Assembly (NCBI GenBank): GCA_006218025.1
Contig: VBWA01000028.1
Coordinates: forward strand, 1 to 64,000
Length of the DNA: 64,000 bases
From: Rhodocyclaceae bacterium
GTDB taxonomy: Bacteria > Pseudomonadota > Gammaproteobacteria > Burkholderiales > Rhodocyclaceae
Reading direction: 5' to 3'
Below are positions 1-64,000 of the stretch, in pieces; the first letter of the stretch is position 1; every line of letters starts with the position of its first letter. The notes under the pieces are model-generated. The model saw only the letters and a list, made by a program, of their open reading frames with translations, made no database searches and was not told where the DNA came from. The position numbers and the translations under genes were made by a program.

Positions 1-66
1 GTAGTGGCGATTGGCGTATTGCACGTAGCGACGGCCCAGCGATTGCATCAGGCGCGACGTAAAGAA
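1..66 (-). mobile_element. Remnant of a REP-associated/IS200-type tyrosine transposase
   Basis: Read on the minus strand, the left edge encodes SRLMQSLGRRYVQYANRHY, which matches from memory the conserved stretch of REP-associated Y1 transposases (RayT/TnpREP). In that frame a TAA lies only a few codons upstream of the conserved stretch, so the 5' half is missing and the 3' half is cut by the window edge. It is therefore a fragment, not a working transposase. The adjoining sequence (AAAGGGGCCAGGCTCGA and GGGGACAGACCACG) resembles motifs I associate with such elements; that is recollection only. Confidence 0.55.
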
Positions 67-77
67 TTAAAGGGGCC

Positions 78-113
78 AGGCTCGACTTATCGCTTAGGCT
101 CGACTTATCGCTT
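78..113. repeat. Tandem duplication of an 18-bp unit
   Basis: AGGCTCGACTTATCGCTT is present twice in direct tandem with no mismatch. It lies just outside the transposase remnant and before the HlyD-type gene, and probably marks the scar or end of a former mobile element. Apart from this repeat and a copy of the dispersed 24-bp motif at 203-220, I see no gene in 67-279. Confidence 0.85.
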
Positions 114-202
114 GCGGGAACAATTGCACAAACAATTGGGGACAGACCACGGTTTCTGACGGCTCCAAGCAGCCGCATCAATCGCTCGCACAATCCATCG
201 CC

Positions 203-220
203 GTACCGCCAGCGCCGACT
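203..220 (-). repeat. Copy of the dispersed 24-bp motif (intergenic)
   Basis: The minus strand reads AGTCGGCGCTGGCGGTAC followed by GGCG. This is one of nine near-identical copies in the window; others are at 9353, 21166, 23588, 29468, 46229, 48736, 54556 and 54935. Here it lies outside any credible gene. Confidence 0.7.
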
Positions 221-279
221 CTTCAAAACGTCCATCTGAGGCATATCCGCCTCCTCCCCGTTCGTTCGTTTCATCCCCC

Positions 280-1713
280 TCAACGCTCCCTGAGACTTTC
301 GTTGCCATACTGCAGCAGCGGACTCAGAAAATATTCGATCACCCTCCGCTTGCCGGTCTTGATCTCCACGGTCACCGCCATGCCGGCCGAGAGATTCACG
401 GTCTTGTCTTCCACCTGCATGGTGGCGCGCTGCAGGCGGGCGCGGGTGGAGTAGATCGGGCCGCGCTTTTCGTCATTGATGGCGTCTCGCGAGACATGGA
501 CAAGGCTCGCTGGGATCGTGCCGTACTTGGTGAAGGGGAAGGTCTCGATCTTGACTTCGACCACCTGCCCGGCGTTGACGAAGCCGATGTCCTTGTTCTC
601 CAGGAAGGCTTCGACTTCCAGCGCGTCGTCCTTCGGCACGATGACCATTAGCGCCTGCGCCGGGGTGACTACACCGCCGACGGTACGCACGGCCAACTGC
701 TGCACGGTGCCATCGACCGGCGCGGTGAGCGTCATGAGTTTTCCGCGGGTGTCTGACTTGACCAGTTCCTGGCCATAGCCGGTGGTCTTCTGCTCGGCCT
801 CGTTGAGGGTGTCGAGCGCCAGGCGGCGGGTTTCGGCGACGGCTGAGCTGCGCTGTCCCTTGGCTTCGTCGATGGCCGCGGCGAGTTCCTTGAGGCGGCT
901 CTTCTGGGTTTCGAGGTCGGCTTCCTGCTCGATGCGCGCCTGTTCCTTTTCGAGGTAGCCGTGCTTGGAGATGAAGTTCTTCTCCACCAGGCCCTTGAAG
1001 TCCTCGGCGCGCTGGCGGGCAATGGGCGCGGTTTGCTCGAGCTTCTTGACGATCTCCTGCGTCGAGCGCCGCTCGGCTTCGCGCTTGGCGACCTCGGCCT
1101 CGATGCGCGAGACGCGCGCCTGATATTCGCCGTACTGGCCGTCGAGGATGCGCTGCTCCTGGGTAACGCGCTCGACGCTGATGCCTGACGGAGTTTCGAT
1201 GCGTGGCGCCTTGCCGGAGGCGAGCGCCGCGAGCAGACCGCGGGCGCGAGCGGCTTGCAGCTTGGCAGTGGTCAGGTCGTTGGCCGTGCGCGTGCTGTCG
1301 GCCTGAGCCATGGTGGCATCGAGTTCGACCAGCACCTGCCCGGCCTTGACGGCTTGGCCGTCGACTACGTGGATGGCTTTGACGGTAGCAGTCTCCACGG
1401 GCTGGATGAGCTTGCTGCCTTCGTTGGGCACGATCTTGCCCTGCGCCGTGGCGACCACGTCGATCTTGCCGAAGATCGCCCACAGCACGGCCAGCAAGGC
1501 AAAGGCCATCAGCAGCCAGGCGACGATGCGCGGTGCGGGGGAGACCGGGGTTTCCTGCAGCTCCAGCGCGGCGGGCAGGAATTGCGCCTCGTGCGGCAAG
1601 CGCGGCGGCGGGTCGAGTTCCTTGCGGATTTTCCAGACGTGGCTGAAGATGGTGGCGTAGCGCTTGAGCAGATCGAGCGTGGCTTGCAGGCGGAGGGTAA
1701 GGGCTTGGGTCAT
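280..1713 (-). CDS. HlyD-family type I secretion periplasmic adaptor
   Basis: Membrane-fusion subunit of a type I secretion system. It would sit in the inner membrane and link the ABC exporter to a TolC-like outer-membrane channel. The 477-residue product has a short cytoplasmic N-terminus, one transmembrane segment at about residues 50-70, a split lipoyl/barrel-sandwich domain, a long coiled-coil hairpin (about 150-290) and a C-terminus ending in the family-typical VIEYFLSPLLQYGNESLRER. I chose the ATG at 1713 (MTQALTLRL) over a longer reading that runs into repeat DNA. It looks complete, but its partner ABC gene (2342-4267) is disrupted. The cargo protein and outer-membrane channel are not in the window. 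Confidence 0.9.
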   Translation of the reverse strand: MTQALTLRLQATLDLLKRYATIFSHVWKIRKELDPPPRLPHEAQFLPAALELQETPVSPAPRIVAWLLMAFALLAVLWAIFGKIDVVATAQGKIVPNEGSKLIQPVETATVKAIHVVDGQAVKAGQVLVELDATMAQADSTRTANDLTTAKLQAARARGLLAALASGKAPRIETPSGISVERVTQEQRILDGQYGEYQARVSRIEAEVAKREAERRSTQEIVKKLEQTAPIARQRAEDFKGLVEKNFISKHGYLEKEQARIEQEADLETQKSRLKELAAAIDEAKGQRSSAVAETRRLALDTLNEAEQKTTGYGQELVKSDTRGKLMTLTAPVDGTVQQLAVRTVGGVVTPAQALMVIVPKDDALEVEAFLENKDIGFVNAGQVVEVKIETFPFTKYGTIPASLVHVSRDAINDEKRGPIYSTRARLQRATMQVEDKTVNLSAGMAVTVEIKTGKRRVIEYFLSPLLQYGNESLRER

Positions 1714-1720
1714 GGTTGCG

Positions 1721-2161
1721 TCATCCCTTCGTCGGGCGCCCTTCGACAAGCGCAGGGCGAACGGAGGTCTGGCTTTCGTGGTGAGCCTGTGAGGGTTGCC
1801 GTTCGTGGTGAGCCTGTCGAACCACCAACTGCCCTTCCTTCGACGGGCTCAGGACGATCGGAAAGACACGCTCGGGGCGAACGGAAGAACGCGCCAAACG
1901 TGAGACTTCGGCCCAGTTGCCGCGAATCATCGCTTCCTTCTTTTTGCGACCCCAACCCTTGATTTGCTGCTCCGAGGCCAGGGCTTCTTCGCGTGTGGCG
2001 AAGTCTTGCGAGAAGACGCATTCGACAGGACGGCGATTGAACGTATAGCAGCTCGGAATGGCGCCCGAGGAATGTTGGGCGATCCTGCTTTCCAGGTTAT
2101 CCGTGTGGCCGGTGTAGTAGCTGCCGTCGGCACAACGAAGGATGTAGACCCAGAAGCTCAT
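1721..2161 (-). CDS. GIY-YIG nuclease-superfamily protein with a repeat-derived tail
   Basis: The first ~90 residues are a standard small GIY-YIG endonuclease domain (YhbQ/UPF0213 type): WVYILRCADGSYYTGHTDNL carries the motif, followed by the conserved AWRKK-like segment read here as GWGRKKKEAMI. The remaining ~55 residues (RPERVFPIVLSPSKEG, VVRQAHHER and similar) are translation of a dispersed DNA repeat that overlies the 3' end, so the true ancestral C-terminus was probably near residue 92. The gene separates hlyD from the ABC exporter gene and is likely an insertion into a former hlyD-ABC operon. Its substrate is unknown. Confidence 0.75.
   Translation of the reverse strand: MSFWVYILRCADGSYYTGHTDNLESRIAQHSSGAIPSCYTFNRRPVECVFSQDFATREEALASEQQIKGWGRKKKEAMIRGNWAEVSRLARSSVRPERVFPIVLSPSKEGQLVVRQAHHERQPSQAHHESQTSVRPALVEGRPTKG
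1738..1862. repeat. Dispersed REP-like repeat block, copy A
   Basis: Block built from TTCGACAAGC-CAGGGCGAACGG, CGTTCGTGGTGAGCCTGT and CTTCCTTCGACGGGCTCAGG units in alternating orientation. It shares most of its length with copy B (2178-2300) and its units with copy C (4778-4862). It overlaps the 3' end of the GIY-YIG gene. Such units are widespread in Proteobacteria and translate as VRPELVEG/FDKLRANG strings. Confidence 0.85.
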
Positions 2162-2177
2162 TGCGTCTCCTTGTTGT

Positions 2178-2300
2178 GCCCTTCGACAAGCTCAGGGCGA
2201 ACGGGAACTTGCCGTTCGTGGTGAGCCTGTCGAACCACCAACTGCCCTTCCTTCGACAGGCTCAGGACGATCGGAAAGACGAGCTCAGGGCGAACGGTGT
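2178..2300. repeat. Dispersed REP-like repeat block, copy B
   Basis: Second copy of the block: CCTTCGACAAGCTCAGGGCG, then GCCGTTCGTGGTGAGCCTGT, CGAACCACCAACTGCCCTTC, CTTCGACAGGCTCAGGACGA and a final CTCAGGGCGAACGG. It is nearly the same as copy A over about 120 bp. It fills the gap between the GIY-YIG gene and the ABC exporter remnant. Confidence 0.88.
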
Positions 2301-2341
2301 CGTCATTTGGAATGGCGAGTATTGGCATCAATTGTTCCCCG

Positions 2342-4267
<1,926 letters not shown>

Positions 4268-4918
4268 GCGCGAGCACAGTCAGGAACCGCAACCATCCCC
4301 ACCGACTTCTCGAAAAGTCCGACTTCATCGCCCCCCCCCAAAGCCCGACAGGCCAATGGGCTTACCAAAGCCAGCCCACCAGAACAATTGCCGCACAAAC
4401 AGAACCGGCGCACCGGATGCCCGGTTCGTCCGTCCAATGCAGTTGTGCTGCTGCTCCTCCCACGTTCCGATTGGCGGAGCACTGCCATGGTCCTGCCGTG
4501 CTGGTCCGTTCCTTTTCTATGGAGGGGTGCTTCTACCGTTACCAGGCGCGGCCGACGCGTTCATCGACAGTCGCCGAATCCTAGCACGCATTTGCAGAGA
4601 CTTGCAAATGACATAGTTGAAGCTTGATCTAAATATGCGGCACCTCGCCCTCAGCGGCTCGGCTACAAGCCGACATCGACGTTTAGGGCCCGGATACGGA
4701 TTGAAACCGAAGCGACGGGGCCCGCAACAGCACCGGTATGGATGGTCAATCCCCGATACCGTTCAGTTGAGAAACTTTCGTTCGCCCTGAGCCTGTCGAA
4801 GGGCTCCGGTTGCGGGGCTGGTGGTTCGACCGTTCGACAAGCTCACGGCTCACCACGAACGGTCAAGTGAACGGCAAAGGGGGCCAAGCCCCCTTGTTCA
4901 GATTCACGTCAGCCAGGC
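4268..4918. other. 650-bp intergenic region with repeat DNA
   Basis: No credible gene. The stretch nearest the exporter has lower GC and a C-run near 4330, and may hold its lost promoter. The middle (4620-4770) shows nothing I can name. REP-like copy C lies at 4778-4862. A short possible reading frame on the minus strand at 4264-4488 has no recognisable domain and no good ribosome-binding site. Confidence 0.6.
4778..4862. repeat. Dispersed REP-like repeat block, copy C
   Basis: CGTTCGCCCTGAGCCTGTCG then AAGGGCTCC, GGTGGTTCGAC, GTTCGACAAGCTCACGGCTC and ACCACGAACGG. These are the same units as copies A and B in a different order, with outward-facing ends that can form a long imperfect hairpin. 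It is downstream of slyD on the minus strand and may act as a transcript end or processing structure. Confidence 0.8.
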
Positions 4919-5401
4919 TTAGTGGTGATGGCCGTGATCGCCATGGACGTGGCCGTGAGTAATCTCTTCGGCAGTTGCGGCGCGCACGCCCGTGACCGTG
5001 CAGGAGAACAACAGCGCAACACCAGCCAGCGGATGGTTGCCATCGACGACCACCTTGTCGTCGGCAATGTCGGTGATGGTGAACAATGCGTCGTCGTCTT
5101 CGCCATCTTCGCTGCCGCGCTCGAACTGCATGCCGACTTCGATGTTGTCGGGAAACAGTTGCCGCGGCTCGATGGCGACAAGCTCGGCGTCGTATTCGCC
5201 GAACGCGTCTTCGGGTTCGAGCCTGACTTCCAATACGTCGCCCTCGGCCTTGCCCTGGAGTTCTTCTTCAATGCGATCGAAAATGCCGCCATAGCCACCA
5301 TGCAGATATACCAGCGGTGCCGCGCCTGCGTCGACGGCTTCGCCGTCGCTGGCCTTGACGCTGTATTTGAGGGTGACCACAGTGTTCCTAGCGATGAGCA
5401 T
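4919..5401 (-). CDS. slyD: SlyD-type FKBP peptidyl-prolyl isomerase
   Basis: Cytoplasmic prolyl isomerase/chaperone and metal-binding protein. The 160-residue product has the split FKBP domain (V-LKYSVKASDGE, DRIEEELQGKAEGD) interrupted by the insert-in-flap chaperone domain (PEDAFGEYDAELV, PRQLFPDNIEVGMQF, HPLAGVALLFSCTV). It ends in a histidine-rich tail (HGHVHGDHGHHH) of the kind that binds nickel in SlyD. The N-terminus starts directly at the first FKBP strand. It overlaps the upstream peroxiredoxin gene by 14 bp, so the two are probably co-transcribed. Confidence 0.93.
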   Translation of the reverse strand: MLIARNTVVTLKYSVKASDGEAVDAGAAPLVYLHGGYGGIFDRIEEELQGKAEGDVLEVRLEPEDAFGEYDAELVAIEPRQLFPDNIEVGMQFERGSEDGEDDDALFTITDIADDKVVVDGNHPLAGVALLFSCTVTGVRAATAEEITHGHVHGDHGHHH

Positions 5402-5882
5402 GTTGCTTTCCTTTGCCGTTGAGGCTTTTTACAAGTTGATAGACCTCGGCGGCATGCCCTTTCGGTTGCACATCGTAGAGGGCGTGACGAACAATGCCTT
5501 CCTTGTCGACGACGAATGTCGAACGTATTACACAGAGCTTCTTGTGGCCGTCCCGTTCGCGAAACTGGGACACGCCGAACTTGCGACAGACATCACCTTC
5601 TTCGTCCGACAGCAGCCGCACGGACAGGCCGTGCTTGTCCCGAAAATCCGCATGTGACAGACAATCGTCACGCGAGACACCGAGGATGACGCAGTCGAGG
5701 CGGGCGAAGTCGCTTTCGTGATCCGAGAAATCGGCCGCCTCCAGGGTGCAATAGGGCGTGCCGTCTCTCGGATAGAAAAACAGTACAGCGTTTTGGCGGC
5801 CGCGCAGCGAACGAAAATCGAACAACTCCATGTCGGCGTCGGGCAGCGAAAACTCCGGCGCTTTCTCTCCTTGATGCAGCAT
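5388..5882 (-). CDS. Bcp/PrxQ-type peroxiredoxin
   Basis: Thiol peroxidase of the AhpC/TSA superfamily, 164 residues, reducing hydroperoxides in the cytoplasm. The thioredoxin fold and peroxidatic cysteine are visible: YPRDGTPYCTLEAADF gives Cys45 in the PxxxTxxC context. The resolving Cys that E. coli Bcp has five residues later is absent (Ala50). Other cysteines (in LDCVILG, DDCLSH and GDVCRKF) could resolve the disulfide, or it may work as a 1-Cys enzyme. It is the first gene of a two-gene unit with slyD. Confidence 0.9.
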   Translation of the reverse strand: MLHQGEKAPEFSLPDADMELFDFRSLRGRQNAVLFFYPRDGTPYCTLEAADFSDHESDFARLDCVILGVSRDDCLSHADFRDKHGLSVRLLSDEEGDVCRKFGVSQFRERDGHKKLCVIRSTFVVDKEGIVRHALYDVQPKGHAAEVYQLVKSLNGKGKQHAHR

Positions 5883-5939
5883 GCGGTTCTCCTTCTGCGG
5901 CGAACTCGGTTCATTCTAACCGAGTCTTCGGGGAAGGAA

Positions 5940-7088
5940 TCAAGTGCTGCCGCCCTCCTCCTCGATGGCCAGTACATCCTCGTGCCAATGCGGGCTGGCG
6001 AGATATTCGAGGGAGCGCATTTCGATCAGGCGGCTGACGGTGCGCTTGAATTCGCCGGCCTGCACGCCCTGAGTGTAGAGCTCTTCCGCGGGGCACGCGG
6101 CACCGATGATGAGTTTGACGCGGTGGTCGTAGAGGACATCGACCAGCCAGGTAAAACGCCGTGCCTCGCTGGCCATGCCGGGTCCCATCTTCGGCACCCT
6201 GGAGAGGAACAGCGTGTGGTGGCGGTTGGCCAGCCAGAGATAGTCATTCTGCGAGCGCGGGCCACCGCACAGCGTTGCGAAATCGAACCAGATCACGCCC
6301 GGCGCACGATGCACAACCGGCAGCAGGCGTCCCAGCACCTCAACCGGTTTCGTGTGTCCCGCGCCCCCGGCAATCTTGTGAAAGGTATGTTCGAGGGCGG
6401 CGCCGGCGGCCGCATCGTCGGTGTCAAGAAATACCTGGGCCTGCTGCAAGGCCCGCAGGCGATAGTCGATGCCGGCATCGATTTCGATCACGTCGAGCTT
6501 CTGCTGCAACAGGGCGATGGTCGGCAAAAACAGCTCGCGCTGCAGGCCGTTGGGATAGAGACCGTCCGGCGGATAGTTCGAGGTGATGCAGAACACCACG
6601 CCGGCATCGAACAGCGCCTGCATCAGACGCCCCAGCATCATGGCGTCGGCAATGTCGGAGACGTGAAATTCATCGAAGCACATGAGGCGCGTTTCCCTGG
6701 CGATTCGCGCCGCCACCTTTGCCAGCGGGTCGGATTCGTTGCGATACGCCTGCAAGGACTCGTGTATCTCGCGCATGAAGGCGTGGAAATGCACGCGGCG
6801 CTTGCGCTCGTAAGGAACCGCAGCGAAAAAGCAATCCATCAGGAAACTCTTGCCGCGCCCGACGCCACCCCAGAACCAGACGCCGCGCGGCAGTTCGGGG
6901 TGCACCAGGAGCTTTCTCAGCCTGCCGCGCCGCGCCGCCTTGAGCGCCAGCAGGTCGTCGTAGAACTCCTGCAGGCGCCGGGCGGCGATCAACTGTGCCG
7001 GATCAGCCTCGATGCCGCGCACGGCCAGCGCGGCATTGAAGCCTTCGATCATGCCGTCTTTGGCAACCTTGAGAATTTTGTGGGGCAT
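5940..7088 (-). CDS. zapE: AFG1-family ATPase, cell-division protein ZapE
   Basis: P-loop ATPase of the AFG1/ZapE family, 382 residues. In bacteria it associates with the Z-ring and affects division under low-oxygen or heat stress. Walker A GGVGRGKS is at about residue 80 and Walker B LMCFDEFHVSD at about 130, followed by the sensor-like TSNYPPDGLYPNGLQRE. I chose the ATG at 7088 (MPHKILKVAK); a longer reading overlaps lpd. It is the last gene of the sdh-gltA-suc-lpd cluster, where AFG1 homologues are often found in betaproteobacteria. A hairpin separates it from lpd. Confidence 0.92.
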   Translation of the reverse strand: MPHKILKVAKDGMIEGFNAALAVRGIEADPAQLIAARRLQEFYDDLLALKAARRGRLRKLLVHPELPRGVWFWGGVGRGKSFLMDCFFAAVPYERKRRVHFHAFMREIHESLQAYRNESDPLAKVAARIARETRLMCFDEFHVSDIADAMMLGRLMQALFDAGVVFCITSNYPPDGLYPNGLQRELFLPTIALLQQKLDVIEIDAGIDYRLRALQQAQVFLDTDDAAAGAALEHTFHKIAGGAGHTKPVEVLGRLLPVVHRAPGVIWFDFATLCGGPRSQNDYLWLANRHHTLFLSRVPKMGPGMASEARRFTWLVDVLYDHRVKLIIGAACPAEELYTQGVQAGEFKRTVSRLIEMRSLEYLASPHWHEDVLAIEEEGGST

Positions 7089-7097
7089 CAATGAGAA

Positions 7098-7123
7098 GGG
7101 CGGCCGGTTTGGTCCGACCGCCC
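7098..7123 (-). terminator. Stem-loop downstream of lpd
   Basis: GGGCGGCCGG-TTTGGT-CCGACCGCCC forms a ten-pair stem with one mismatch, between lpd (ends 7144) and zapE (starts 7088). There is no strong T-run, so it may end or attenuate the lpd transcript, or protect its 3' end, rather than be a strict terminator. Confidence 0.55.
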
Positions 7124-7143
7124 TGCAGCAACAGACTGAAAGT

Positions 7144-8583
7144 TTAGAAGTGCAGCGCGCGCTTGTGCACCGCCAGCGAGGCCTCGTGCATCGCTTCCGA
7201 AAGCGTCGGATGGGCGTGGCAGATGCGGGCAATGTCTTCCGACGCGGCGTTGAACTCCATCGCCACAACGGCTTCGGCAATCAGCTCGGAGGCATTGTTG
7301 CCGATCACGTGGACACCGAGGATGCGGTCGGTCTTGGCGCAGGCAATCATCTTGACGAAGCCGGTGGTATCACCCTGCCCCAGTGCGCGACCGTTGGCGG
7401 CAAAGGGAATCTGCCCGACGCGGTACTCGGCGCCCTCGTTCTTCAACTGCTGCTCGGTCTTGCCGACCCAGGCGATTTCCGGGTGCGTATAAATGACCCA
7501 GGGCACGGTGTCCAGATTGACGTGGCCCTTCTGGCCGGCAATGCATTCCGCGACCATGACGCCTTCTTCCATGCTCTTGTGCGCCAGCATCGGGCCGGGA
7601 ACAACGTCGCCCACCGCCCAGACATTGGGCAGATTGGTGCGGCAGTTCTTATCCACGGCGATGTAGCCGCGCGGATTGATCTCGAGGCCGACATTTTCGG
7701 CACCGAGGCCTTCGGTGTGCGGAATACGGCCGACCGAGACGATCAGGCGATCGCATTGCAGGACCCGGGTTTCGTCGCCAATTTCGTACTCGACGCTTAC
7801 TTGCGTATCTCGACCCTTCTTGCCGGTTTCGACCTTGGTGATCTTGACCCCGAGCTGAATGTCGAGGCCCTGCTTCTGCGTGAAGACCTTCCAGGCTTCC
7901 TTGGCCACAGCCTGATCGGCAGCGCCGAGAAAATCCGGCAGGGCTTCGAGTATCGTCACTTCCGAACCCAGGCGCTTCCAGACCGACCCGAGTTCCAGAC
8001 CGATCACGCCGGCGCCGATGACACCGAGACGCTTGGGCGTCGAATCGAAAGCCAGCGCACCGACGTTGTCGCAGATCACCTTGTTGTCCACCGGAATGCC
8101 GGGCAGATGCCGCGCCCTGGAGCCGGTGGCGACGATGACATGGGTCGCTTCGACGATCTCGCCGTTCACATCGACGCGCCAGCGCTCTTCCTCGCGGCCG
8201 GCGAACTTGCCGTGACCGGGCAGCAGCGTGACCTTGTTTTTCTTGAACAGGGCCTTGATGCCGCCGGTGAGCTGGTCGACGATGTTGTCCTTGCGCTTGA
8301 TCATGGTCGCCACATCCATCTTCACGCCGGAGGTGGCAATCCCGTGCATGACGAACGAGTGGCTGGCCTGCTCGAAAAGTTCCGAGGACTGCAGCAGCGC
8401 CTTGGAGGGGATGCAGCCGACATTGAGGCAGGTGCCGCCGAGGCGCACGTCGCCTTTCGGATCGGCGTAAGCCTCGGATTCGATGCAGGCCGTGGACAAT
8501 CCCAGCTGCGCGGCACGAATCGCGGCGACATAGCCGCCGGGACCTCCGCCAATCACCACTACGTCGAATTGCTTGTTTGCCAT
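7144..8583 (-). CDS. lpdA: Dihydrolipoyl dehydrogenase (E3)
   Basis: FAD-dependent E3 subunit that reoxidises lipoamide with NAD+ for the 2-oxoglutarate dehydrogenase complex. The 479-residue product has the FAD-binding [17 protein letters not shown], the redox pair [13 protein letters not shown] (Cys52, Cys57), the NAD-binding [17 protein letters not shown] and the C-terminal catalytic HAHPTLSE near residue 456. It lies 10 bp downstream of sucB and belongs to the same operon. It has no N-terminal lipoyl domain, unlike the E3 usually linked to pyruvate dehydrogenase, which fits a 2-oxoglutarate role. Confidence 0.96.
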
Positions 8584-8593
8584 GTCAGATTCC

Positions 8594-9838
8594 TCAGACG
8601 TCGAGCAGCAGGCGCGCCGGGTCTTCCAGCGCTTCCTTCATGGTGACCAGGCCCAGCACCGCCTCGCGACCGTCGATGATGCGATGGTCGTAGGAAAGCG
8701 CGAGATAGTTGATCGGGCGGATCACGATCTGGCCGTTTTCGACCACGGCCCTGTCCTTCGTCGCATGCACGCCGAGGATGGCCGACTGCGGCGGGTTGAT
8801 GATCGGCGTCGACAGCATCGAGCCGAAAACGCCGCCATTGGATATCGAGAACGTGCCGCCGCTGAGATCTTCCAGCGAGAGCTTGCCGTCCCTGGCCTTG
8901 GCGCCGAATTCGGCGATCTTCTTTTCGATCTGGGCCAGGCTCATCTGGTCGGCGTCGCGCAGGATCGGCACCACCAGGCCGCGCGGGCTGCCGACGGCGA
9001 TGCCGATGTCGAAGTAGCCGTGATAGACGATATCGTTGCCGTCGATCGAGGCGTTGATCACCGGATACTTCTTCAGTGCCGCTACCGCGGCCTTGACGAA
9101 GAAGGACATGAAGCCGAGCTTGACGCCGTGTTCCTTCTCGAACTTGTCCTGGTACTTCTTGCGCATTTCCATCACCGGCGCCATGTTGACCTCGTTGAAG
9201 GTGGTCAGGATGGCATTGGTGGCCTGCGACTGGAGCAGACGCTCGGCGACGCGGGCGCGCAGGCGCGACATCGGCACACGCTGTTCCGGCCGGTCGGCGA
9301 TGATGGCCTCGGCGTTGACGACGCTGGGCTGCGGCAGCGAGGGCTTTGCCGCAAAAGTCGGCGCTGGCGACACGGCGACCGGAGCCGGTGAAGATCCCGG
9401 AGCGGCCTTCACGCCGCCGCTGACATCCTCCTTGAGAATGCGTCCGCCGCGGCCACTGCCCTGCACATCGGCTGCGGCGATGCCCTTTTCATCCATGATC
9501 TTGCGCGCGGAAGGCATCGCGGTTGCGCCCGCGGCGGCGGCGGGGGCCGATGCAGTGGCAGCCGGTTTCGCTGCGGCAGGAGCAGCGACCGCTGCCTTGG
9601 CTTCGGTATCGAGATGGGCAATGACTTCGCCCGACACCACGGTTTCACCGTTGCCCTTGACAATCTTGACGATCACCCCGGCATCGGGCGCGGGCAGCTC
9701 GAGAACCACCTTGTCGGTTTCGATATCGATCAGGTTCTGATCGCGCGCGACGGCATCGCCTTCCTTGACATGCCAGGCCGAGAGGGTGGCCTCGGCCACC
9801 GATTCGGACAACTGGGGTACCTTGACTTCAATCAGCAT
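8594..9838 (-). CDS. sucB: 2-oxoglutarate dehydrogenase E2, dihydrolipoyl succinyltransferase
   Basis: Core E2 of the 2-oxoglutarate dehydrogenase complex. The 414-residue product has one lipoyl domain (lipoyl Lys43 in [10 protein letters not shown]), an Ala/Pro-rich linker, the E3-binding domain ([20 protein letters not shown]) and the acyltransferase domain ending with catalytic [13 protein letters not shown] (His385, Asp389). Part of the second linker ([10 protein letters not shown]) is encoded by a copy of the dispersed 24-bp motif. It is 10 bp downstream of sucA. Confidence 0.96.
9353..9373 (+). repeat. Copy of the dispersed 24-bp motif inside sucB
   Basis: AAAAGTCGGCGCTGGCGACA on the plus strand, followed by CGGCG. 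In the sucB frame (minus strand) it encodes VSPAPTF within a flexible linker where such an addition would be tolerated. Confidence 0.7.
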
Positions 9839-9847
9839 GATTTTTCC

Positions 9848-12676
9848 TTACTCCTTGATGCCCAGCGCAGCGTTCACGAGTTCCTTCTGCTGCTGGAGGT
9901 GTTTGGCGGCATAGCCGACGGCGGGGGAAGGCGACGAGGGGCGTGCCACCGCATCCAGAGTCTGGCCTTTCTTGATCAGGCGTTCCAGGCGATGATGCTT
10001 GGCGTACCACGCACCCTGGTTCATCGGCTCTTCCTGGCACCAGATCAGTTCCTTGAGATTGGGATACTTCTGCATCTCGTCGAAGAGCCGGCGATCGTCA
10101 AAGGGATACAACTGCTCGACGCGCACCACCACGATGTTGTCGATTTTCTTTTCCCGGCGCGCGGCCACCAGGTCGAAATAGACCTTGCCGGCGCAGGTGA
10201 CCATGCGCGTGACTTTCTTCGGGTCAAGCTTGTCGACCTCGCCGATGATGGTCTGGAAGGTACCACTGGCCAGTTCGTCGAGGGAGCTCGTGGCGTCCTT
10301 GTGACGCAGCAGCGACTTCGGCGTCATGACGATCAGCGGCTTGCGCTGCTTTCTCAGCATCTGCCGGCGCAGCATGTGATAGACCTGCGCGGCATTCGAG
10401 GGCACGCAGACTTCCCAGTTGAAATCGGCGGAAAGCTGCATGTAGCGCTCGAGACGCGCCGACGAATGCTCCGGCCCCTGCCCTTCGTAGCCGTGCGGCA
10501 GCAGCATGACCAGGCCGCAACCGCGGCCCCACTTGGCTTCGCCGGAAGAGAGGAACTGGTCGATCACCACCTGGGCGCCGTTGGCGAAGTCGCCGAACTG
10601 CGCTTCCCAGACCACCAGCTCGTTCGGCGCCGCCGTGGCGAAGCCGTATTCGAAGGCGAGCACGGCTTCCTCGGACAGCACCGAGTCGAAGCACATGAAG
10701 CGGCCCTGGTGCTCCTGAATGTTCTGCAGCGGCCAGTAGGTGCCTTCATCCCATTTTTCACGATTCTGGTCGTGCAGCGCGGCGTGGCGGTGGAAGAAGG
10801 TTCCTCGCCCGACGTCTTCGCCCGAGACCCGGATGTTGTAGCCGGCGGCAACCAGGGATGCGTAGGCCAGGTTCTCGCCCATGCCCCAATCGACGGGGAG
10901 CTTGCCCTCGCCCATCTGCTTGCGGTCGTCGATGATCTTCTGCACGCGCGAATGCAGCGTGAAATTCGGCGGGACGGTCGTGAGCCGCTTCGCCAGGCGC
11001 TGCATCTCCATCATCGAAACCGTGGTGTCGCACTTTTCGCTGTAGGGCACGTTGATGTAAGGCGTCCAGTCGATCGAGAACTTGCTCTGATAGTCGCTGA
11101 TCACCGGGTCGATCAGGTGCCGCCCTTCGTCCAGCGCGGCGCGGTAGTCCTTGATCATCTGCTCGGCATCGCCGTCTGCGATCACGCCCTGCGCCGCCAG
11201 CTTGTCGGCATACAGCCGGCGGGTGCCGGGATGCTGGGCGATCTTCTTGTACATCAGCGGCTGCGTCACCATCGGCTCGTCCTGCTCGTTGTGGCCGAGC
11301 TTGCGGAAGCAGACGATATCGATCACGACATCCTTCTTGAACTCCTGGCGGTATTCCATGGCGATCTGGGTTACGAGTGCCACCGCCTCGGGGTCGTCGC
11401 CATTGACGTGGAAAATCGGCGCCTCGATCATCTTGAAGATGTCGGTGCAATACAGCGAGGAGCGGTAGTCGCGCAGATCGGACGTGGTGAAGCCGATCTG
11501 GTTATTCACCACGATATGCACCGTACCGCCGGTACCATAACCCCGGGTATTGGAAAAGTTGAGCATCTCCTGATTCACGCCCTGCCCGGCAACCGCGGCA
11601 TCGCCATGAATCAGCACCGGCAGCGCCTGGAGCTTGCCGTCGTGGCCGCGGCGCACCTGGCGGGCATAGACGGAACCTGCGACGACCGGATTGACGATCT
11701 CCAGGTGCGAGGGATTGAATGCCAGCGTCAGATGCACGGGGCCGCCCGGCGTGCCGACGTCCGAGGAATAACCCATGTGGTATTTGACGTCACCCGCCGA
11801 AAGCACCTGCTTCTTCTTGCCCTCGAATTCGTCGAACAGCATCGAGGGCTGCTTGCCCAGCGTGTTCACCAGGACATTGAGCCGACCGCGGTGGGCCATG
11901 CCGATGACCATTTCCTGAACGCCGACCATTCCGGCGGTACGGACCAGCTGGTCCATCGCCAGGATCAGTGCTTCGCCGCCCTCCAGCGAGAAACGCTTCT
12001 GGCCGACATACCTGGTGTGCAGATAGCGCTCCAGTGTTTCGGCATGCGTCAGCTGAATCAGGAAGCGTTTCTTTTCCTCTGCCGTGTAGGTCGGCGTCGA
12101 GCGAATGGGTTCCAGCTTGCTCTGCAGCCAGCGTTTCTGCCCCACATCCGACAGGTACATGAACTCGGCGCCAATCGTGCCGCAGTATGTCTGGCGGACG
12201 GCCTCAAGAATCTCGCGCAGGGTCGCCGATTCGGGCAGTGCAGCGAAAGAACCGGTCTGGAACGCCTGACCGAGGTCGGCCTCGGTGAAGCCATAGTGGG
12301 ATGGTTCAAGTTCCGGGATCGAGGGACGCTCGCTGCGTTTCAGGGGATCGAGTTGCGCCCACCGGTTGCCGAGGAAGCGGTAGGCGTTGATCATCTGCAA
12401 CACCTTGACCTGCTTGCCGTCGGAACTCGCGGCGCGCGACGATGCCTGCAGGGTGCCCTCCTTTGCACGCTGCGCAAAGGAGGTAATGATTGGGTAGTGG
12501 GCCACGTCCGGCCCGGTATAGTTGCCGACGCCCGGCAGGGTCGCGAGCTTGTCGAAATAGTCGCGCCAAGCCGGCTCGACCGAGGCCGGGTTGGCGAGAT
12601 AGGCGTCATACAGTGCTTCAATGTACGGCGTGTTCGAGCCGAACAGATACGAGTTGGCCAGCATCTGCTTCATCAT
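9848..12676 (-). CDS. sucA: 2-oxoglutarate dehydrogenase E1
   Basis: Thiamine-diphosphate E1 that decarboxylates 2-oxoglutarate and succinylates the E2 lipoyl group. The product is 942 residues (E. coli SucA is 933). Visible hallmarks are the N-terminal SYLFGSNTPYIEALYDAYL, which is the region that binds E2/E3, the ThDP region HGDAAVAGQGVNQE, the GYGTGGTVHIVVNNQIGFTT stretch and the C-terminal transketolase-like half. The ATG at 12676 gives MMKQML preceded by AGGATCAGGTG; an extension to 12733 would run into the gltA-sucA hairpin. It is the first of sucA-sucB-lpd, downstream of gltA. Confidence 0.96.
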   Translation of the reverse strand: MMKQMLANSYLFGSNTPYIEALYDAYLANPASVEPAWRDYFDKLATLPGVGNYTGPDVAHYPIITSFAQRAKEGTLQASSRAASSDGKQVKVLQMINAYRFLGNRWAQLDPLKRSERPSIPELEPSHYGFTEADLGQAFQTGSFAALPESATLREILEAVRQTYCGTIGAEFMYLSDVGQKRWLQSKLEPIRSTPTYTAEEKKRFLIQLTHAETLERYLHTRYVGQKRFSLEGGEALILAMDQLVRTAGMVGVQEMVIGMAHRGRLNVLVNTLGKQPSMLFDEFEGKKKQVLSAGDVKYHMGYSSDVGTPGGPVHLTLAFNPSHLEIVNPVVAGSVYARQVRRGHDGKLQALPVLIHGDAAVAGQGVNQEMLNFSNTRGYGTGGTVHIVVNNQIGFTTSDLRDYRSSLYCTDIFKMIEAPIFHVNGDDPEAVALVTQIAMEYRQEFKKDVVIDIVCFRKLGHNEQDEPMVTQPLMYKKIAQHPGTRRLYADKLAAQGVIADGDAEQMIKDYRAALDEGRHLIDPVISDYQSKFSIDWTPYINVPYSEKCDTTVSMMEMQRLAKRLTTVPPNFTLHSRVQKIIDDRKQMGEGKLPVDWGMGENLAYASLVAAGYNIRVSGEDVGRGTFFHRHAALHDQNREKWDEGTYWPLQNIQEHQGRFMCFDSVLSEEAVLAFEYGFATAAPNELVVWEAQFGDFANGAQVVIDQFLSSGEAKWGRGCGLVMLLPHGYEGQGPEHSSARLERYMQLSADFNWEVCVPSNAAQVYHMLRRQMLRKQRKPLIVMTPKSLLRHKDATSSLDELASGTFQTIIGEVDKLDPKKVTRMVTCAGKVYFDLVAARREKKIDNIVVVRVEQLYPFDDRRLFDEMQKYPNLKELIWCQEEPMNQGAWYAKHHRLERLIKKGQTLDAVARPSSPSPAVGYAAKHLQQQKELVNAALGIKE

Positions 12677-12708
12677 TGCATCACCTGATCCTGAACGAGA
12701 CAAACGAA

Positions 12709-12729
12709 GAGGGGCGGAGGCCGCCCCTC
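12709..12729 (-). terminator. Stem-loop between gltA and sucA
   Basis: GAGGGGCGG-AGG-CCGCCCCTC is a perfect nine-pair stem with a three-base loop, between the gltA stop (12738) and the sucA start (12676). On the minus strand it is followed by TTCGTTT, so it may be a weak terminator or processing site that uncouples gltA from sucAB. Confidence 0.65.
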
Positions 12730-12737
12730 CCAATAAC

Positions 12738-14030
12738 TCAGCGCTGACCCAGCGCCGTGACGTCGCGGCGAGCGGCGCCGATATAGAGCTGGCGCGGACG
12801 CCCGATCTTGTATTCCGGATCGGTAATCATCTCCTCCCACTGCGTCATCCAGCCGACGGTGCGGGCCAGGGCAAAGATGCAGGTGAACATCGAGGTCGGG
12901 ATGCCCAGCGCCTTTTGCACAATGCCGGAATAGAAGTCGACATTCGGATAGAGCTTCTTCTCGACGAAGTAGGGGTCTTCGAGCGCGATCTTTTCCAGTT
13001 CCTTGGCCAGTTTGAACAGTCGATCGTTTTCGAGACCGAGTTCGGCGAGGACGTCGGCGCAGACCTTGCTCATCAGCTTGGCGCGCGGGTCGAAGTTCTT
13101 GTAGACCCGATGCCCGAAGCCCATCAGCTTGAAGCTGTCGTTCTTGTCCTTGGCACGCTTGATGTACTCGCCGACCCGCGAGACGTCGCCGATCTCTTCG
13201 AGCATTTGCAGGCAGGCTTCGTTCGCACCGCCATGTGCCGGGCCCCAGAGGCAGGCAATGCCTGCCGACATGCAGGCAAAGGGGTTGGCGCCGGAGGAAC
13301 CCGCCAGGCGCACGGTCGAGGTCGACGCGTTCTGCTCGTGATCGGCATGCAAGGTGAAAATGGTATCCAGCGCATGGGTCAGCACCGGATTCGGCTTGTA
13401 TTCAGCGCACGGCGTGCCGAACATCATGTGCATGAAATTGGCCGTGTAGTCCAGGTCATTGCGCGGATACATGAAGGGCTGGCCGGTGTTGTACTTGTAG
13501 GCCATGGCGACGATGGTCGGCAGTTTGGCGACCAGACGGATGAACGAGACATTGCGCTCGGCAGGATCGGTGAAGTCGACCGCATCATGGTAGAAGGCCG
13601 CCAGGGCGCCGACAACGCCGACCATCACCGCCATCGGGTGCGCATCGCGACGGAAGCCCTGGTAGAACTTCACCAGTTGCTCATGGACCATCGTATGGTT
13701 CTTGATGGTGCTCTCGAAATCGGTCTTCTGCGCCTGATTCGGCAACTCGCCGTTTTTCAACAAATAGGCGACCTCCAGAAAGTTGCATTTCTCCGCCAGC
13801 TGCTCGATCGGATAGCCGCGATACAGCAGCTCTCCCTTGTCACCATCGATGAAGGTCACCTTCGACTGGCAGCTTGCCGTCGAAAGGAAGCCGGAGTCAT
13901 AGGTAAACAGCCCGGTCTTGGCGCCAAGGGTGCGAATGTCGATGACATCGTTGCCGTGAACGCCCCCCATTACGGGAAATTCGAAGCTCTTGCCATCTAT
14001 GGTCAGGGTTGCTGTGCGATTCGTGCTCAT
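12738..14030 (-). CDS. gltA: Citrate synthase, type I
   Basis: Condenses oxaloacetate and acetyl-CoA to citrate. The 430-residue product is the length of the hexameric, NADH-sensitive type I enzyme of Gram-negative bacteria. Visible are [19 protein letters not shown], the oxaloacetate-binding [19 protein letters not shown] and the catalytic-core [15 protein letters not shown]. The ATG at 14030 (MSTNRTATL) is preceded by a purine-rich GAGGATCTGACC. It is placed between sdhE and sucA in the TCA cluster. Confidence 0.96.
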
Positions 14031-14067
14031 GGTCAGATCCTCTTTCAGGTCCGTTGGAGTGCCTCTG

Positions 14068-14343
14068 TTACTCAAAATTGGCTATCGGTGAAACTTCCCG
14101 CAGCCGCTGAATCATTGTCGCCTGTTGCGAATCGTCGGTGACTTCCCTGCCGCTTACCAACGCCCAAAGATCGTGGTCTTCCAGTTCCAGCAGACTCTCC
14201 AGCGCTGCTTCGCCTTGTGCATCGAGATCGTGTTCGTGGCGTTCCCAGAAGCGATCAAATACCAGATCCAGCTCCAGCAGGGCGCGCCGGCAATGCCATT
14301 TCAGGCGATTGATGCGCGCCTTGCGATCTTCATTCACTTCCAT
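14068..14343 (-). CDS. sdhE: FAD assembly factor SdhE (Sdh5/YgfY family)
   Basis: Small chaperone (91 residues) that promotes covalent flavinylation of SdhA. It has the family pattern [21 protein letters not shown]; the usual RGM-ELD core reads RRALLELD here. It then has [15 protein letters not shown]. The ATG at 14343 follows GGAGGGAACGT on the minus strand, a good ribosome-binding site. It sits directly after sdhB, as expected from its role. Confidence 0.92.
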
Positions 14344-14390
14344 ACGTTCCCTCCAAAACGGAAGCCGCGCCAGCGGCTGAACCGAAATCA

Positions 14391-14411
14391 CCCCCTTCCT
14401 CGGGAAGGGGG
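14391..14411 (-). other. GC-rich inverted repeat between sdhB and sdhE
   Basis: CCCCCTTCC-TCG-GGAAGGGGG is a perfect nine-pair stem between sdhB (ends 14452) and the sdhE start. It has no T-run. It probably stabilises or processes the polycistronic mRNA; a dispersed repeat origin is also possible. Confidence 0.55.
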
Positions 14412-14451
14412 CTGGGGGGATGGCAAACAATATCCATCAAGGAGAAGATGG

Positions 14452-15174
14452 TTAGACGGCACGTCTAACCATCAGCTCCTTGATTTTGCCGATCGCCTTG
14501 GTCGGGTTCAGTCCCTTGGGACACACATCGACGCAGTTCATGATGGTGTGGCAGCGGAACAGACGATAGGGGTCTTCAAGGTTGTCGAGGCGCTCGTTGG
14601 TGGCCTGATCGCGGGTATCGGCGATGAAGCGATACGCGGCCAGCAGGCCGGCCGGGCCGACGAACTTGTCCGGGTTCCACCAGAATGACGGGCACGCAGT
14701 GGAGCAGCAGGCACACAGAATGCACTCGTACAGCCCATTCAACTCTTCGCGATCTTCCGGCGATTGCAGGCGCTCACGCTCGGGCGGCGGATCGTTGTTG
14801 ATCAGGTAGGGCTTGATCGAGTTGTACTGCTTGAAGAACTGCGTCATGTCCACGATCAGGTCGCGAATCACCGGCAGACCTGGCAGCGGGCGCAGCACGA
14901 TCGGCTTGCCCTCGGGAAAACTGTCCATCGCGGTCAAACAGGCCAAGCCGTTCTTGCCGTTGATGTTCATCGCATCGGAACCGCAAACTCCTTCGCGGCA
15001 GGAGCGGCGGAAGGAAATCGAATCGTCCTGCGCCTTGAGCTTGACCATGGCGTCCAGCAGCTTGCGGTCGGTCGAGTCGATCTCGACCGAAATATCCTGC
15101 ATGTAGGGCTTGGCGTCCTGATCCGGATCGTAGCGATAGATCTTGAATTGGACGGTACGTGTGGCATTCGTCAT
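14452..15174 (-). CDS. sdhB: Succinate dehydrogenase iron-sulfur subunit
   Basis: Electron-transfer subunit of complex II, 240 residues. Three cluster motifs are visible: the [2Fe-2S] ligands in SCREGVCGSDAM...LAC, the [4Fe-4S] ligands in CILCACCSTACPSFWW and the [3Fe-4S] ligands in CHTIMNCVDVCPKGLNP. It passes electrons from SdhA FAD to ubiquinone at the membrane anchor. It follows sdhA by 13 bp in the sdhCDAB operon. Confidence 0.96.
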   Translation of the reverse strand: MTNATRTVQFKIYRYDPDQDAKPYMQDISVEIDSTDRKLLDAMVKLKAQDDSISFRRSCREGVCGSDAMNINGKNGLACLTAMDSFPEGKPIVLRPLPGLPVIRDLIVDMTQFFKQYNSIKPYLINNDPPPERERLQSPEDREELNGLYECILCACCSTACPSFWWNPDKFVGPAGLLAAYRFIADTRDQATNERLDNLEDPYRLFRCHTIMNCVDVCPKGLNPTKAIGKIKELMVRRAV

Positions 15175-15187
15175 CGTCTGTTCCTTG

Positions 15188-16987
15188 TCAGTAGGCGCGC
15201 TTCTTCAGCTCGATGGTATCCACGCTCATCGGCTTCATCTGCACCGGCTTGTAGTCGAGGCGATTGCCTTCGCGGTACCACAGCGTGTGCTTCAGCCAGT
15301 TCTTGTCGTCGCGTCCGTCCGGCGTCTCCGGTGTGTCGGTGGCATCGTCGCGGACGTGAGCGCCGCGCGACTCGGTGCGGGCATTCGCCGAGACAATGGT
15401 GGCCTTGGCGACTTCGATCAGGTTATCGAGTTCCAGCGCCTCGATGCGGGCGGTATTGAAGACTTGCGACTTGTCCTTGATCTGGGTCTGTGCCACCTGA
15501 CCGGCGATTTCGTCGATGCGCTGCACGCCTTCGACCAGCATGTCCTTGAAGCGAAACACGCCGGCATGCTTCTGCATCGTGCGCTGCATCGCGAGGCGCG
15601 TCTGGTGCACGTCGGCACCATCCTTCTGGTGGTTCAGGCGATTGACGCGGGCCAGGGTCCGGTCGATCGAGTCCTGCGGCAAGGGCTTGTGTGCCTTGAC
15701 GTTGCTCTTCAGTTCGCTGACGGCGGTCTCGCCGGCCGACTTGCCGAACACCAGCAGGTCGAGCAGCGAATTGGTGCCGAGGCGGTTGGCACCATGCACG
15801 GACGCGCAGGCACATTCGCCGGCGGCATAGAAACCCTGCACCGGCGCGCTCTGGTTGCCGTCCTTCGGCACCACAACCTGACCCAGGTAATTGGTCGGAA
15901 TGCCGCCCATCTGGTAATGACAGGTCGGTACCACCGGTAGCGGCTCCTTGAGGCAATCGACGCCGGCGAACTGGATGCCGATCTCGTGAATGCCGGGCAG
16001 GCGCTTCATGATGGTCTCGGGCGGCAGGTGCGTGATGTCGAGCAGCACGAAATCCTTGTTCGGACCGCAGCCGCGACCTTCGTTGATCTCGGTGGTCATC
16101 GCGCGCGACACCACGTCGCGCGAGGCGAGGTCCTTGGCGTTCGGCGCATAGCGTTCCATGAAGCGTTCGCCCGCGGAATTGCGCAGGATGCCGCCTTCGC
16201 CGCGCACACCTTCGGTGATCAGCACGCCGGCACCGGCCACGCCGGTCGGGTGGAACTGCCAGAACTCCATGTCTTCCAGCGGAATGCCGGCACGGGCCGC
16301 CATGCCGAGGCCATCGCCGGTATTGATGAAGGCGTTGGTCGATGAATAATAGATGCGGCCCGAACCGCCGGTAGCGAAGATCGTCGCCTTGGCGTGGAAT
16401 ACCACTATCTCACCGGTTTCCATGTCCATCGCGGTAACCCCGAGCACATCGCCCTCGGCATCGCGCACCAGGTCCAGTGCCTGCCATTCGACGAAGAACT
16501 GGGTATTGACCTTGACGTTGCGCTGGTACATCGCATGCAGCATGGCGTGACCGGTGCGGTCGGCCGCGGCGCAGGAGCGGCGCACCGGCTTTTCGCCGAA
16601 ATTGGACATGTGGCCGCCGAAGGGGCGCTGATATATCTTGCCGTTGTCGAGGCGGTCGAAGGGCATGCCGTAGTGCTCGAGTTCGACCACCACTTCGTTG
16701 GCCTTGCGGCACATGAACTCGACCGCGTCCTGGTCGCCGAGCCAATCGGAGCCCTTGATCGTGTCGTACATGTGCCAGTGCCAGTTATCTTCCTCCGAGT
16801 TGCCCAGGCTGGCGGCAACCCCGCCCTGCGCGGCGACCGTATGCGAGCGAGTGGGGAAAACCTTGGTCAGCACGGCAGTCCTGTAACCCGCCTCCGACAA
16901 TTGAATCGCGGCGCGCAGGCCGGCACCGCCGGCGCCGACGATGACCGCATCGAATTTGCGAACCGTGTAATTCAAATTCACTGTCAC
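15188..16987 (-). CDS. sdhA: Succinate dehydrogenase flavoprotein subunit
   Basis: Catalytic flavoprotein of complex II, 599 residues. It has the N-terminal Rossmann motif VGAGGAGLRAA, the flavinylation segment TRSHTVAAQGG (His about 48), the substrate-site HPTGVAGAGVLITEG and RGEGGILRNSAGERF, and the C-terminal helical domain with ESRGAHVRDD. The start codon overlaps the sdhD stop by 4 bp, giving translational coupling. It needs SdhE, encoded two genes downstream. Confidence 0.97.
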   Translation of the reverse strand: MTVNLNYTVRKFDAVIVGAGGAGLRAAIQLSEAGYRTAVLTKVFPTRSHTVAAQGGVAASLGNSEEDNWHWHMYDTIKGSDWLGDQDAVEFMCRKANEVVVELEHYGMPFDRLDNGKIYQRPFGGHMSNFGEKPVRRSCAAADRTGHAMLHAMYQRNVKVNTQFFVEWQALDLVRDAEGDVLGVTAMDMETGEIVVFHAKATIFATGGSGRIYYSSTNAFINTGDGLGMAARAGIPLEDMEFWQFHPTGVAGAGVLITEGVRGEGGILRNSAGERFMERYAPNAKDLASRDVVSRAMTTEINEGRGCGPNKDFVLLDITHLPPETIMKRLPGIHEIGIQFAGVDCLKEPLPVVPTCHYQMGGIPTNYLGQVVVPKDGNQSAPVQGFYAAGECACASVHGANRLGTNSLLDLLVFGKSAGETAVSELKSNVKAHKPLPQDSIDRTLARVNRLNHQKDGADVHQTRLAMQRTMQKHAGVFRFKDMLVEGVQRIDEIAGQVAQTQIKDKSQVFNTARIEALELDNLIEVAKATIVSANARTESRGAHVRDDATDTPETPDGRDDKNWLKHTLWYREGNRLDYKPVQMKPMSVDTIELKKRAY

Positions 16988-17328
16988 AGCCTCCAGATGA
17001 TCTGTACGGCCCAGCCGGCATAGCCGATCAGGGCGAGCAGCGTCAGTACGTGCAGGATGACGCGAAGCGCTGCGGAATTGAGGTAATCCATCCAGATATC
17101 CCGCACGCCGACCCAGGCGTGATAGCAGAGGCTGACGATGAACAGGAAGCTGATGTAGCGGATGAAGCCATTCGCCATGAAGGAATGCCAGGCCTCGCGC
17201 GACGCGGTTGCGCCACCCAGCGCCGCGGCGAAGATGATCAGCGTATAAACGGCCATGACAATTGCGGTGACGCGCTGCGCCAGCCAGTCCATTAGGCCGT
17301 AATGAGCACCGACAACGAGACGGTTCAT
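16984..17328 (-). CDS. sdhD: Succinate dehydrogenase membrane anchor subunit D
   Basis: 114-residue three-helix membrane anchor. The TM segments are around residues 18-38, 52-72 and 88-110. The conserved heme/quinone region reads SLCYHAWVGVRDIWMDY, with the His that ligates heme b. I use the ATG at 17328 (MNRLVVGAHYG); an upstream extension would overlap sdhC. Its stop overlaps the sdhA start. Confidence 0.94.
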   Translation of the reverse strand: MNRLVVGAHYGLMDWLAQRVTAIVMAVYTLIIFAAALGGATASREAWHSFMANGFIRYISFLFIVSLCYHAWVGVRDIWMDYLNSAALRVILHVLTLLALIGYAGWAVQIIWRL

Positions 17329-17332
17329 GTCA

Positions 17333-17725
17333 TCAGGCTCCGAGCAGTTTGAGACCGAAGACAAGCGTCAGTGCAAGACTGATGATCATTACCGCCATTG
17401 CCGAGTTATGGGCTTGCTGCTTCTCGACGCCGACGTGAACGTCGATCAACAGGATGCGGATACCCATGCAAAAGTGGTGCAGGAATGCCCAAAGCAGGCC
17501 CAGCAGGATAAGTTTGACCAGCAGATTGCCCATCACCGCACTGAACAACGCCGCGCTCTCCTGGCTCGGACTGAGCGACAGTTGCAGCAGCCAGACCAGC
17601 AGCGGAAGCATCAGAAACAGCCCGGCACCGCTGACGCGGTGCAATATCGATGCGTATCCGGCCAGGGGCAGCCGGATTTGATGAAGCGCCAGGTGCTTCG
17701 GACGCGGTTTGGTCATCTCTGGCAT
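17333..17725 (-). CDS. sdhC: Succinate dehydrogenase cytochrome b556 subunit
   Basis: Membrane anchor of complex II, 130 residues. It has the N-terminal family signature RPLSPHL-like PRPKHLALHQIRLPLAGYASILHRVSG, split here by the start choice. Three TM helices follow, with the heme-ligand segment AFLHHFCMGIRIL. ATG at 17725 (MPEMTKP) or the internal ATG three codons later are both possible. It is the first gene of the minus-strand TCA operon; a sigma-70-like promoter lies upstream at 17822-17850. Confidence 0.95.
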   Translation of the reverse strand: MPEMTKPRPKHLALHQIRLPLAGYASILHRVSGAGLFLMLPLLVWLLQLSLSPSQESAALFSAVMGNLLVKLILLGLLWAFLHHFCMGIRILLIDVHVGVEKQQAHNSAMAVMIISLALTLVFGLKLLGA

Positions 17726-17821
17726 GCGTGAAACCCTCCGATTTTAGTTTCGGCATAACCCCCGCTATCGCGGGCATTAGCCTGCACTGAAACTCCACTA
17801 CGCTACGTTTTGATGCGGCGC

Positions 17822-17850
17822 ACTATAAGGCAAACCGCGTCGGGTGAAAA
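17822..17850 (-). promoter_or_regulatory. Predicted sigma-70 promoter for sdhCDAB
   Basis: On the minus strand TTTTCA (17850-17845) is separated by 17 bp from TATAGT (17827-17822), about 100 bp upstream of sdhC. The leader then carries CCCGC-TAT-CGCGGG (near 17761-17775), which could fold into a small hairpin. This is a visual match only; no start site is known. Confidence 0.55.
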
Positions 17851-17868
17851 CAAATTTTATACCCGCTG

Positions 17869-18633
17869 CTAGCCAAGCTCATTGAAATAGCAATGATCAT
17901 TGGTTGAATAAAGTCCGCGCCGCCATTCCACCGGCTTGTCGCCGTACGAAAAGCTGACGCGCTCGACCGACAGCAGCGGGCTCCCCTCCGCCACATTCAG
18001 CAACTCGGCACTGGCGCGATCCGCCGGTACCGCGCGCAGACGCTCTTCGGCACGAATCATGCGGATGCCAAAGCGATTTTCGAAAAAGCTGTAAAGCGAG
18101 CCCTGGTAGTCGCGCAGCATTTCAAGCGTCACGGTGCCGAATATGCTGCCCGGCAGATAGATTTCATCGACCACCACAGGCTTGCCGGAAAACTGCAGCA
18201 GACGGCGCACGATATTGATCGGATCGCCGATGTTCAGTTCGAGCATGCGCGCAACTTCGGGACCGGCCTTGGCACGCCAGCATTCGAGGGGGATGCTCTG
18301 GGCCTGCTCGATGCCGCCAGCCAGCGGGACCAAGCGCAGAAAACGGAAGAATGCCCGGGGATCATCGTGCGATGCAACAAATGTCCCTTTGCCCTGACGC
18401 CGCAGCAGCAGATTTTCTGCGGCCATCTCGTCAATCGCCTTGCGCACGGTTCCCTGACTGACGTTGAAACGTGTCGCAAGCTCTGATTCGCTGGGAATGG
18501 CCTCGCCCGGACGCCACTCGCCGGATTCAAGTCGCTGCATCAGCAGGCTCTTGATCTGGCGATACAAGGGACTGAAAGTTGGCGAAACCGCCGCGGAGGA
18601 AGCCCCCTTTGGGGACACGGTAGAATCTGGCAT
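17869..18633 (-). CDS. GntR-family transcriptional regulator with UTRA domain
   Basis: HutC-subfamily GntR regulator of about 254 residues. The winged helix covers residues ~20-90 (PLYRQIKSLLMQRLESGEW, IPSESELATRFNVSQGTVRK, LLRRQGKGTFVA). The UTRA ligand-binding domain runs to the end (YLPGSIFGTVTLE, VEWRRGLY). The start is the ATG at 18633 (MPDSTVSPK) or one at 18660. It sits between sdhC and the divergent mdh, so it is a likely regulator of TCA genes. The ligand is unknown. Confidence 0.9.
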   Translation of the reverse strand: MPDSTVSPKGASSAAVSPTFSPLYRQIKSLLMQRLESGEWRPGEAIPSESELATRFNVSQGTVRKAIDEMAAENLLLRRQGKGTFVASHDDPRAFFRFLRLVPLAGGIEQAQSIPLECWRAKAGPEVARMLELNIGDPINIVRRLLQFSGKPVVVDEIYLPGSIFGTVTLEMLRDYQGSLYSFFENRFGIRMIRAEERLRAVPADRASAELLNVAEGSPLLSVERVSFSYGDKPVEWRRGLYSTNDHCYFNELG

Positions 18634-18683
18634 AAGCGATATTTGAACATATTTCTCCACGCTCGTCCACAGTATGTCTTATG

Positions 18684-18695
18684 TCTTATATAAGA
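18684..18695. promoter_or_regulatory. Perfect palindromic operator candidate
   Basis: TCTTATATAAGA is a perfect 12-bp palindrome in the gntR-mdh intergenic region, 51 bp from the chosen gntR start. A partial half-site (TATGTCTTATG) lies directly beside it. The sequence fits the short AT-rich palindromes that GntR regulators bind, and the neighbouring gntR product is the obvious candidate binder. Confidence 0.65.
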
Positions 18696-18857
18696 TAACT
18701 GACAGATATTGACACAGCGCAGCACAGGAACTAAGATTTCGCTTCGCGATCTTGGCGCCACGGCAGTAAAGTTTCAGCGCTCCGGTGCGCCTTGCAGTCA
18801 ACCAGCATTTATTGCAGTCTTGTCCAATCGATTCAAATTGATACAGGAGTTTTAGAA

Positions 18858-19847
18858 ATGGCAAAAGCCCCCGTTCGTGTTGCAGTGACCGGCGCAGCCG
18901 GGCAGATCGGTTACGCCCTGATTTTCCGCATTGCTGCCGGAGAAATGCTGGGCAAGGATCAGCCCGTGATTCTGCAAATGCTGGAACTCCCGATGGAAAA
19001 GGCGCAGGCGGCCCTGAAGGGCGTCATGATGGAACTCGATGACTGCGCGTTTCCGACACTGGCCGGCATGGTCGGCACCGACGACCCGAAAGTCGCTTTC
19101 AAGGACGCCGATTACGCGCTGCTGGTAGGTGCCAAGCCGCGCGGCCCGGGCATGGAGCGCAAGGATCTGCTGATGGAAAACGCAAAGATTTTCATCGAGC
19201 AGGGCAAGGCACTGAACGACGTCGCCTCACGCAATGTCAAAGTGCTTGTGGTTGGCAACCCTGCCAACACCAACGCCTACATCGCCATGAAATCCGCCCC
19301 CAGCCTGCCGAAGAAGAACTTCACCGCCATGCTGCGCCTCGATCACAACCGAGCGATTTCCCAGCTTGCGACCCGCACCGGCAAGACGGTTTCCGATGTC
19401 GAAAAGATGATCGTGTGGGGCAACCACTCGCCCACCATGTACCCGGATCTGCGCTTCTGCACCGTGGCAGGCGCCGCCGCCCCCGCCGTCGTCAATGACG
19501 ACGCGTGGTACAAGAACGAGTACATCCCGACCGTCGGCAAGCGTGGCGCAGCCATCATCGCCGCGCGCGGCGCTTCGTCTGCCGCTTCGGCTGCCAACGC
19601 CGCGATCGGCCACATGCGCGACTGGGCGCTGGGTACCCAGGGCAAGTGGGTCACCATGGGTGTGCCTTCCGACGGCAGCTACGGCATTCCGCACGACATC
19701 ATCTACGGCGTGCCGGTCACTTGCGACGGCGGCGAGTACAAGCGCGTGGAAGGTCTGAGCGTCGATGACTACTCGCGCACCATGATGGACAAGACCCTCG
19801 CCGAGTTGCAGGAAGAGCAAGCCGGCGTCGCCAGTCTCCTCGGTTGA
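18858..19847 (+). CDS. mdh: Malate dehydrogenase
   Basis: NAD-dependent oxidation of malate to oxaloacetate. The 329-residue product is the cytosolic-like LDH/MDH superfamily type usual in betaproteobacteria. It has [16 protein letters not shown] at the Rossmann fold, [15 protein letters not shown] in the substrate loop, GNPANTNAY, and the active-site His in [14 protein letters not shown] 18858 follows CAGGAG at good spacing; a longer reading starts inside the leader. It is transcribed away from gntR, with the palindrome at 18684 upstream. Confidence 0.96.
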
Positions 19848-19892
19848 TGACGGGCGACGGGATGAAGCGGACCAGGCCGAGCTTGCGCTGAG

Positions 19893-20912
19893 GTGAACCC
19901 ACCGCTTCATCCTGCCGCCGTTCTTTACCAGGGCGCCAAGCCGTTCCCGGTACTCGCTGCCTGCGAGCACTATGCCGGGTCCGAAAAAACCATACGCAAG
20001 GCGCTGCAGCTGCAATGGGAACTGCGCGTCGACGATCGCCCGGTTTTCGACGTCACCGCTGATTGCGAGGACGGGGCACCCGCAGGGCGTACGGCCGAAC
20101 ATGCGGAAATGATCGCCGGCCTGCTGCTCCATGCCGACAATCATTTCGGGCGACTCGGCGTGCGCATCCATGACGTCACGCACCCGCACTGGCGCGAAGA
20201 CCTGGAGATCATCGTCGGTCGTGCCGGCCGCAAGCTGGCTTACGTCGTCCTGCCCAAGGCAGCCAATGCCGACGATGTCCTGACCCAGATCGTCGCCCTC
20301 GACCAAGTCCGCGCCCTCTATGGCATCGAGCGCGAAATACCGGTGCACGTGATGATCGAAACGCCAGGCGCCCTGCACGAAGTGTGGAACATCGCCGGGC
20401 TGCCTCATGTCGAATCGATCGATTTCGGCCTGATGGATTTCGTCAGCGCCCACCACGGGGCCATTCCCGGCAGCGCCATGCGTTCGCCGGGGCAGTTTTC
20501 CCATCCGTTGATCACGCGCGCCAAATGCGAAATCACGGCGGCCGCCCTGGGCAACGGCGTGGTTCCAACCCACAACGTAACCACCGACCTCGGCGATCCA
20601 GATGTCGTGCGCGAGGATGCGCGCCGCGCGCGCAACGAGTTCGGCTTTCTGCGCATGTGGAGCATTCACCCGCGCCAGATCCAGCCCATCGTCGAAGCCA
20701 TGCGTCCCGATTTCGCGGAGGTGACGGAAGCCGCCGGAATCCTCATGGCCGCGCAAAACGCCAGCTGGGGACCGATCGCATGGGAAGGCAAGCTGCACGA
20801 CCGCGCCTCCTATCGCTACTACTGGGAATTGCTCAGCCGGGCCCATGCCATGGGCGCCGCCGTGCCGACCGAAGCGCGGCGCCGTTTCTTCGCTCCCGCC
20901 GTATCCAGATAG
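19893..20912 (+). CDS. HpcH/HpaI aldolase/citrate lyase-family CoA-ester lyase
   Basis: TIM-barrel lyase of the CitE/malyl-CoA lyase superfamily, 339 residues. Features are the N-terminal [21 protein letters not shown], the acidic metal-ligand region [36 protein letters not shown], the [13 protein letters not shown] motif with the conserved Glu, and FGLMDF. The start is GTG at 19893 after GCTGAGG. It lies between mdh and acnB. A malyl-CoA, citramalyl-CoA or citryl-CoA cleavage role would suit the setting, but the substrate cannot be read from the sequence. Confidence 0.85.
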
Positions 20913-20959
20913 AAATTCCAGAGTTCGTTTTTCACCGATCCCAACGAGAGGACCTCATC

Positions 20960-23569
20960 ATGCTTGAAGCCTATCGCCAACACGTCGCCGAACGCGGCAG
21001 CCTTGGTATTCCCCCGCTGCCGCTGACCAGGCAGCAGACCGAAGAACTGGTCGCCCTTCTGAAAAGCCCGCCCAAGGGTGAAGAGGCCTTTCTCGTCGAC
21101 CTGATCACCCTGCGCGTTCCGGCCGGCGTGGACGACGCCGCCAAGATCAAGGCCGAGTTCCTCGCGAAAGTCGGCGCTGGCGAGACGGCGTGCGCGCTGA
21201 TCTCCCGCGAGAAGGCCACCGAATTGCTGGGCACCATGGTCGGCGGCTACAACGTCAAGCCGCTGATCGATATGGTCGATGACGCCGTGGTCGGCGCCAC
21301 CGCCGCCAAGGCGCTGAAATCCACGCTGCTGATGTTCGACTTCTTCCACGACGTCGCGGAAAAAGCCAAAGCGGGCAGCGCCAACGCCAAGGCCGTCATG
21401 CAATCCTGGGCCGATGCCGAGTGGTTCACCCAGCGCCCGGAAGTACCGAAGAAGATTTCTGTCGTAGTGTTCAAGGTCACCGGCGAAACCAATACCGACG
21501 ACCTCTCTCCGGCGCCCGATGCCTGGAGCCGTCCCGACATCCCGCTGCACGCGCTGGCCATGCTGAAGAACGCCCGCGAGGGCATCACGCCGGACAATCC
21601 CGGCACGGTCGGCCCGATGAAGCTGATCGTCGAACTGCAGAAGAAGGGCCACCCGGTCGCCTATGTCGGCGACGTGGTCGGCACCGGCTCCTCGCGCAAG
21701 TCCGCCACCAATTCGGTGCTGTGGTGGACCGGCGACGATATCCCCTTCGTCCCCAACAAGCGCTTTGGCGGCTTCTGCCTCGGCAGCAAGATCGCGCCGA
21801 TCTTCTTCAACACCATGGAAGACGCCGGTGCCTTCCCCATCGAGTGCGACGTCGCGCAAATGAACATGGGCGACGTGATCGACATCTACCCCTATGACAG
21901 GAAGATCGAGAAGAACGGCGCGAATGGACCACAACTCATTTCGAAATTCGACTACAAGTCCGAAGTGCTGCTCGACGAAGTGCGCGCCGGCGGCCGCATC
22001 AACCTGATCATCGGCCGCGGTCTCACCACCAAGGCGCGCGACTTCCTCGGCCTGCCCGCCTCCACCCTGTTCCGCCTGCCGCAGCCTCCGGTCGATACCG
22101 GGAAGGGTTTCTCGCTCGCGCAGAAAATGGTGGGCCGCGCCTGCGGCCTGCCCGAAGGCGAGGGAATTCGTCCCGGCACCTACTGCGAACCGCGCATGAC
22201 ATCCGTCGGCAGCCAGGACACCACCGGCCCGATGACCCGCGACGAACTCAAGGACCTCGCCTGCCTCGGCTTCTCTGCCGATCTGGTGATGCAGTCCTTC
22301 TGCCACACCGCTGCCTATCCCAAGCTGGTGGACGTCAAGACCCACCGCACGCTGCCGTCCTTCATCACCGCGCGCGGTGGCATTTCGCTCAAGCCCGGCG
22401 ACGGCATCATCCACAGCTGGCTCAACCGCCTGCTGTTGCCGGATACGGTCGGCACCGGCGGCGATTCCCACACCCGCTTCCCGATCGGCATCTCCTTCCC
22501 CGCCGGCTCCGGCCTGGTGGCCTTTGCCGCCGCCACCGGCGTGATGCCGCTGGACATGCCCGAATCGGTGCTGGTGCGCTTCAAAGGTTCGCTGGAAGAA
22601 GCCGGCAAGCGCGGCATCACCCTGCGCGATCTGGTCAACGCGATTCCGCTCTATGCCATCAAGGCAGGCCTTCTCACCGTCGCCAAGCAGAGCAAGAAGA
22701 ACATTTTCTCCGGCCGCATCCTCGAAATAGAAGGCCTGCCCAAGCTCAAGATCGAACAGGCCTTCGAACTCACCGACGCATCAGCGGAACGCTCCGCCGC
22801 CGGCTGCACCGTGCGCCTGGACAAGGAACCGATCGTCGAGTACATGCGCTCCAACATCACGCTGATGAAGTGGATGATCGCCGAAGGCTACGAAGACAAG
22901 CGGGCGCTGGGCCGTCGCGTCAAGGCGATGGAAGAATGGATCGCCAACGGCACCCTGCTCCAGCCCGACGCCGATGCCGAATACGCCGCCGTGATCGAAA
23001 TCGATCTGGCCGACGTAAAGGAACCGGTGCTCGCCTGCCCCAACGATCCGGACGACGTCAAGACGCTGTCGGAAGTTGCCGGCGAGAAGATCGACGAAGT
23101 ATTCATCGGCAGCTGCATGACCAACATCGGCCACTTCCGAGCGGCCGGCAAGGTACTCGAAGGCAAGACCGACATCCCGACCCGCCTCTGGATCGCGCCG
23201 CCGACCAAGATGGATGCCATGATCCTCAACGAAGAGGGCTACTACGCCATTCTCGGCAAGTCGGGGGCGCGCATGGAAATGCCGGGCTGCAGTCTGTGCA
23301 TGGGCAACCAGGCGCAGATCAAGAAGGGCAGCACGGCGGTGTCGACCTCGACCCGCAACTTCCCCAACCGCCTCGGCATCGACACTCGCGTCTATCTGAG
23401 CTCCGCCGAACTCGCGGCGGTGACGGCGCTGATGGGCAAAATCCCGACCATGGCCGAATACCTGGAGCAGGTGCAGGCGGTCAATGCCAAAGCCGCCGAC
23501 GTGTATCGCTACATGAACTTCGACCAGATCCCAGAGTTCAAGGAAGTCGCGGATACCGTCACAGTGTAA
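20960..23569 (+). CDS. acnB: Aconitate hydratase B
   Basis: Bifunctional aconitase/2-methylisocitrate dehydratase, 869 residues (E. coli AcnB 865). The HEAT-like N-terminal domain ([19 protein letters not shown]), the swivel domain ([33 protein letters not shown]) and the cluster-binding catalytic region ([37 protein letters not shown]) are all present. ATG 20960 follows GAGAGGACCTC. A copy of the dispersed 24-bp motif at 21166 encodes KVGAGETA, aligned without length change to the E. coli protein. A strong terminator follows. Confidence 0.97.
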
Positions 23570-23587
23570 GTAATGCCGCAAATCGGC

Positions 23588-23645
23588 GTATCACCAGCGC
23601 CGACTTCTGAGCAACGCCCTCGCAGAGCAATCTGCGGGGGCGTTT
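23588..23645 (+). terminator. acnB terminator with dispersed motif
   Basis: After the acnB stop there is a copy of the 24-bp motif (TATCACCAGCGCCGACTTCT on the plus strand). Next comes the hairpin CGCCCTCGCAGA-GCAA-TCTGCGGGGGCG followed by TTTTATTT, a twelve-pair stem with one G-T pair and a T-rich tail. It also faces the convergent marR gene. A near copy recurs at 29431-29525. Confidence 0.88.
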
Positions 23646-23649
23646 TATT

Positions 23650-24177
23650 TCAGCTCCTGCTCACGCCTTCTCGCTCACGCGCGTCCGAAGCATCCGCTTC
23701 GGTGATTTTTTGCAGCAACGCCGTCAGCAAGCCGATCTCGTCCTTGCCGAGCTGGCTCTTTATCCATGCATCTGATGTTGCCGCCAATTCGGCCATCGCC
23801 TTTTCGACCCGGTCTTTCCCCTTGCGGCTCAGCTTGATGGGTTTGATGCGCTGGTCGAAGTCCGTTTGCGAACGGGTGACCAGGTTTCTGTCTTCCAGCT
23901 GCCGCATGACCTTGGTCAGGCCGCCGGACGTGATGATCAACGATGCCTGAAGTTGCGATGGCGTGAGCTCGAAGGGCGGCGGCGAATTGCGCAGGGTGGC
24001 CAACACGTCGAATTCCGCTGGCGTCAGGCCATGCCTGGCCCACACGCCCTGCGCCTGGGCGATGGCCAAGCCTTGCGCCCGATGCAGATGCAGCATCAAG
24101 GGCATCGTATCCGGGGCATGCGCTTCCGACCATTCATGTCGTGGCATTTTTGTCCGAATTTTTGTCTGCGGCGCCAT
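23650..24177 (-). CDS. MarR-family transcriptional regulator
   Basis: Winged-helix regulator, 175 residues. The MarR core is clear: QGVWARHGLTPAEFDVLATL, LTPSQLQASLIITSGGLTKV (recognition helix), MRQLEDRNLVTRSQTDFDQR (wing) and IKLSRKGKDRVEKAM. It is divergent from the efflux operon at 24289-29419 and most likely represses it and itself through the inverted repeat at 24226. Such regulators often respond to phenolics or drugs; the inducer is unknown. Confidence 0.92.
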   Translation of the reverse strand: MAPQTKIRTKMPRHEWSEAHAPDTMPLMLHLHRAQGLAIAQAQGVWARHGLTPAEFDVLATLRNSPPPFELTPSQLQASLIITSGGLTKVMRQLEDRNLVTRSQTDFDQRIKPIKLSRKGKDRVEKAMAELAATSDAWIKSQLGKDEIGLLTALLQKITEADASDAREREGVSRS

Positions 24178-24225
24178 GCTTTGCTCTCTTCGGGAATTGG
24201 GCGAATTTGTAATTGGATGTAATTT

Positions 24226-24243
24226 ATCTTTCTAGCAAGATAA
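24226..24243. promoter_or_regulatory. MarR operator candidate
   Basis: TATCTT-TCTAGC-AAGATA is an 18-bp inverted repeat with six-base arms and an internal CTAG centre, in the AT-rich gap between marR and the efflux operon. Its size and position suit a MarR dimer controlling both directions. Confidence 0.7.
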
Positions 24244-24288
24244 TCTGCTACTATCATTCCGTCAACACATTCCTTCAAGGAGTTGGCA

Positions 24289-24783
24289 ATGGCAGTGCAA
24301 CGCGAATGGGCGACACCGGTCGCGGCAGGAGCTTTCCTCCTCTCGGCGGTCACGGGCGTCCTGATCTTCTTCCACATCGACAGCGGCCTGAACAAGTTTG
24401 TCCATGAATGGCTGAGTTGGGTGCTGCTCGGCGCCGTAGCCCTGCATCTTGTCGCGAATTTCGGCGGCATCAAGCGCCATCTCGTCGCCCGTCGCGGTCA
24501 GGTGCTGATCGGCGCGTTCGCATTGATACTGGCTCTCAGCTTCTTCAGCCCCGGCGGCCAAAAGAGCGAACCGCCCTTTGCCCCGCCCATCCGTGCTTTG
24601 TCTGCGGCGCCACTGACGACACTGGCCCAGGTGGCCAGGCTTGGCCCCGAACAATTGCGCGAACGCCTGACCACGGCCGGCCTCCAACCAACATCCGACC
24701 AGCAGAGCCTCGCCGACCTGACCGGCCCGGACATGCGCAGGCAGGTACAGGTCATGAGCAGCTTGTTTGCCGTAGCGAAGTGA
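24289..24783 (+). CDS. DUF4405-type membrane protein
   Basis: 164-residue protein of the cytochrome b561-like DUF4405 kind. It has two or three TM helices in the first ~95 residues, with histidines placed to bind heme (FFHIDSGLNKFVHEWLSW and ALHLVANFGGIKRH). A soluble C-terminal part contains a helix-hairpin-like segment (ARLGPEQLRERLTTAGL). ATG 24289 follows AAGGAG. It is the first gene of the efflux operon, and the next gene starts 1 bp after its stop. How it contributes to efflux is unknown; a redox or sensing role is only a guess. Confidence 0.75.
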   Translation: MAVQREWATPVAAGAFLLSAVTGVLIFFHIDSGLNKFVHEWLSWVLLGAVALHLVANFGGIKRHLVARRGQVLIGAFALILALSFFSPGGQKSEPPFAPPIRALSAAPLTTLAQVARLGPEQLRERLTTAGLQPTSDQQSLADLTGPDMRRQVQVMSSLFAVAK

Positions 24784-24784
24784 C

Positions 24785-26266
24785 ATGAGCTCGCCCGGTT
24801 ACGGATTTCCGCTCCTTTCCCGCCAGGCTCGCTGCGCCGCAGTCGCCGCCGTCGCCATCGCGCTTGTTCTGCTGGGTGGCTGTGCCCAGCTGGGAGGGAC
24901 GCGGAACGAGGGGCGGATGTCCTCAGTCCCGATACCGGCAGCGTGGTCCCAAGCCAGCGAGGCAAGCAAACCTGCCTCGGCCACAAGCGAACTGCAGAGC
25001 TGGTGGCGGCGCCTGGACGATCCACTGCTCGACCAACTAATCGCCGCGGCCATGACGGCGGCGCCGGACCTGAGGACGGCGCAGGCGAAGCTGCGCCAGG
25101 CAAGGGCCAGCCGCGATCTCGCAGTGGGGAACCTCTACCCCAGCCTCGGTGTGTCGGCCTCGGCCAACCACTCGAAGACCGGCACGGCCGAAGCCCAGAC
25201 CCAATATACCGCCGGCTTCGACGCGAGCTGGGAGCCTTCGATCTTTGGCGGCAAGCGCGACGCGGCAGCAGGGGCGCAGGCCGACCTTGCGGCCAGCGAG
25301 GCGACGCTTGCCGCGGCGCAGGTTTCGCTCGCGGCCGAAGTCGCACTCGAATACGTGACGCTGCGCGTCTATCAACAGCGGCTGGCCATCGCCCGCGACA
25401 ACACGGCGAGCCAAGACGAAACCTTGCAGCTCACCGATTGGCGGCAACAGGCCGGCCTCACAACAATGCTGAACGTCGAGCAGGCACGTACCAATCTTGA
25501 ACAGACCCGGGCCGCGATTCCTGGTCTGGAGACCGGCCGGGCGCAAGCCGAGCATCGGCTTGCAGTCCTGACAGGACAGGTCCCGGGTGCATTGGCGAAC
25601 AGGCTGCGCGTGGCGAAGCCCCTGCCCAAGGCCCCGGATGGCGTGGCCGTCGGCATACCCGCCGACACGATCCGCCAACGTCCCGATGTGCGTGCCGCCG
25701 AACTGACGCTTCAGGCTGAGGTCGCGCGCAGCGCCGAACAGGAGGCCGCGCTTTATCCGAGCCTGACCCTGTCGGGATCCTGGGGCTGGACAGCATTCAG
25801 CAGCGCTGCCCTGGGCGGCAGCGATACCCTCGTCAGGTCATTGGCAGGCAGCCTCGCCGCTACGCTATTCGACGGGGGCCGCATCCGCGCACGCATCGCC
25901 GTACAGGACGCCGTGCAGGAACGCGCCCTCGTGGCTTACGAATCCAGCATTCTCACCGCCCTCGAGGATGTCGAGAATGCGCTCGTCGCCTACGCCGCCG
26001 GGCGCGAGCGGCTCGACACGCAGCGCCGTGCCGCTGAATCGGCGCGCAGCGCGGCGCAGCTGGCGCGCACGCTGTATGAAGCTGGCTCGGTTGATTTCCA
26101 GCAGGTGCTCAACACCGACCGCACGCGCTTGAGCGCGGAAGACGGTTTGGCCTCCGCCGAGAGCGAGCTTCTCGCGGCGGTGATCAAGCTCTACAAGGCG
26201 CTGGGCGGCGGCTGGCAGCCCGTCGGCGACACGGCAGCAAGCACATCTCAGGACGCACGCTCATGA
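24785..26266 (+). CDS. NodT/TolC-like outer-membrane factor lipoprotein
   Basis: Outer-membrane channel of a tripartite pump, 493 residues. It has an N-terminal lipoprotein signal with lipobox LLGGC (Cys about 33), then two repeated OEP (TolC) domains: WWRRLDDPLLDQLIAAAM and DLRTAQAKLRQARASRDLAV, then DTIRQRPDVRAAELTLQAEVARS and YEAGSVDFQQVLNTDRTRLS. It overlaps the downstream adaptor gene by 4 bp. Its presence in a MacAB-type operon suggests a self-contained pump. Confidence 0.92.
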   Translation: MSSPGYGFPLLSRQARCAAVAAVAIALVLLGGCAQLGGTRNEGRMSSVPIPAAWSQASEASKPASATSELQSWWRRLDDPLLDQLIAAAMTAAPDLRTAQAKLRQARASRDLAVGNLYPSLGVSASANHSKTGTAEAQTQYTAGFDASWEPSIFGGKRDAAAGAQADLAASEATLAAAQVSLAAEVALEYVTLRVYQQRLAIARDNTASQDETLQLTDWRQQAGLTTMLNVEQARTNLEQTRAAIPGLETGRAQAEHRLAVLTGQVPGALANRLRVAKPLPKAPDGVAVGIPADTIRQRPDVRAAELTLQAEVARSAEQEAALYPSLTLSGSWGWTAFSSAALGGSDTLVRSLAGSLAATLFDGGRIRARIAVQDAVQERALVAYESSILTALEDVENALVAYAAGRERLDTQRRAAESARSAAQLARTLYEAGSVDFQQVLNTDRTRLSAEDGLASAESELLAAVIKLYKALGGGWQPVGDTAASTSQDARS

Positions 26267-27495
26267 ACCGCACCGATACCCCCACCCCGACCCCCACCCC
26301 CGATTTCCTCAAGAACAGCGCGGCCGGGACGCTTGCGGGCCGCTGGCGCTGGCTCGTCGCCGGACTGGTGCTGCTCATCGCTGTTGCGGTAGTCGCCTTT
26401 TGGCCCGCCGGCGGATCCCAGCAGGGCCGCTACCTCACCGAAGACGCGGTCATGGGCAATCTGGTGGTTACCATCTCGGCCAGCGGCACGCTGCAGCCGA
26501 CACGTTCGGTCGATGTCGGCAGCGAGCTCTCGGGCACGCTGGAAGCCGTGCTGGTAAACGACAACGATCGCGTGACGAAGGGCCAGGTTCTGGCACGGCT
26601 CGAAACCTCGAAACTGCAAGATGCCGTCGCCAAGTCGCGCGCCGCGGTGGCTCAGATGGAAGCGACGGTGGCGGAAGCACGAGCCAACCTCAACCGCCTG
26701 CGCCACGTCGCCGAACTCTCCGGCGGCAAGGTGCCGTCGAAGTCCGAACTCGAAACGGCGGAGGCCACATTCCAGCGCGCCGTCGCGAACGACACCAGCG
26801 CCCGCGCCACGCTGAAGTCCGACGAGACCAACATCGAAAAGGCGGTGATCCGCTCGCCGATCAACGGCGTCGTCCTCACCCGCAAAGTCGAACCGGGCCA
26901 GACCGTCGCCGCGGCGATGACCACCCCGGTGTTGTTCGTCATCGCCGAGGATCTGACCAAGATGGAACTCCAGGTGAAGGTGGATGAGGCCGATGTCGGC
27001 ACGGTCAAACTCGGCCAGCCCGCCAGCTTCACGGTTTCCGCCTGGACCGGGAGGAGCTTTCCCGCCGTCATCCGGCGGGTCGGCCTGGGTTCGACCATTA
27101 CCGACAACGTCGTCACCTACAAGACGGTGCTCTCGGTCGCCAACGACGACCTGGCATTGCGCCCGGGCATGACCGCCACGGCGCGCATCGTTACCGCCAA
27201 CCGTGAAAATGTCCTGCTGGTGTCCAACGGCGCCCTGCGCTTCACGCCACCGGCGACGGCGGCCGCTCCTTCCGGCAGCATCGTCTCGCGCCTGGTGCCG
27301 CGCCCTCCGACACAAAAAACGCAGCAGCCGGCAACGACGTCGGGCGCGGCACAGGTCTGGATGCTGAAGGATGGCAAACCCTCGGCCATTGCGGTCCAGA
27401 CGGGGCCCAGCAACGGCCGGCAGACGGAGATTACCGGCGGCGAACTCAAGGCCGGCACGCCGATCATCCTCGAATACCAGGAAACGAAGAAGTGA
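26263..27495 (+). CDS. MacA/HlyD-type periplasmic adaptor
   Basis: Membrane-fusion protein, 410 residues. After a low-complexity N-terminus (TPTPTPTPD) there is one TM helix (about 26-45), then the biotinyl-lipoyl halves (SASGTLQPTRSVDVGSELSG and VIRSPINGVVLTRKVEPGQT), an alpha-hairpin and the beta-barrel (LQVKVDEADVGTVKLGQPA). It links the inner-membrane ABC pump to the outer-membrane factor encoded upstream. It shares 4-bp overlaps with both neighbours. Confidence 0.93.
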   Translation: MNRTDTPTPTPTPDFLKNSAAGTLAGRWRWLVAGLVLLIAVAVVAFWPAGGSQQGRYLTEDAVMGNLVVTISASGTLQPTRSVDVGSELSGTLEAVLVNDNDRVTKGQVLARLETSKLQDAVAKSRAAVAQMEATVAEARANLNRLRHVAELSGGKVPSKSELETAEATFQRAVANDTSARATLKSDETNIEKAVIRSPINGVVLTRKVEPGQTVAAAMTTPVLFVIAEDLTKMELQVKVDEADVGTVKLGQPASFTVSAWTGRSFPAVIRRVGLGSTITDNVVTYKTVLSVANDDLALRPGMTATARIVTANRENVLLVSNGALRFTPPATAAAPSGSIVSRLVPRPPTQKTQQPATTSGAAQVWMLKDGKPSAIAVQTGPSNGRQTEITGGELKAGTPIILEYQETKK

Positions 27496-28205
27496 CCCAA
27501 AACGGTGTCGGAGCGCTCCTGATTTCCCTGCGCAAGGTGACCAAGACCTACGGCGAGGGCACGGCGACCGTCCAGGCGCTGAACGGCGTCGATCTCGACA
27601 TCGGGCAAGGCGAGTTCGTCGCCATCATGGGGCCCAGCGGCTCGGGCAAGTCGACGGCGCTCAACATCCTCGGCTGCCTGGACGCTCCCAGTTCAGGACA
27701 TTACCTGTTTCGCGACATCGAGGTCGATGCGCTGACGCGCAACCAGCGCGCGCTGCTGCGCCGGTATTACCTCGGCTTCGTCTTCCAGGGTTTCAACCTG
27801 TTGTCGCGAACCTCGGCGCAGGAAAACGTGGAACTGCCGCTGCTCTATCGCGGCGAGGATGCCGTTCATCGCCATGATGCGTCGCGCCGGGCGTTGGCGC
27901 AGGTCGGCCTCACAGGCTGGGAACACCATACGCCGGCTGAACTCTCGGGCGGCCAGCAGCAGCGCGTCGCCATCGCCCGCGCCATCGCCACGCAGCCGCT
28001 CGTGCTGCTCGCCGACGAGCCGACCGGAAACCTCGACAGCAAGCGCGGCCACGAAATCATGGAGCTGCTGGTTTCGCTCAACCGCGACCAGGGCATCACC
28101 GTGATCATGGTCACCCACGAGCCGGACATGGCCGCCTACGCGAGTCGCGTCGTGCGCTTCGCCGATGGCAATGTCGACAGCGATTCCATGAAGGTGGCCG
28201 CATGA
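27492..28205 (+). CDS. MacB-type ABC transporter ATP-binding protein
   Basis: ATPase of the LolD/MacB class, 237 residues. Visible are Walker A GPSGSGKST, Q-loop VFQGFNLL, signature LSGGQQQRVAIARAIA, Walker B LLADEPTGNLDS and the switch His in VTHEPD. The start is GTG at 27492, overlapping the adaptor stop (GTGA). The permease is a separate gene here, unlike E. coli MacB, where both parts are fused. Confidence 0.94.
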   Translation: MTQNGVGALLISLRKVTKTYGEGTATVQALNGVDLDIGQGEFVAIMGPSGSGKSTALNILGCLDAPSSGHYLFRDIEVDALTRNQRALLRRYYLGFVFQGFNLLSRTSAQENVELPLLYRGEDAVHRHDASRRALAQVGLTGWEHHTPAELSGGQQQRVAIARAIATQPLVLLADEPTGNLDSKRGHEIMELLVSLNRDQGITVIMVTHEPDMAAYASRVVRFADGNVDSDSMKVAA

Positions 28206-29419
28206 ACCAGATGCTGCTCAATGCACTGCTGCTGGCCCTGCGCGCCATACGCCGCAATCTGATGAGGTCCTTCCTGACGGTGCTCGGCATCGTCATCGGC
28301 GTCGGCGCCGTGATCACGATGGTGACTCTGGGCAACGGCGCGACGCGCATGGTGTCGGACCAGATATCGAGCCTGGGCAGCAATCTGCTGATCCTGAGGC
28401 CGGGACAACAACTCGGCCCGGGGCGGGAAAGTGCCGGCGCGGCGACCTTCCGCCTGACCGACGTCGAAGCTCTGCAAGCGCAGATTCCGTCCCTGCGTGC
28501 CGTGGCACCGGTGGTCGGCAGCCGCGTCACCCTTGTCGTCGGCAGCCAGAACTGGTCGTCGCAGGTGAGTGGAACCAACAATGCCTACTTCACGGCGGGT
28601 AACTGGAAGATCGCCGCCGGCCGAAGCTTCGAAGAGGACGAGGAAACTGCGGGCAAGGCCGTCTGCGTCATCGGCGACACGGTGAGGAAACAGCTGTTCG
28701 GCAGCGCATCGCCCCTGGGCGGCGAGCTGCGCGTCAAGAACTTTACCTGCGTCGTTGTCGGCCTGCTGGCAGCCAAGGGCCAGGGGGCGATGGGGCAGGA
28801 CCAGGACGATGTCGTGCTGATGCCCATTCGTACCGTGCAGCGCCGGCTCACCGGCAACCAGGACGTTTCCACGGTGATGCTGTCGATGCGCGACGGTGCG
28901 AACACCGATCAGGTGATGGTTCAGATCCGTCGCCTGATGCGCGAGCGCCGCAAGCTGGCCGAGAGCGAGGAAGACAACTTCAACGTCATGGACACCAAGC
29001 AGATCGCGGAGACCCTTTCCGGCACCATCCGCACCATGACGGGACTGCTCGGCGCGGTGGCGGCAGTCAGCCTGCTGGTGGGCGGCATCGGCATCATGAA
29101 CATCATGCTGGTGTCGGTCACGGAACGTACACGGGAAATCGGTATCCGTCTCGCCATCGGCGCGCTGGAGCATGAGGTGCTGTTGCAATTCCTGATCGAG
29201 GCCGTGGTGCTCTCCGCGCTCGGCGGGCTGATCGGGATCACGCTCGCCTTCGTCGCCTGTCTCGGGCTCACCGCGCTCATGAACATGCCCTTCCTGTTCA
29301 ATCCCGGCATCAACCTGCTGGCGTTTGTCTTCTCCGCCGTGATCGGCATCGTCTTCGGCTACATGCCGGCTCGCCGTGCGGCAAGCCTGGATCCCATTGT
29401 CGCGTTGCGCTACGAATGA
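28202..29419 (+). CDS. MacB-type ABC transporter permease
   Basis: FtsX/MacB-family permease, 405 residues. TM1 near residues 20-45 (SFLTVLGIVIGVGAVITMV) is followed by the large periplasmic MacB_PCD domain, then three C-terminal TM helices (LGAVAAVSLLVGGIGIMNIM...MPARRAASLDPIVALRYE). This mechanotransmission type couples ATP hydrolysis in the cytoplasm to substrate expulsion through the adaptor and channel. The substrate is not predictable. It is the last gene of the operon, and a duplicated acnB-type terminator follows 11 bp later. Confidence 0.94.
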   Translation: MNQMLLNALLLALRAIRRNLMRSFLTVLGIVIGVGAVITMVTLGNGATRMVSDQISSLGSNLLILRPGQQLGPGRESAGAATFRLTDVEALQAQIPSLRAVAPVVGSRVTLVVGSQNWSSQVSGTNNAYFTAGNWKIAAGRSFEEDEETAGKAVCVIGDTVRKQLFGSASPLGGELRVKNFTCVVVGLLAAKGQGAMGQDQDDVVLMPIRTVQRRLTGNQDVSTVMLSMRDGANTDQVMVQIRRLMRERRKLAESEEDNFNVMDTKQIAETLSGTIRTMTGLLGAVAAVSLLVGGIGIMNIMLVSVTERTREIGIRLAIGALEHEVLLQFLIEAVVLSALGGLIGITLAFVACLGLTALMNMPFLFNPGINLLAFVFSAVIGIVFGYMPARRAASLDPIVALRYE

Positions 29420-29430
29420 ATATCCGGTGT

Positions 29431-29525
29431 CAGTGTAAGTAATGCCGCAAATTGGCGTGTATTTGCCGTAGTACCAGCGCCGACTTCTGAGCAACGCCCT
29501 CGCAGAGCAATCCCCGGGGGCGTTT
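29431..29525 (+). repeat. Second copy of the acnB 3'-end/terminator sequence
   Basis: The block starts CAGTGTAAGTAATGCCGCAA, exactly as at the acnB stop (23562). It then carries the 24-bp motif, GAGCAACGCCCTCGCAGAGC and CGGGGGCGTTTT. It differs by an extra ~13 bp before the motif and by CCCCGGGGG in place of TCTGCGGGGG, which weakens the hairpin. With the first copy it brackets the whole efflux cassette. It still probably ends the efflux transcript. Confidence 0.88.
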
Positions 29526-29572
29526 TCTCTGGGACAATTCGGTCTTGCCAGCACTGACCCTATCGGATTCGA

Positions 29573-29791
29573 ATGCACGCCGAAGACCTGCTCCTTCTGG
29601 TGACCCGCGAAATCCCGTTCGGCAAGTACAAGGGGCGGCTGATCGCCGATCTGCCCGGAAACTACCTGAACTGGTTTGCCCGCGAAGGCTTTCCGCCCGG
29701 GGAGATCGGGCGACTGCTGGCGCTGATGCAGGAGATCGATCACAATGGCCTGAGTGACTTGCTGGCACCGCTGCGTGCCAGCAAGCGCTAA
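29573..29791 (+). CDS. DUF3820 family small protein
   Basis: 72-residue protein with the DUF3820 pattern (TREIPFGKYKGRLIADLPGN, YLNWFAREGFPPGEIGRLL). The family resembles the nucleotide-handling fold of exonuclease-associated modules and has been called QSregVF in Pseudomonas; its activity is not established. It stands alone between the efflux terminator and the sigma-factor operon. Confidence 0.8.
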   Translation: MHAEDLLLLVTREIPFGKYKGRLIADLPGNYLNWFAREGFPPGEIGRLLALMQEIDHNGLSDLLAPLRASKR

Positions 29792-29829
29792 GGGGTTCTT
29801 CCGGCAAATCCTGCGAAGAAGCCGGCAAT

Positions 29830-29854
29830 GGAACTTTCCCGCTGCCCGTTCGTT
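29830..29854 (+). promoter_or_regulatory. ECF-type promoter of the sigma-factor operon
   Basis: GGAAC (29830-29834) and CGTT (29851-29854) are separated by exactly 16 bp, the classical ECF sigma consensus. The surrounding sequence (CAATGGAAC...CCGTTCGTTTAAT) is repeated almost unchanged at 31385-31409. It lies 36 bp upstream of the sigma gene, so autoregulation is likely. Confidence 0.8.
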
Positions 29855-29889
29855 TAATCGACACAGTACCTACGGAGCGGATGACCTGA

Positions 29890-30471
29890 ATGGCGGATGA
29901 CGCGGAAAGCGGCCTGATCGCCCGCGCGCAGGCAGGCGAGCATCGCGCCTTCGCCGTGCTGGTACGCCAATATCAGGATCGCGTCTTTCGCTTCATCCTG
30001 CGGCTGGTCGGCGCGCGCGACGAGGCCATGGACCTGACTCAGGAGACGTTCATGAAAGCCCATCAGGCCTTGCCCGGCTGGCGGCCGGAGGCGCAGTTCA
30101 GAACCTGGCTGTTCCGCATCGCGCACAACACCGCACTCGACGTGCTGCGCCGCCGGCAACGCATCGAGTTCGTCTCCTTCTCCGACCTTCCCGCCGGCGA
30201 GGAAGACCACGCCCTGCCCGACCCCGCGCGACAGCCCGACGAGCGGCTGGCCGACAGTCAGAGCATCGAACTGCTCGAGCGCACGCTGCAGGAACTCCCC
30301 GCCGAGCACCGCGAAATTCTGCTGCTGCGCGAAGTGGAAGACATGTCCTACACCGAAATTGCCGCCACCCTGGGCATCGCCGAAGGCACCGTCAAATCCC
30401 GCATTGCCCGTGCCCGCAGCGCCGCCCTCGCCGGCTACCAACGCCATACCGGAGAACACCGCGATGAATGA
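29890..30471 (+). CDS. ECF RNA polymerase sigma factor
   Basis: Extracytoplasmic-function sigma-70 factor, 193 residues. The sigma-2 region (QDRVFRFILRLVGARDEAMD, LTQETFMKAHQAL, FRTWLFRIAHNTALDVLRRR) binds the -10 element. The sigma-4 region (LPAEHREILLLREVEDMSYT, EIAATLGIAEGTVKSRIARA) reads the -35 element. The stop overlaps the anti-sigma start. Together with the two downstream genes it forms a sigma/anti-sigma/periplasmic-sensor operon. Confidence 0.94.
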   Translation: MADDAESGLIARAQAGEHRAFAVLVRQYQDRVFRFILRLVGARDEAMDLTQETFMKAHQALPGWRPEAQFRTWLFRIAHNTALDVLRRRQRIEFVSFSDLPAGEEDHALPDPARQPDERLADSQSIELLERTLQELPAEHREILLLREVEDMSYTEIAATLGIAEGTVKSRIARARSAALAGYQRHTGEHRDE

Positions 30472-30925
30472 ACAGCCAGCAGCCATGCATGCACCCGACC
30501 TGCCGGAATTGTCTGCCTATCTGGACGGCGAACTCGATGCCGGCGGGCGGCAGCGCATTGCCACCCATCTCGCGGGTTGCGCAACTTGCGCTGCGCATCT
30601 CGCCGAACTGCAGGCCCTTTCCGCCGGTTTCAGGGCGCTGCCCGACGAAAAGCTCGGCTTCGATCTGGCCGGCGTGATCGAAGGCCGCCTCGCTCACCTG
30701 CCCCGCCCGCCCGCCGTGCGCCGCCGCGACTGGTGGTCAGGCCTGCCGGTTGCCATCGGTGCTGCGGCGTCGATTGCCGCCGGCGTCTTCATGGGCTCGA
30801 CCCTGGTCGCCGGCAGTGCCGCCACGGCGCCCCGCATGGCCGCGCTGCGTGTTTTCGATACCATGCCGCCGGGCAATCTGTGCATCGGCCTCGAGTCCTG
30901 CTACGTCAAGGGAAGCGTCAAATGA
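30464..30925 (+). CDS. Zinc-finger (zf-HC2) transmembrane anti-sigma factor
   Basis: 153-residue membrane anti-sigma factor. The cytoplasmic part has the ZAS motif HLAGCATCAAHL (H-x3-C-x2-C) that would hold the sigma factor. A TM helix at about residues 100-122 (VAIGAAASIAAGVFMGSTLV) leads to a short periplasmic tail with two cysteines (LCIGLESCYVKG). The ATG at 30464 overlaps the sigma stop. A periplasmic signal passing through this tail would release the sigma factor. Confidence 0.88.
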   Translation: MNEQPAAMHAPDLPELSAYLDGELDAGGRQRIATHLAGCATCAAHLAELQALSAGFRALPDEKLGFDLAGVIEGRLAHLPRPPAVRRRDWWSGLPVAIGAAASIAAGVFMGSTLVAGSAATAPRMAALRVFDTMPPGNLCIGLESCYVKGSVK

Positions 30926-31377
30926 AACCAAATCACCTGCGCCTTGCGCTTGCGCTGTCCGTCCTCATCAACCTTGGTGTGCTCGGCGCTGTCGCCTACC
31001 GCGCCATGGTGCCGCCCACGGCACCGGCCGCCGGCGAGAGCCTGCCGCGCCACCTGCAACTGAGTGCGGAGCAGCTGCACCGCTGGCACGAATCGGAGGC
31101 TGCGTTCCTCGGACAGCTCGGCACCGGTGCCGACAAGATCCGCGTGCACCGCGACCGCATGATCGGCGCCATCTTCGCCAACACGCCCGATCGAGCGCTG
31201 ATCGACGCCGAGCGCACGGCCATCGCGCGCCTGCAGGACGAGCAGCAGAAGCTGGTGATCGAGCAACTGTTGCGCGAACGCGAACTGCTGCAACCGACGC
31301 AGCGCGAACGGCTCGCCCGGCTGCTGCTGGAACAGCCGGTCGGCCCGTCGACGATCGAGCAGTTGCACCGCGACTAG
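30922..31377 (+). CDS. Periplasmic metal-sensor/Spy-like protein
   Basis: 151-residue protein with an N-terminal TM anchor or signal (LALALSVLINLGVLGAVAYR). It is followed by a helical periplasmic domain of the heavy-metal-sensor (CnrX/ZraP/Spy-like, Metal_resist) kind, rich in HRWHESEAAF, VHRDRMIGAIF and ERELLQPTQRERLARLLL. In CnrX-type systems such a protein senses metal and restrains the anti-sigma complex. It overlaps the anti-sigma stop by 4 bp. The metal ligands cannot be fixed here, but His and Glu are plentiful and Met scarce. Confidence 0.78.
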   Translation: MKPNHLRLALALSVLINLGVLGAVAYRAMVPPTAPAAGESLPRHLQLSAEQLHRWHESEAAFLGQLGTGADKIRVHRDRMIGAIFANTPDRALIDAERTAIARLQDEQQKLVIEQLLRERELLQPTQRERLARLLLEQPVGPSTIEQLHRD

Positions 31378-31384
31378 CGTCAAT

Positions 31385-31409
31385 GGAACATTTCCGCCGG
31401 CCGTTCGTT
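31385..31409 (+). promoter_or_regulatory. Second ECF promoter, upstream of the exported 166-residue protein
   Basis: GGAAC (31385-31389), 16 bp, CGTT (31406-31409), inside the same CAATGGAAC...CCGTTCGTTTAAT frame as the promoter at 29830. This makes the gene at 31484 a predicted direct target of the sigma factor encoded next door. It also means the target is transcribed separately from the sigma operon. Confidence 0.8.
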
Positions 31410-31483
31410 TAATTCAGTGAGGTCCACGCTTCGACGCATAGGGCGCGACGGCGGACATCGCTCAACTGAATGGAGATGAAGAC

Positions 31484-31984
31484 ATGCAACAGCAAACATC
31501 GCGCGTACTGATCGCAATCCTTTTTTCCGCGGGCCTGTCCTTCGCCGCTGCGGCTCACGCAGCGCCAGCGACGCACAAGCACGATGCGCATGCCGATCAC
31601 GGCGCTCCGGCAAGCCTGCAGCTCAATGCCGGCAAGAAATGGGGAACGGACGAGGCGTTGCGCAAGTCAATGGGAAGCATCCGCCAGGCCGTCGAAGCCT
31701 CCTTGCACGATATCCACGAAAACCGCCTGCCGGCCGCAGGTTACGGAGCATTGGCGAGCAAGGTCGAAGGCGAAGTGGCCAACATCGTCGCCAACTGCAA
31801 GCTGGACCCGAAGGCCGACGCGCAGTTGCATCTGGTCGTTGCCGATCTGCTGGCGGGCTCCGACCAGATGGCCGGCAAGGTCAAGAAGGCCAAGCGTCAG
31901 GACGGCGCGGTGAAGGTGATCGATGCGCTTGAGAAATACGCCGCCTATTTCGACGATCCGCAGTTCAAGCCGATTGCTCACTGA
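31484..31984 (+). CDS. Exported His-rich protein, predicted ECF target
   Basis: 166 residues with a cleavable signal peptide (LIAILFSAGLSFAAAAHAAP, cut near residue 28) and a His/Asp-rich linker (THKHDAHADHGAP) that could bind metal. A compact helical domain follows (WGTDEALRKSMGSIRQAVEA, ASKVEGEVANIVANCKLDPK, KVIDALEKYAAYFDDPQFKP). It resembles small periplasmic proteins I have seen annotated as DnrO, but I cannot confirm that and the function is unknown. An ECF promoter precedes it, so it probably acts in envelope or metal stress. Confidence 0.75.
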   Translation: MQQQTSRVLIAILFSAGLSFAAAAHAAPATHKHDAHADHGAPASLQLNAGKKWGTDEALRKSMGSIRQAVEASLHDIHENRLPAAGYGALASKVEGEVANIVANCKLDPKADAQLHLVVADLLAGSDQMAGKVKKAKRQDGAVKVIDALEKYAAYFDDPQFKPIAH

Positions 31985-31989
31985 TCCGG

Positions 31990-33852
31990 TCAGCCGGCGC
32001 CTGGCGCCTTCGTGTCGGGCATCGACCCTGGGCCCGCCAACAGGCCAGGGTCGAAGAAGCGCATGGTGTTGCGACCGGCCGCCTTGGACTGATACATCGC
32101 GAGGTCGGCCTGCTTGATCAGGTGTTCGACGGACTTCCGCTGATCGACAAACAGGGTGATACCGATGCTTGGTGTGCAGTGGTGCTCCTTGCCGACCAGG
32201 ATGTAGAGCCTGTTGAGTGCGACAAGGATCTTTTCTCCGACGGATTCCGCCTGTTGTCTGGCTTCATCGGAATTTTCGCTCAAATCGCCCAGCATCACGA
32301 CGAACTCGTCGCCGCCGAGGCGCGCGGCCGTATCGGCCTCGCGGATGCAGGTCTTGAGGCGCACCGCCACCTCCTGCAGGAGGAGATCGCCGCGGTCGTG
32401 GCCATGCGTGTCATTGAGTTGCTTGAAATCGTCGAGATCGATCAGGAGCAGCGCACCATGATGCCCGCTGCGGGCGCATGTTGCCAGCGCACGCTGCAGC
32501 CGGTCCATCAGCAGCCGCCGGTTGGGCAACTGGGTAAGATCGTCATAGAGGGCCATGTGCCTGATCGCTTCCTCCGCCGCCTTGCGCTCGGTGATATCTG
32601 TCATCGTCGCGACGTAATGCGTCACTACCCGTCCATCGACGTCGCGCACCGCCGCTATCGTCAGCCACTGCGGATAGATTTCACCATTCCTGCGACGGTT
32701 CCATATTTCGCCCTGCCATGATCCGCAGCGATGGATGCCCTCCCACATCGCGGCGTAAAAATCCGCGTCATGGCGCCCCGAACTCAGCATGGTCGGTGTT
32801 TTTCCGATGACTTCCTCGGCAGCGTAGCCTGTCAGTTGTGAAAATGCGCGGTTAACCTTCTTGATCACCTTGTCCGCGTCGGTGACAAGAATAGCCATAT
32901 CCGCCTCGAAGGCGGTCGCAGCAATCCGCAGCTGGATGTCTGCCTGCTTTCGCTCCGTCACATCCCTGGCGACCACGACAACCCGGGAAATTTGGCCCGT
33001 ATTGTCACGAATCACGGCACCGACCGATTCCATCCACCGGATGCTGCCGTCCGGCAGCACGAAGCGGTAATCGCCCTGCTGACCTATCCCTGTCCTTACC
33101 GTGTCGAGGAAAGCCTGCCTGATGCGCGCCCGGTCCTCCTCATGAATCTCGGCAAACGAGTCCGTACCGCGCAGGTCTCTCGCATGACCGAAAAGCCGTT
33201 GATAGGAGGGGCTGTTGTAGATTCGTCGCCCTTCCAGGTCGAGCACCGCAATGAAGTCGCCAAGATTCTCGGCGATCAGGCGGAAGAACTTTTCCTGCTC
33301 GCGCAGGGCCTGTTCAGTCTCTTTTCGTGCCGCGATGTCAGTCACGACCGTGAGGACCACAGACGCCGTTCCTTCGCGTTTCAGCAGCAGCCCATCGAGC
33401 TGGGCGGAGAGACAGGAACCGTCGCCACGCAACAAGCTTGCTTCAAAACTCACCGGGCCTTTGCGCAGCGTCGGCCCGAAAAGGTTCCGGCTCAGCAAAT
33501 CAATGTCGCCGGGTGCCACAAAACGAACGAAAGGCACACCCAGCAGATCTTTCCCATCGATTCTCAACAGTTCCGCGCCCGCTCGATTGACCTGGACAAT
33601 TGCACCCTCCTCGGTAAGTTCGAAATAGGCGCTGGGTGCGAACTCGTAAAGATTGGCGAAGTGATCGCGCGCCGACTCGATCGCAGTCAGCGCGCGCTGC
33701 AACTCCACGATCTGCTGCTCCAGTCGAAGCTGACCGAACGGCGGTTGTGGCCTCGCCGCCTTCAATGAAGTACGCGCGTCGGCCGACCGCTTTCCTGGGC
33801 GGACGCTGTCACGCACGTCCCCGCCTGCTCGCCCCGAGCTGCTGGCTGGCAT
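31990..33852 (-). CDS. PAS-domain diguanylate cyclase
   Basis: 620-residue c-di-GMP synthase. Three PAS/PAC units (about 70-190, 195-320 and 320-445; motifs FAPSAYFELTEEGAIVQVN, NLGDFIAVLDLEGRRIYNS, ADMAILVTDADKVIKKVNRA) precede the GGDEF domain (about 450-610). That domain has an intact active site, RLGGDEFVVMLGD, and DLDDFKQLNDTHGHDRGD. There is no transmembrane segment and no EAL domain, so it is a cytoplasmic synthase sensing a small ligand or redox state. The ATG at 33852 is chosen because longer starts overlap the upstream small gene. It converges on the ECF target gene, with 5 bp between the stops. Confidence 0.9.
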   Translation of the reverse strand: MPASSSGRAGGDVRDSVRPGKRSADARTSLKAARPQPPFGQLRLEQQIVELQRALTAIESARDHFANLYEFAPSAYFELTEEGAIVQVNRAGAELLRIDGKDLLGVPFVRFVAPGDIDLLSRNLFGPTLRKGPVSFEASLLRGDGSCLSAQLDGLLLKREGTASVVLTVVTDIAARKETEQALREQEKFFRLIAENLGDFIAVLDLEGRRIYNSPSYQRLFGHARDLRGTDSFAEIHEEDRARIRQAFLDTVRTGIGQQGDYRFVLPDGSIRWMESVGAVIRDNTGQISRVVVVARDVTERKQADIQLRIAATAFEADMAILVTDADKVIKKVNRAFSQLTGYAAEEVIGKTPTMLSSGRHDADFYAAMWEGIHRCGSWQGEIWNRRRNGEIYPQWLTIAAVRDVDGRVVTHYVATMTDITERKAAEEAIRHMALYDDLTQLPNRRLLMDRLQRALATCARSGHHGALLLIDLDDFKQLNDTHGHDRGDLLLQEVAVRLKTCIREADTAARLGGDEFVVMLGDLSENSDEARQQAESVGEKILVALNRLYILVGKEHHCTPSIGITLFVDQRKSVEHLIKQADLAMYQSKAAGRNTMRFFDPGLLAGPGSMPDTKAPGAG

Positions 33853-34024
33853 ACGCCCAATTGAGGTAGGCGACACGCAACGCGACCAATTCGCGTTGCG
33901 CGTTCGGATCGCCCTGCGAAGCCCTCTCGAGTACCGACTCGAAACGCTTCTCGCTGGCAAAATCCAACTCCACGGCCGAAGTCGCCAGCGGCAGACCGAT
34001 CATCTCATTGAGAGAAGGAATCAT
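33809..34024 (-). CDS. Small protein upstream of the diguanylate cyclase
   Basis: 71 residues starting MIPSLNEMIGLPLATSAVEL, amphipathic and charged in the middle (SEKRFESVLERASQGDPNAQ). It contains no domain I recognise. The ATG is preceded by GAGAGAAGGA-like sequence on the minus strand, and the reading frame overlaps the start of the cyclase by 44 bp, suggesting translational coupling. It may be a real small partner, or the cyclase may start further downstream. Confidence 0.5.
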   Translation of the reverse strand: MIPSLNEMIGLPLATSAVELDFASEKRFESVLERASQGDPNAQRELVALRVAYLNWAYASQQLGASRRGRA

Positions 34025-34223
34025 TTGTCAGATGCCATTTTGCCTTCTGGCCCTTGGCATTTCGGGTCCTTTGCAAATCAGTGGCTCGACATTCCACGCG
34101 CTTCCGGAAATGCCCTCCGGAATACGCAAGCAATCGAGTCAATGCACATTCGACGATACCAGGAACCCGCCAGACAGCGGGCGGCCCAAAATTAGATCAT
34201 TCTGTGCCAACCAGACCAAACGG

Positions 34224-34266
34224 AAATACCGGCAGACAGGTATTTCAGCTACCGCCTTGCCGGTAG
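34224..34266 (-). other. Two adjacent hairpins downstream of the NarL-type regulator
   Basis: AAATACC-GGCAGACA-GGTATTT (34224-34245) and CTACCG-CCTTGC-CGGTAG (34249-34266) sit in the 286-bp gap (34025-34310) between the regulator and the small gene. They could end the regulator transcript. Nothing else is evident in the gap. Confidence 0.45.
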
Positions 34267-34310
34267 TTTCCCGTGTGCATCAGAACGCGATCCGCCAGAT
34301 CGACCAGACT

Positions 34311-34955
34311 TCAGGGCAAGACCAGCCCGGTGCGAATGGCATATTTCGTGAGGTCCACCACGTTGTGCAATTTGAGCTTTCTCATCAGATTGCGGCGATG
34401 AACGTCGACCGTGCTTGGCGAAATGTGCAATTCGTTTGCGATGTCGGGCGCACTCTTGCCTTCGGCAAGCAGGGTTGCCACCTGAATTTCCCGCCGCGAC
34501 AGCGGCTGATCGTCCGGGTCTCCCGACGGGGAGCGTCGGCTGCGCAGGCCGTCGGTCACTAGCGCGGTAACTTGAGGACAGAGATAGCTGCGCCCCTCGA
34601 CCACACTGCGGATACCCTGCTTCAGCTCGGCGCCGGCCGCCGACTTGACGATATAGCCGCGGGCACCTGCATCGAGCATCTGCTGGACGATGCGTCGATC
34701 AAGATAGGTCGACAATGCCAGCACCTTGATCTCCGGATGTATGGCGAGCAGGCGCCGCGTAGTCTCTATGCCTGATTGCCCCGGCAGGGCGACGTCCATG
34801 ACGACGACGTCGGGCAACAGCTCTTCAGCCATTCGCAACGCCGTCTCGCCATCGCCGACTTCTGCGACCACCTGCATGCCTTTGTCCTGCTCCAGCACCG
34901 TCCGCAAGGCCTCGCGCACCATCGTATGGTCATCGACAAGCATGATTCGGATCAT
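34311..34955 (-). CDS. NarL/FixJ-family response regulator
   Basis: 214 residues. The receiver domain has LVDDHTMVREAL, the phospho-acceptor Asp in VVVMDVALPGQSG (about 54) and Lys in GYIVKS (about 105). The C-terminal LuxR HTH reads LSRREIQVATLLAEGKSAPD and ANELHISPSTVDVHRRNLMR. ATG 34955 follows GGAGAG at good spacing. It is 10 bp downstream of a HisKA_3 histidine kinase gene, which is its likely partner. Confidence 0.94.
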   Translation of the reverse strand: MIRIMLVDDHTMVREALRTVLEQDKGMQVVAEVGDGETALRMAEELLPDVVVMDVALPGQSGIETTRRLLAIHPEIKVLALSTYLDRRIVQQMLDAGARGYIVKSAAGAELKQGIRSVVEGRSYLCPQVTALVTDGLRSRRSPSGDPDDQPLSRREIQVATLLAEGKSAPDIANELHISPSTVDVHRRNLMRKLKLHNVVDLTKYAIRTGLVLP

Positions 34956-34965
34956 CACGACTCTC

Positions 34966-36990
34966 CTATTGGGCAGTTAGACAGGGAACGGTCAGGGTGA
35001 TCGTGGTGCCATTGCCGGGGCTGCTGTCGACCTCCATCGCGCCTCCGAGATTGACCATGCGTTCGTAGATCGAACTCAGGCCAAAACTGCGCTGCCCGGA
35101 CATGGCGCCATGGTGATCGGCCGGATCGAAACCGCAACCGTCGTCGTCAACGACGAGCACCAGCTGGCTCTCGCTGCACAGGCAGGAGACGCTTGCATCG
35201 TTTACCCCGGCATGCTTCGCGACATTGATCAGAAGCTCGCGTACCGAACGATACAGCACCGCCTGAATTTCCTGGCCCAACGGCCTGTCGCAGAGATCGC
35301 CGTGGATCCGCACCGCGATGCCGTACACGCGCTCGATTTCATCGCCCAGCCACTCCAGCGCCGGCATCAAGCCCAGCCTGTGCAGGATCGGCGGACTCAG
35401 CTCCATGGTGATGGACCGCGCAGAGCGTTCGGCCTGATCCACCAGTGCCACGACCTCGTCCACTGACGAGGTCAGCGAGCCGGCGGCGAGCGTGGTCAGC
35501 TTGATCTTGATCACCGCCAGGAGTTGCCCGAGATTGTCATGCAGATCCTCCGCCAGCATGCGCCGCTCGCGTTCTTCGGTCATCGTCAGCTGCGCTGATA
35601 GCCGGCGCAGCTGTGTTGTCCGCTCCTGCACATTGGCTTCCAGGCTCGCCGCCATTTCACGCAATTGCTGCTCGGCCTCTTTACCCCGGGTGACATCGAC
35701 CATGATGCCGCGCAACCAGCGCGGCTCGCCGTCCTCCACCACCACCGTGACCATGTCGTGTAGCCAGACCGTGCGGCCATCCCGCGCGATGAAACGGTAT
35801 TCGAAGTCGTGCGGCATGATCTTCCGCGTGCAGGCCTCACAGTAGCCCGGCGCCCAGGTCTTGTCGTCGGGATGCAGGTGGTCCGCCCAGAAGCCCGGCT
35901 GCAGCCAGTCCCTGGCGGGATAGCCCAGCAGACGTTCCGCCTGCTGGCTGACGAAGGTAAAGGTAAATGTCTTTGCATCGGCCTCCCACACGATTCCGTC
36001 GGTGGTGTTGACGATGTCCCGGAACCGTTGTTGCGAAGCCTTGAGCGCATCCTCCGCCTTCCTGCGCTCGGTGATGTCTTTCATGGTCGCCATGTAGCCA
36101 ACCACGCGGCCCTGAACATCCTTGACCACGGAGGGACTGACAATCACCGGGAAGCGCTCGCCGCCCTTGCGCATGAAGGTCAATTCAAGCGCATTCGTGT
36201 GGCCTGCCCGAACATTCCGAAACGCGGCCTGAATGGCTTCATGTTCTTCCGGCGGCCAATACGGATGCGGCAGTCCCGAACCGATCAGTTCCTCGCGTGA
36301 AAATCCGGTCATGCGGCAAAGCGCAGGGTTTACATCGAGGTGCACGCCATCCGTATCCACCACCGACAATCCGTCCTGCATGAAGCCGACCAGGCTGTTG
36401 GAAAACTGGACCGAGGCGTCCAGGGCGCCCTGCACCTGTTTGCGTTCCGTGACATCCGTCAGCACCAGGCGCAGCACCGGGGCCTTGCCCTCCTTGATCA
36501 GGCGCAGGCTATCCAGCCGGACGTCGATCCGCGACCTGTCCGGGCGCGACAGCATCACTTCGCTATTCAGCTTGGCATTCTTGCCCAGCGCAGACGTGAA
36601 ATGCTGCTGCCAGCGGTCGCGGTCCCCGGCCATGACAGACAGGCTGAAGCGGCGTTTGAGCAGTCTGGCGCGATCCATCCCCAGCATTTCCGCACCCGTC
36701 AGATTGATTTCGGCGATCTGGCCCTTGTCGCTCAGCGTCAGATAACCGACGGGAGCAAAGTCATAGAAGTCGATGTAGCGGTCGCGCGATTCTTCAAGAG
36801 CGATCTGGGATTGACGCAAGGTCTCGTTCTGCATCTCCAGTTCGATTTGGTGCACCTGAAGTTCATGCAGCAATTCCTCGACCGGCCGCTGTGTGGCGGC
36901 AGCTCTCTGCGTGAGTTTTGCGGTGAGTCTGGCCTCCGCCTTCGCCCGCAGCTGCGGATCACGTTGCTGCTTTCCATCGCGCCCGTTCAT
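34966..36990 (-). CDS. Multi-PAS histidine kinase (HisKA_3/NarX-type)
   Basis: 674-residue soluble kinase. An N-terminal coiled coil (VEELLHELQVHQIELEMQNE) is followed by three PAS/PAC units (about 75-190, 195-320 and 325-450). The dimerisation helix carries the phospho-His in RRMLAEDLHDNLGQ, and the HATPase has VRELLINVAKHAG, VDDDGCGFDP and GLSSIYERM. It has no TM segment, so it senses a cytoplasmic signal. The partner regulator lies directly downstream. The neighbouring CheB-CheR hybrid may feed the same pathway. Confidence 0.93.
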   Translation of the reverse strand: MNGRDGKQQRDPQLRAKAEARLTAKLTQRAAATQRPVEELLHELQVHQIELEMQNETLRQSQIALEESRDRYIDFYDFAPVGYLTLSDKGQIAEINLTGAEMLGMDRARLLKRRFSLSVMAGDRDRWQQHFTSALGKNAKLNSEVMLSRPDRSRIDVRLDSLRLIKEGKAPVLRLVLTDVTERKQVQGALDASVQFSNSLVGFMQDGLSVVDTDGVHLDVNPALCRMTGFSREELIGSGLPHPYWPPEEHEAIQAAFRNVRAGHTNALELTFMRKGGERFPVIVSPSVVKDVQGRVVGYMATMKDITERRKAEDALKASQQRFRDIVNTTDGIVWEADAKTFTFTFVSQQAERLLGYPARDWLQPGFWADHLHPDDKTWAPGYCEACTRKIMPHDFEYRFIARDGRTVWLHDMVTVVVEDGEPRWLRGIMVDVTRGKEAEQQLREMAASLEANVQERTTQLRRLSAQLTMTEERERRMLAEDLHDNLGQLLAVIKIKLTTLAAGSLTSSVDEVVALVDQAERSARSITMELSPPILHRLGLMPALEWLGDEIERVYGIAVRIHGDLCDRPLGQEIQAVLYRSVRELLINVAKHAGVNDASVSCLCSESQLVLVVDDDGCGFDPADHHGAMSGQRSFGLSSIYERMVNLGGAMEVDSSPGNGTTITLTVPCLTAQ

Positions 36991-37081
36991 GAGATCTCCA
37001 GCGTCTCGTTCACCAACATTTGCGGCACCCGCTCGGTGGCGTCCATGGTGGCATTACCCGCCTGAACGCCCTGCACCCGAA

Positions 37082-40000
37082 TCATTGGCTTATATCCAGG
37101 GTAGTGCCCACCAGCCCGGTCACGCGTCCCCTGGCGTCGGCGATCGTCACCGCCCGGGAGCGCACAAGGTTGGTCGTACCGTCCGGACGCCTGATCCGAT
37201 ACTCGATGTCGCAGGGTACCTGCGTATCCACCGAGTTCTGTATTGCCGTGGCAACCCGTTTCCGATCTTCCTGGCTGAGGGCTTTCAGGACATCCTCCAG
37301 AGACATCGGCGTGCTGACCGGTGGATAACCGAAAATCCTGAACATCTCTGTCGACCAGCGTCCCTGGCCCGTCGGCACATCCAGTTCCCAGCTGCCCAGA
37401 CCGGCAATCTCCTGCGCCGTCGCGAGCATGGCTTCACTTCGCTTCACCTTCTCACTGGCAAGCTTGAAATCGGTAACTTCGGTGAAGGTCAGCACCACGC
37501 CCTCGATGACGTTGTCCAGTGTCCGGTAAGGCTGAATGCGGGCCAGGTACCACGCCCCGTCCATGGTGCGCAACTCGCGCTCGATGGGGATCAGGGTGTC
37601 GAGTACGGCCTGGAGCTCGGCCTGCAGATCCTCACCCTCGATATTCGACTTGATGTCGCTCAGAGGGCGGCCGATGTCGGTGGCGATCAGGCGGTAGACC
37701 TTTACCGCCTCGCGGGTGTAGCGCCGAATGATCAGTTGGTGGTCGAGGAACAGGGTGCCGGTATTGACGTTGTCCAGCAGGTTCTTCATGTCGTTCTGAA
37801 TCCGGCTCAATTGCTCGATCCTGGCATTCAGCTCGGCATTGACGGTGATCGTCTCTTCATTGAGCGATTGCAGTTCCTCCTTTGAAGTCTCCAGTTCCTC
37901 ATTGGATGACTGGAGTTCCTCGTTGGTGGACTGCAATTCCTCGTTGGCCGACTTGAGTTCCTCGTTGGTGGCCTGCTGTTCTTCGATGGTGGCCTGCAGG
38001 TTCTCCTTGGCATAGGCAAGTTCGCGTTCCAGCTGCTCGATGCGCGCCGCTTCGGCTGGCAAGGCAGCGCGGCCTCCTCGCCTGGGTCTTGCCACCGGCT
38101 TGCCCGACTCGGGGACATCCTGAAAGCTCACCAGCAGCAGGCTTTCTCTGGCGGTAGCGCCGACCGCGGGCTCCGGCAGCACCCTCACGCTGAAACTGAC
38201 CGTGGAAAATCCGCCGTTGGTCTTTACCGCCACTTCCTGGTTCAGCGTCGGCGCGGCCTGCGTCGCCGCATTGATGAGGGCCGTGCGCAGTTCCAGTTGC
38301 AGGCCCTCGCGCGCCATCTCGACCACATTGTTGGTCACCGGGCCGGGAGCCGGACGCAGGTAGCGACCCGTTTCGCCATGCACGTAGAGGATATTGCCCT
38401 TGAAGTCGGTCGTAACCGAGGCAGGGGCGTAGGACTGCAGCAGCATGCGAGTGCTGAGGTCGGCGATGTTGCCGGCCTTGGCCCTGCCGACCGCTCCCCT
38501 GTCGGGTGCTTTGACGCCCGAGTCCTGGCGGGGTGAAGTTACGGACAAGCTCGAATGGGTTGCGACCGCGGTGTGACTGGCCCGGTAGAACTTCCATTTG
38601 CGGTTGATGACCGGAAACAGTTCGGGATTGTCGGTGATGCTCTCCGAAGTCGAGAGAAACAATACGCCGCCGGGCTTGAGGGCATAGTGAAAGTTGATGA
38701 TCAGGCGGCTTTGCTGCTCCGGCTCGAGATAGATCAGCAGGTTGCGGCAACTGAGCAGGTCGAGCTTGGTGAAGGGAGGATCCTTGATGACGTTCTGCAC
38801 GGCAAACACCACCATCTCGCGGATATCCTTCTTGACCTTGTAGCCGCCATCGTTGTCTTGGTCCTTGATGAAAAATCGGCGCAGCCGCTCCGGCGTGATG
38901 TCCTGGGCAACATTGGGCGGGTAGTTTCCGCCGCGCGCGACCGCGATGGCGTCATCGTCGAGGTCGGTGGCGTAGATCTGGACGCCGAATTCCCTGTGGT
39001 TTTCCTCCATGTGCTCGCGCAGCAGCATGGCGATCGAATAGGCTTCCTCGCCCGTGGCGCAACCGGCCACCCAGACGCGGAATACGTAGCCCTCGGGCTT
39101 GTCCGCCAGGATTTTTGGCAGGATGTCCTGCTTCAGCGCAACGAAGGCCTCGGGATCGCGAAAGAAGCTGGTGACGTTGATCAGCAGTTCCTTGAACAGC
39201 GTTTGCACTTCGGCAGGGTGCTCCTTGAGATAGCGCGCATAGACCGCCAGATCCTCGATGTTGTGCTGCGCCATCCTGCGCTCGATGCGGCGGCCGATGG
39301 TGCTCTTCTTGTAGAGCGAGAAATCGTGGCCGGTACCGCTGCGCACTTGCAGCAATATCTGGTTCAGGCCGCTGACGGCCTTCCCCGATGTGATGGGTGC
39401 CTGCTTCTGGCGGTAGACGGACTGCCGCGTCAGCTCGATCAGCATCGCCGGCATGTTCTCCACCGGCAGGATATGGGTCGCGTAGCCGGCCGCAATGACG
39501 CTTTGCGGCATGCCGTCATATTTGGCGGTCGACGGTTCCTGCACCATGCAGACGCCGCCGGCGCCGAGAATCGCGCGCAGACCGAGCGTGCCGTCGGTGG
39601 CGGTGCCGGAGAGGATGATGCCGATGGCACTTTCGGCCTGATCCTCGGCCAGCGAGCGCAGGAAGGCATCGATCGGCATGCGCTGCCCGCGCGCCTGCTC
39701 CGGCACGGAAAGTTGCAGCACGCCATGCAGGATGGCCATTTCGCGGTTGGGCGGAATGACATAGACGTGACCGGATTCGACCGCAACCTGATCCATGGCT
39801 TCCACTACCGGCATGGCGGTGGAGCGTTGCAGGATTTCCGTCAGGAGGCTTGCATGACCCGGATCGAGATGCGGAACCAGCACGAAGGCCATGCCGATGT
39901 CGGCCGGGCATGCGCGGAAAAATGCCTCAAAAGCCTCCAGCCCCCCAGCGGATGCGCCAATGCCGACAATGGGGAAGGCAGTGGCCGCAGTTTCCTTCAC

Positions 40001-40144
40001 TTCAGCGGGCTCTGCGGGAACATTGTTTGCGATCTTCCTGGCTGTCACGGGCTTCCTTTTCTTGGCGCCGCCCTGACGGCGACCGTACTCCGCTTCCGGC
40101 CGCCATCGGTGGCGACGGCCTGCATATGCACTATACCCCGCCAT
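37082..40144 (-). CDS. CheB-CheR-PAS hybrid protein
   Basis: About 1020 residues. Order: CheB methylesterase (FPIVGIGASAGGLEAFEAFF, LVPHLDPGHASLL, LSGTATDGTLG), CheR methyltransferase (ELLINVTSFFRDPEAF, VWVAGCATGEEAYSIAM, LLSCRNLLIYL), a PAS-like part, a striking coiled coil of repeated NEELQS units (NEELKSANEELQSTNEELQS and on), then two PAS domains. There is no receiver domain and no kinase. Such hybrids are known near kinases and are not tied to classical chemoreceptors. Whether both enzyme activities persist is untested, but the catalytic motifs look intact. ATG 40144 is my choice; upstream starts are possible. Confidence 0.92.
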   Translation of the reverse strand: MAGYSAYAGRRHRWRPEAEYGRRQGGAKKRKPVTARKIANNVPAEPAEVKETAATAFPIVGIGASAGGLEAFEAFFRACPADIGMAFVLVPHLDPGHASLLTEILQRSTAMPVVEAMDQVAVESGHVYVIPPNREMAILHGVLQLSVPEQARGQRMPIDAFLRSLAEDQAESAIGIILSGTATDGTLGLRAILGAGGVCMVQEPSTAKYDGMPQSVIAAGYATHILPVENMPAMLIELTRQSVYRQKQAPITSGKAVSGLNQILLQVRSGTGHDFSLYKKSTIGRRIERRMAQHNIEDLAVYARYLKEHPAEVQTLFKELLINVTSFFRDPEAFVALKQDILPKILADKPEGYVFRVWVAGCATGEEAYSIAMLLREHMEENHREFGVQIYATDLDDDAIAVARGGNYPPNVAQDITPERLRRFFIKDQDNDGGYKVKKDIREMVVFAVQNVIKDPPFTKLDLLSCRNLLIYLEPEQQSRLIINFHYALKPGGVLFLSTSESITDNPELFPVINRKWKFYRASHTAVATHSSLSVTSPRQDSGVKAPDRGAVGRAKAGNIADLSTRMLLQSYAPASVTTDFKGNILYVHGETGRYLRPAPGPVTNNVVEMAREGLQLELRTALINAATQAAPTLNQEVAVKTNGGFSTVSFSVRVLPEPAVGATARESLLLVSFQDVPESGKPVARPRRGGRAALPAEAARIEQLERELAYAKENLQATIEEQQATNEELKSANEELQSTNEELQSSNEELETSKEELQSLNEETITVNAELNARIEQLSRIQNDMKNLLDNVNTGTLFLDHQLIIRRYTREAVKVYRLIATDIGRPLSDIKSNIEGEDLQAELQAVLDTLIPIERELRTMDGAWYLARIQPYRTLDNVIEGVVLTFTEVTDFKLASEKVKRSEAMLATAQEIAGLGSWELDVPTGQGRWSTEMFRIFGYPPVSTPMSLEDVLKALSQEDRKRVATAIQNSVDTQVPCDIEYRIRRPDGTTNLVRSRAVTIADARGRVTGLVGTTLDISQ

Positions 40145-40212
40145 GCCAATGGCTGAGAAATTCCAGGTGCGTGTAGACTGAACGTGCTGACAGAAGAAGG
40201 AAGGATGCAACC

Positions 40213-41252
40213 ATGGATGAAGTCATCGGAAGCGACCAGCGCCACCCGGCAAAATACTGGCACGTGCTCGACGATGGCCGGTTGCAGTGCGATATTTGTC
40301 CGCGCGACTGCAAGCTCCACGAAGGCCAGCGCGGCGCCTGTTTCGTGCGTGGCCGCGCCGAAAACCAGATGGTGCTGACCACCTACGGACGATCCTCCGG
40401 CTTCTGCATTGACCCGATCGAAAAGAAGCCCCTCAACCATTTCTATCCGGGGTCGAGCGTGTTCTCGTTCGGCACCGCCGGCTGCAACCTGGCCTGCAAG
40501 TTCTGCCAGAACTGGGACATTTCCAAGCGCAGGCGCACGGCAGCAAGAGTGTCGCCTTCACCTACAACGATCCGGTAGTCTTTTTCGAGTACGCACTCGA
40601 TGCGGCTGATGCCTGCCATGAACTCGGACTCAAGACCGTCGCCGTCACCGCCGGCTACATGCACGATGCGCCCCGGCGCGAGTTCTACTCGAAGATGGAT
40701 GCGGCCAACATCGATCTGAAGGCCTTCACCGAAGACTTCTACGTCAAGCTCACCGGCGCCCACCTGCAGGCCATTCTCGATACGCTGGCCTATGTCCATC
40801 ACGACACCGACTGCTGGCTGGAAATCACGACGCTGCTGATCCCGGGCCACAACGACTCCGACGCCGAAGTTACCGAACTGACGCAATGGGTCGCCCGCGA
40901 ACTTGGCCCGGACGTGCCGCTGCACTTCAGCGCTTTCCACCCCGACTGGAAAATGGCCGACGTGCCGCCCACGCCGCCGGCGACCCTTGCCAAAGCCCGC
41001 CGCATTGCGCTCGACGCAGGTTTGCACTACGTCTACACAGGCAACGTTCATGACGTCGAAGGCGGCACGACGTATTGCCCCGGCTGCCACCACGCAGCCG
41101 TGGTGCGCGACTGGTACGATATTCGCCATTACGATCTGACGCCGCAGGGCAACTGCCCGAAGTGCGGACGGCAAATCGCCGGTCGCTTCGGAGAATTCAG
41201 CAAGCCCTTCGGTCCAAGACGCATCCCGGTACTCATGCAGGCCCACGCCTGA
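40213..41252 (+). pseudogene. AmmeMemoRadiSam radical SAM gene, frameshifted copy
   Basis: Homologous over its whole length to the intact gene at 62416-63513. The first frame (40213-40578) carries CDICPRDCKLHEGQRGACFV and the radical SAM CxxxCxxC reading NLACKFCQNWDIS. It then shifts after DISKR. The other frame resumes at SKSVAFTYNDPVVFFEY and runs to 41252. Against the intact copy about 58 nt are missing at 40530-40545, which breaks the frame. The downstream zinc-ribbon-like cysteines (YCPGC, NCPKCGRQ) are kept. The start is ATG 40213 after AGGAAGG. It may be a true pseudogene or an assembly deletion. Confidence 0.88.
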
Positions 41253-41260
41253 CCCTCATC

Positions 41261-41434
41261 ATGCTGAAAAAGACTGCAATCAGACGACCCATCGCCCTGG
41301 TGCTCGTTGTGCTCGGCGCCGCCCTGATGTTTCTGGCACCCGAGACCTGGGCCGGCCTGGCGCTTCTGGCAATCGGCATCTTGCTGGAAGTGGCCGGAAT
41401 CGCGCTGCGCCATCGGGATTCCCAGCGACCGTAG
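41261..41434 (+). CDS. Small two-helix membrane protein
   Basis: 57 residues, with two hydrophobic helices (PIALVLVVLGAALMFLAP and AGLALLAIGILLEVAGIAL), basic ends and a short turn. It starts 8 bp after the radical SAM frame ends. No family is recognised. It probably belongs to the same transcript. Confidence 0.6.
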   Translation: MLKKTAIRRPIALVLVVLGAALMFLAPETWAGLALLAIGILLEVAGIALRHRDSQRP

Positions 41435-41455
41435 GCGACAGGAGGTAGCGCGACG

Positions 41456-42142
41456 CTAGGGTTGTGATCGCGTCAGCGGAACAAAAGCCACCATCAGGAT
41501 GCTGCGGCTGCTGACGGATCCATCGCCGCGTTTCTCGACCAGCATCAGTTGCTGTACGCCTCCCGGTTCTCCGACCGGGATGACCAGCCGACCGCCGGGT
41601 TTCAGTTGTTCGACCAGCGGCGGCGGAATATGCGGCGCGGCCGCCGTGACGATGATGCCGTCGAAGGGCGCATGTTCGGGCCATCCGTGATAGCCGTCGC
41701 CATGGCGCACCGTGACATTGCCGTAGCCCAGCTCTTGCAGCCGCTCGTTGGCGCTGCTGGCCAGCGCGCCGATGATCTCGATGCTGTACACCTGCTGCAC
41801 GAGTTCCGCCAGCACCGCCGACTGATAGCCGGAGCCGGTGCCGACCTCGAGCACGATACTGTCCGGCCGAGGCTCGAGCAGATCGCTCATCAACGCGACG
41901 ATGTAGGGTTGCGAAATGGTTTGCCCGTAGCCTATCGGCAGCGGACCGTTGGCGAATGCACGATAGCGATCGTAGGCGCCGACGAATCGCTCACGCGGCA
42001 CCTTCGCCATGGCGGCCAAGACCCGCTCGTCGAGCGCCGCCTTGCCGATTTCGTAGCGGGTCAGCTCGACTTCATCGAGGATGTCGTGCAGCATGGTCTT
42101 GCGGTCCGCTGCCGTTCCGGATATTGAAAATCCATTCACCAT
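41456..42142 (-). CDS. pcm: Protein-L-isoaspartate O-methyltransferase (cytoplasmic)
   Basis: SAM-dependent repair of isoaspartyl damage in aged proteins. About 228 residues: VPRERFVGAY, the substrate-pocket IGYGQTISQPYIVALM, motif I LEVGTGSGYQSAVLAEL, GYGNVTVRHGDGYHGWPEHA, IIVTAAAPHIPPPL and GGRLVIPVG. The start is set at ATG 42142; the next in-frame ATG (42094) is also reasonable, and an upstream extension has no coding character. It is one of two PCMTs in the window; the other is exported (45829-46578). Confidence 0.92.
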   Translation of the reverse strand: MVNGFSISGTAADRKTMLHDILDEVELTRYEIGKAALDERVLAAMAKVPRERFVGAYDRYRAFANGPLPIGYGQTISQPYIVALMSDLLEPRPDSIVLEVGTGSGYQSAVLAELVQQVYSIEIIGALASSANERLQELGYGNVTVRHGDGYHGWPEHAPFDGIIVTAAAPHIPPPLVEQLKPGGRLVIPVGEPGGVQQLMLVEKRGDGSVSSRSILMVAFVPLTRSQP

Positions 42143-42261
42143 GGCGCATACCCGCCCATTTCGTTTTCCATCATAGTAGCGGCTGGCGCAAGGAACAGGC
42201 GAAGTCTCGGCGAACGACTGACCGGAGTCATGGAATCGCCGGGGTGCAAGGGACAAGCACA

Positions 42262-43041
42262 ATGGTGACGGCGACTTTTCGCTTCTATGAGGAATTGAAC
42301 GACTTTCTGCCCGCCGAGAGGCGCCGGCAGGAATTCGCCGCACTTTGCGCCGAGAGCGCGACAACCAAGCACATGATCGAGGCCTTGGGCGTGCCTCACA
42401 CCGAAGTCGAACTGATCCTGGTCAACGGCGAGTCGGTCGGTTTCGATCACCGGCTGCGGGATGGCGACCGCGTCGCGGTTTATCCGAAGTTCGAGGCCCT
42501 TGATATCACTCCCCTGCTCCGCGTCCGCGAACTGCCGTTGCGCAACCCGCGATTCGTCGCCGACGCCCATCTCGGAGCATTGGCCCGCCTGCTGCGCATG
42601 GCCGGCTTCGACACGCTCTACGACAATCTCTACCAGGACCGCGAGATTGCGGACACCGCCGGGCGGGACGGCCGCATCGTGCTGACGCGCGATCGCGAAC
42701 TGCTCAAACTGCGCAGCATTACGCACGGCTGCTATGTCCGTGCCATAGAGCCGGTGCAGCAGTTGCGGGAGATCATGGATCGCCTCGACCTGGCGCGCAG
42801 CGCCCGGCCCTTCAGCCTTTGCCTGGTGTGCAATGCGTCGCTGCGGCCCATCGACAAGGCGGCCGTGCTCGAAAGATTGCCTCCTTCGGTTCGAGACGGC
42901 CACGAGCATTTCACCACCTGCGACGTCTGCCGTCGCATCTTCTGGAAGGGTTCGCACTGGCGGCGGATGCAGTCAGTGCTGGATGGGTCACTGCAGGCAG
43001 TTGCCACCGATTTCTGCCGCAGCTGCGGCGATGGTCAATGA
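42262..43041 (+). CDS. MoaD/ubiquitin-like plus Mut7-C RNase-fold protein
   Basis: 259 residues. The N-terminal ~85 residues form a beta-grasp (ubiquitin/MoaD-like) domain (ATFRFYEELNDFLPAERR, VELILVNGESVGFDHRLRDG). It has no Gly-Gly tail, because the chain continues into Mut7-C, a PIN-like nuclease domain (FVADAHLGALARLLRMAGFD, DREIADTAGRDGRIVLTRDR), and a four-Cys zinc ribbon (CLVCNASL...CDVCRRIFWKGSHWRRM). Mut7-C proteins are implicated in RNA processing; the activity of this architecture is unproven. ATG 42262 follows AAGGGAC. It is convergent with the small gene at 43035 (7-bp overlap). Confidence 0.87.
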   Translation: MVTATFRFYEELNDFLPAERRRQEFAALCAESATTKHMIEALGVPHTEVELILVNGESVGFDHRLRDGDRVAVYPKFEALDITPLLRVRELPLRNPRFVADAHLGALARLLRMAGFDTLYDNLYQDREIADTAGRDGRIVLTRDRELLKLRSITHGCYVRAIEPVQQLREIMDRLDLARSARPFSLCLVCNASLRPIDKAAVLERLPPSVRDGHEHFTTCDVCRRIFWKGSHWRRMQSVLDGSLQAVATDFCRSCGDGQ

Positions 43042-43313
43042 TCTTCGAGGTGCGGGACCGATTCCTCGGCGGGTTGGCCGGTCTCGGGATCGATCCAGTC
43101 GGCGATGCCGATCTCGCTCTCGGCTTCCTCCAAAGATTCGCCGGCCTCGAGATTTGCGCCACCGCTTTCCATGTCATCGACCGCCTCGATCAGCGTCGCG
43201 AAGGGGCCGAATTCCTCGCCGCTTGCCCTGTGTTGCCAGTAGAAGCCGTCCGGGCGCTCGATGATGCGCGTCTTGTCGTAGTCGGGTGGAGTTTCGGGGA
43301 TTGCGATTGCCAT
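43035..43313 (-). CDS. Conserved small acidic protein
   Basis: 92 residues. The N-terminal half (DYDKTRIIERPDGFYWQHRA, SGEEFGPFATLIEAVDDM) looks like a small beta domain of the kind that aligns a residue stretch with a reading-guide motif. The C-terminal half is strongly acidic (LEEAESEIGIADWIDPETGQ). I recognise it only as a recurrent betaproteobacterial hypothetical. It is convergent with the Mut7-C gene and upstream of nothing on its own strand. Confidence 0.65.
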   Translation of the reverse strand: MAIAIPETPPDYDKTRIIERPDGFYWQHRASGEEFGPFATLIEAVDDMESGGANLEAGESLEEAESEIGIADWIDPETGQPAEESVPHLEDH

Positions 43314-43456
43314 GCTGCTACTCCTTTTTCATCCTTGCGAAAATCGTTTGATCTCTTCTTCTGAGATTCGCGCCGCGAGCGCACTACTGCACAGACGGGT
43401 CGATAGAAGAATACACCCGCCACGTTCCGGATACCGCATGAAAATACACAGCCCCT

Positions 43457-45815
43457 TCAATGCCCAGGCTCCGCAGGGAACAGCCAGGCGGCAAGTCCGT
43501 AAAGGGCCGCCGCCAGCAGCAGCACCGCGGCATAGCCCCAGTGGATGGCGAGCAGCGTCGCCAGCAGCGTCGCCACCACCGAGGCGAAGCCGTACGGCAA
43601 GCCCAAGCGGAAAGGGCATGCCGAGCCAGAATGCCAGGGGCGCGATCAGCAGCATGGTGAGCAGGATCTTCCAGCCGTGCGCCAGCCCCATGGCCTCGGC
43701 CAGCAGCGAGGGTAGCAGCAAGGCGTAGACGCCGGCCGTTACTGCAATGGCAGCAAAGGGCCAGCGCGCCGCCGGCGCAAGGCGTGCCGAAAAACGGGCA
43801 CCGAGGCCGGCGAACACCAGAAAGGCCGACAGCACGATGGCCGCCGCGTAGAGCGGGTGGCTGAGGAACAGGCCAAAACGCTGCAGCAGGGGAATCTCGA
43901 TCGCCATGAAGCCGAGGCCGAGCGCGAGAAAATAGCCGGGCACCCGCCGGCGCAGTTTTGCCGGCGCGGCGGCGAAGGCCTGCCGGGTGCCGGACAGCGC
44001 CAGCGGCAACAGGATCAGCAGCAGGCTCACCACCACCGCCTGTACCAGTGCCATCACCAGCACCAGGTAGCCCCAGTCCAGCGGCGGCAAGCCGCCGCGC
44101 GATCGAAGTGCGAGCAATTCCGGCAGGGTGTGCCACCTGAAGAAGTGAAAGAAATAGGGACGGTCATCGGTGGCCGGCGTCAGGTCGAACTTGTAGCGTT
44201 CGACGAAATTCATCCGCTCGCGGCCGAGCAGTGCCTGGGTGCCGCTGAAGAAATCGTCCCGTTCCAGCAGGTTGAAGGTGTTCGCTTCGTTCGCAACGAT
44301 GCCGTCGACATGAACGATGTCGAATGAGCGCAGCCGGCAGAAGCCCCTGAGGGCGCTGATCTCGGCCGCCGAAAAGGCGCCGTTCCTGACCAGCAGCGTA
44401 CTCGTGCTCCAACTGCGGATCATGGCCAGCGAGCGACCCGGATCGGCCACGCCGCGACGCTCCAGTGCCGCACGGGTGGTGGCGAAGAGCCGCAGGCTGT
44501 CGCGCGGCGGCAGGGAGACCCAGCGCGTGAAGGCCAGCAGCCCGCCGGGGGCCAGCCGTTGCAGGTAGCTTTCAAGCGCCTCGACGGTGTAGAGATGGCT
44601 CTCGTTCAGCGAGCCGAGACCCGCGGCGCTGGAGCCAGAGGAATCGAGCATGGCCACCTGAATCAGGTCGTAGCTGTCGCGACCGGCCGCGACGAAGCCG
44701 CGCGCCTCGGCGATATGCAGATGCACGCCCCGCGCGCTGTAGGGCCGCCCGGAAAACTCCGCCAGATCCTCCTGCACCAGCGCCGCGATCTGCGCGTCGA
44801 GCTCCACGGCATCTACCCGCTGCGCACCGTGCACCAGTGCCTGCAAAACGTCGCCGCCGGCGCCGGCACCAAGCACCAGTACGTGCGGTCGATCCAGCAG
44901 GCGGTAGGGCAGCGCCGACGTGGTGTCACGCAGATAGGCAAGCGGCGCCGTGCTTCCATCATGGCGAGTCACCGCTCCCGCTGCCTGGCCGTCCACGAAA
45001 AGCCCCAGCTGCGGAGGCGGACCGACGGCGGCGTTCAGGCTCAGGCCCGGGGCGTGGCGCAAAGGCGCCAGAGGGCTTGCCACCGCCGTGACCACGCCCA
45101 GCGGGCTGGCGCGCTGCGCCACGACATGGGCACCCTTGACGCGCAGCGCCTGGCTCAGGTCCTTGTAGTCCGAGGCAAGCAGTTCAAGCGCCGGCGCCGG
45201 CAGCAGCCACGGTCCGGCGAGCGCGGCCAGCGCGAGCACGGCCGCCCAACGCCTGGCCGTCGGCCATGCCGCGAGTGCCGCCGCCGCAAGGCCGAGCGCG
45301 CAGATGACGCGCAGTGCATCGGCCGGATGCAGGAAGAACAGCACCGCGAGCAAACCCAGACTGCCGAGCCCGGCGCCGAGGATGTCGGCGCCATAGAGTT
45401 GCGCAATGTGCTTGCCGAATGCACTGTAGGCGATGCACAGCGCCGTGGCAGCGCAGAAGAAGGGAATCAGGAGCAGCACATAGATCGCGGCCAGGCCAAT
45501 GAACTGCGCGGGGTTCCAGACAATTTCGAGGGCGTTGAAGGGTACCCGCTCGGCGGCGGTGAAGCAGCCCACGGCGGCCACCGCGAAGGCCGCCGCGGCA
45601 AGGGCGAAACTGCCGGGATAAGCCGCCAGCAGCGGGCGTCTTGCCAGTGTAACGAAGGTGCCGGCCGCGCCGATGCCGAGCAGCGCCACGCTGATGGCGA
45701 GGTAGGCGAAATGGTGCCACTGAATGATGGCGAACAGTCGCAGCAGCAGCAGTTCGTAACCCAGCGCGGCAGCCGACAGCGCGGCGACGGCGGCCAGTGG
45801 AGGTCGCTGCATCAT
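43457..45815 (-). pseudogene. Membrane spermidine-synthase-like protein, frameshifted near the C-terminus
   Basis: Large protein (about 785 residues if repaired). There are six or so N-terminal TM helices (ALSAAALGYELLLLRLFAII onward) and a central spermidine-synthase-like Rossmann domain (HVLVLGAGAGGDVLQALVHG, VDAVELDAQIAALV, YDLIQVAMLDSSGSSAAGLG). More TM helices end at FWLGMPFPLGL. The main frame then turns into junk, while another frame continues YGFASVVATLLATLLAIHWG to a stop at 43457. The segment usually lying between these (ending PWAWG-NG) is absent, so about 60-75 nt are probably deleted. Many members do not make polyamines and their substrate is unknown. The upstream part looks fully conserved. 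Confidence 0.8.
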
Positions 45816-45828
45816 GTACCGGGAATTT

Positions 45829-46578
45829 TCAATTGCGCGGGCTGGTGAGCGGCACAAAGACCACCGTCATCACTTGCCGCATCGTCAGCGTGCCGTCGTG
45901 GCGCTTCTCTACCAGCAGCAGTTGCTGCGTCTGGAAGGCGGGGCCGACGGGGATCACCAGGCGTCCGCCGGGTTTCAACTGCCGCACCAGAGGCGGCGGC
46001 ACATGGCTTGCGGCGGCAGTCACCACGATCGCATCGAAGGGCCCCCGCTCCGGCCAGCCATCGTAGCCGTCGCCGATCTTTGTCGCGATAGCCGCGTAGC
46101 CCAGCCGCCGCAGTCGTTCGGTAGCTTCCCGGGCGAGCGGCTCGACGATCTCGACGGACGACACCCTCGCGCCGAGTTCGGCGAGCACTGCCGCCTGGTA
46201 ACCCGAGCCGGTACCGATCTCCAGCACCGTATCGCCAGCGCCGACTTTCAGCAGATCGGTCATCACGGCGACGATGTAGGGCTGGGAGATGGTCTGCCCG
46301 TAACCGATGGGCAACGGCCGATTGCCGTAGGCGTCGAGACGGAACGACAGGGGAACGAACTCGTGTCGGGGCACGCGACCCAGCACGCCGAGCACCCGGG
46401 GATCGACGTTCTGCCTGCCGGTCCCCGCGCCGAAGTCCCGTGACATCGACACAATCTCCGCCACCATCGCCTGCCGTTCCCGGGTCATGCCGTCGTCGGC
46501 CAGGACGGAGGAGTCGAGCAGCAGCGCGAACGCGATTGCCAGCCAGCGCAAACTGACTCGCCGGAATTGCCTGTTCAT
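45829..46578 (-). CDS. Periplasmic protein-L-isoaspartate O-methyltransferase homologue
   Basis: 249 residues. The N-terminus is a signal peptide (RWLAIAFALLLDSSVLADDG, cleavage near residue 28), followed by a complete PCMT domain: [65 protein letters not shown] and PGGRLVIPVG. SAM is not expected in the periplasm, so either the leader is a membrane anchor or the enzyme has an unusual role. Its KVGAGDT stretch is encoded by a copy of the dispersed motif (46229). ATG 46578 is chosen. It is adjacent to the spermidine-synthase-like gene. Confidence 0.87.
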   Translation of the reverse strand: MNRQFRRVSLRWLAIAFALLLDSSVLADDGMTRERQAMVAEIVSMSRDFGAGTGRQNVDPRVLGVLGRVPRHEFVPLSFRLDAYGNRPLPIGYGQTISQPYIVAVMTDLLKVGAGDTVLEIGTGSGYQAAVLAELGARVSSVEIVEPLAREATERLRRLGYAAIATKIGDGYDGWPERGPFDAIVVTAAASHVPPPLVRQLKPGGRLVIPVGPAFQTQQLLLVEKRHDGTLTMRQVMTVVFVPLTSPRN

Positions 46579-46611
46579 GATTCCTGCCGAAAATGCCATT
46601 GGCGATGCCTG

Positions 46612-46974
46612 TCAGCAGGTCACGTGGAACAGGCCGACAACCGAGCCGTGCGCCTTGTTCCAATGCGCTATGGCTGCCGGCGTGGGCGCCAGATCGACCG
46701 CCACTCCCTTTTTCGCGAAATAGTCGGCGGCCTCGCCCGACAGCGTGACCATGCCGTTCTGCCCGGCGCCGACGATCAGCCGCTCGGCGCCCTTCTCGAA
46801 AATGTACTCGGCTTCCGCCAGCGAGATGGTGTGGGAGGTTCCATAGACGGCCTTGGAGAGCTTCTTCCTGCGCTTCGTCACCTCTCCGGAAAGCCGGATC
46901 AGCACATCATGTTCGATGCGCTCGCCATCGATGGTGATGGAGCCGAATTCGGTGCCGTCGATTTTGGGTTTCAT
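46612..46974 (-). CDS. Mth938-like domain protein
   Basis: 120 residues of the Mth938/NDUFAF3-like fold (TEFGSITIDGERIEHDVLIR, YIFEKGAERLIVGAGQNGMV, VDLAPTPAAIAHWNKAHGSV). The family is found in Archaea, in bacteria and as mitochondrial complex I assembly factor NDUFAF3. No activity is established in bacteria. It lies 49 bp after rtcB, in line with the polX-archease-rtcB operon. Confidence 0.88.
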   Translation of the reverse strand: MKPKIDGTEFGSITIDGERIEHDVLIRLSGEVTKRRKKLSKAVYGTSHTISLAEAEYIFEKGAERLIVGAGQNGMVTLSGEAADYFAKKGVAVDLAPTPAAIAHWNKAHGSVVGLFHVTC

Positions 46975-47023
46975 TGGCTGCTCCTTTCACTGAGGGGAGT
47001 CCCGGTCGCCTGATGCGCCAAGC

Positions 47024-48454
47024 CTATCCCTTGACGCAGATCACAGGCGACAGGCGCGCCACCTTGCCGGCCAGCCCCGCGCGGTCGGCGGCATCGACCA
47101 CGGCCGTGACATCCTTGTAGGCCAGCGGCGCCTCCTCGGCGACGCCGCGCGAACTCGAGCTGCGGATCAGGATGCCGCGCGCCGCCAGTTCGTCGACCAC
47201 CGCGCGGCCGTGCCAACGACGAGCCGCTTCGTGACGGCTCATCGCGCGTCCGGCGCCGTGGCAGGCGGAGCCGAAGGCGCGCTCTGCAGTGCCGGCACTG
47301 CCGGCGAGGATGTACGAGGCCGTGCCCATGCTGCCGCCGATCAGCACCGGCTGCCCGACATGCGCGTATTCGTGCGGCAGTTCGACATGTCCCGGCCCGA
47401 AGGCCCGCGTCGCGCCCTTGCGATGCACGAACAGCCGCCGCTTGCGGCCGTCCACCGTATGCGTCTCTTCCTTGCAGGTGTTGTGCGAGACGTCGTACAG
47501 CAGCGGCAGGTGCGCGCCGGGAAACACCTCGGCGAAGGCCTGCCGCGCCAAGTGGGTGAGGATCTGCCGGTTGGCCAGCGCGCAGTTGATGGCCGCGCGC
47601 ATGGCGCCCAGGTACCGTATCCCCAGCGCCGACTTCAGCGGCGCGCAGGCCAGTTCGCGATCGGGCAGCGCGATGCCTGCCGCCGGTGCGGCCAGCACCA
47701 TCTCGCGCAGGAAGTCGGTGCCGATCTGGTGCCCGAGGCCGCGCGAGCCGCAATGGAGGCTGACCACGACGTCGCCGACGGCCAAGCCGTAGGCGCGGGC
47801 GGCCGCTTCGTCGAAGATTTCGCTCACCACCTGCACTTCGAGGTAGTGGTTGCCCGAACCCAGCGTGCCCATTTCGTCGCGCTGGCGCTTCTTCGCCTGG
47901 TCCGACACGGCGCCGGGATCGGCGCCTTCGACACAGCCGAATTCCTCGATGCGGGCGAGGTCGGCATCAAGGCCGTGACCCTCCTCGACGGCCCAGCGCG
48001 CGCCGCCCCGAAGCATCGCCGCCATCCCGGCCGGATCGAGCCGGATGCCACCGGTGCTGCCGATACCGGCGGGAATGCGGGCAAACAGCCTGTCGGCCAG
48101 ACGCGCCTTTTGCGCTTCGATGTCGGCGAGCTTCAGCCCCGTGTGCAGGGTGCGCACGCCGCAGGAAATGTCGAAGCCGACGCCGCCGGCCGAGACCACC
48201 CCACCTTCGTCGGCATCGAAGGCGGCGACGCCGCCGATCGGAAAGCCGTAGCCCCAGTGCGCGTCGGGCATGGCATAGGAGGCGGTGACGATGCCGGGCA
48301 GGCTGGCGACGTTGGCGACCTGCTCGCGCACTTTCTCGTCCATGCCTGCGATCAATTCGCGCGAAGCGAAGATCACACCCGGCACGCGCATGGCTCCGGC
48401 CCTCGGCAACTCCCATTCGAATTCGCCGCGCTGCTTGAGATTCTTCAGGTCCAT
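47024..48454 (-). CDS. rtcB: RNA-splicing ligase RtcB
   Basis: GTP- and Mn-dependent ligase joining RNA 2',3'-cyclic-phosphate (or 3'-phosphate) ends to 5'-OH ends. The 476-residue product has PDAHWGYGFPIGGVAAFD, GGVGFDISCGVRTL (metal-binding Asp/Cys), GSGNHYLEVQ, LHCGSRGLGHQIGTD, YDVSHNTCKEE and the guanylylated His in GSACHGAGRAMSR. ATG 48454 starts 7 bp after the archease stop. It is in one operon with archease, its activator. Confidence 0.96.
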   Translation of the reverse strand: MDLKNLKQRGEFEWELPRAGAMRVPGVIFASRELIAGMDEKVREQVANVASLPGIVTASYAMPDAHWGYGFPIGGVAAFDADEGGVVSAGGVGFDISCGVRTLHTGLKLADIEAQKARLADRLFARIPAGIGSTGGIRLDPAGMAAMLRGGARWAVEEGHGLDADLARIEEFGCVEGADPGAVSDQAKKRQRDEMGTLGSGNHYLEVQVVSEIFDEAAARAYGLAVGDVVVSLHCGSRGLGHQIGTDFLREMVLAAPAAGIALPDRELACAPLKSALGIRYLGAMRAAINCALANRQILTHLARQAFAEVFPGAHLPLLYDVSHNTCKEETHTVDGRKRRLFVHRKGATRAFGPGHVELPHEYAHVGQPVLIGGSMGTASYILAGSAGTAERAFGSACHGAGRAMSRHEAARRWHGRAVVDELAARGILIRSSSSRGVAEEAPLAYKDVTAVVDAADRAGLAGKVARLSPVICVKG

Positions 48455-48461
48455 GCCGCCC

Positions 48462-48887
48462 TCACACGTCAACGACGCACTGCGCCAGCCACCGCCCGTC
48501 CGGCTCGCGCCGCACCGCCAGTTCGCAGAATGATGCGCCCTTGACCTCGGCCGCGGGCTGGTGTCGCGCCACGTCTACCGGCTCGCCCCAGACGATGGCG
48601 CTCAGGTGGTTGTGATCGATGGTGACTTCGAAACGCGAGAACAGCATGTGGCGCGTCGCCATTTCATAGACCAGCGCATTGAGCCAATCCACCAGCAGCA
48701 TCTCTTGATCCGGCGCCGTGCATTCGATGTTCACCGTATCACCAGCGCCGACTTTTGCCGGATCGCAGATCGCGGCCGTCATGGCCGTGGCCGCGCCGGC
48801 GAAGGCTTCGCTCAGGGTGGCGCCGCTGCCGCGCACGCCGATGTCGGCTTCATGCGCGAAGGTTTCCCAGCGGGTTTCCGGATTCAT
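48462..48887 (-). CDS. Archease
   Basis: 141-residue activator that speeds RtcB guanylylation and multiple turnover. It has [40 protein letters not shown] and the metal-binding [13 protein letters not shown]...WLAQCVVDV end. The FAHEADIG acidic metal site is clear. Its start overlaps the polX stop (4 bp). A copy of the dispersed motif at 48736 encodes its KVGAGDTV. Confidence 0.94.
48736..48756 (-). repeat. Copy of the dispersed 24-bp motif inside the archease gene
   Basis: Minus strand AAAAGTCGGCGCTGGTGATA followed by CGGTG. It encodes KVGAGDTV in the archease frame. The copy at 46229-46248 encodes the same peptide in an unrelated methyltransferase. Confidence 0.7.
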
Positions 48888-50611
48888 CGCCGCACCTGTT
48901 CCAGCAGAAGCCGCAACTCGGGCAGCGGCCGCGTGTTGAGCACGTCCGTCGCTGCCAGCCAGCCGCGCCGCGCCTGACCGATGCCCAGGCGAAGGTGGAC
49001 GAAGTCGTCGCGGCTGTGCGCATCCGAATTGATCGCGACCAGCACGCCCTCCTCTTTCGCCATCATGCAGTGGCTGTCGAGCAGGTCGAGCCGCTCAGGG
49101 TGCGCGTTCAGCTCGAGGAAGCAGCCGCGTTGCCGCGCCTGGCGGATGATGCGCAACATGTCGACATCGTAGGGCTCGCGACTCTCGATGACGCGGCCGG
49201 TGGGATGCGCCAGCAGGGTGAAATACGGATTGTCCATCGCGCGCAGGATGCGCTCGGTCTGCCTTGCCCGCGGCAGATCGAAGCGGCTATGCACGGCACC
49301 GATGACGAGGTCGAGCCGGGCGAGCGAGGCATCGGGCAGATCGAGGCTGCCGTCCTCCAGGATATCCACCTCGATGCCCTTCAGCAGCACGATGCCGGCC
49401 AGCTTTTCGTTCAGACGGTCGATAGCGTCGCACTGGTCGGCGAGCCGGCGCGGATCGAGGCCATGTGCCATGGCCAGCCGCCGCGAATGCTCGGTGATGG
49501 CGAGGTAGGACAAACCCAGCGCCTTGGCCGCCAGCGCCATTTCCTCCAGCGTATGGTGGCCGTCGGTGGCCCTGGTGTGCGCATGCAGGTCGCCGCGCAG
49601 ATCGGCCAATTCCACCAGCTGCGGCAACCGGCCGGCACGCGCCGCTGCAATCTCGCCGCGGTCCTCGCGCAGCTCCGGCGCGATCCAGGGCAGACCGAGC
49701 GCCTGATAGACGGACTCCTCGCTGGCACCGGCAATGCGTTCGCGGCCGCGGAAGACGCCATACTCGTTGAGCTTGAGGCCCTGCTCCTGGGCAAGGCGGC
49801 GCAGCGCGATGTTGTGCGCCTTGGAGCCCGTGAAATAGCACAGGGCCGCCCCATACGCCGCTCTTTCGACGACGCGCAGATCCACTTGCAGACCGCATTT
49901 CAGCACCACGCTGGCGCGCGTCGGCCCGTGAGAGAGCACCTCGGCCGCCTCGTCGAAAGCGATGAAGCGCGCCATGACGGAACTACCGGCCGCGGCAATG
50001 ACCAGAATGTCGAGGTCGCCGACCGTCTCGCGGCAGCGCCGGTAACTTCCCGCCACCTCGACGCGGCTCACTCCGTATGCGCTGGCGAGCCAGGCCACCA
50101 GAGACTCGGCGTACTGCGCTGCGGTGATGAGCTTGATGCGCCGTGCCTTGGACAGATGCGCCTCGACCGCCTGCAGGATATTGGCCTCCATCTTCGCGCC
50201 GAAGCCGGGCAGGTCGCGGATGCGGCCATCGCGGGCGGCCCGCGCCAATTGCTCCAGCGTTTGCACATCGAGTTCGTGCCAGAGCATGCGCACCCGTTTC
50301 GGCCCCAGCCCCGGCACATGCAGCAACTCGGTGATTGCCGGCGGCAGCTCGGCATGCAGCTTGTCCAGTGCACGGCATCTGCCCGTATCGACGATTTCGC
50401 GCATCTTGCCCGCGAGGTCGTCGCCGATTCCGGGCAGATCGGTCAGATCTTCGTCACGCGCGACCATGGCGCGGACTTCCCGGCCCATTTCGCCGACGAT
50501 GCGCGCGGCATTGCGGTAGGCGCGAATGCGAAACGGGTTGGCCTGCTCGATCTCCAGCAAGTCGGCCATTTCGGTGAAAATCGCGGCGATGTCGGCGTTG
50601 TGGGTGGGCAT
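48884..50611 (-). CDS. polX: PolX-type DNA polymerase/3'-5' exonuclease
   Basis: 575-residue family X polymerase with a PHP nuclease domain, linked to base-excision and gap repair. Order: N-terminal HhH repeats ([52 protein letters not shown]), the nucleotidyltransferase triad region [13 protein letters not shown], then the PHP domain ([54 protein letters not shown]). It is the first gene of polX-archease-rtcB, which puts DNA-end and RNA-end repair in one transcript. Confidence 0.95.
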
Positions 50612-50682
50612 CTCAGCCTCGGTGCAAACCTGCCTGTCGGTCCCTCAGGAAAGGCCAGTCCGGATTGATGGCGGTCACCCTA

Positions 50683-51282
50683 TCAACGGCGCCGTTGATA
50701 GTACCCGATCAGTTCGGAGCGACCGAGGACGTGGCCTTGCATGGCCTTTTCCAGCGCCGCCTTGGTGGGCAGTTCCAGGTCCGGCAGCACCACGTCCAGC
50801 GCAAATAGCTTGTGAATGTAGCGATGCCTGCCGACGGGCGGGCAGGGTCCGCCGTAGCCCGTACGTTGCCAGTCGTTCAAGCCCTGCCGGGCTCCCGGCG
50901 GCAGATCCTTCACCGCAACGCCTTCGGCCAGGGCCGCGGCGCCAGGTGGAATGTTGTAGAGAACCCAATGTACCCAGGTCATTCTGGGTGCCGCGGGGTC
51001 CGGGGCATCCGGATCATCGACAAACAGGGCGAGGCTTTTCGTGCTGGCAGGTAAACCTGTCCAGGACAGTTGCGGCGAGAGGTTCTGCCCCTCACAGGTG
51101 AGACGTGACGGGAGCATGCCGTCGGGCATGAATGATCCCGAGTGGAGTGCGAACGACATGGGGTTTTCTTTGCTGCTGTCGAGGGGCATCAAACCCTCCG
51201 CTGCCGCGGCGGAGAAGGCAACAAGGACAGCCAACAGACCGATCGTCCAGTTTTCGGCATCACGGCAGGATCGATATTTCAC
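50683..51282 (-). CDS. YbhB/YbcL-family PEBP protein, exported
   Basis: 199 residues of the Raf-kinase-inhibitor-like/PEBP family: LPSRLTCEGQNLSPQLSWTG, SLALFVDDPDAPDPAAPRMT, WVHWVLYNIP and the ligand-pocket GYGGPCPPVGRHRYIHKLFA. An N-terminal hydrophobic stretch (IGLLAVLVAFSAAAAEG) is a likely signal peptide. The bacterial role is unknown. It lies 71 bp upstream of polX on the same strand. Confidence 0.9.
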   Translation of the reverse strand: MKYRSCRDAENWTIGLLAVLVAFSAAAAEGLMPLDSSKENPMSFALHSGSFMPDGMLPSRLTCEGQNLSPQLSWTGLPASTKSLALFVDDPDAPDPAAPRMTWVHWVLYNIPPGAAALAEGVAVKDLPPGARQGLNDWQRTGYGGPCPPVGRHRYIHKLFALDVVLPDLELPTKAALEKAMQGHVLGRSELIGYYQRRR

Positions 51283-51358
51283 GACTTCACGATTCCGGCG
51301 AAACGCAATTACTACTGCACGGATTCAGGAGGTCCAAGTGGCCCGGGACGGCAGAAGA

Positions 51359-51598
51359 CTAGTCGCGAATCTCCACCAGGGCTTCCACATCGGCCTCGGC
51401 CTGAAACCAGTCCGACATTTCGTTTCCCGGAACAAAGCCGCGCTGCTCGGCGCGGAAATAGGCGGCCTCTGCGATCATCTGCTCGCGTGGGCAATCGTAA
51501 CCGGCAGAGGATGGCGGAGCGAACGTGTTCGCTCCCCGCGCCTGCTGCCCCGAACCATTGCCCTTGGCCTTGCTCACCGGCTCACTCCTGGTCTTCAT
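51359..51598 (-). CDS. DUF2934 domain protein
   Basis: 79 residues. The N-terminus is basic and unstructured; the C-terminal DUF2934 helix pair reads CPREQMIAEAAYFRAEQRGF and EMSDWFQAEADVEALV. ATG 51598 follows CAGGAGAAGAAA, an excellent ribosome-binding site, so a longer reading starting at 51808 is rejected. The function is unknown. Confidence 0.82.
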   Translation of the reverse strand: MKTRSEPVSKAKGNGSGQQARGANTFAPPSSAGYDCPREQMIAEAAYFRAEQRGFVPGNEMSDWFQAEADVEALVEIRD

Positions 51599-51814
51599 TT
51601 TCTTCTCCTGTTCATTATTCGGTTGCCTGGAAATACTGGCTGGCAGCGAAAAGCAGTAATCACCTTCGTAAATCGGGAAGGCAGAATTCACTGGCCTCGC
51701 GCCTTCAGCAGCAGACCCTCTGTTGCTGGCAGCGCCATCGGCTAACGGCAGGTGCGCTGCGTACCGAGACGTCCGTTGATAAACAGACTCCATTGCATCC
51801 CTTCCCACCCGGAA

Positions 51815-52231
51815 CTACGCCTCATTCGCCGCTTCGGGTCGCCTGACATTGAGGAGAAAGGTCTCCTGTCCGCCCCTCATGAGTCGGGACAGGTTGAGTT
51901 CGACCGGGAACCTTTGTCCGCCGGCATCGACCGCCTCAAATCTGCGCCATTCACCTTCTCCGCAGAGATAGACCAAATATCTCGCGGCATAGCTCGGCGA
52001 ACTCCCTCCGAGATGCAGGCCCGCGATGCAGTCCGAAATCGGCCTCCCGACAAGTCCAGGCTGGCTCGCGCCAAGTACTCTTTCCCCTGTCGCGCCGCAA
52101 CTGCGAATTCTGCCCATTCCGTCCAGAACCAGGCTCCCGTACTCGCCTCCGTTCACAAGCTTCGCGCCAGCATGAAACATGTCAGGCGTCAATCCGTCTT
52201 GTTGCATTCCCACTACGCCGTGTCCGATCAT
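51815..52231 (-). CDS. Single PAS-like domain protein
   Basis: About 138 residues, essentially one PAS fold (YGSLVLDGMGRIRSCGATGE, VGRPISDCIAGLHLGG, WRRFEAVDAGGQRFPVELNL). It has no output domain. The start MIGHGVVGMQQDG near 52231 is the most likely, since the upstream extension has a cysteine-poor, unconserved look. It may modulate a kinase or diguanylate cyclase elsewhere. Confidence 0.68.
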   Translation of the reverse strand: MIGHGVVGMQQDGLTPDMFHAGAKLVNGGEYGSLVLDGMGRIRSCGATGERVLGASQPGLVGRPISDCIAGLHLGGSSPSYAARYLVYLCGEGEWRRFEAVDAGGQRFPVELNLSRLMRGGQETFLLNVRRPEAANEA

Positions 52232-52535
52232 GATTAGTACTTCCCCCCCGGAATATTTCGGCACGTGCCGGAAGGCAGGTGCACACAAAATCTCCAATTC
52301 AAAACATATTCGGCATAGGCGATAAAGGGAATACCGCAGTCGCCGTATTCTGAATACCCGGATGCCGGTACTTTTTTTGTTGCCCCCTGCTGCGGCGAAC
52401 GGCGCCAGGGTGCCGCCCAGAGGCTTCTCCGCCGACTCGCCCGATTTTCAATCCGGCGATCCCAACGAAAAAGCGCCCCTGGCAGGGGCGCTTTTTCGGG
52501 TCTGCCGGCAGGGATGAGGCCCGGCGAATTAAAGA
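52232..52535. other. Intergenic region, no gene seen
   Basis: About 300 bp with reduced GC in the first half. The only clear structure is the strong bidirectional terminator at 52466-52498. Confidence 0.6.
52466..52498. terminator. Bidirectional intrinsic terminator
   Basis: CGAAAAAGCGCCCCT-GGC-AGGGGCGCTTTTTCG is a perfect fifteen-pair stem with A-run and T-run on either side. It serves the minus-strand gene ending at 52536 and would insulate the PAS gene. Confidence 0.92.
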
Positions 52536-52841
52536 CTATTGGCGGCGCATTTCCCGGCGACCGGGCGCCATCCGGCCCGGATAGAGGTCGCGCCCCGCGT
52601 CATGGACATCACGACGCAACTGACGCCGCTCTTCGGGTGACAGGCGATTGCCTCGATCGTGCGGCATGACATCCCGCGGAGACAACTGTTCGGGCCGCTG
52701 TTCGACGGGCATCATCCGTTGCGGGCCGCTACCGTCCCGTGCCGGCGGAGGACGAACCGGCTCCTGCGCGGAGGAGCCAATGGCCAAAAGCCACATGACA
52801 CTCCCCACGACCGCCCATTTCACCCTGCGTTTTGCCGTCAC
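52536..52841 (-). CDS. Exported basic protein of unknown function
   Basis: 101 residues if started at GTG 52841 (ribosome-binding GAGG seven bases upstream). It has a signal peptide (VKWAVVGSVMWLLAIGSSAQ) and then a Pro/Arg/Gln-rich mature part with MMPVEQRPEQLSPRD and LSPEERRQLRRDVHDAGRDL. I recognise the LSPEERRQLRRD-DAGRD-YP pattern as a recurring betaproteobacterial hypothetical. It is the second gene of a pair with 52861-52995. Confidence 0.7.
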   Translation of the reverse strand: MTAKRRVKWAVVGSVMWLLAIGSSAQEPVRPPPARDGSGPQRMMPVEQRPEQLSPRDVMPHDRGNRLSPEERRQLRRDVHDAGRDLYPGRMAPGRREMRRQ

Positions 52842-52860
52842 AGCCGAACCTCTATCATCT

Positions 52861-52995
52861 TCAATGGAGGATATTGTAAACCTGCTGGCCGGCAAGATGG
52901 CTGGCCGCCATCAGGTGATCGACGCCAGCCTGCGGTTCGGCGCCCCACAAAGCCAGCCCTGCGGCCAACGCCATACTGAAGAACAGTGCTTTCAT
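52861..52995 (-). CDS. Very small exported protein
   Basis: 44 residues (MKALFFSMALAAGLALWGAE then QAGVDHLMAASHLAGQQVYN). It looks like a signal peptide plus a 25-residue mature peptide. A near-ideal ribosome-binding site (CGGAGGCAATC) precedes the ATG, which argues that it is translated. It is divergent from the ompR-like gene and 19 bp upstream of the next exported protein. The function is unknown; it could be an envelope-stress peptide controlled by that two-component system. Confidence 0.6.
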   Translation of the reverse strand: MKALFFSMALAAGLALWGAEPQAGVDHLMAASHLAGQQVYNILH

Positions 52996-53154
52996 GATTG
53001 CCTCCGATATCCAGATTTTTGCCCGGTGCCGAGCTTTCAGGCACGCTTGCATTCTGGGCGGGGGCTGTAAGCCAAATGTTGCCGCCAGCCCGGCTTTGTA
53101 ATCGTTTGTAAAGGCTGCTGGCGGGATGCCGGCGATCCGGCTAGGATTCGCGCC

Positions 53155-53883
53155 ATGAAGGATTTCAAAGCCAAGATTCTGGTCGTCGATGACGACCTTC
53201 GCCTGCGCCAGCTGCTCGAGCGCTACCTCTCCGATCAGGGTTTCACGGTCAAGGCAGTACCCGACGCGCCCGGCATGGACCGCGCGCTGGAGCGCGAGCT
53301 TTACGATCTGATCGTGCTCGACCTCATGCTGCCGGGCGAAGACGGCCTCGCCATCTGCCGCCGGCTGCGCGGGAGTGCCAACCCGGTGAACATCATCATG
53401 CTGACGGCCAAGGGCGACGACGTCGATCGTATCGTCGGCCTTGAAGTCGGCGCCGATGACTATCTGCCCAAGCCCTTCAATCCCCGCGAGCTGGTGGCGC
53501 GCATCCACGCCGTGCTGCGCCGTCGCGCGGCGCCACCGCCTCCCGGCGCCCCGGCGATCAGCGAAGAGAGCGTGAGTTTCGGCAAGGTGCGGATCAACCT
53601 GGCGACGCGGGAGCTTGAACGCGAGGATGTCTCCACCCTGCTGACCACGGGCGAGTTCGGCCTGCTGCGTGTCCTGCTGGAGCATCCGCGCCAGCCGATG
53701 AGCCGCGACAAGCTGATGGAACTGGCGCGCGGCCGCGAATATGAGGTCTTCGATCGCGCCATCGACGTACAGATTTCGCGCCTGCGCAAGCTGGTCGAGG
53801 AAGATCCCGGCAAGCCGCGCTACATCCAGACCGTGTGGGGCTTCGGCTACGTCTTTGTTCCCGACGGGAAAAAACACGAATGA
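53155..53883 (+). CDS. ompR: OmpR-family response regulator
   Basis: 242 residues. The receiver has ILVVDDDLRLRQLLERYLSD, LIVLDLMLPGEDGL (Asp about 59) and ADDYLPKPFNPREL. The winged helix has LLTTGEFGLLRVLLEHPRQP, DRAIDVQISRLRKLVEEDPG and IQTVWGFGYVFVPDG. This sequence type is the betaproteobacterial OmpR. It is followed by its kinase gene about 100 bp later. Confidence 0.93.
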   Translation: MKDFKAKILVVDDDLRLRQLLERYLSDQGFTVKAVPDAPGMDRALERELYDLIVLDLMLPGEDGLAICRRLRGSANPVNIIMLTAKGDDVDRIVGLEVGADDYLPKPFNPRELVARIHAVLRRRAAPPPPGAPAISEESVSFGKVRINLATRELEREDVSTLLTTGEFGLLRVLLEHPRQPMSRDKLMELARGREYEVFDRAIDVQISRLRKLVEEDPGKPRYIQTVWGFGYVFVPDGKKHE

Positions 53884-53983
53884 TTCCATACGCATTGAAA
53901 CCGATACTTTGTCGGCTTCGCCTTGCCGTGCCAAAGCACTGTCTGCGGCTCGCCTTCGCGTCTCGCTTCCAATGCGGGCTGGA

Positions 53984-55330
53984 ATGAGGCTGCTGCCGCG
54001 CTCGCTGCTGTGGCGCACGTTCCTGTTCGTCGCGCTGCTGATGATGCTTTCGGTCGCGGCATGGTTCGCCATTTTCAGAAGCTACGAGCGCGAACCGCGC
54101 GCCCGGCAACTGGCGCAGACCCTCGTGAGCGTTGCCAACCTGACGCGCGCGGCACTGATTTCCGCCCGTCCGGAGGCGCGCCGCGAGTTGTTGCGCGACC
54201 TGTCCGACCGCGAAGGAATTCACATTTACCCGGCCGATGCGGCGGATCGCGTCGCCCCGCTGCCCGACCGGCCCTTCCTGCGTCTGGTGGAAGAACTGGT
54301 CCAGGAGCAGATGGGGCCGGGAACCCGACTGACACTGGAGCGGGAGGGCGAACGCGCCCTGTTCATCAATTTCCGCGTCGATGACAGCGACGAAGGCGGC
54401 TTCTGGCTGGCCCTGCCTCGCGAACGCATCGATCGCGTGTTTCCGCTCGGCTGGCTGGGCTGGGGAGTGGCGGCGCTGCTGCTCTCTCTGGTCGGCGCCT
54501 GGTTGATCGTCTACCGCATTACCCGCCCGCTCAAGGCCCTGGTGTTGGCCGCGCGCAAAGTCGGCGCCGGCGAGACGGCGACCCGCCTCGACGAAGGCGG
54601 ACCGTCCGAACTGGCCACGGTCGCCCATGCCTTCAATCAGATGAGCGCCGACTTGGCGCAGATGGACCAGGACCGCGCCCTTATTCTCGCCGGCATTTCG
54701 CACGACTTGCGCACGCCGCTGACGCGCCTGCGCATGGGCATCGAAATGGCGGCCGACGAAGGCCTGCGCGAAGGCATGACCGTCGACGTCGAGGAAATGG
54801 ACAAGACCATCGGCCAGTTCCTCGACTTCGCCCGCTCGGAGGGCGGGGAGGCGCAGCAGGACGTGGATGTCGCTGCCCTGCTGGGCGAGCTCGCCGCGCA
54901 ATACCGGCGACGGGGATTCCAGGTTGAATTCACCGTACCGCCAGCGCCGACTTTTACAAGGACGGTTTCGGTGCGGCCGCAAGGCCTGCGCCGCGCCATC
55001 AGCAACCTGATCGACAACGCGCTGCGCCATGCCGGCAACCAGTCGCCGGTCGAACTGGCCGTGGGCGCCGCGCCGGGCGAATTCAGCATCGAGGTGAGCG
55101 ACGATGGACCCGGCATTCCGGCCGAGGAGGTGGAGCGCATGAAGCGTCCCTTCGCCCGGCTCGAAGCCGCCCGCACCAATGCCGTCGGCGCCGGACTGGG
55201 GCTCGCCATCGTCGATCGCGTCGCGCGCTCGCACAACGGCCGCCTCGAACTGCTGCCGCGCCCCGGCGGCGGGTTGATTGCCCGGCTTGTGCTGCCTGCG
55301 CCCGACCAACCACCCTCCACTGCCTCATGA
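53984..55330 (+). CDS. EnvZ-like sensor histidine kinase
   Basis: 448 residues. TM1 is at about residues 10-32 (LLWRTFLFVALLMMLSVAAW), followed by a periplasmic sensor of about 120 residues, TM2 (LGWGVAALLLSLVGAWLIVY), HAMP, and HisKA with the phospho-His in LAGISHDLRTPLTRLRMGIE. The HATPase has LRRAISNLIDNALRHAG, VSDDGPGIP and GLGLAIVDRVARSHNG. Two copies of the dispersed motif lie within it: 54556 (KVGAGETA in HAMP) and 54935 (PPAPTFT before the ATPase domain). ATG 53984 is chosen; 53972 is also possible. Confidence 0.93.
   Translation: MRLLPRSLLWRTFLFVALLMMLSVAAWFAIFRSYEREPRARQLAQTLVSVANLTRAALISARPEARRELLRDLSDREGIHIYPADAADRVAPLPDRPFLRLVEELVQEQMGPGTRLTLEREGERALFINFRVDDSDEGGFWLALPRERIDRVFPLGWLGWGVAALLLSLVGAWLIVYRITRPLKALVLAARKVGAGETATRLDEGGPSELATVAHAFNQMSADLAQMDQDRALILAGISHDLRTPLTRLRMGIEMAADEGLREGMTVDVEEMDKTIGQFLDFARSEGGEAQQDVDVAALLGELAAQYRRRGFQVEFTVPPAPTFTRTVSVRPQGLRRAISNLIDNALRHAGNQSPVELAVGAAPGEFSIEVSDDGPGIPAEEVERMKRPFARLEAARTNAVGAGLGLAIVDRVARSHNGRLELLPRPGGGLIARLVLPAPDQPPSTAS
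54935..54955 (-). repeat. Copy of the dispersed 24-bp motif inside the envZ-like gene
   Basis: Minus strand AAAAGTCGGCGCTGGCGGTA followed by CGGTG, the best match to the consensus. It encodes TVPPAPTF where related kinases run directly into the HATPase domain, so it may be an in-frame insertion. Confidence 0.7.
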
Positions 55331-55728
55331 ACGACACTTCCACACCCTTTTCCCGCATCGGCGGCGAGCCGGCCGTGCGCCGGCTGGTCAAGCGCTTCTA
55401 CGAACTGATGGATACGCTGCCCGAGGCCTACGGCATCCGCAAGCTCCACGCCGCCGACCTTGCCGGTGCCGAAGAAAAACTCTTCATGTACCTGTGCGGC
55501 TGGCTCGGCGGCCCGCAACTCTACGTCGAGAAATTCGGCCACCCCAAGTTGCGTGCGCGCCATCTGCCGTTTCCGATAGACAGCGATGCTGCCGAACAGT
55601 GGATGCTGTGCATGCGCCAGGCTATGGCCGAAGTCATCTCCGACGAAGGCTTGCGGTCAGCACTGGACAAGTCTCTCAATGACCTCGCCTACCACATGCG
55701 CAATCGCAACGATCCGCCCGCGGCTTAG
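55327..55728 (+). CDS. Truncated hemoglobin, group II-like
   Basis: 133-residue 2/2 globin that may bind O2 or NO. It has the N-terminal IGGEPAVRRLVKRFYELMDT, MYLCGWLGGPQLYVEKFGHP (the group II pattern with Tyr/Trp around the heme pocket), HPKLRARHLPFPID and WMLCMRQAM. The proximal His is probably in the LRARHLPFPI stretch. It overlaps the kinase stop by 4 bp, so it is co-expressed with the two-component system. Confidence 0.92.
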   Translation: MNDTSTPFSRIGGEPAVRRLVKRFYELMDTLPEAYGIRKLHAADLAGAEEKLFMYLCGWLGGPQLYVEKFGHPKLRARHLPFPIDSDAAEQWMLCMRQAMAEVISDEGLRSALDKSLNDLAYHMRNRNDPPAA

Positions 55729-56861
55729 AGGTCGCTGCTTGCCTGCTGACGGCGCAAGGCCAGAGCATGGCGGTGCCGCGCCATCAGGCGCGGGTCGGTG
55801 ACGATGAGGCCGATGGTCTCGCCGATCACCATCACCACGCCCAGCACCGGCAGCACCAGCATCAGGCCGGAGATGCCGGCCACGGCGCCGCCGACGAATA
55901 TCATCAGCACCGTAACCAGCGGGTGCAGTTCGAGGCTCTTGCCGATGGTCAGCGGCATATAGACGAAGTCGTCGAGCAGTCGCACTCCGACGAACAGGGC
56001 AATCGCCCAGTAGGCCATTCCCGGCGCATCCGGAAAGTCGGTCGCGGCCACCAGCACCACCAGCAAGCCGCCGAGGATCGAACCGACATAGGGCACCCAG
56101 GCCAGCACGGCGCAGATCAGGCCCAACGCCAGCGGGCCGGGAATGCCGAGCGCCCACAAGCCGGCGGCGAGCGTCAGGGTATCGAGCACGGTCAGGCTGA
56201 TCAGGCCCATGAAATAGGCGCGCGCAGTGCGATCGATCTCGTGCAGCAGATACAGGGTCTTCTCGAAGAACGCGTTGGGCACCGCGGCGCTCAGAAAACG
56301 CTTGAAGCGGCGCCCGTCGCGCAGGAAGAAGAAGGCCAGAAACGGCGCCAGCATCAGCGAGGGCGCCCAGGCCATGATGCCGATGGCGACCGGCTCCAGA
56401 TGATCGGCAACGGTGCCTGCGCCCTGCGCCAGTCGCGCCGCCACGGTATCCGCGAGACGCGCGCCGGCCAGCGTCGGCCAATGAGCCTCGATACTGCGCA
56501 GTGAATTGTCGAGCAGTTGCAGGCCGCCCTCCACATAGCGGCTCACGTTCTTGTCGGCCAGCTGCGCAGTCAGCCAGGGCGTCAGGGCGATACCGAGGAC
56601 CAGCAACAGCGCCAGGAAGCCCAGGGTGACCAGAGTTGACGCTGCATCGCGGCTCATGCCCCGGTAGATCAGCAGCTTGACTGGCGGGTACAGAAAGTAA
56701 TACAGGATCAGCGCGAGCAGAAAAGGCACCACCAGCCACAGCATTTTCTGGAAGACCAGAAGCAGCAGGCACGTCGTGGCAATGATCGCAGCCCAGACCA
56801 CGGGACCGGAGCCATGGTTGCTCCGCTGCCCCGGTTCCGGCGAGTCGATCGCTGCACTCAC
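55725..56861 (-). CDS. AI-2E family transporter (PerM-like)
   Basis: 378-residue membrane permease with about eight TM helices (VWAAIIATTCLLLLVFQKML, LVPFLLALILYYFLYPP, LSLMLAPFLAFFFLRDGRRF). Its core motif is LAWVPYVGSILGG, with LDDFVYMPLTIGKSLELHPL near the end. The family includes AI-2 exporter TqsA and a range of antiporters; the substrate is not predictable. It is convergent with the globin gene (4-bp overlap). Confidence 0.93.
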   Translation of the reverse strand: MSAAIDSPEPGQRSNHGSGPVVWAAIIATTCLLLLVFQKMLWLVVPFLLALILYYFLYPPVKLLIYRGMSRDAASTLVTLGFLALLLVLGIALTPWLTAQLADKNVSRYVEGGLQLLDNSLRSIEAHWPTLAGARLADTVAARLAQGAGTVADHLEPVAIGIMAWAPSLMLAPFLAFFFLRDGRRFKRFLSAAVPNAFFEKTLYLLHEIDRTARAYFMGLISLTVLDTLTLAAGLWALGIPGPLALGLICAVLAWVPYVGSILGGLLVVLVAATDFPDAPGMAYWAIALFVGVRLLDDFVYMPLTIGKSLELHPLVTVLMIFVGGAVAGISGLMLVLPVLGVVMVIGETIGLIVTDPRLMARHRHALALRRQQASSDL

Positions 56862-56870
56862 GGCCGGGCG

Positions 56871-57422
56871 CTACAGGAGGTGGTGGTAGGCACCCACCGT
56901 GAGCGCCATGTCGCGCATGCGGGCACCGAGGTGGCGCGCCAGCTGGCGCGAGATCTTCGAGGCGATGCGGGCGTGGGTATCGAGCAGGCCGACGAAATCA
57001 TCGCGAAAAAACACGATCAGCTGGCAAGGCGATGCCGCCCGGGCCTGCGCCGAGCGCGGCGAATCGTCCAGCAGCGCGAGCTCGCCGAAGAAGGTGCCGG
57101 GACCGAGTTGCGCGACGCGCCCGGAATCCCCCTGTCGGCGTCGGGGATGGGAGACCGCAGGATCATTGCCGCCGGCTGGCGCTGCGCGCGCTGCATCCCA
57201 GTGCTCATGGCGGGAAATCAGCACTTCGCCCGACGCGATGATGTAGATCGCCTGCCCTTCCTCGCCTTCATCGAAGATCACCTCGCCATCGAGGAAATCG
57301 CGCTCGTGCAGCAGTCCATCGACGATCTGCAACTCGGCCGGCGTCAGATTGACGAACAGACTCAGCTGGTGCAGACGTTCGAGGCGCGGCGATGTCTTGC
57401 TGGGGCGAAACAGGCTGACCAC
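56871..57422 (-). CDS. Cyclic-nucleotide-binding domain protein
   Basis: 183 residues, one CRP-like cNMP-binding domain (LFVNLTPAELQIVDGLLHER, GEVIFDEGEEGQAIYIIASG, GPGTFFGELALLDDSPRSAQ) with no HTH. A proline/arginine-rich insert of about 22 residues (AARAAPAGGNDPAVSHPRRR) interrupts the fold between strands. The start GTG 57422 follows TTTGGAGGATATC. The C-terminal helix (SRQLARHLGARMRDMALTVG) could mediate dimers. It probably reports cAMP or c-di-GMP to an unknown partner. Confidence 0.85.
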   Translation of the reverse strand: MVSLFRPSKTSPRLERLHQLSLFVNLTPAELQIVDGLLHERDFLDGEVIFDEGEEGQAIYIIASGEVLISRHEHWDAARAAPAGGNDPAVSHPRRRQGDSGRVAQLGPGTFFGELALLDDSPRSAQARAASPCQLIVFFRDDFVGLLDTHARIASKISRQLARHLGARMRDMALTVGAYHHLL

Positions 57423-57453
57423 GATATCCTCCAAACAATGACAGGATTCTAAT

Positions 57454-58005
57454 TCAAACGGCTTCCGGCTCGGCAAGCGGGAAGCTGGCCAGCGTCTTGT
57501 AGCTCGCCGCGGAAGGATGCAGGCGGGTCTCGACCAGGGAAAATTCGCTGGCCCGCCAGAGGATAGGCGTTTCCAGCCTGGGCAGCGATCCGCAGCGGGC
57601 CCGGCGCGCCAGCGTGATGTGCGGCACCAGGTCTGCCCCGGAACGATGGTCGATGGTGAAGCCGGCGGCGCGCAGCGCGTCGGCCAACGACGCGGCAAGC
57701 CGGCGCAGCGGCTGCGGCACCTCGCGGCAACCGGCCCACAGGATGCCCCGCTGCGGCCAGAAGCCCAGCCGGTCGAGGCTCAGGTCGAAGGCTTCGGCAC
57801 GAATCCCGGCGGCAATTTCTCCCAGCTTGGGAAGCTGGGTCGGCGTCACCGAGCCGACGAAGGCCAGCGTCAGATGCAAGGCCGCCGGGTGCATCACCCG
57901 GCCGCCGCGAGGCGTCAGCTCGTGCGCCAGCGCAGACAGATGCGAAGTCGCCTCGTGGTCGGGCCATAGCGCAAAGAACACCCGATGCGAGTGCGCCTCG
58001 GTCAT
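57454..58005 (-). CDS. thpR: RNA 2',3'-cyclic phosphodiesterase
   Basis: 183-residue 2H phosphoesterase (ThpR/LigT). Two HxTx motifs are present: HLTLAFVG (about 44) and HITLARRA (about 130), with the intact fold ([20 protein letters not shown]). It opens RNA 2',3'-cyclic phosphates to 2'-phosphates, competing for the ends that RtcB (47024) would seal. It overlaps ispF by 4 bp. Confidence 0.94.
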
Positions 58006-58499
58006 GCCCCTTGCCCGGCGCGAACCAGAAGCGCCACCGCATGCGCCGCGATGCCTTCACTCCGGCCTTCGAAACCCAGGCGCTCGTTGGTCTTTCCCTT
58101 GACGTTTACGGCCTCGGCCGCAATGCCGAGGTCGGCCGCGATGTTGGCGCGCATCGCTGCGACATGGGGCGCGATACGCGGCGCCTGGGCAATGATGGTG
58201 GCGTCGATGTTGCCGACCTGCCAGCCTGCCGCGCGCACGGCGTCCATGGCTCCGCGCAGCAGAGTGCGGCTGTCGGCGCCCTCCCACTTCGAGCCGCTGT
58301 CGGGGAACATGCCGCCGATGTCGCCCAGTCCAGCGCCGCCGAGAATCGCATCGGTGATCGCATGCAGCAGCGCGTCGGCATCCGAATGCCCGAGCAGGCC
58401 CAGGTGATGAGGAATATGCACACCGCCCAGAATCAGCTTGCGGCCCGGCGTCAGCGCGTGCACGTCATAACCCTGACCGACGCGAAATGGAATCTTCAT
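58002..58499 (-). CDS. ispF: 2-C-methyl-D-erythritol 2,4-cyclodiphosphate synthase
   Basis: MEP-pathway enzyme for isoprenoid precursors, 165 residues. It has [20 protein letters not shown] (metal Asp/His), [41 protein letters not shown] and the C-terminal [16 protein letters not shown]. The usual ispD partner is 500 bp upstream, with a cytochrome c gene between them. Confidence 0.96.
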
Positions 58500-58628
58500 T
58501 GCGGAAAAACCCTTTCACAACAGCTACGAGACATGGACTTTCTTTCCTGCAATCGACCTTGCTTTGAAGCCGGACGCGCCGGTTGGCGGACGCCGGACAA
58601 TGATGCCATGCCAATCATCAATACCCGA

Positions 58629-58928
58629 TCAATCCGGAACGGGATACCGGTAGTGGAAATCATTCAGGTAGCCCGTCACCGCTTCGACGTCGTATTCGCT
58701 CCACTCGAGCTTCGACAGCAGCGCCCAGCGACGCACTTCTGCCTGGAGGCTCGCCCAGTCCGTGGCGAGTTTCTTTTCCCGCCAATGAACCTGGGCGTTG
58801 TGGCAGGCGAGGCAATGCGTCGAATACAGCAACTCGCCGCGTCTGGCGTCGCGGATTGGCTGTGCGTCGGCCTCGGCGAGATGTCCGGACAAGACCAGCA
58901 ATACGACGACTATCGATCTGCGCAGCAT
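58629..58928 (-). CDS. Small monoheme cytochrome c
   Basis: 99 residues with a signal peptide (RSIVVVLLVLSGHLAEADAQ) and one heme site THCLACHNAQVH (CxxCH). The mature part is short and Trp-rich (WREKKLATDWASLQAEVRRW, DVEAVTGYLNDFHYRYP). A single Met or His could serve as sixth ligand, but this is not clear. It is inserted between ispD and ispF. Similar proteins are annotated as cytochrome c or GSU-type; the role is unknown. Confidence 0.85.
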   Translation of the reverse strand: MLRRSIVVVLLVLSGHLAEADAQPIRDARRGELLYSTHCLACHNAQVHWREKKLATDWASLQAEVRRWALLSKLEWSEYDVEAVTGYLNDFHYRYPVPD

Positions 58929-58996
58929 ATTCCCCCCTGAGCATTGACGAATTGAGTATATGCCCTGTCAGACGATGGAAGCGGTCGCCAGGGCAT

Positions 58997-59713
58997 TCAC
59001 GGTTTTGCCCTGTTCTCAAGGATCCATTCCGCCATTTGCAGATCCACCGGATAGGTGACCTTCAGATTGCTGGCGTCGGCAGCCACGAGGCGCGGCAATA
59101 GCCCCAGCGCCTCGATCGCGCTGGCTTCGTCGGTAACCTGCGGCGCGAAATCGAGCGCATCGAGCAGCAGGTGATGGCGGAACATCTGCGGCGTCTGCGC
59201 CTGCCACAAGCCATCGCGTGACACGGTCTGGCGGATGCGGCCATTTTCGTCGGCGCGTTTCAGGGTGTCGGCGACCGGTACCGCAAGCAGCCCGCCGGCA
59301 TCGTCCTCGCCCACCTCCGTAATCAGATTTTCGACCATGGCGACGGTCAGGCAGGGCCGCGCCGCATCGTGCACCAGCACCCAGTCGTTGCCAATTCCAC
59401 CATGGCCGCCGAGTTCGCCGGCCATCCCCCGCAGGCCGTTGGCAACGCTATCCGCCCGGGTGTCGCCGCCGCAGCGCAGAACACGCAGTTTCGGGCCCAG
59501 CGCGGCCATATCAGCGGCGGGCCAGTGTATGTCGTCCGGCGCCAGCACCACAAACACATGCGCTATCGCCGGAGTGGCGCACAATGTCGCCAGGGCGTGC
59601 CGGATCATGGGGTGGCCCGCCAGCGGCAGGTATTGTTTGGGCATGGCGCGCCCCGAGAGCGCTCCCATGCGCGAACCAGACCCCGCGGCAGGAACCAGTG
59701 CGTGATAAGTCAT
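58997..59713 (-). CDS. ispD: 2-C-methyl-D-erythritol 4-phosphate cytidylyltransferase
   Basis: MEP-pathway enzyme, 238 residues: ALVPAAGSGSRMGALSGRAM (CTP-binding), QYLPLAGHPMIRHAL, VHDAARPCLTVAMV, VADTLKRADENGRI, LWQAQTPQMFRHHLLLDAL and DEASAIEALG. It is divergent from the DUF4010 gene. On the minus strand it precedes the cytochrome and ispF. Confidence 0.95.
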   Translation of the reverse strand: MTYHALVPAAGSGSRMGALSGRAMPKQYLPLAGHPMIRHALATLCATPAIAHVFVVLAPDDIHWPAADMAALGPKLRVLRCGGDTRADSVANGLRGMAGELGGHGGIGNDWVLVHDAARPCLTVAMVENLITEVGEDDAGGLLAVPVADTLKRADENGRIRQTVSRDGLWQAQTPQMFRHHLLLDALDFAPQVTDEASAIEALGLLPRLVAADASNLKVTYPVDLQMAEWILENRAKP

Positions 59714-59761
59714 CTGCCAATTCTATACAATCGCCTTAGAGGAAGTCGCGCGAGGATAAAC

Positions 59762-61018
59762 ATGTTCGCTGCAGAAGCCGGATACGAAGCCTTGCAAGCC
59801 TTTGCCACCAGTATCGGCATCGGCCTGTTGATCGGTCTTGAGCGCGAGCGCCAATCCGACCTCAAGGCCGGCCTGCGCACCTTCGCCCTGGTGGGGCTGC
59901 TGGGTTGCCTGTGCGCCCTGCTGGCGCAAACCACCGACAGCGGCTGGATACTCGGCGCCGGCCTGCTGGCCATCGCCGCCATGATGATCGCCGCGCATGT
60001 TTCGGACCCGCTCGATACCGGCGATCCGGGAACGACTTCCGTGGTCGCGCTGATGGTCTGCTACGCACTCGGCGCGGTGGTCTGGTTCGGCTATGCCTCG
60101 ACCGCCGTCATGCTCGCCATCGCCACCACCGTGCTGCTCTACTTCAAGGCCCAGTTGCACGGCATTTCAAAGAGCATGACGCATATCGACCTGCTGTCGA
60201 TCCTGCAGTTCGGCGTGCTGTCGCTGGTCATTCTGCCGATTCTGCCCGACAAGGATTTCGGCCCCTACCTGGCCCTGAATCCGCACAACATCTGGTGGAT
60301 GGTGGTGCTGATCTCGGGGGTGTCGCTGGCGGGCTATGCGGCGCTGCGCCTGACCGGAGCGCGGCACGGAGCGGCGCTGATCGGGCTGTTCGGCGGCCTG
60401 GTTTCATCGACGGCCACCACCATGATTTTCGCCCGTCATGCGCGGGCGAATGTCGATCTCGCGCGCACCGCGATGGTGGTGATCCTGCTCGCCAACATCG
60501 TGGTCATGGTGCGGCTGGGCGTGGTCTCCTTTATTGTCGCGCCCGAGATCGTCGGCCTGCTGTTCGGTGTGCTCGGCTGCGGCATCGCGCTGGGCGTCGC
60601 GGCCACGCTGTGGGGCTGGCGCCAGCTTGAAGTCGGCGATGCCTTGCCGATGCCGAATGTCACCAACCCGACCGAGATCAAGACGGCACTGACCTTCGGC
60701 GCCCTCTACGCACTGGTTCTGGTGCTTTCCGCCTGGCTGCAGGATGTTGCCGGAAACCGCGGACTGTACCTGCTGGCGCTGGCCTCGGGGCTGACCGACG
60801 TCGATGCGATCACGCTGTCTTCGCTGCGCATGTTCAGCATGGAAAAGCTGACGGCCGCGCAAACGATAACCGCGATAACCCTCGCAACGCTTTCCAACCT
60901 CGCCTTCAAGACCGGTCTGGTGATGGTCATCGGCGGTGCGGCGCTGGCTCGCCGCACCCTGCCGGGACTCGCCGCCATCGCCGTTGGTCTGGTCGGCGGA
61001 CTGCTGCTGATGACCTGA
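59762..61018 (+). CDS. MgtC/SapB plus DUF4010 membrane protein
   Basis: 418 residues. The N-terminal MgtC-like segment (ATSIGIGLLIGLERERQSDL, AGLRTFALVGLLGCLCALLA) is followed by DUF4010 with about ten further TM helices (RHGAALIGLFGGLVSSTATT, HARANVDLARTAMV, NPTEIKTALTFGALYALVLV, GLTDVDAITLS). The function is unknown; MgtC relatives affect Mg or phosphate and virulence. ATG 59762 follows GCGAGGATAAAC. Only 6 bp separate it from the Memo-AMMECR1 gene, so they are one transcript. Confidence 0.92.
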   Translation: MFAAEAGYEALQAFATSIGIGLLIGLERERQSDLKAGLRTFALVGLLGCLCALLAQTTDSGWILGAGLLAIAAMMIAAHVSDPLDTGDPGTTSVVALMVCYALGAVVWFGYASTAVMLAIATTVLLYFKAQLHGISKSMTHIDLLSILQFGVLSLVILPILPDKDFGPYLALNPHNIWWMVVLISGVSLAGYAALRLTGARHGAALIGLFGGLVSSTATTMIFARHARANVDLARTAMVVILLANIVVMVRLGVVSFIVAPEIVGLLFGVLGCGIALGVAATLWGWRQLEVGDALPMPNVTNPTEIKTALTFGALYALVLVLSAWLQDVAGNRGLYLLALASGLTDVDAITLSSLRMFSMEKLTAAQTITAITLATLSNLAFKTGLVMVIGGAALARRTLPGLAAIAVGLVGGLLLMT

Positions 61019-61024
61019 AGCGAG

Positions 61025-62415
61025 ATGACCATGAGAACTGCTACCGCGACCCGTCCGCCGGCCGTTGCCGGCATGTTCTATCCAGGCGATCCTGCAAGCC
61101 TTCAGAATGAATTGGCGACCTGCCTCGCCGTTGCCGTCCCGCGAAGCGGAAGTCCAGGCACGCAAGGCGGAGCAGCGCCGACCTTTGAGCCTGCCGCCCC
61201 CGGCCTGCTCAAGGCCGTCATCGTGCCGCATGCCGGTTACATCTATTCGGGCGGCACCGCGGGCCATGCCTACGCGCTGCTGGCTCCGCTCGCCGGACGC
61301 ATCAAGCGCGTGGTGCTGCTCGGGCCCTGCCACCGCGTGTCCGTGCGCGGGCTGGCGGCGCCCACGGTACAGGCCTTCGCCACGCCGCTGGGCAGCATCC
61401 CGCTCGACCGCGCCGCACTGGACGCGCTGGCCGATCTGCCGCAGGTCGTGGCCAGCGACGACGCCCACGCCCAGGAGCACTCGCTCGAAGTGCAACTGCC
61501 CTTCCTGCAAACCGTGCTGGGACAATTCGAACTGGTGCCGCTGGCAGTGGGCCAAGCCAGCAGCGGCGAGGTGGCCCAGGTGCTGGATCGCCTCTGGGGC
61601 GGGCCGGAAACGCTGATCGTGATCAGCTCCGACCTGTCGCACTTTCACACCTACCACGAAGCGCAGGCGATCGACAAGGCGACCGCCGAGCACATCCTCG
61701 CCCTCGACCAGCTCACCAGTTTCGACCAGGCCTGCGGCGCGCTGCCGATCAACGGCCTGCTCGCCCTGGCGCGCAAGCGCGGGCTGCGCATCGAGCGCGT
61801 GGCGCAATGCAACTCGGGCGACACGGCCGGCGACAAATCGCGCGTGGTCGGCTATGCCTCCTTCGCCCTCTATGAGCCCGCTGCGGTCGTAGCCGATCTC
61901 GGCCCGGCCCTGCTGGTGCGGGCTCGCAATGCCATCGCGGCAAAACTCAAGCAGCCGACGCAGGCCGAGCCCGTGCATTCCGCGCTGAGCCAACCCGGCG
62001 CCACCTTCGTCACGCTGACGCAGAACGGTCAGCTGCGCGGCTGCATCGGCTCGCTGCAGGCCCACCGTGCGCTCGATCAGGATGTGCGCGCCAACGCCGT
62101 CGCCGCCGCCTTCAGCGACCCGCGCTTTCCGCCGCTGACGCTGGCCGAACTGCCGCACACCCGCGTCGAAGTATCGCTGCTCACGGCGCCGCAGCCGATG
62201 AAGTTCAGCGACGAGGCCGATGCCGTTCGCCAGTTGCGCCCCAATGTCGACGGGATCATCTTCATTGCTGGCCAGCGACGCGGCACCTTCCTGCCGCAGG
62301 TCTGGGAGCAGCTGCCCGACCCGCGCCAGTTCCTCGCCCACCTCAAGCAGAAGGCCGGGCTGCCGGCCAACTATTGGTCGTCCGAAGTGGAACTGCAACG
62401 CTACGAGGTGCAGAA

Positions 62416-62440
<25 letters not shown>
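61025..62440 (+). CDS. Memo-AMMECR1 fusion (AmmeMemoRadiSam proteins B and A)
   Basis: 471 residues made of two proteins. Residues ~8-285 are a Memo/MEMO1-like dioxygenase fold with conserved metal-site residues (PPAVAGMFYPGDPASLQNEL, VIVPHAGYIYSGGTAGHAYA, GPCHRVSVRG, AQEHSLEVQLPFLQ, VISSDLSHFHTY, CGALPINGLLAL). Residues ~290-471 are an AMMECR1 domain (FVTLTQNGQLRGCIGSLQAH, ALDQDVRANAVAAAFSDPRF, HTRVEVSLLT, RRGTFLPQVWEQLPDPRQFL). The pair plus the radical SAM enzyme form the AmmeMemoRadiSam set. The system has no established reaction. It overlaps the next gene by 25 bp. Confidence 0.93.
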
Positions 62441-63513
<1,073 letters not shown>

Positions 63514-63551
63514 GCGAGGTATTTCTACAACCAGGTTGGACTACTCGAAGC

Positions 63552-64000
63552 GCATGATATCGATCAGAAAAATGCTGGAGCCGGATCTGGATGCGGCGTT
63601 GCCGATCATCAACGAAGCCGCCCAGGCGTATCGCGGAGTGATCCCCGCCGACAGGTGGCACGAACCCTATATGCCGCGCGATGAACTGGAAGGCGAAATT
63701 GCCGACGGCGTCATGTTCTGGGTTGCGGAGGAGGACGGACGGCTGTCAGGGGTGATGGGAATTCAGGACAAGGGCACAGTCGCCCTGGTACGCCATGCCT
63801 ACGTCGCGCCGACCGTGCAGAGGAAAGGGGTGGGGACAAGGCTCCTGCGTCATGTGGCAAGCCTCGCGGAAAAACCCCTATTGATCGGCACCTGGGCGGA
63901 CGCGTCCTGGGCCATCGATTTTTATCGCCGAAATGGCTTTGCACTGGTCCCGAAAACGCACAAGGATTCCCTCCTCCGAAAATACTGGTCGATACCCGAG
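63552..64000 (+). CDS. GNAT acetyltransferase, 3' end beyond the window
   Basis: The open frame starts at ATG 63552 (MISIRKMLEPDLDAALPIIN) and continues to the window edge without a stop. Visible motifs are MFWVAEEDGRLSGVMGIQDK, the acetyl-CoA loop QRKGVGTRLLRHV and AIDFYRRNGFALV. Only about 149 residues are present, which would be nearly a full GNAT domain. The substrate is unknown. Confidence 0.85.

Follow-up and report, generated by a model that had tools for sequence, protein, structure and literature searches.

What brings genes for DNA gap repair, RNA ligation, isoaspartate repair, and a radical SAM enzyme together at positions 40,213–51,282 of a 64,000-nucleotide stretch of Rhodocyclaceae DNA (the window)? 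A preliminary description took them for one coordinated damage-repair system of archaeal flavor, perhaps transferred as a block. The present analysis favors, with a probability of roughly 0.7, a bacterial stress-repair island of Rhodocyclaceae type, in which separable modules occupy one chromosomal site. Most unusual within it is a gene pair, encoding a methyltransferase (PCMTb) and a SpeE-like membrane protein, that seems to place a protein-repair enzyme outside the cytoplasm, where S-adenosylmethionine (SAM), on which it depends, is not expected. The genes concerned are:

40213..41252, + strand: AmmeMemoRadiSam-type radical SAM gene, second copy (TIGR04337 matches both pieces, 40213-40578 and 40659-41252)
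41258..41434, + strand: small protein, hydrophobic by eye, without Pfam match, beside the radical SAM gene across the genus
41456..42142, − strand: PCMTa, ordinary protein-L-isoaspartate O-methyltransferase (PF01135, 2.4e-63; NF001453)
42262..43041, + strand: protein with Ub-Mut7C and Mut7-C RNase domains (PF01927, 1.2e-51; PF14451, 5.1e-38)
43035..43313, − strand: small protein of no known family, without Pfam match (L016, 88%; L023, 83%)
43457..45857, − strand: SpeE-like polytopic membrane protein (PF01564, Spermine_synth-type domain, 4.4e-06)
45829..46599, − strand: PCMTb, a second PCMT, with a signal-peptide-like segment at its N-terminus (PF01135, 8.5e-63); overlaps/abuts the SpeE-like gene
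46612..46974, − strand: DUF498/Mth938-like protein (PF04430, 9.9e-14)
47024..48472, − strand: RtcB, 3′-phosphate/5′-OH RNA ligase (PF01139, 9.8e-168)
48462..48887, − strand: archease, RtcB activator (PF01951, 2.6e-39)
48884..50611, − strand: PolX, with HHH, Pol-beta palm and thumb, and PHP (NF006375, 510.8 bits vs cut-off 426)
50683..51282, − strand: PEBP/YbhB-YbcL family protein, at the head of the co-directional run (PF01161, 9.6e-45; TIGR00481)
61025-62440, + strand: fused Memo-AMMECR1 (TIGR04336, TIGR04335)
62374-63513, + strand: intact radical SAM gene (TIGR04337)

All gene families named in the preliminary description were matched by HMM (PCMT twice, Mut7-C, DUF498, RtcB, archease, PolX, and radical SAM). 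PolX, archease, and RtcB lie on one strand and, as described there, adjoin closely, with overlaps of 4 bp (PolX/archease) and 11 bp (archease/RtcB). From the PEBP gene to the SpeE-like gene, seven co-directional genes are spaced by −29 to +71 bp, so the run is longer than the three-gene operon originally named. For DUF498, Mut7-C, PCMTa, PEBP, and the broken radical SAM gene, little or no linkage to the rest was found beyond the family. Relatives of the small protein at 41258..41434 occur in L015, L016, L017, L018, L023, and L123-L125. No tRNA genes were found in the window. A role in anti-phage defense was considered and rejected, as PADLOC returned for 10 proteins only mad2 cross-matches to three methyltransferase-like proteins, which share a fold.

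The radical SAM gene at 40.2 kb belongs to the AmmeMemoRadiSam family, as proposed, but is not intact. It is frameshifted into two out-of-frame pieces in the window, and the pieces share one frame in all four compared relatives that have both (L015, L018, L023, and L123), so either the gene is a pseudogene or the assembly is in error here. The complete AmmeMemoRadiSam set lies at 61.0-63.5 kb on the + strand, where the fused Memo-AMMECR1 gene adjoins an intact radical SAM gene. The 40.2 kb copy is like the latter in its TIGR04337 membership and differs in being broken and in standing apart from Memo and AMMECR1, its partners at 61 kb.

A single PolX chain carries the HHH, palm, thumb, and PHP domains; the palm, at 24.2, falls just short of its Pfam cut-off of 25. 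Among 10 aligned sequences, window included, three Asp of the palm and nine His/Asp/Glu of the PHP domain are invariant, and these are taken here to be the palm Asp triad and the PHP metal ligands. Archease and RtcB both exceed curated family cut-offs, and RtcB is the only match in a search of its own genome. PolX processes DNA gaps by trimming and filling them; once activated by archease, RtcB joins 3′-phosphate or cyclic-phosphate ends of RNA to 5′-OH ends, and can act on 3′-phosphate DNA ends. Together, they would constitute a first module that mends broken nucleic-acid ends.

This association recurs well beyond the window. Of 60 archease loci in the class, 59 have RtcB nearby and 12 have PolX, the latter count omitting L090 (34% identity over 27% of PolX). 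By arithmetic only, 20 kb being ~0.7% of a 3 Mb genome, fewer than one PolX would be expected in 60 archease loci by chance. RtcB lies within 10 kb of PolX at 23 of 80 PolX loci. Archease occurs in 64 and PolX in 50 of 276 class genomes, and the two are found together in 37, giving an odds ratio of 21 in Fisher tests that count genomes as independent although they are not. Co-occurrence and clustering across genomes, which the preliminary description had put forward for testing, are borne out for PolX, archease, and RtcB. Along the PolX tree, the neighborhood label switches at least 12 times among 55 loci, in four orientations. These are the window and 54 of the 80 PolX-anchored loci, 26 being left out; the 24 positives of 55 give no rate, because loci without RtcB were dropped for short flanks while loci with RtcB were retained. 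Comparison of the PolX and RtcB trees reveals a near PolX paired with a far RtcB lineage in Nitrosomonadaceae. That PolX and archease-RtcB come together time and again suggests damaged 3′ ends as a problem common to gap repair in DNA and rejoining of RNA.

Adjacent or overlapping archease and rtcB genes have been described in bacteria and archaea, with archease activating RtcB (Desai et al. 2014, PMC3973293). A tRNA m5C methyltransferase is named there as an extra neighbor, whereas here PolX lies upstream in the same run. RtcB has also been placed beside Balon, Hsp20, and others in stress-response operons centered on Balon and RaiA (PMC10901736); the likeness is RtcB in a survival gene neighborhood, and the difference is PolX, which is not mentioned in the portion of that account compared here. 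A literature search found no paper naming both PolX and RtcB.

The notion that the island families are more typical of Archaea does not hold for this bacterial class, judging by their frequency. Besides the archease and PolX counts above, a PCMT-family match is found in 54 of 56 class genomes, weak methyltransferase cross-matches counted. In the PolX tree, six genus rows (99*) group with the Rhodocyclaceae records L143 and L144 (96*), and this group falls within a clade of 47 rows (99*), most of them betaproteobacterial. In the RtcB tree, seven genus rows (98*) are joined by L143 and a genome of the same family (99*). Both trees contain bacterial rows and none from archaea, so origin is judged by grouping among bacteria rather than by direct comparison; on this footing, the descent of PolX and RtcB looks vertical, and an archaeal or deep bacterial origin of the island was set aside. 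The archease tree, built on few columns (137), with most of its forks unresolved and a warning of long branches, places the window within a starred ten-row set and would carry little weight for origin. RtcB scores about equally (504 and 493 bits) against two PDB entries, presumably Pyrococcus-type and Thermus, respectively, and the entry scoring highest against PolX is presumably also from Thermus.

Within the genus, the whole or part of the block occupies the same site in six other genomes, and part of the gene order extends to the Rhodocyclaceae records L143 and L149. The site is flanked by sensor genes (CheB/CheR-PAS in the window) and by a conserved response-regulator/histidine-kinase/globin group. 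PolX, archease, and RtcB are absent from it in L123, L125, and L127; it is part-occupied in L124 and L016, and empty in G001 while occupied in the sister genome G015. PolX matches with E about 1e-3 in G017, G000, and G050 are not counted. The genus tree holds 27 of 31 genus genomes, and the comparison includes incomplete ones (completeness from 70%). The preliminary description had named vertical betaproteobacterial descent, together with clustering unique to this genome, as evidence against it. The former is how PolX and RtcB appear; the latter is not observed, since the same-site block and the wide recurrence of archease-RtcB and PolX-RtcB neighborhoods indicate clustering beyond chance.

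What finds no support is presence or transfer as one block. Pieces of the island are present or absent independently of one another in the genus, and a SpeE-like gene lies near archease at only 1 of 60 class loci. Of the idea of one coordinated system, the repair theme, the recurrent PolX-archease-RtcB group, and the co-occurrence survive, but the single block does not. A system of archaeal flavor transferred en bloc would account for the shared gene order at one site in six genus members, and for the part of it in L143 and L149, yet it is very improbable, given the placement of PolX and RtcB among Rhodocyclaceae, the commonness of archease and PolX in the class, the separate variation of the pieces, and the PDB scores. 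A more serious alternative, though still the less probable, is a hotspot at which unrelated stress genes collect at a common integration site and are all selected for prolonged survival, with no shared mechanism. The variable content between conserved flanks agrees with this, as do archease neighborhoods elsewhere, which carry other recurrent groups (one including sensor kinases at 24 of 66 loci, the next at up to 13 of 66), and the presence of a PCMT within 10 kb of archease at 4 of 60 loci, near chance for a multi-copy gene. It does not explain why PolX-RtcB and PCMTb-SpeE-like adjacency recur beyond this site and family. The modular island has its own difficulties: the close spacing from PEBP to SpeE-like would also fit one transcript with one function, and SpeE-like and archease genes occur jointly in 20 of 276 genomes, above expectation (odds ratio 6), which allows a wider functional guild. 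No excess co-occurrence of PolX and SpeE-like was found among the same 276 genomes (p 0.10).

The second module, PCMTb and the SpeE-like protein, is widespread and independent of the island. Directly upstream of the SpeE-like gene lies a PCMT gene at 26 of 29 class loci, and contig ends truncate the remaining three (the 29 are drawn from 35 class places besides the window; the six left out are mostly the weakest). In a phylum sample, a PCMT lies in the flank at 15 of 18 SpeE-like places besides the window (13 upstream, 2 downstream), and is absent near L262 and L263, distant loci with full flanks of some 1.5 kb, and near L274, which sits at the end of a contig. The pair is also carried by Phyllobacterium zundukense. 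One branch of the PCMT tree (support 89) splits SpeE-adjacent from other PCMTs, rows being labeled by adjacency, not signal, and L264 and L266 labeled as paired by hand. Judged by this conserved gene order, the pair appears to form an operon independent of the rest of the island.

PF01135 covers most of PCMTb, which matches PIMT entries in the PDB and contains a GYGQTISQP-type motif, used as an anchor and presumably the isoaspartyl-site motif of PCMT. It resembles PIMT/Pcm in family and structure matches, and differs in its signal-like N-terminus, which speaks against a cytoplasmic location, and in its recurrent SpeE-like partner; a literature search found no PIMT combining these. A hydrophobic, signal-like N-terminus is present in 36/36 SpeE-adjacent PCMTs and 0/7 others, and 0/10 further controls exceed the hydropathy line of 1.8, which was chosen after preliminary results and scores hydrophobicity only; the 36 rows include many relatives of one another, five of them coming from the window's genus. 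PCMT rows lacking the anchor motif were left out, 16 from the first set and 14 of 33 from the second; in the second, six SpeE-adjacent PCMTs and 3 of 13 others repeat the first, adding no independent positives. A small-x-small pattern follows the hydrophobic segment in 36/36 adjacent rows and also in 6/7 controls, so hydrophobicity alone separates the PCMTb type. The N-terminal 10-mer hydropathy is 2.7 for PCMTb and 1.72, just under the line, for PCMTa. The two island PCMTs are therefore of one family, as first described, but not alike. By eye, basic residues precede the segment in many rows, and Tat-like and lipobox-like N-termini are found among relatives (in the phylum sample, L264 is unreadable and the start of L269 uncertain).

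The SpeE-like protein comprises seven TM segments, a SpdSyn-like domain of ~375 residues, and five further TM segments (33 aligned rows), and these 12 hydrophobic segments set it apart from a soluble cytoplasmic enzyme. Its reading frame changes near 43.6 kb, close to the 3′ end. It reaches no NCBIfam cut-off. Positive charge alternates between the loops, and by this distribution the SAM-type domain is predicted to lie on the outer side. In the Rossmann core, GxGxG positions are conserved in 32 or 33 of the 33 rows and a Glu in all 33, positions taken here to be SAM/dcSAM-binding residues. The first SpdSyn catalytic Asp is lost, with Ala in the window (17 Ala, 8 Ser, and 4 Pro being commonest at this column among 33 rows). 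An AlphaFold2 model of the soluble part, from two sequences, has a mean pLDDT of 54.4, with 14 of 19 ten-residue blocks (91 to 280) at or above 70, and serves solely as confirmation of the SpdSyn fold, which all 50 fold matches listed share. TM-scores on the query are low (0.34-0.42), as half of the model is unsure. A model of the whole protein from three sequences (mean pLDDT 48.5) was too poor for use. In sequence and fold, the cofactor half matches spermidine synthase/polyamine aminopropyltransferase; the differences are its insertion in a 12-TM protein, its predicted outer location, and the replaced Asp.

It is tentatively suggested that the pair is an uncharacterized, widespread proteobacterial system for SAM-dependent isoaspartyl repair of envelope proteins. 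PCMTb would be exported, by Sec here and by Tat or a lipoprotein route in other lineages, to the side on which the Rossmann domain of its partner is predicted. Aged envelope proteins would there be repaired while the 12-TM protein supplies, moves, or holds SAM outside; as part of this reading, its conserved WHH motif might face outward. Export and topology are what we infer, as are the biochemical roles and common expression of the island genes. Against the proposal stand L262 and L263, which lack a PCMT, the replaced catalytic Asp, and the supply of SAM, for which no route into the periplasm is known to us. That supply problem would disappear if PCMTb kept its N-terminus as an uncleaved anchor and acted at the inner membrane face, near cytoplasmic SAM. 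Anchors resemble signal peptides, and a test of hydrophobicity does not distinguish them, yet this arrangement is likewise doubtful given the Tat-like and lipobox-like versions in relatives, the basic residues ahead of the segment, and the predicted outer position of the partner's domain.

Bacterial envelope proteins deteriorate with age, and non-growing cells cannot easily replace them. Repair of methionine oxidation in the envelope is known (MsrPQ), but for isoaspartate a literature search found no reported repair beyond the cytoplasm. A PCMT that is conserved, apparently exported, and recurrently paired with a membrane protein makes envelope isoaspartate repair directly testable and raises the question of SAM delivery; if the envelope-repair proposal is true, the pair represents periplasmic chemistry running on SAM. 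In both plasmid records examined, the annotated PCMT start falls inside or past the hydrophobic segment, which may explain why the signal-like segment of PCMTb went unnoticed.

The stretch is best read as a stress-repair island that is typical of its lineage, occurs piecemeal and contains two real functional modules (probability roughly 0.7): PolX-archease-RtcB (module 1), and a PCMT with a signal-like N-terminus (PCMTb) paired with a polytopic SpeE-like membrane protein (module 2). The gene families originally named for the island are borne out by Pfam and NCBIfam. Relevant features are:

40213-41252: radical SAM gene of the AmmeMemoRadiSam family
41456-42142, minus strand: PCMTa, an ordinary PCMT
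43457-45857, minus strand: SpeE-like membrane protein
45829-46599, minus strand: PCMTb
51359-52895: right flank of the island, a DUF2934 protein and two small proteins
61025-63513: complete AmmeMemoRadiSam set, a fused Memo-AMMECR1 ORF adjoining an intact radical SAM gene

Seven consecutive genes between 51.3 and 43.5 kb share one direction (PEBP, PolX, archease, RtcB, DUF498, PCMTb, SpeE-like), with successive gaps of 71, -4, -11, 49, 12 and -29 bp; the last value presumes a TTG start and becomes 13 bp with an ATG start. RtcB is the sole match in its own genome, and the PCMT family has seven matches there, five of them strong. Two frame changes fall inside about 4 kb (40213-41252 and about 43600), reflecting either decay or assembly error.

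RtcB accompanies archease at 59 of 60 loci read in the class, the exception (L086) being a contig of 5.4 kb; PolX is present at 12 of these loci, PCMT at four and the AMME radical SAM gene at three. The PCMT count is not far from chance, the gene being multi-copy. PolX and archease occur together in 37/276 genomes, with an odds ratio of 21 and a Fisher p of 5e-18 when genomes are taken as independent of kinship. The two genes lie 14-22 kb apart in three further genomes (G226, G176, G277), and about 10 and 36 kb apart in the relatives G032 and G050. RtcB was found within 10 kb of PolX in 23, and archease in 20, of 80 PolX loci, a set biased toward this lineage because it was chosen as the best 80 of at least 591 relatives. 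Clustering and co-occurrence recur for PolX, archease and RtcB, in partial support of the single coordinated system suggested in the preliminary description; SpeE-like and PEBP are each present at 1/60 archease loci, and DUF498 and Mut7-C each at 0/60. Over 55 counted loci, the PolX tree requires at least 12 changes of neighbourhood label, and four gene orientations occur. In Nitrosomonadaceae (L147, L152, L161, L192), a distant archease-RtcB lineage lies divergent from PolX; because that PolX is close to the one in the window while the adjoining RtcB is far, the pairing there suggests an independent meeting of the two genes. One paper describes RtcB adding DNA3'pp5'G caps to 3'-phosphate DNA ends (PMC4499129), and damaged 3' ends could be the task that PolX and RtcB share. 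No paper in the literature collection searched names PolX together with RtcB. Other neighbour groups also recur at archease loci L053-L112 and relatives (24/66, 13/66, 11/66, and fewer); judged by eye, some of these resemble sensor kinases, Hsp20, PRPP synthetase and host-attachment proteins.

An archaeal origin and transfer as a block had also been suggested, and neither is supported by the trees and genus comparison. In the PolX tree (100 rows), six genus rows (starred support 99) group with Rhodocyclaceae L143 and L144 (starred 96) and L149 (starred 97), nested in a 47-row clade (starred 99). This clade takes in all named betaproteobacterial rows bar L184, a Nitrosospira metagenome bin; its other members are four Pseudomonas and rows whose titles say no more than Proteobacteria or Gammaproteobacteria. 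In the RtcB tree, seven genus rows (starred 98) join a same-family genome and L143 (starred 99), then L149 (starred 95). Both trees hold bacterial rows and no archaeal rows. The nearest named PolX record is from Rhodocyclaceae isolate S2_15 (84%), which along with the kinship of the compared genomes puts the organism in or near Rhodocyclaceae, and both archease (64/276 genomes) and PolX (50/276) are widespread in the class. PolX, RtcB and archease look like ordinary bacterial genes of the Rhodocyclaceae lineage.

Within the genus, where several genomes are incomplete, archease is present in 7/31 genomes and PolX in 6/31, all six among the archease carriers. Carriers have the whole or a partial block at an identical site with common neighbours, and the pieces come and go separately there. 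The site is without PolX, archease and RtcB in L123, L125 and L127; L124 lacks the same three genes and has SpeE-like, PCMTb, DUF498 and PEBP; L016 has RtcB, archease and Mut7-C without PolX, PCMT or SpeE-like. Archease and RtcB are separated by more than 5 kb in L020 (G027; 2835-10203), and RtcB and DUF498 by about 6 kb in L143. On a genus tree built from the neighbouring regulator and kinase (27/31 genomes), archease and PolX each require at least four changes. The empty site of genome G001 falls inside a single contig (L125), and the sister of this genome is the carrier G015 (94/84, not starred), suggesting that the loss was recent. On the right flank, 11/19 archease-minus genus loci match the DUF2934 protein, and all 19 match the small protein at 52536-52895.

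SpeE-like occurs in 35/276 class genomes. At 26 of 29 class loci (29 of 35 places besides the window's), a PCMT lies immediately upstream on the same strand, with match ends spaced by -22 to 188 bp; the remaining three end at contig edges. Across the phylum, where many SpeE-like sequences are only about 27-34% identical, a PCMT lies within the available flank at 15 of 18 places besides the window's; two places with flanks of about 1.5 kb lack one, and one is cut. Of 13 plasmid records, the nine in which SpeE-like identity is at least 47.8% (H1-H9) all have a nearby same-strand PCMT (H14-H22); in the other four, SpeE-like is at 27-30%.

A hydrophobic, uncharged 10-residue segment precedes the core in 36/36 SpeE-adjacent PCMTs measured versus 0/7 other PCMTs; ten additional other PCMTs, a sample adding no new positives, gave 0/10 above the hydropathy line. 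Matching known signal patterns by eye classed distant N-termini as Tat-like (L265, L267), lipobox-like (L266) or Sec-like (L261, L268, L270-L273, L275). One branch parts SpeE-adjacent from other PCMTs (support 89, with long-branch warnings). In the two plasmid records examined (L276, 3279-3920; L277, 3134-3817), the annotated PCMT starts lie inside or after the hydrophobic segment, omitting most or all of it.

Averaged over 33 aligned rows including the window, SpeE-like has 12 hydrophobic segments, seven before and five after a soluble stretch of about 375 residues; the 12 are 15 program-listed stretches merged or split by eye. Positive charge clusters on alternate loops, which puts the soluble domain and the conserved WHH motif (33/33 rows for W and the first H, 31/33 for the second) on the predicted outer side. 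The domain is SpdSyn-like by sequence (1.6e-5) and by fold, and keeps the nucleotide-binding glycines and Glu; since the first catalytic Asp is absent, it is probably not an aminopropyltransferase. On a bold reading, module 2 might repair isoaspartate outside the cytoplasm, with the SpeE-like membrane protein handling SAM, although we consider this rather unlikely. The main objection is that we know of no SAM supply to the periplasm. Among the literature matches listed, comprising titles and abstract openings with few subscription papers, none describes a system of this kind. In Rhodopseudomonas, one study ties a PIMT gene, which it notes to lack substrate residues, to growth-arrest survival (PMC5705917).

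In the window, a frameshift breaks the 40.2 kb radical SAM gene in two; the relatives L015, L018, L023 and L123 have it in a single frame. Since this copy is frameshifted and a complete set lies at 61.0-63.5 kb, it lends no support to a functional link. An AMME radical SAM gene lies 5' of archease-RtcB in L157, L159, L182, L069 and L071, with PolX in four of these five loci.
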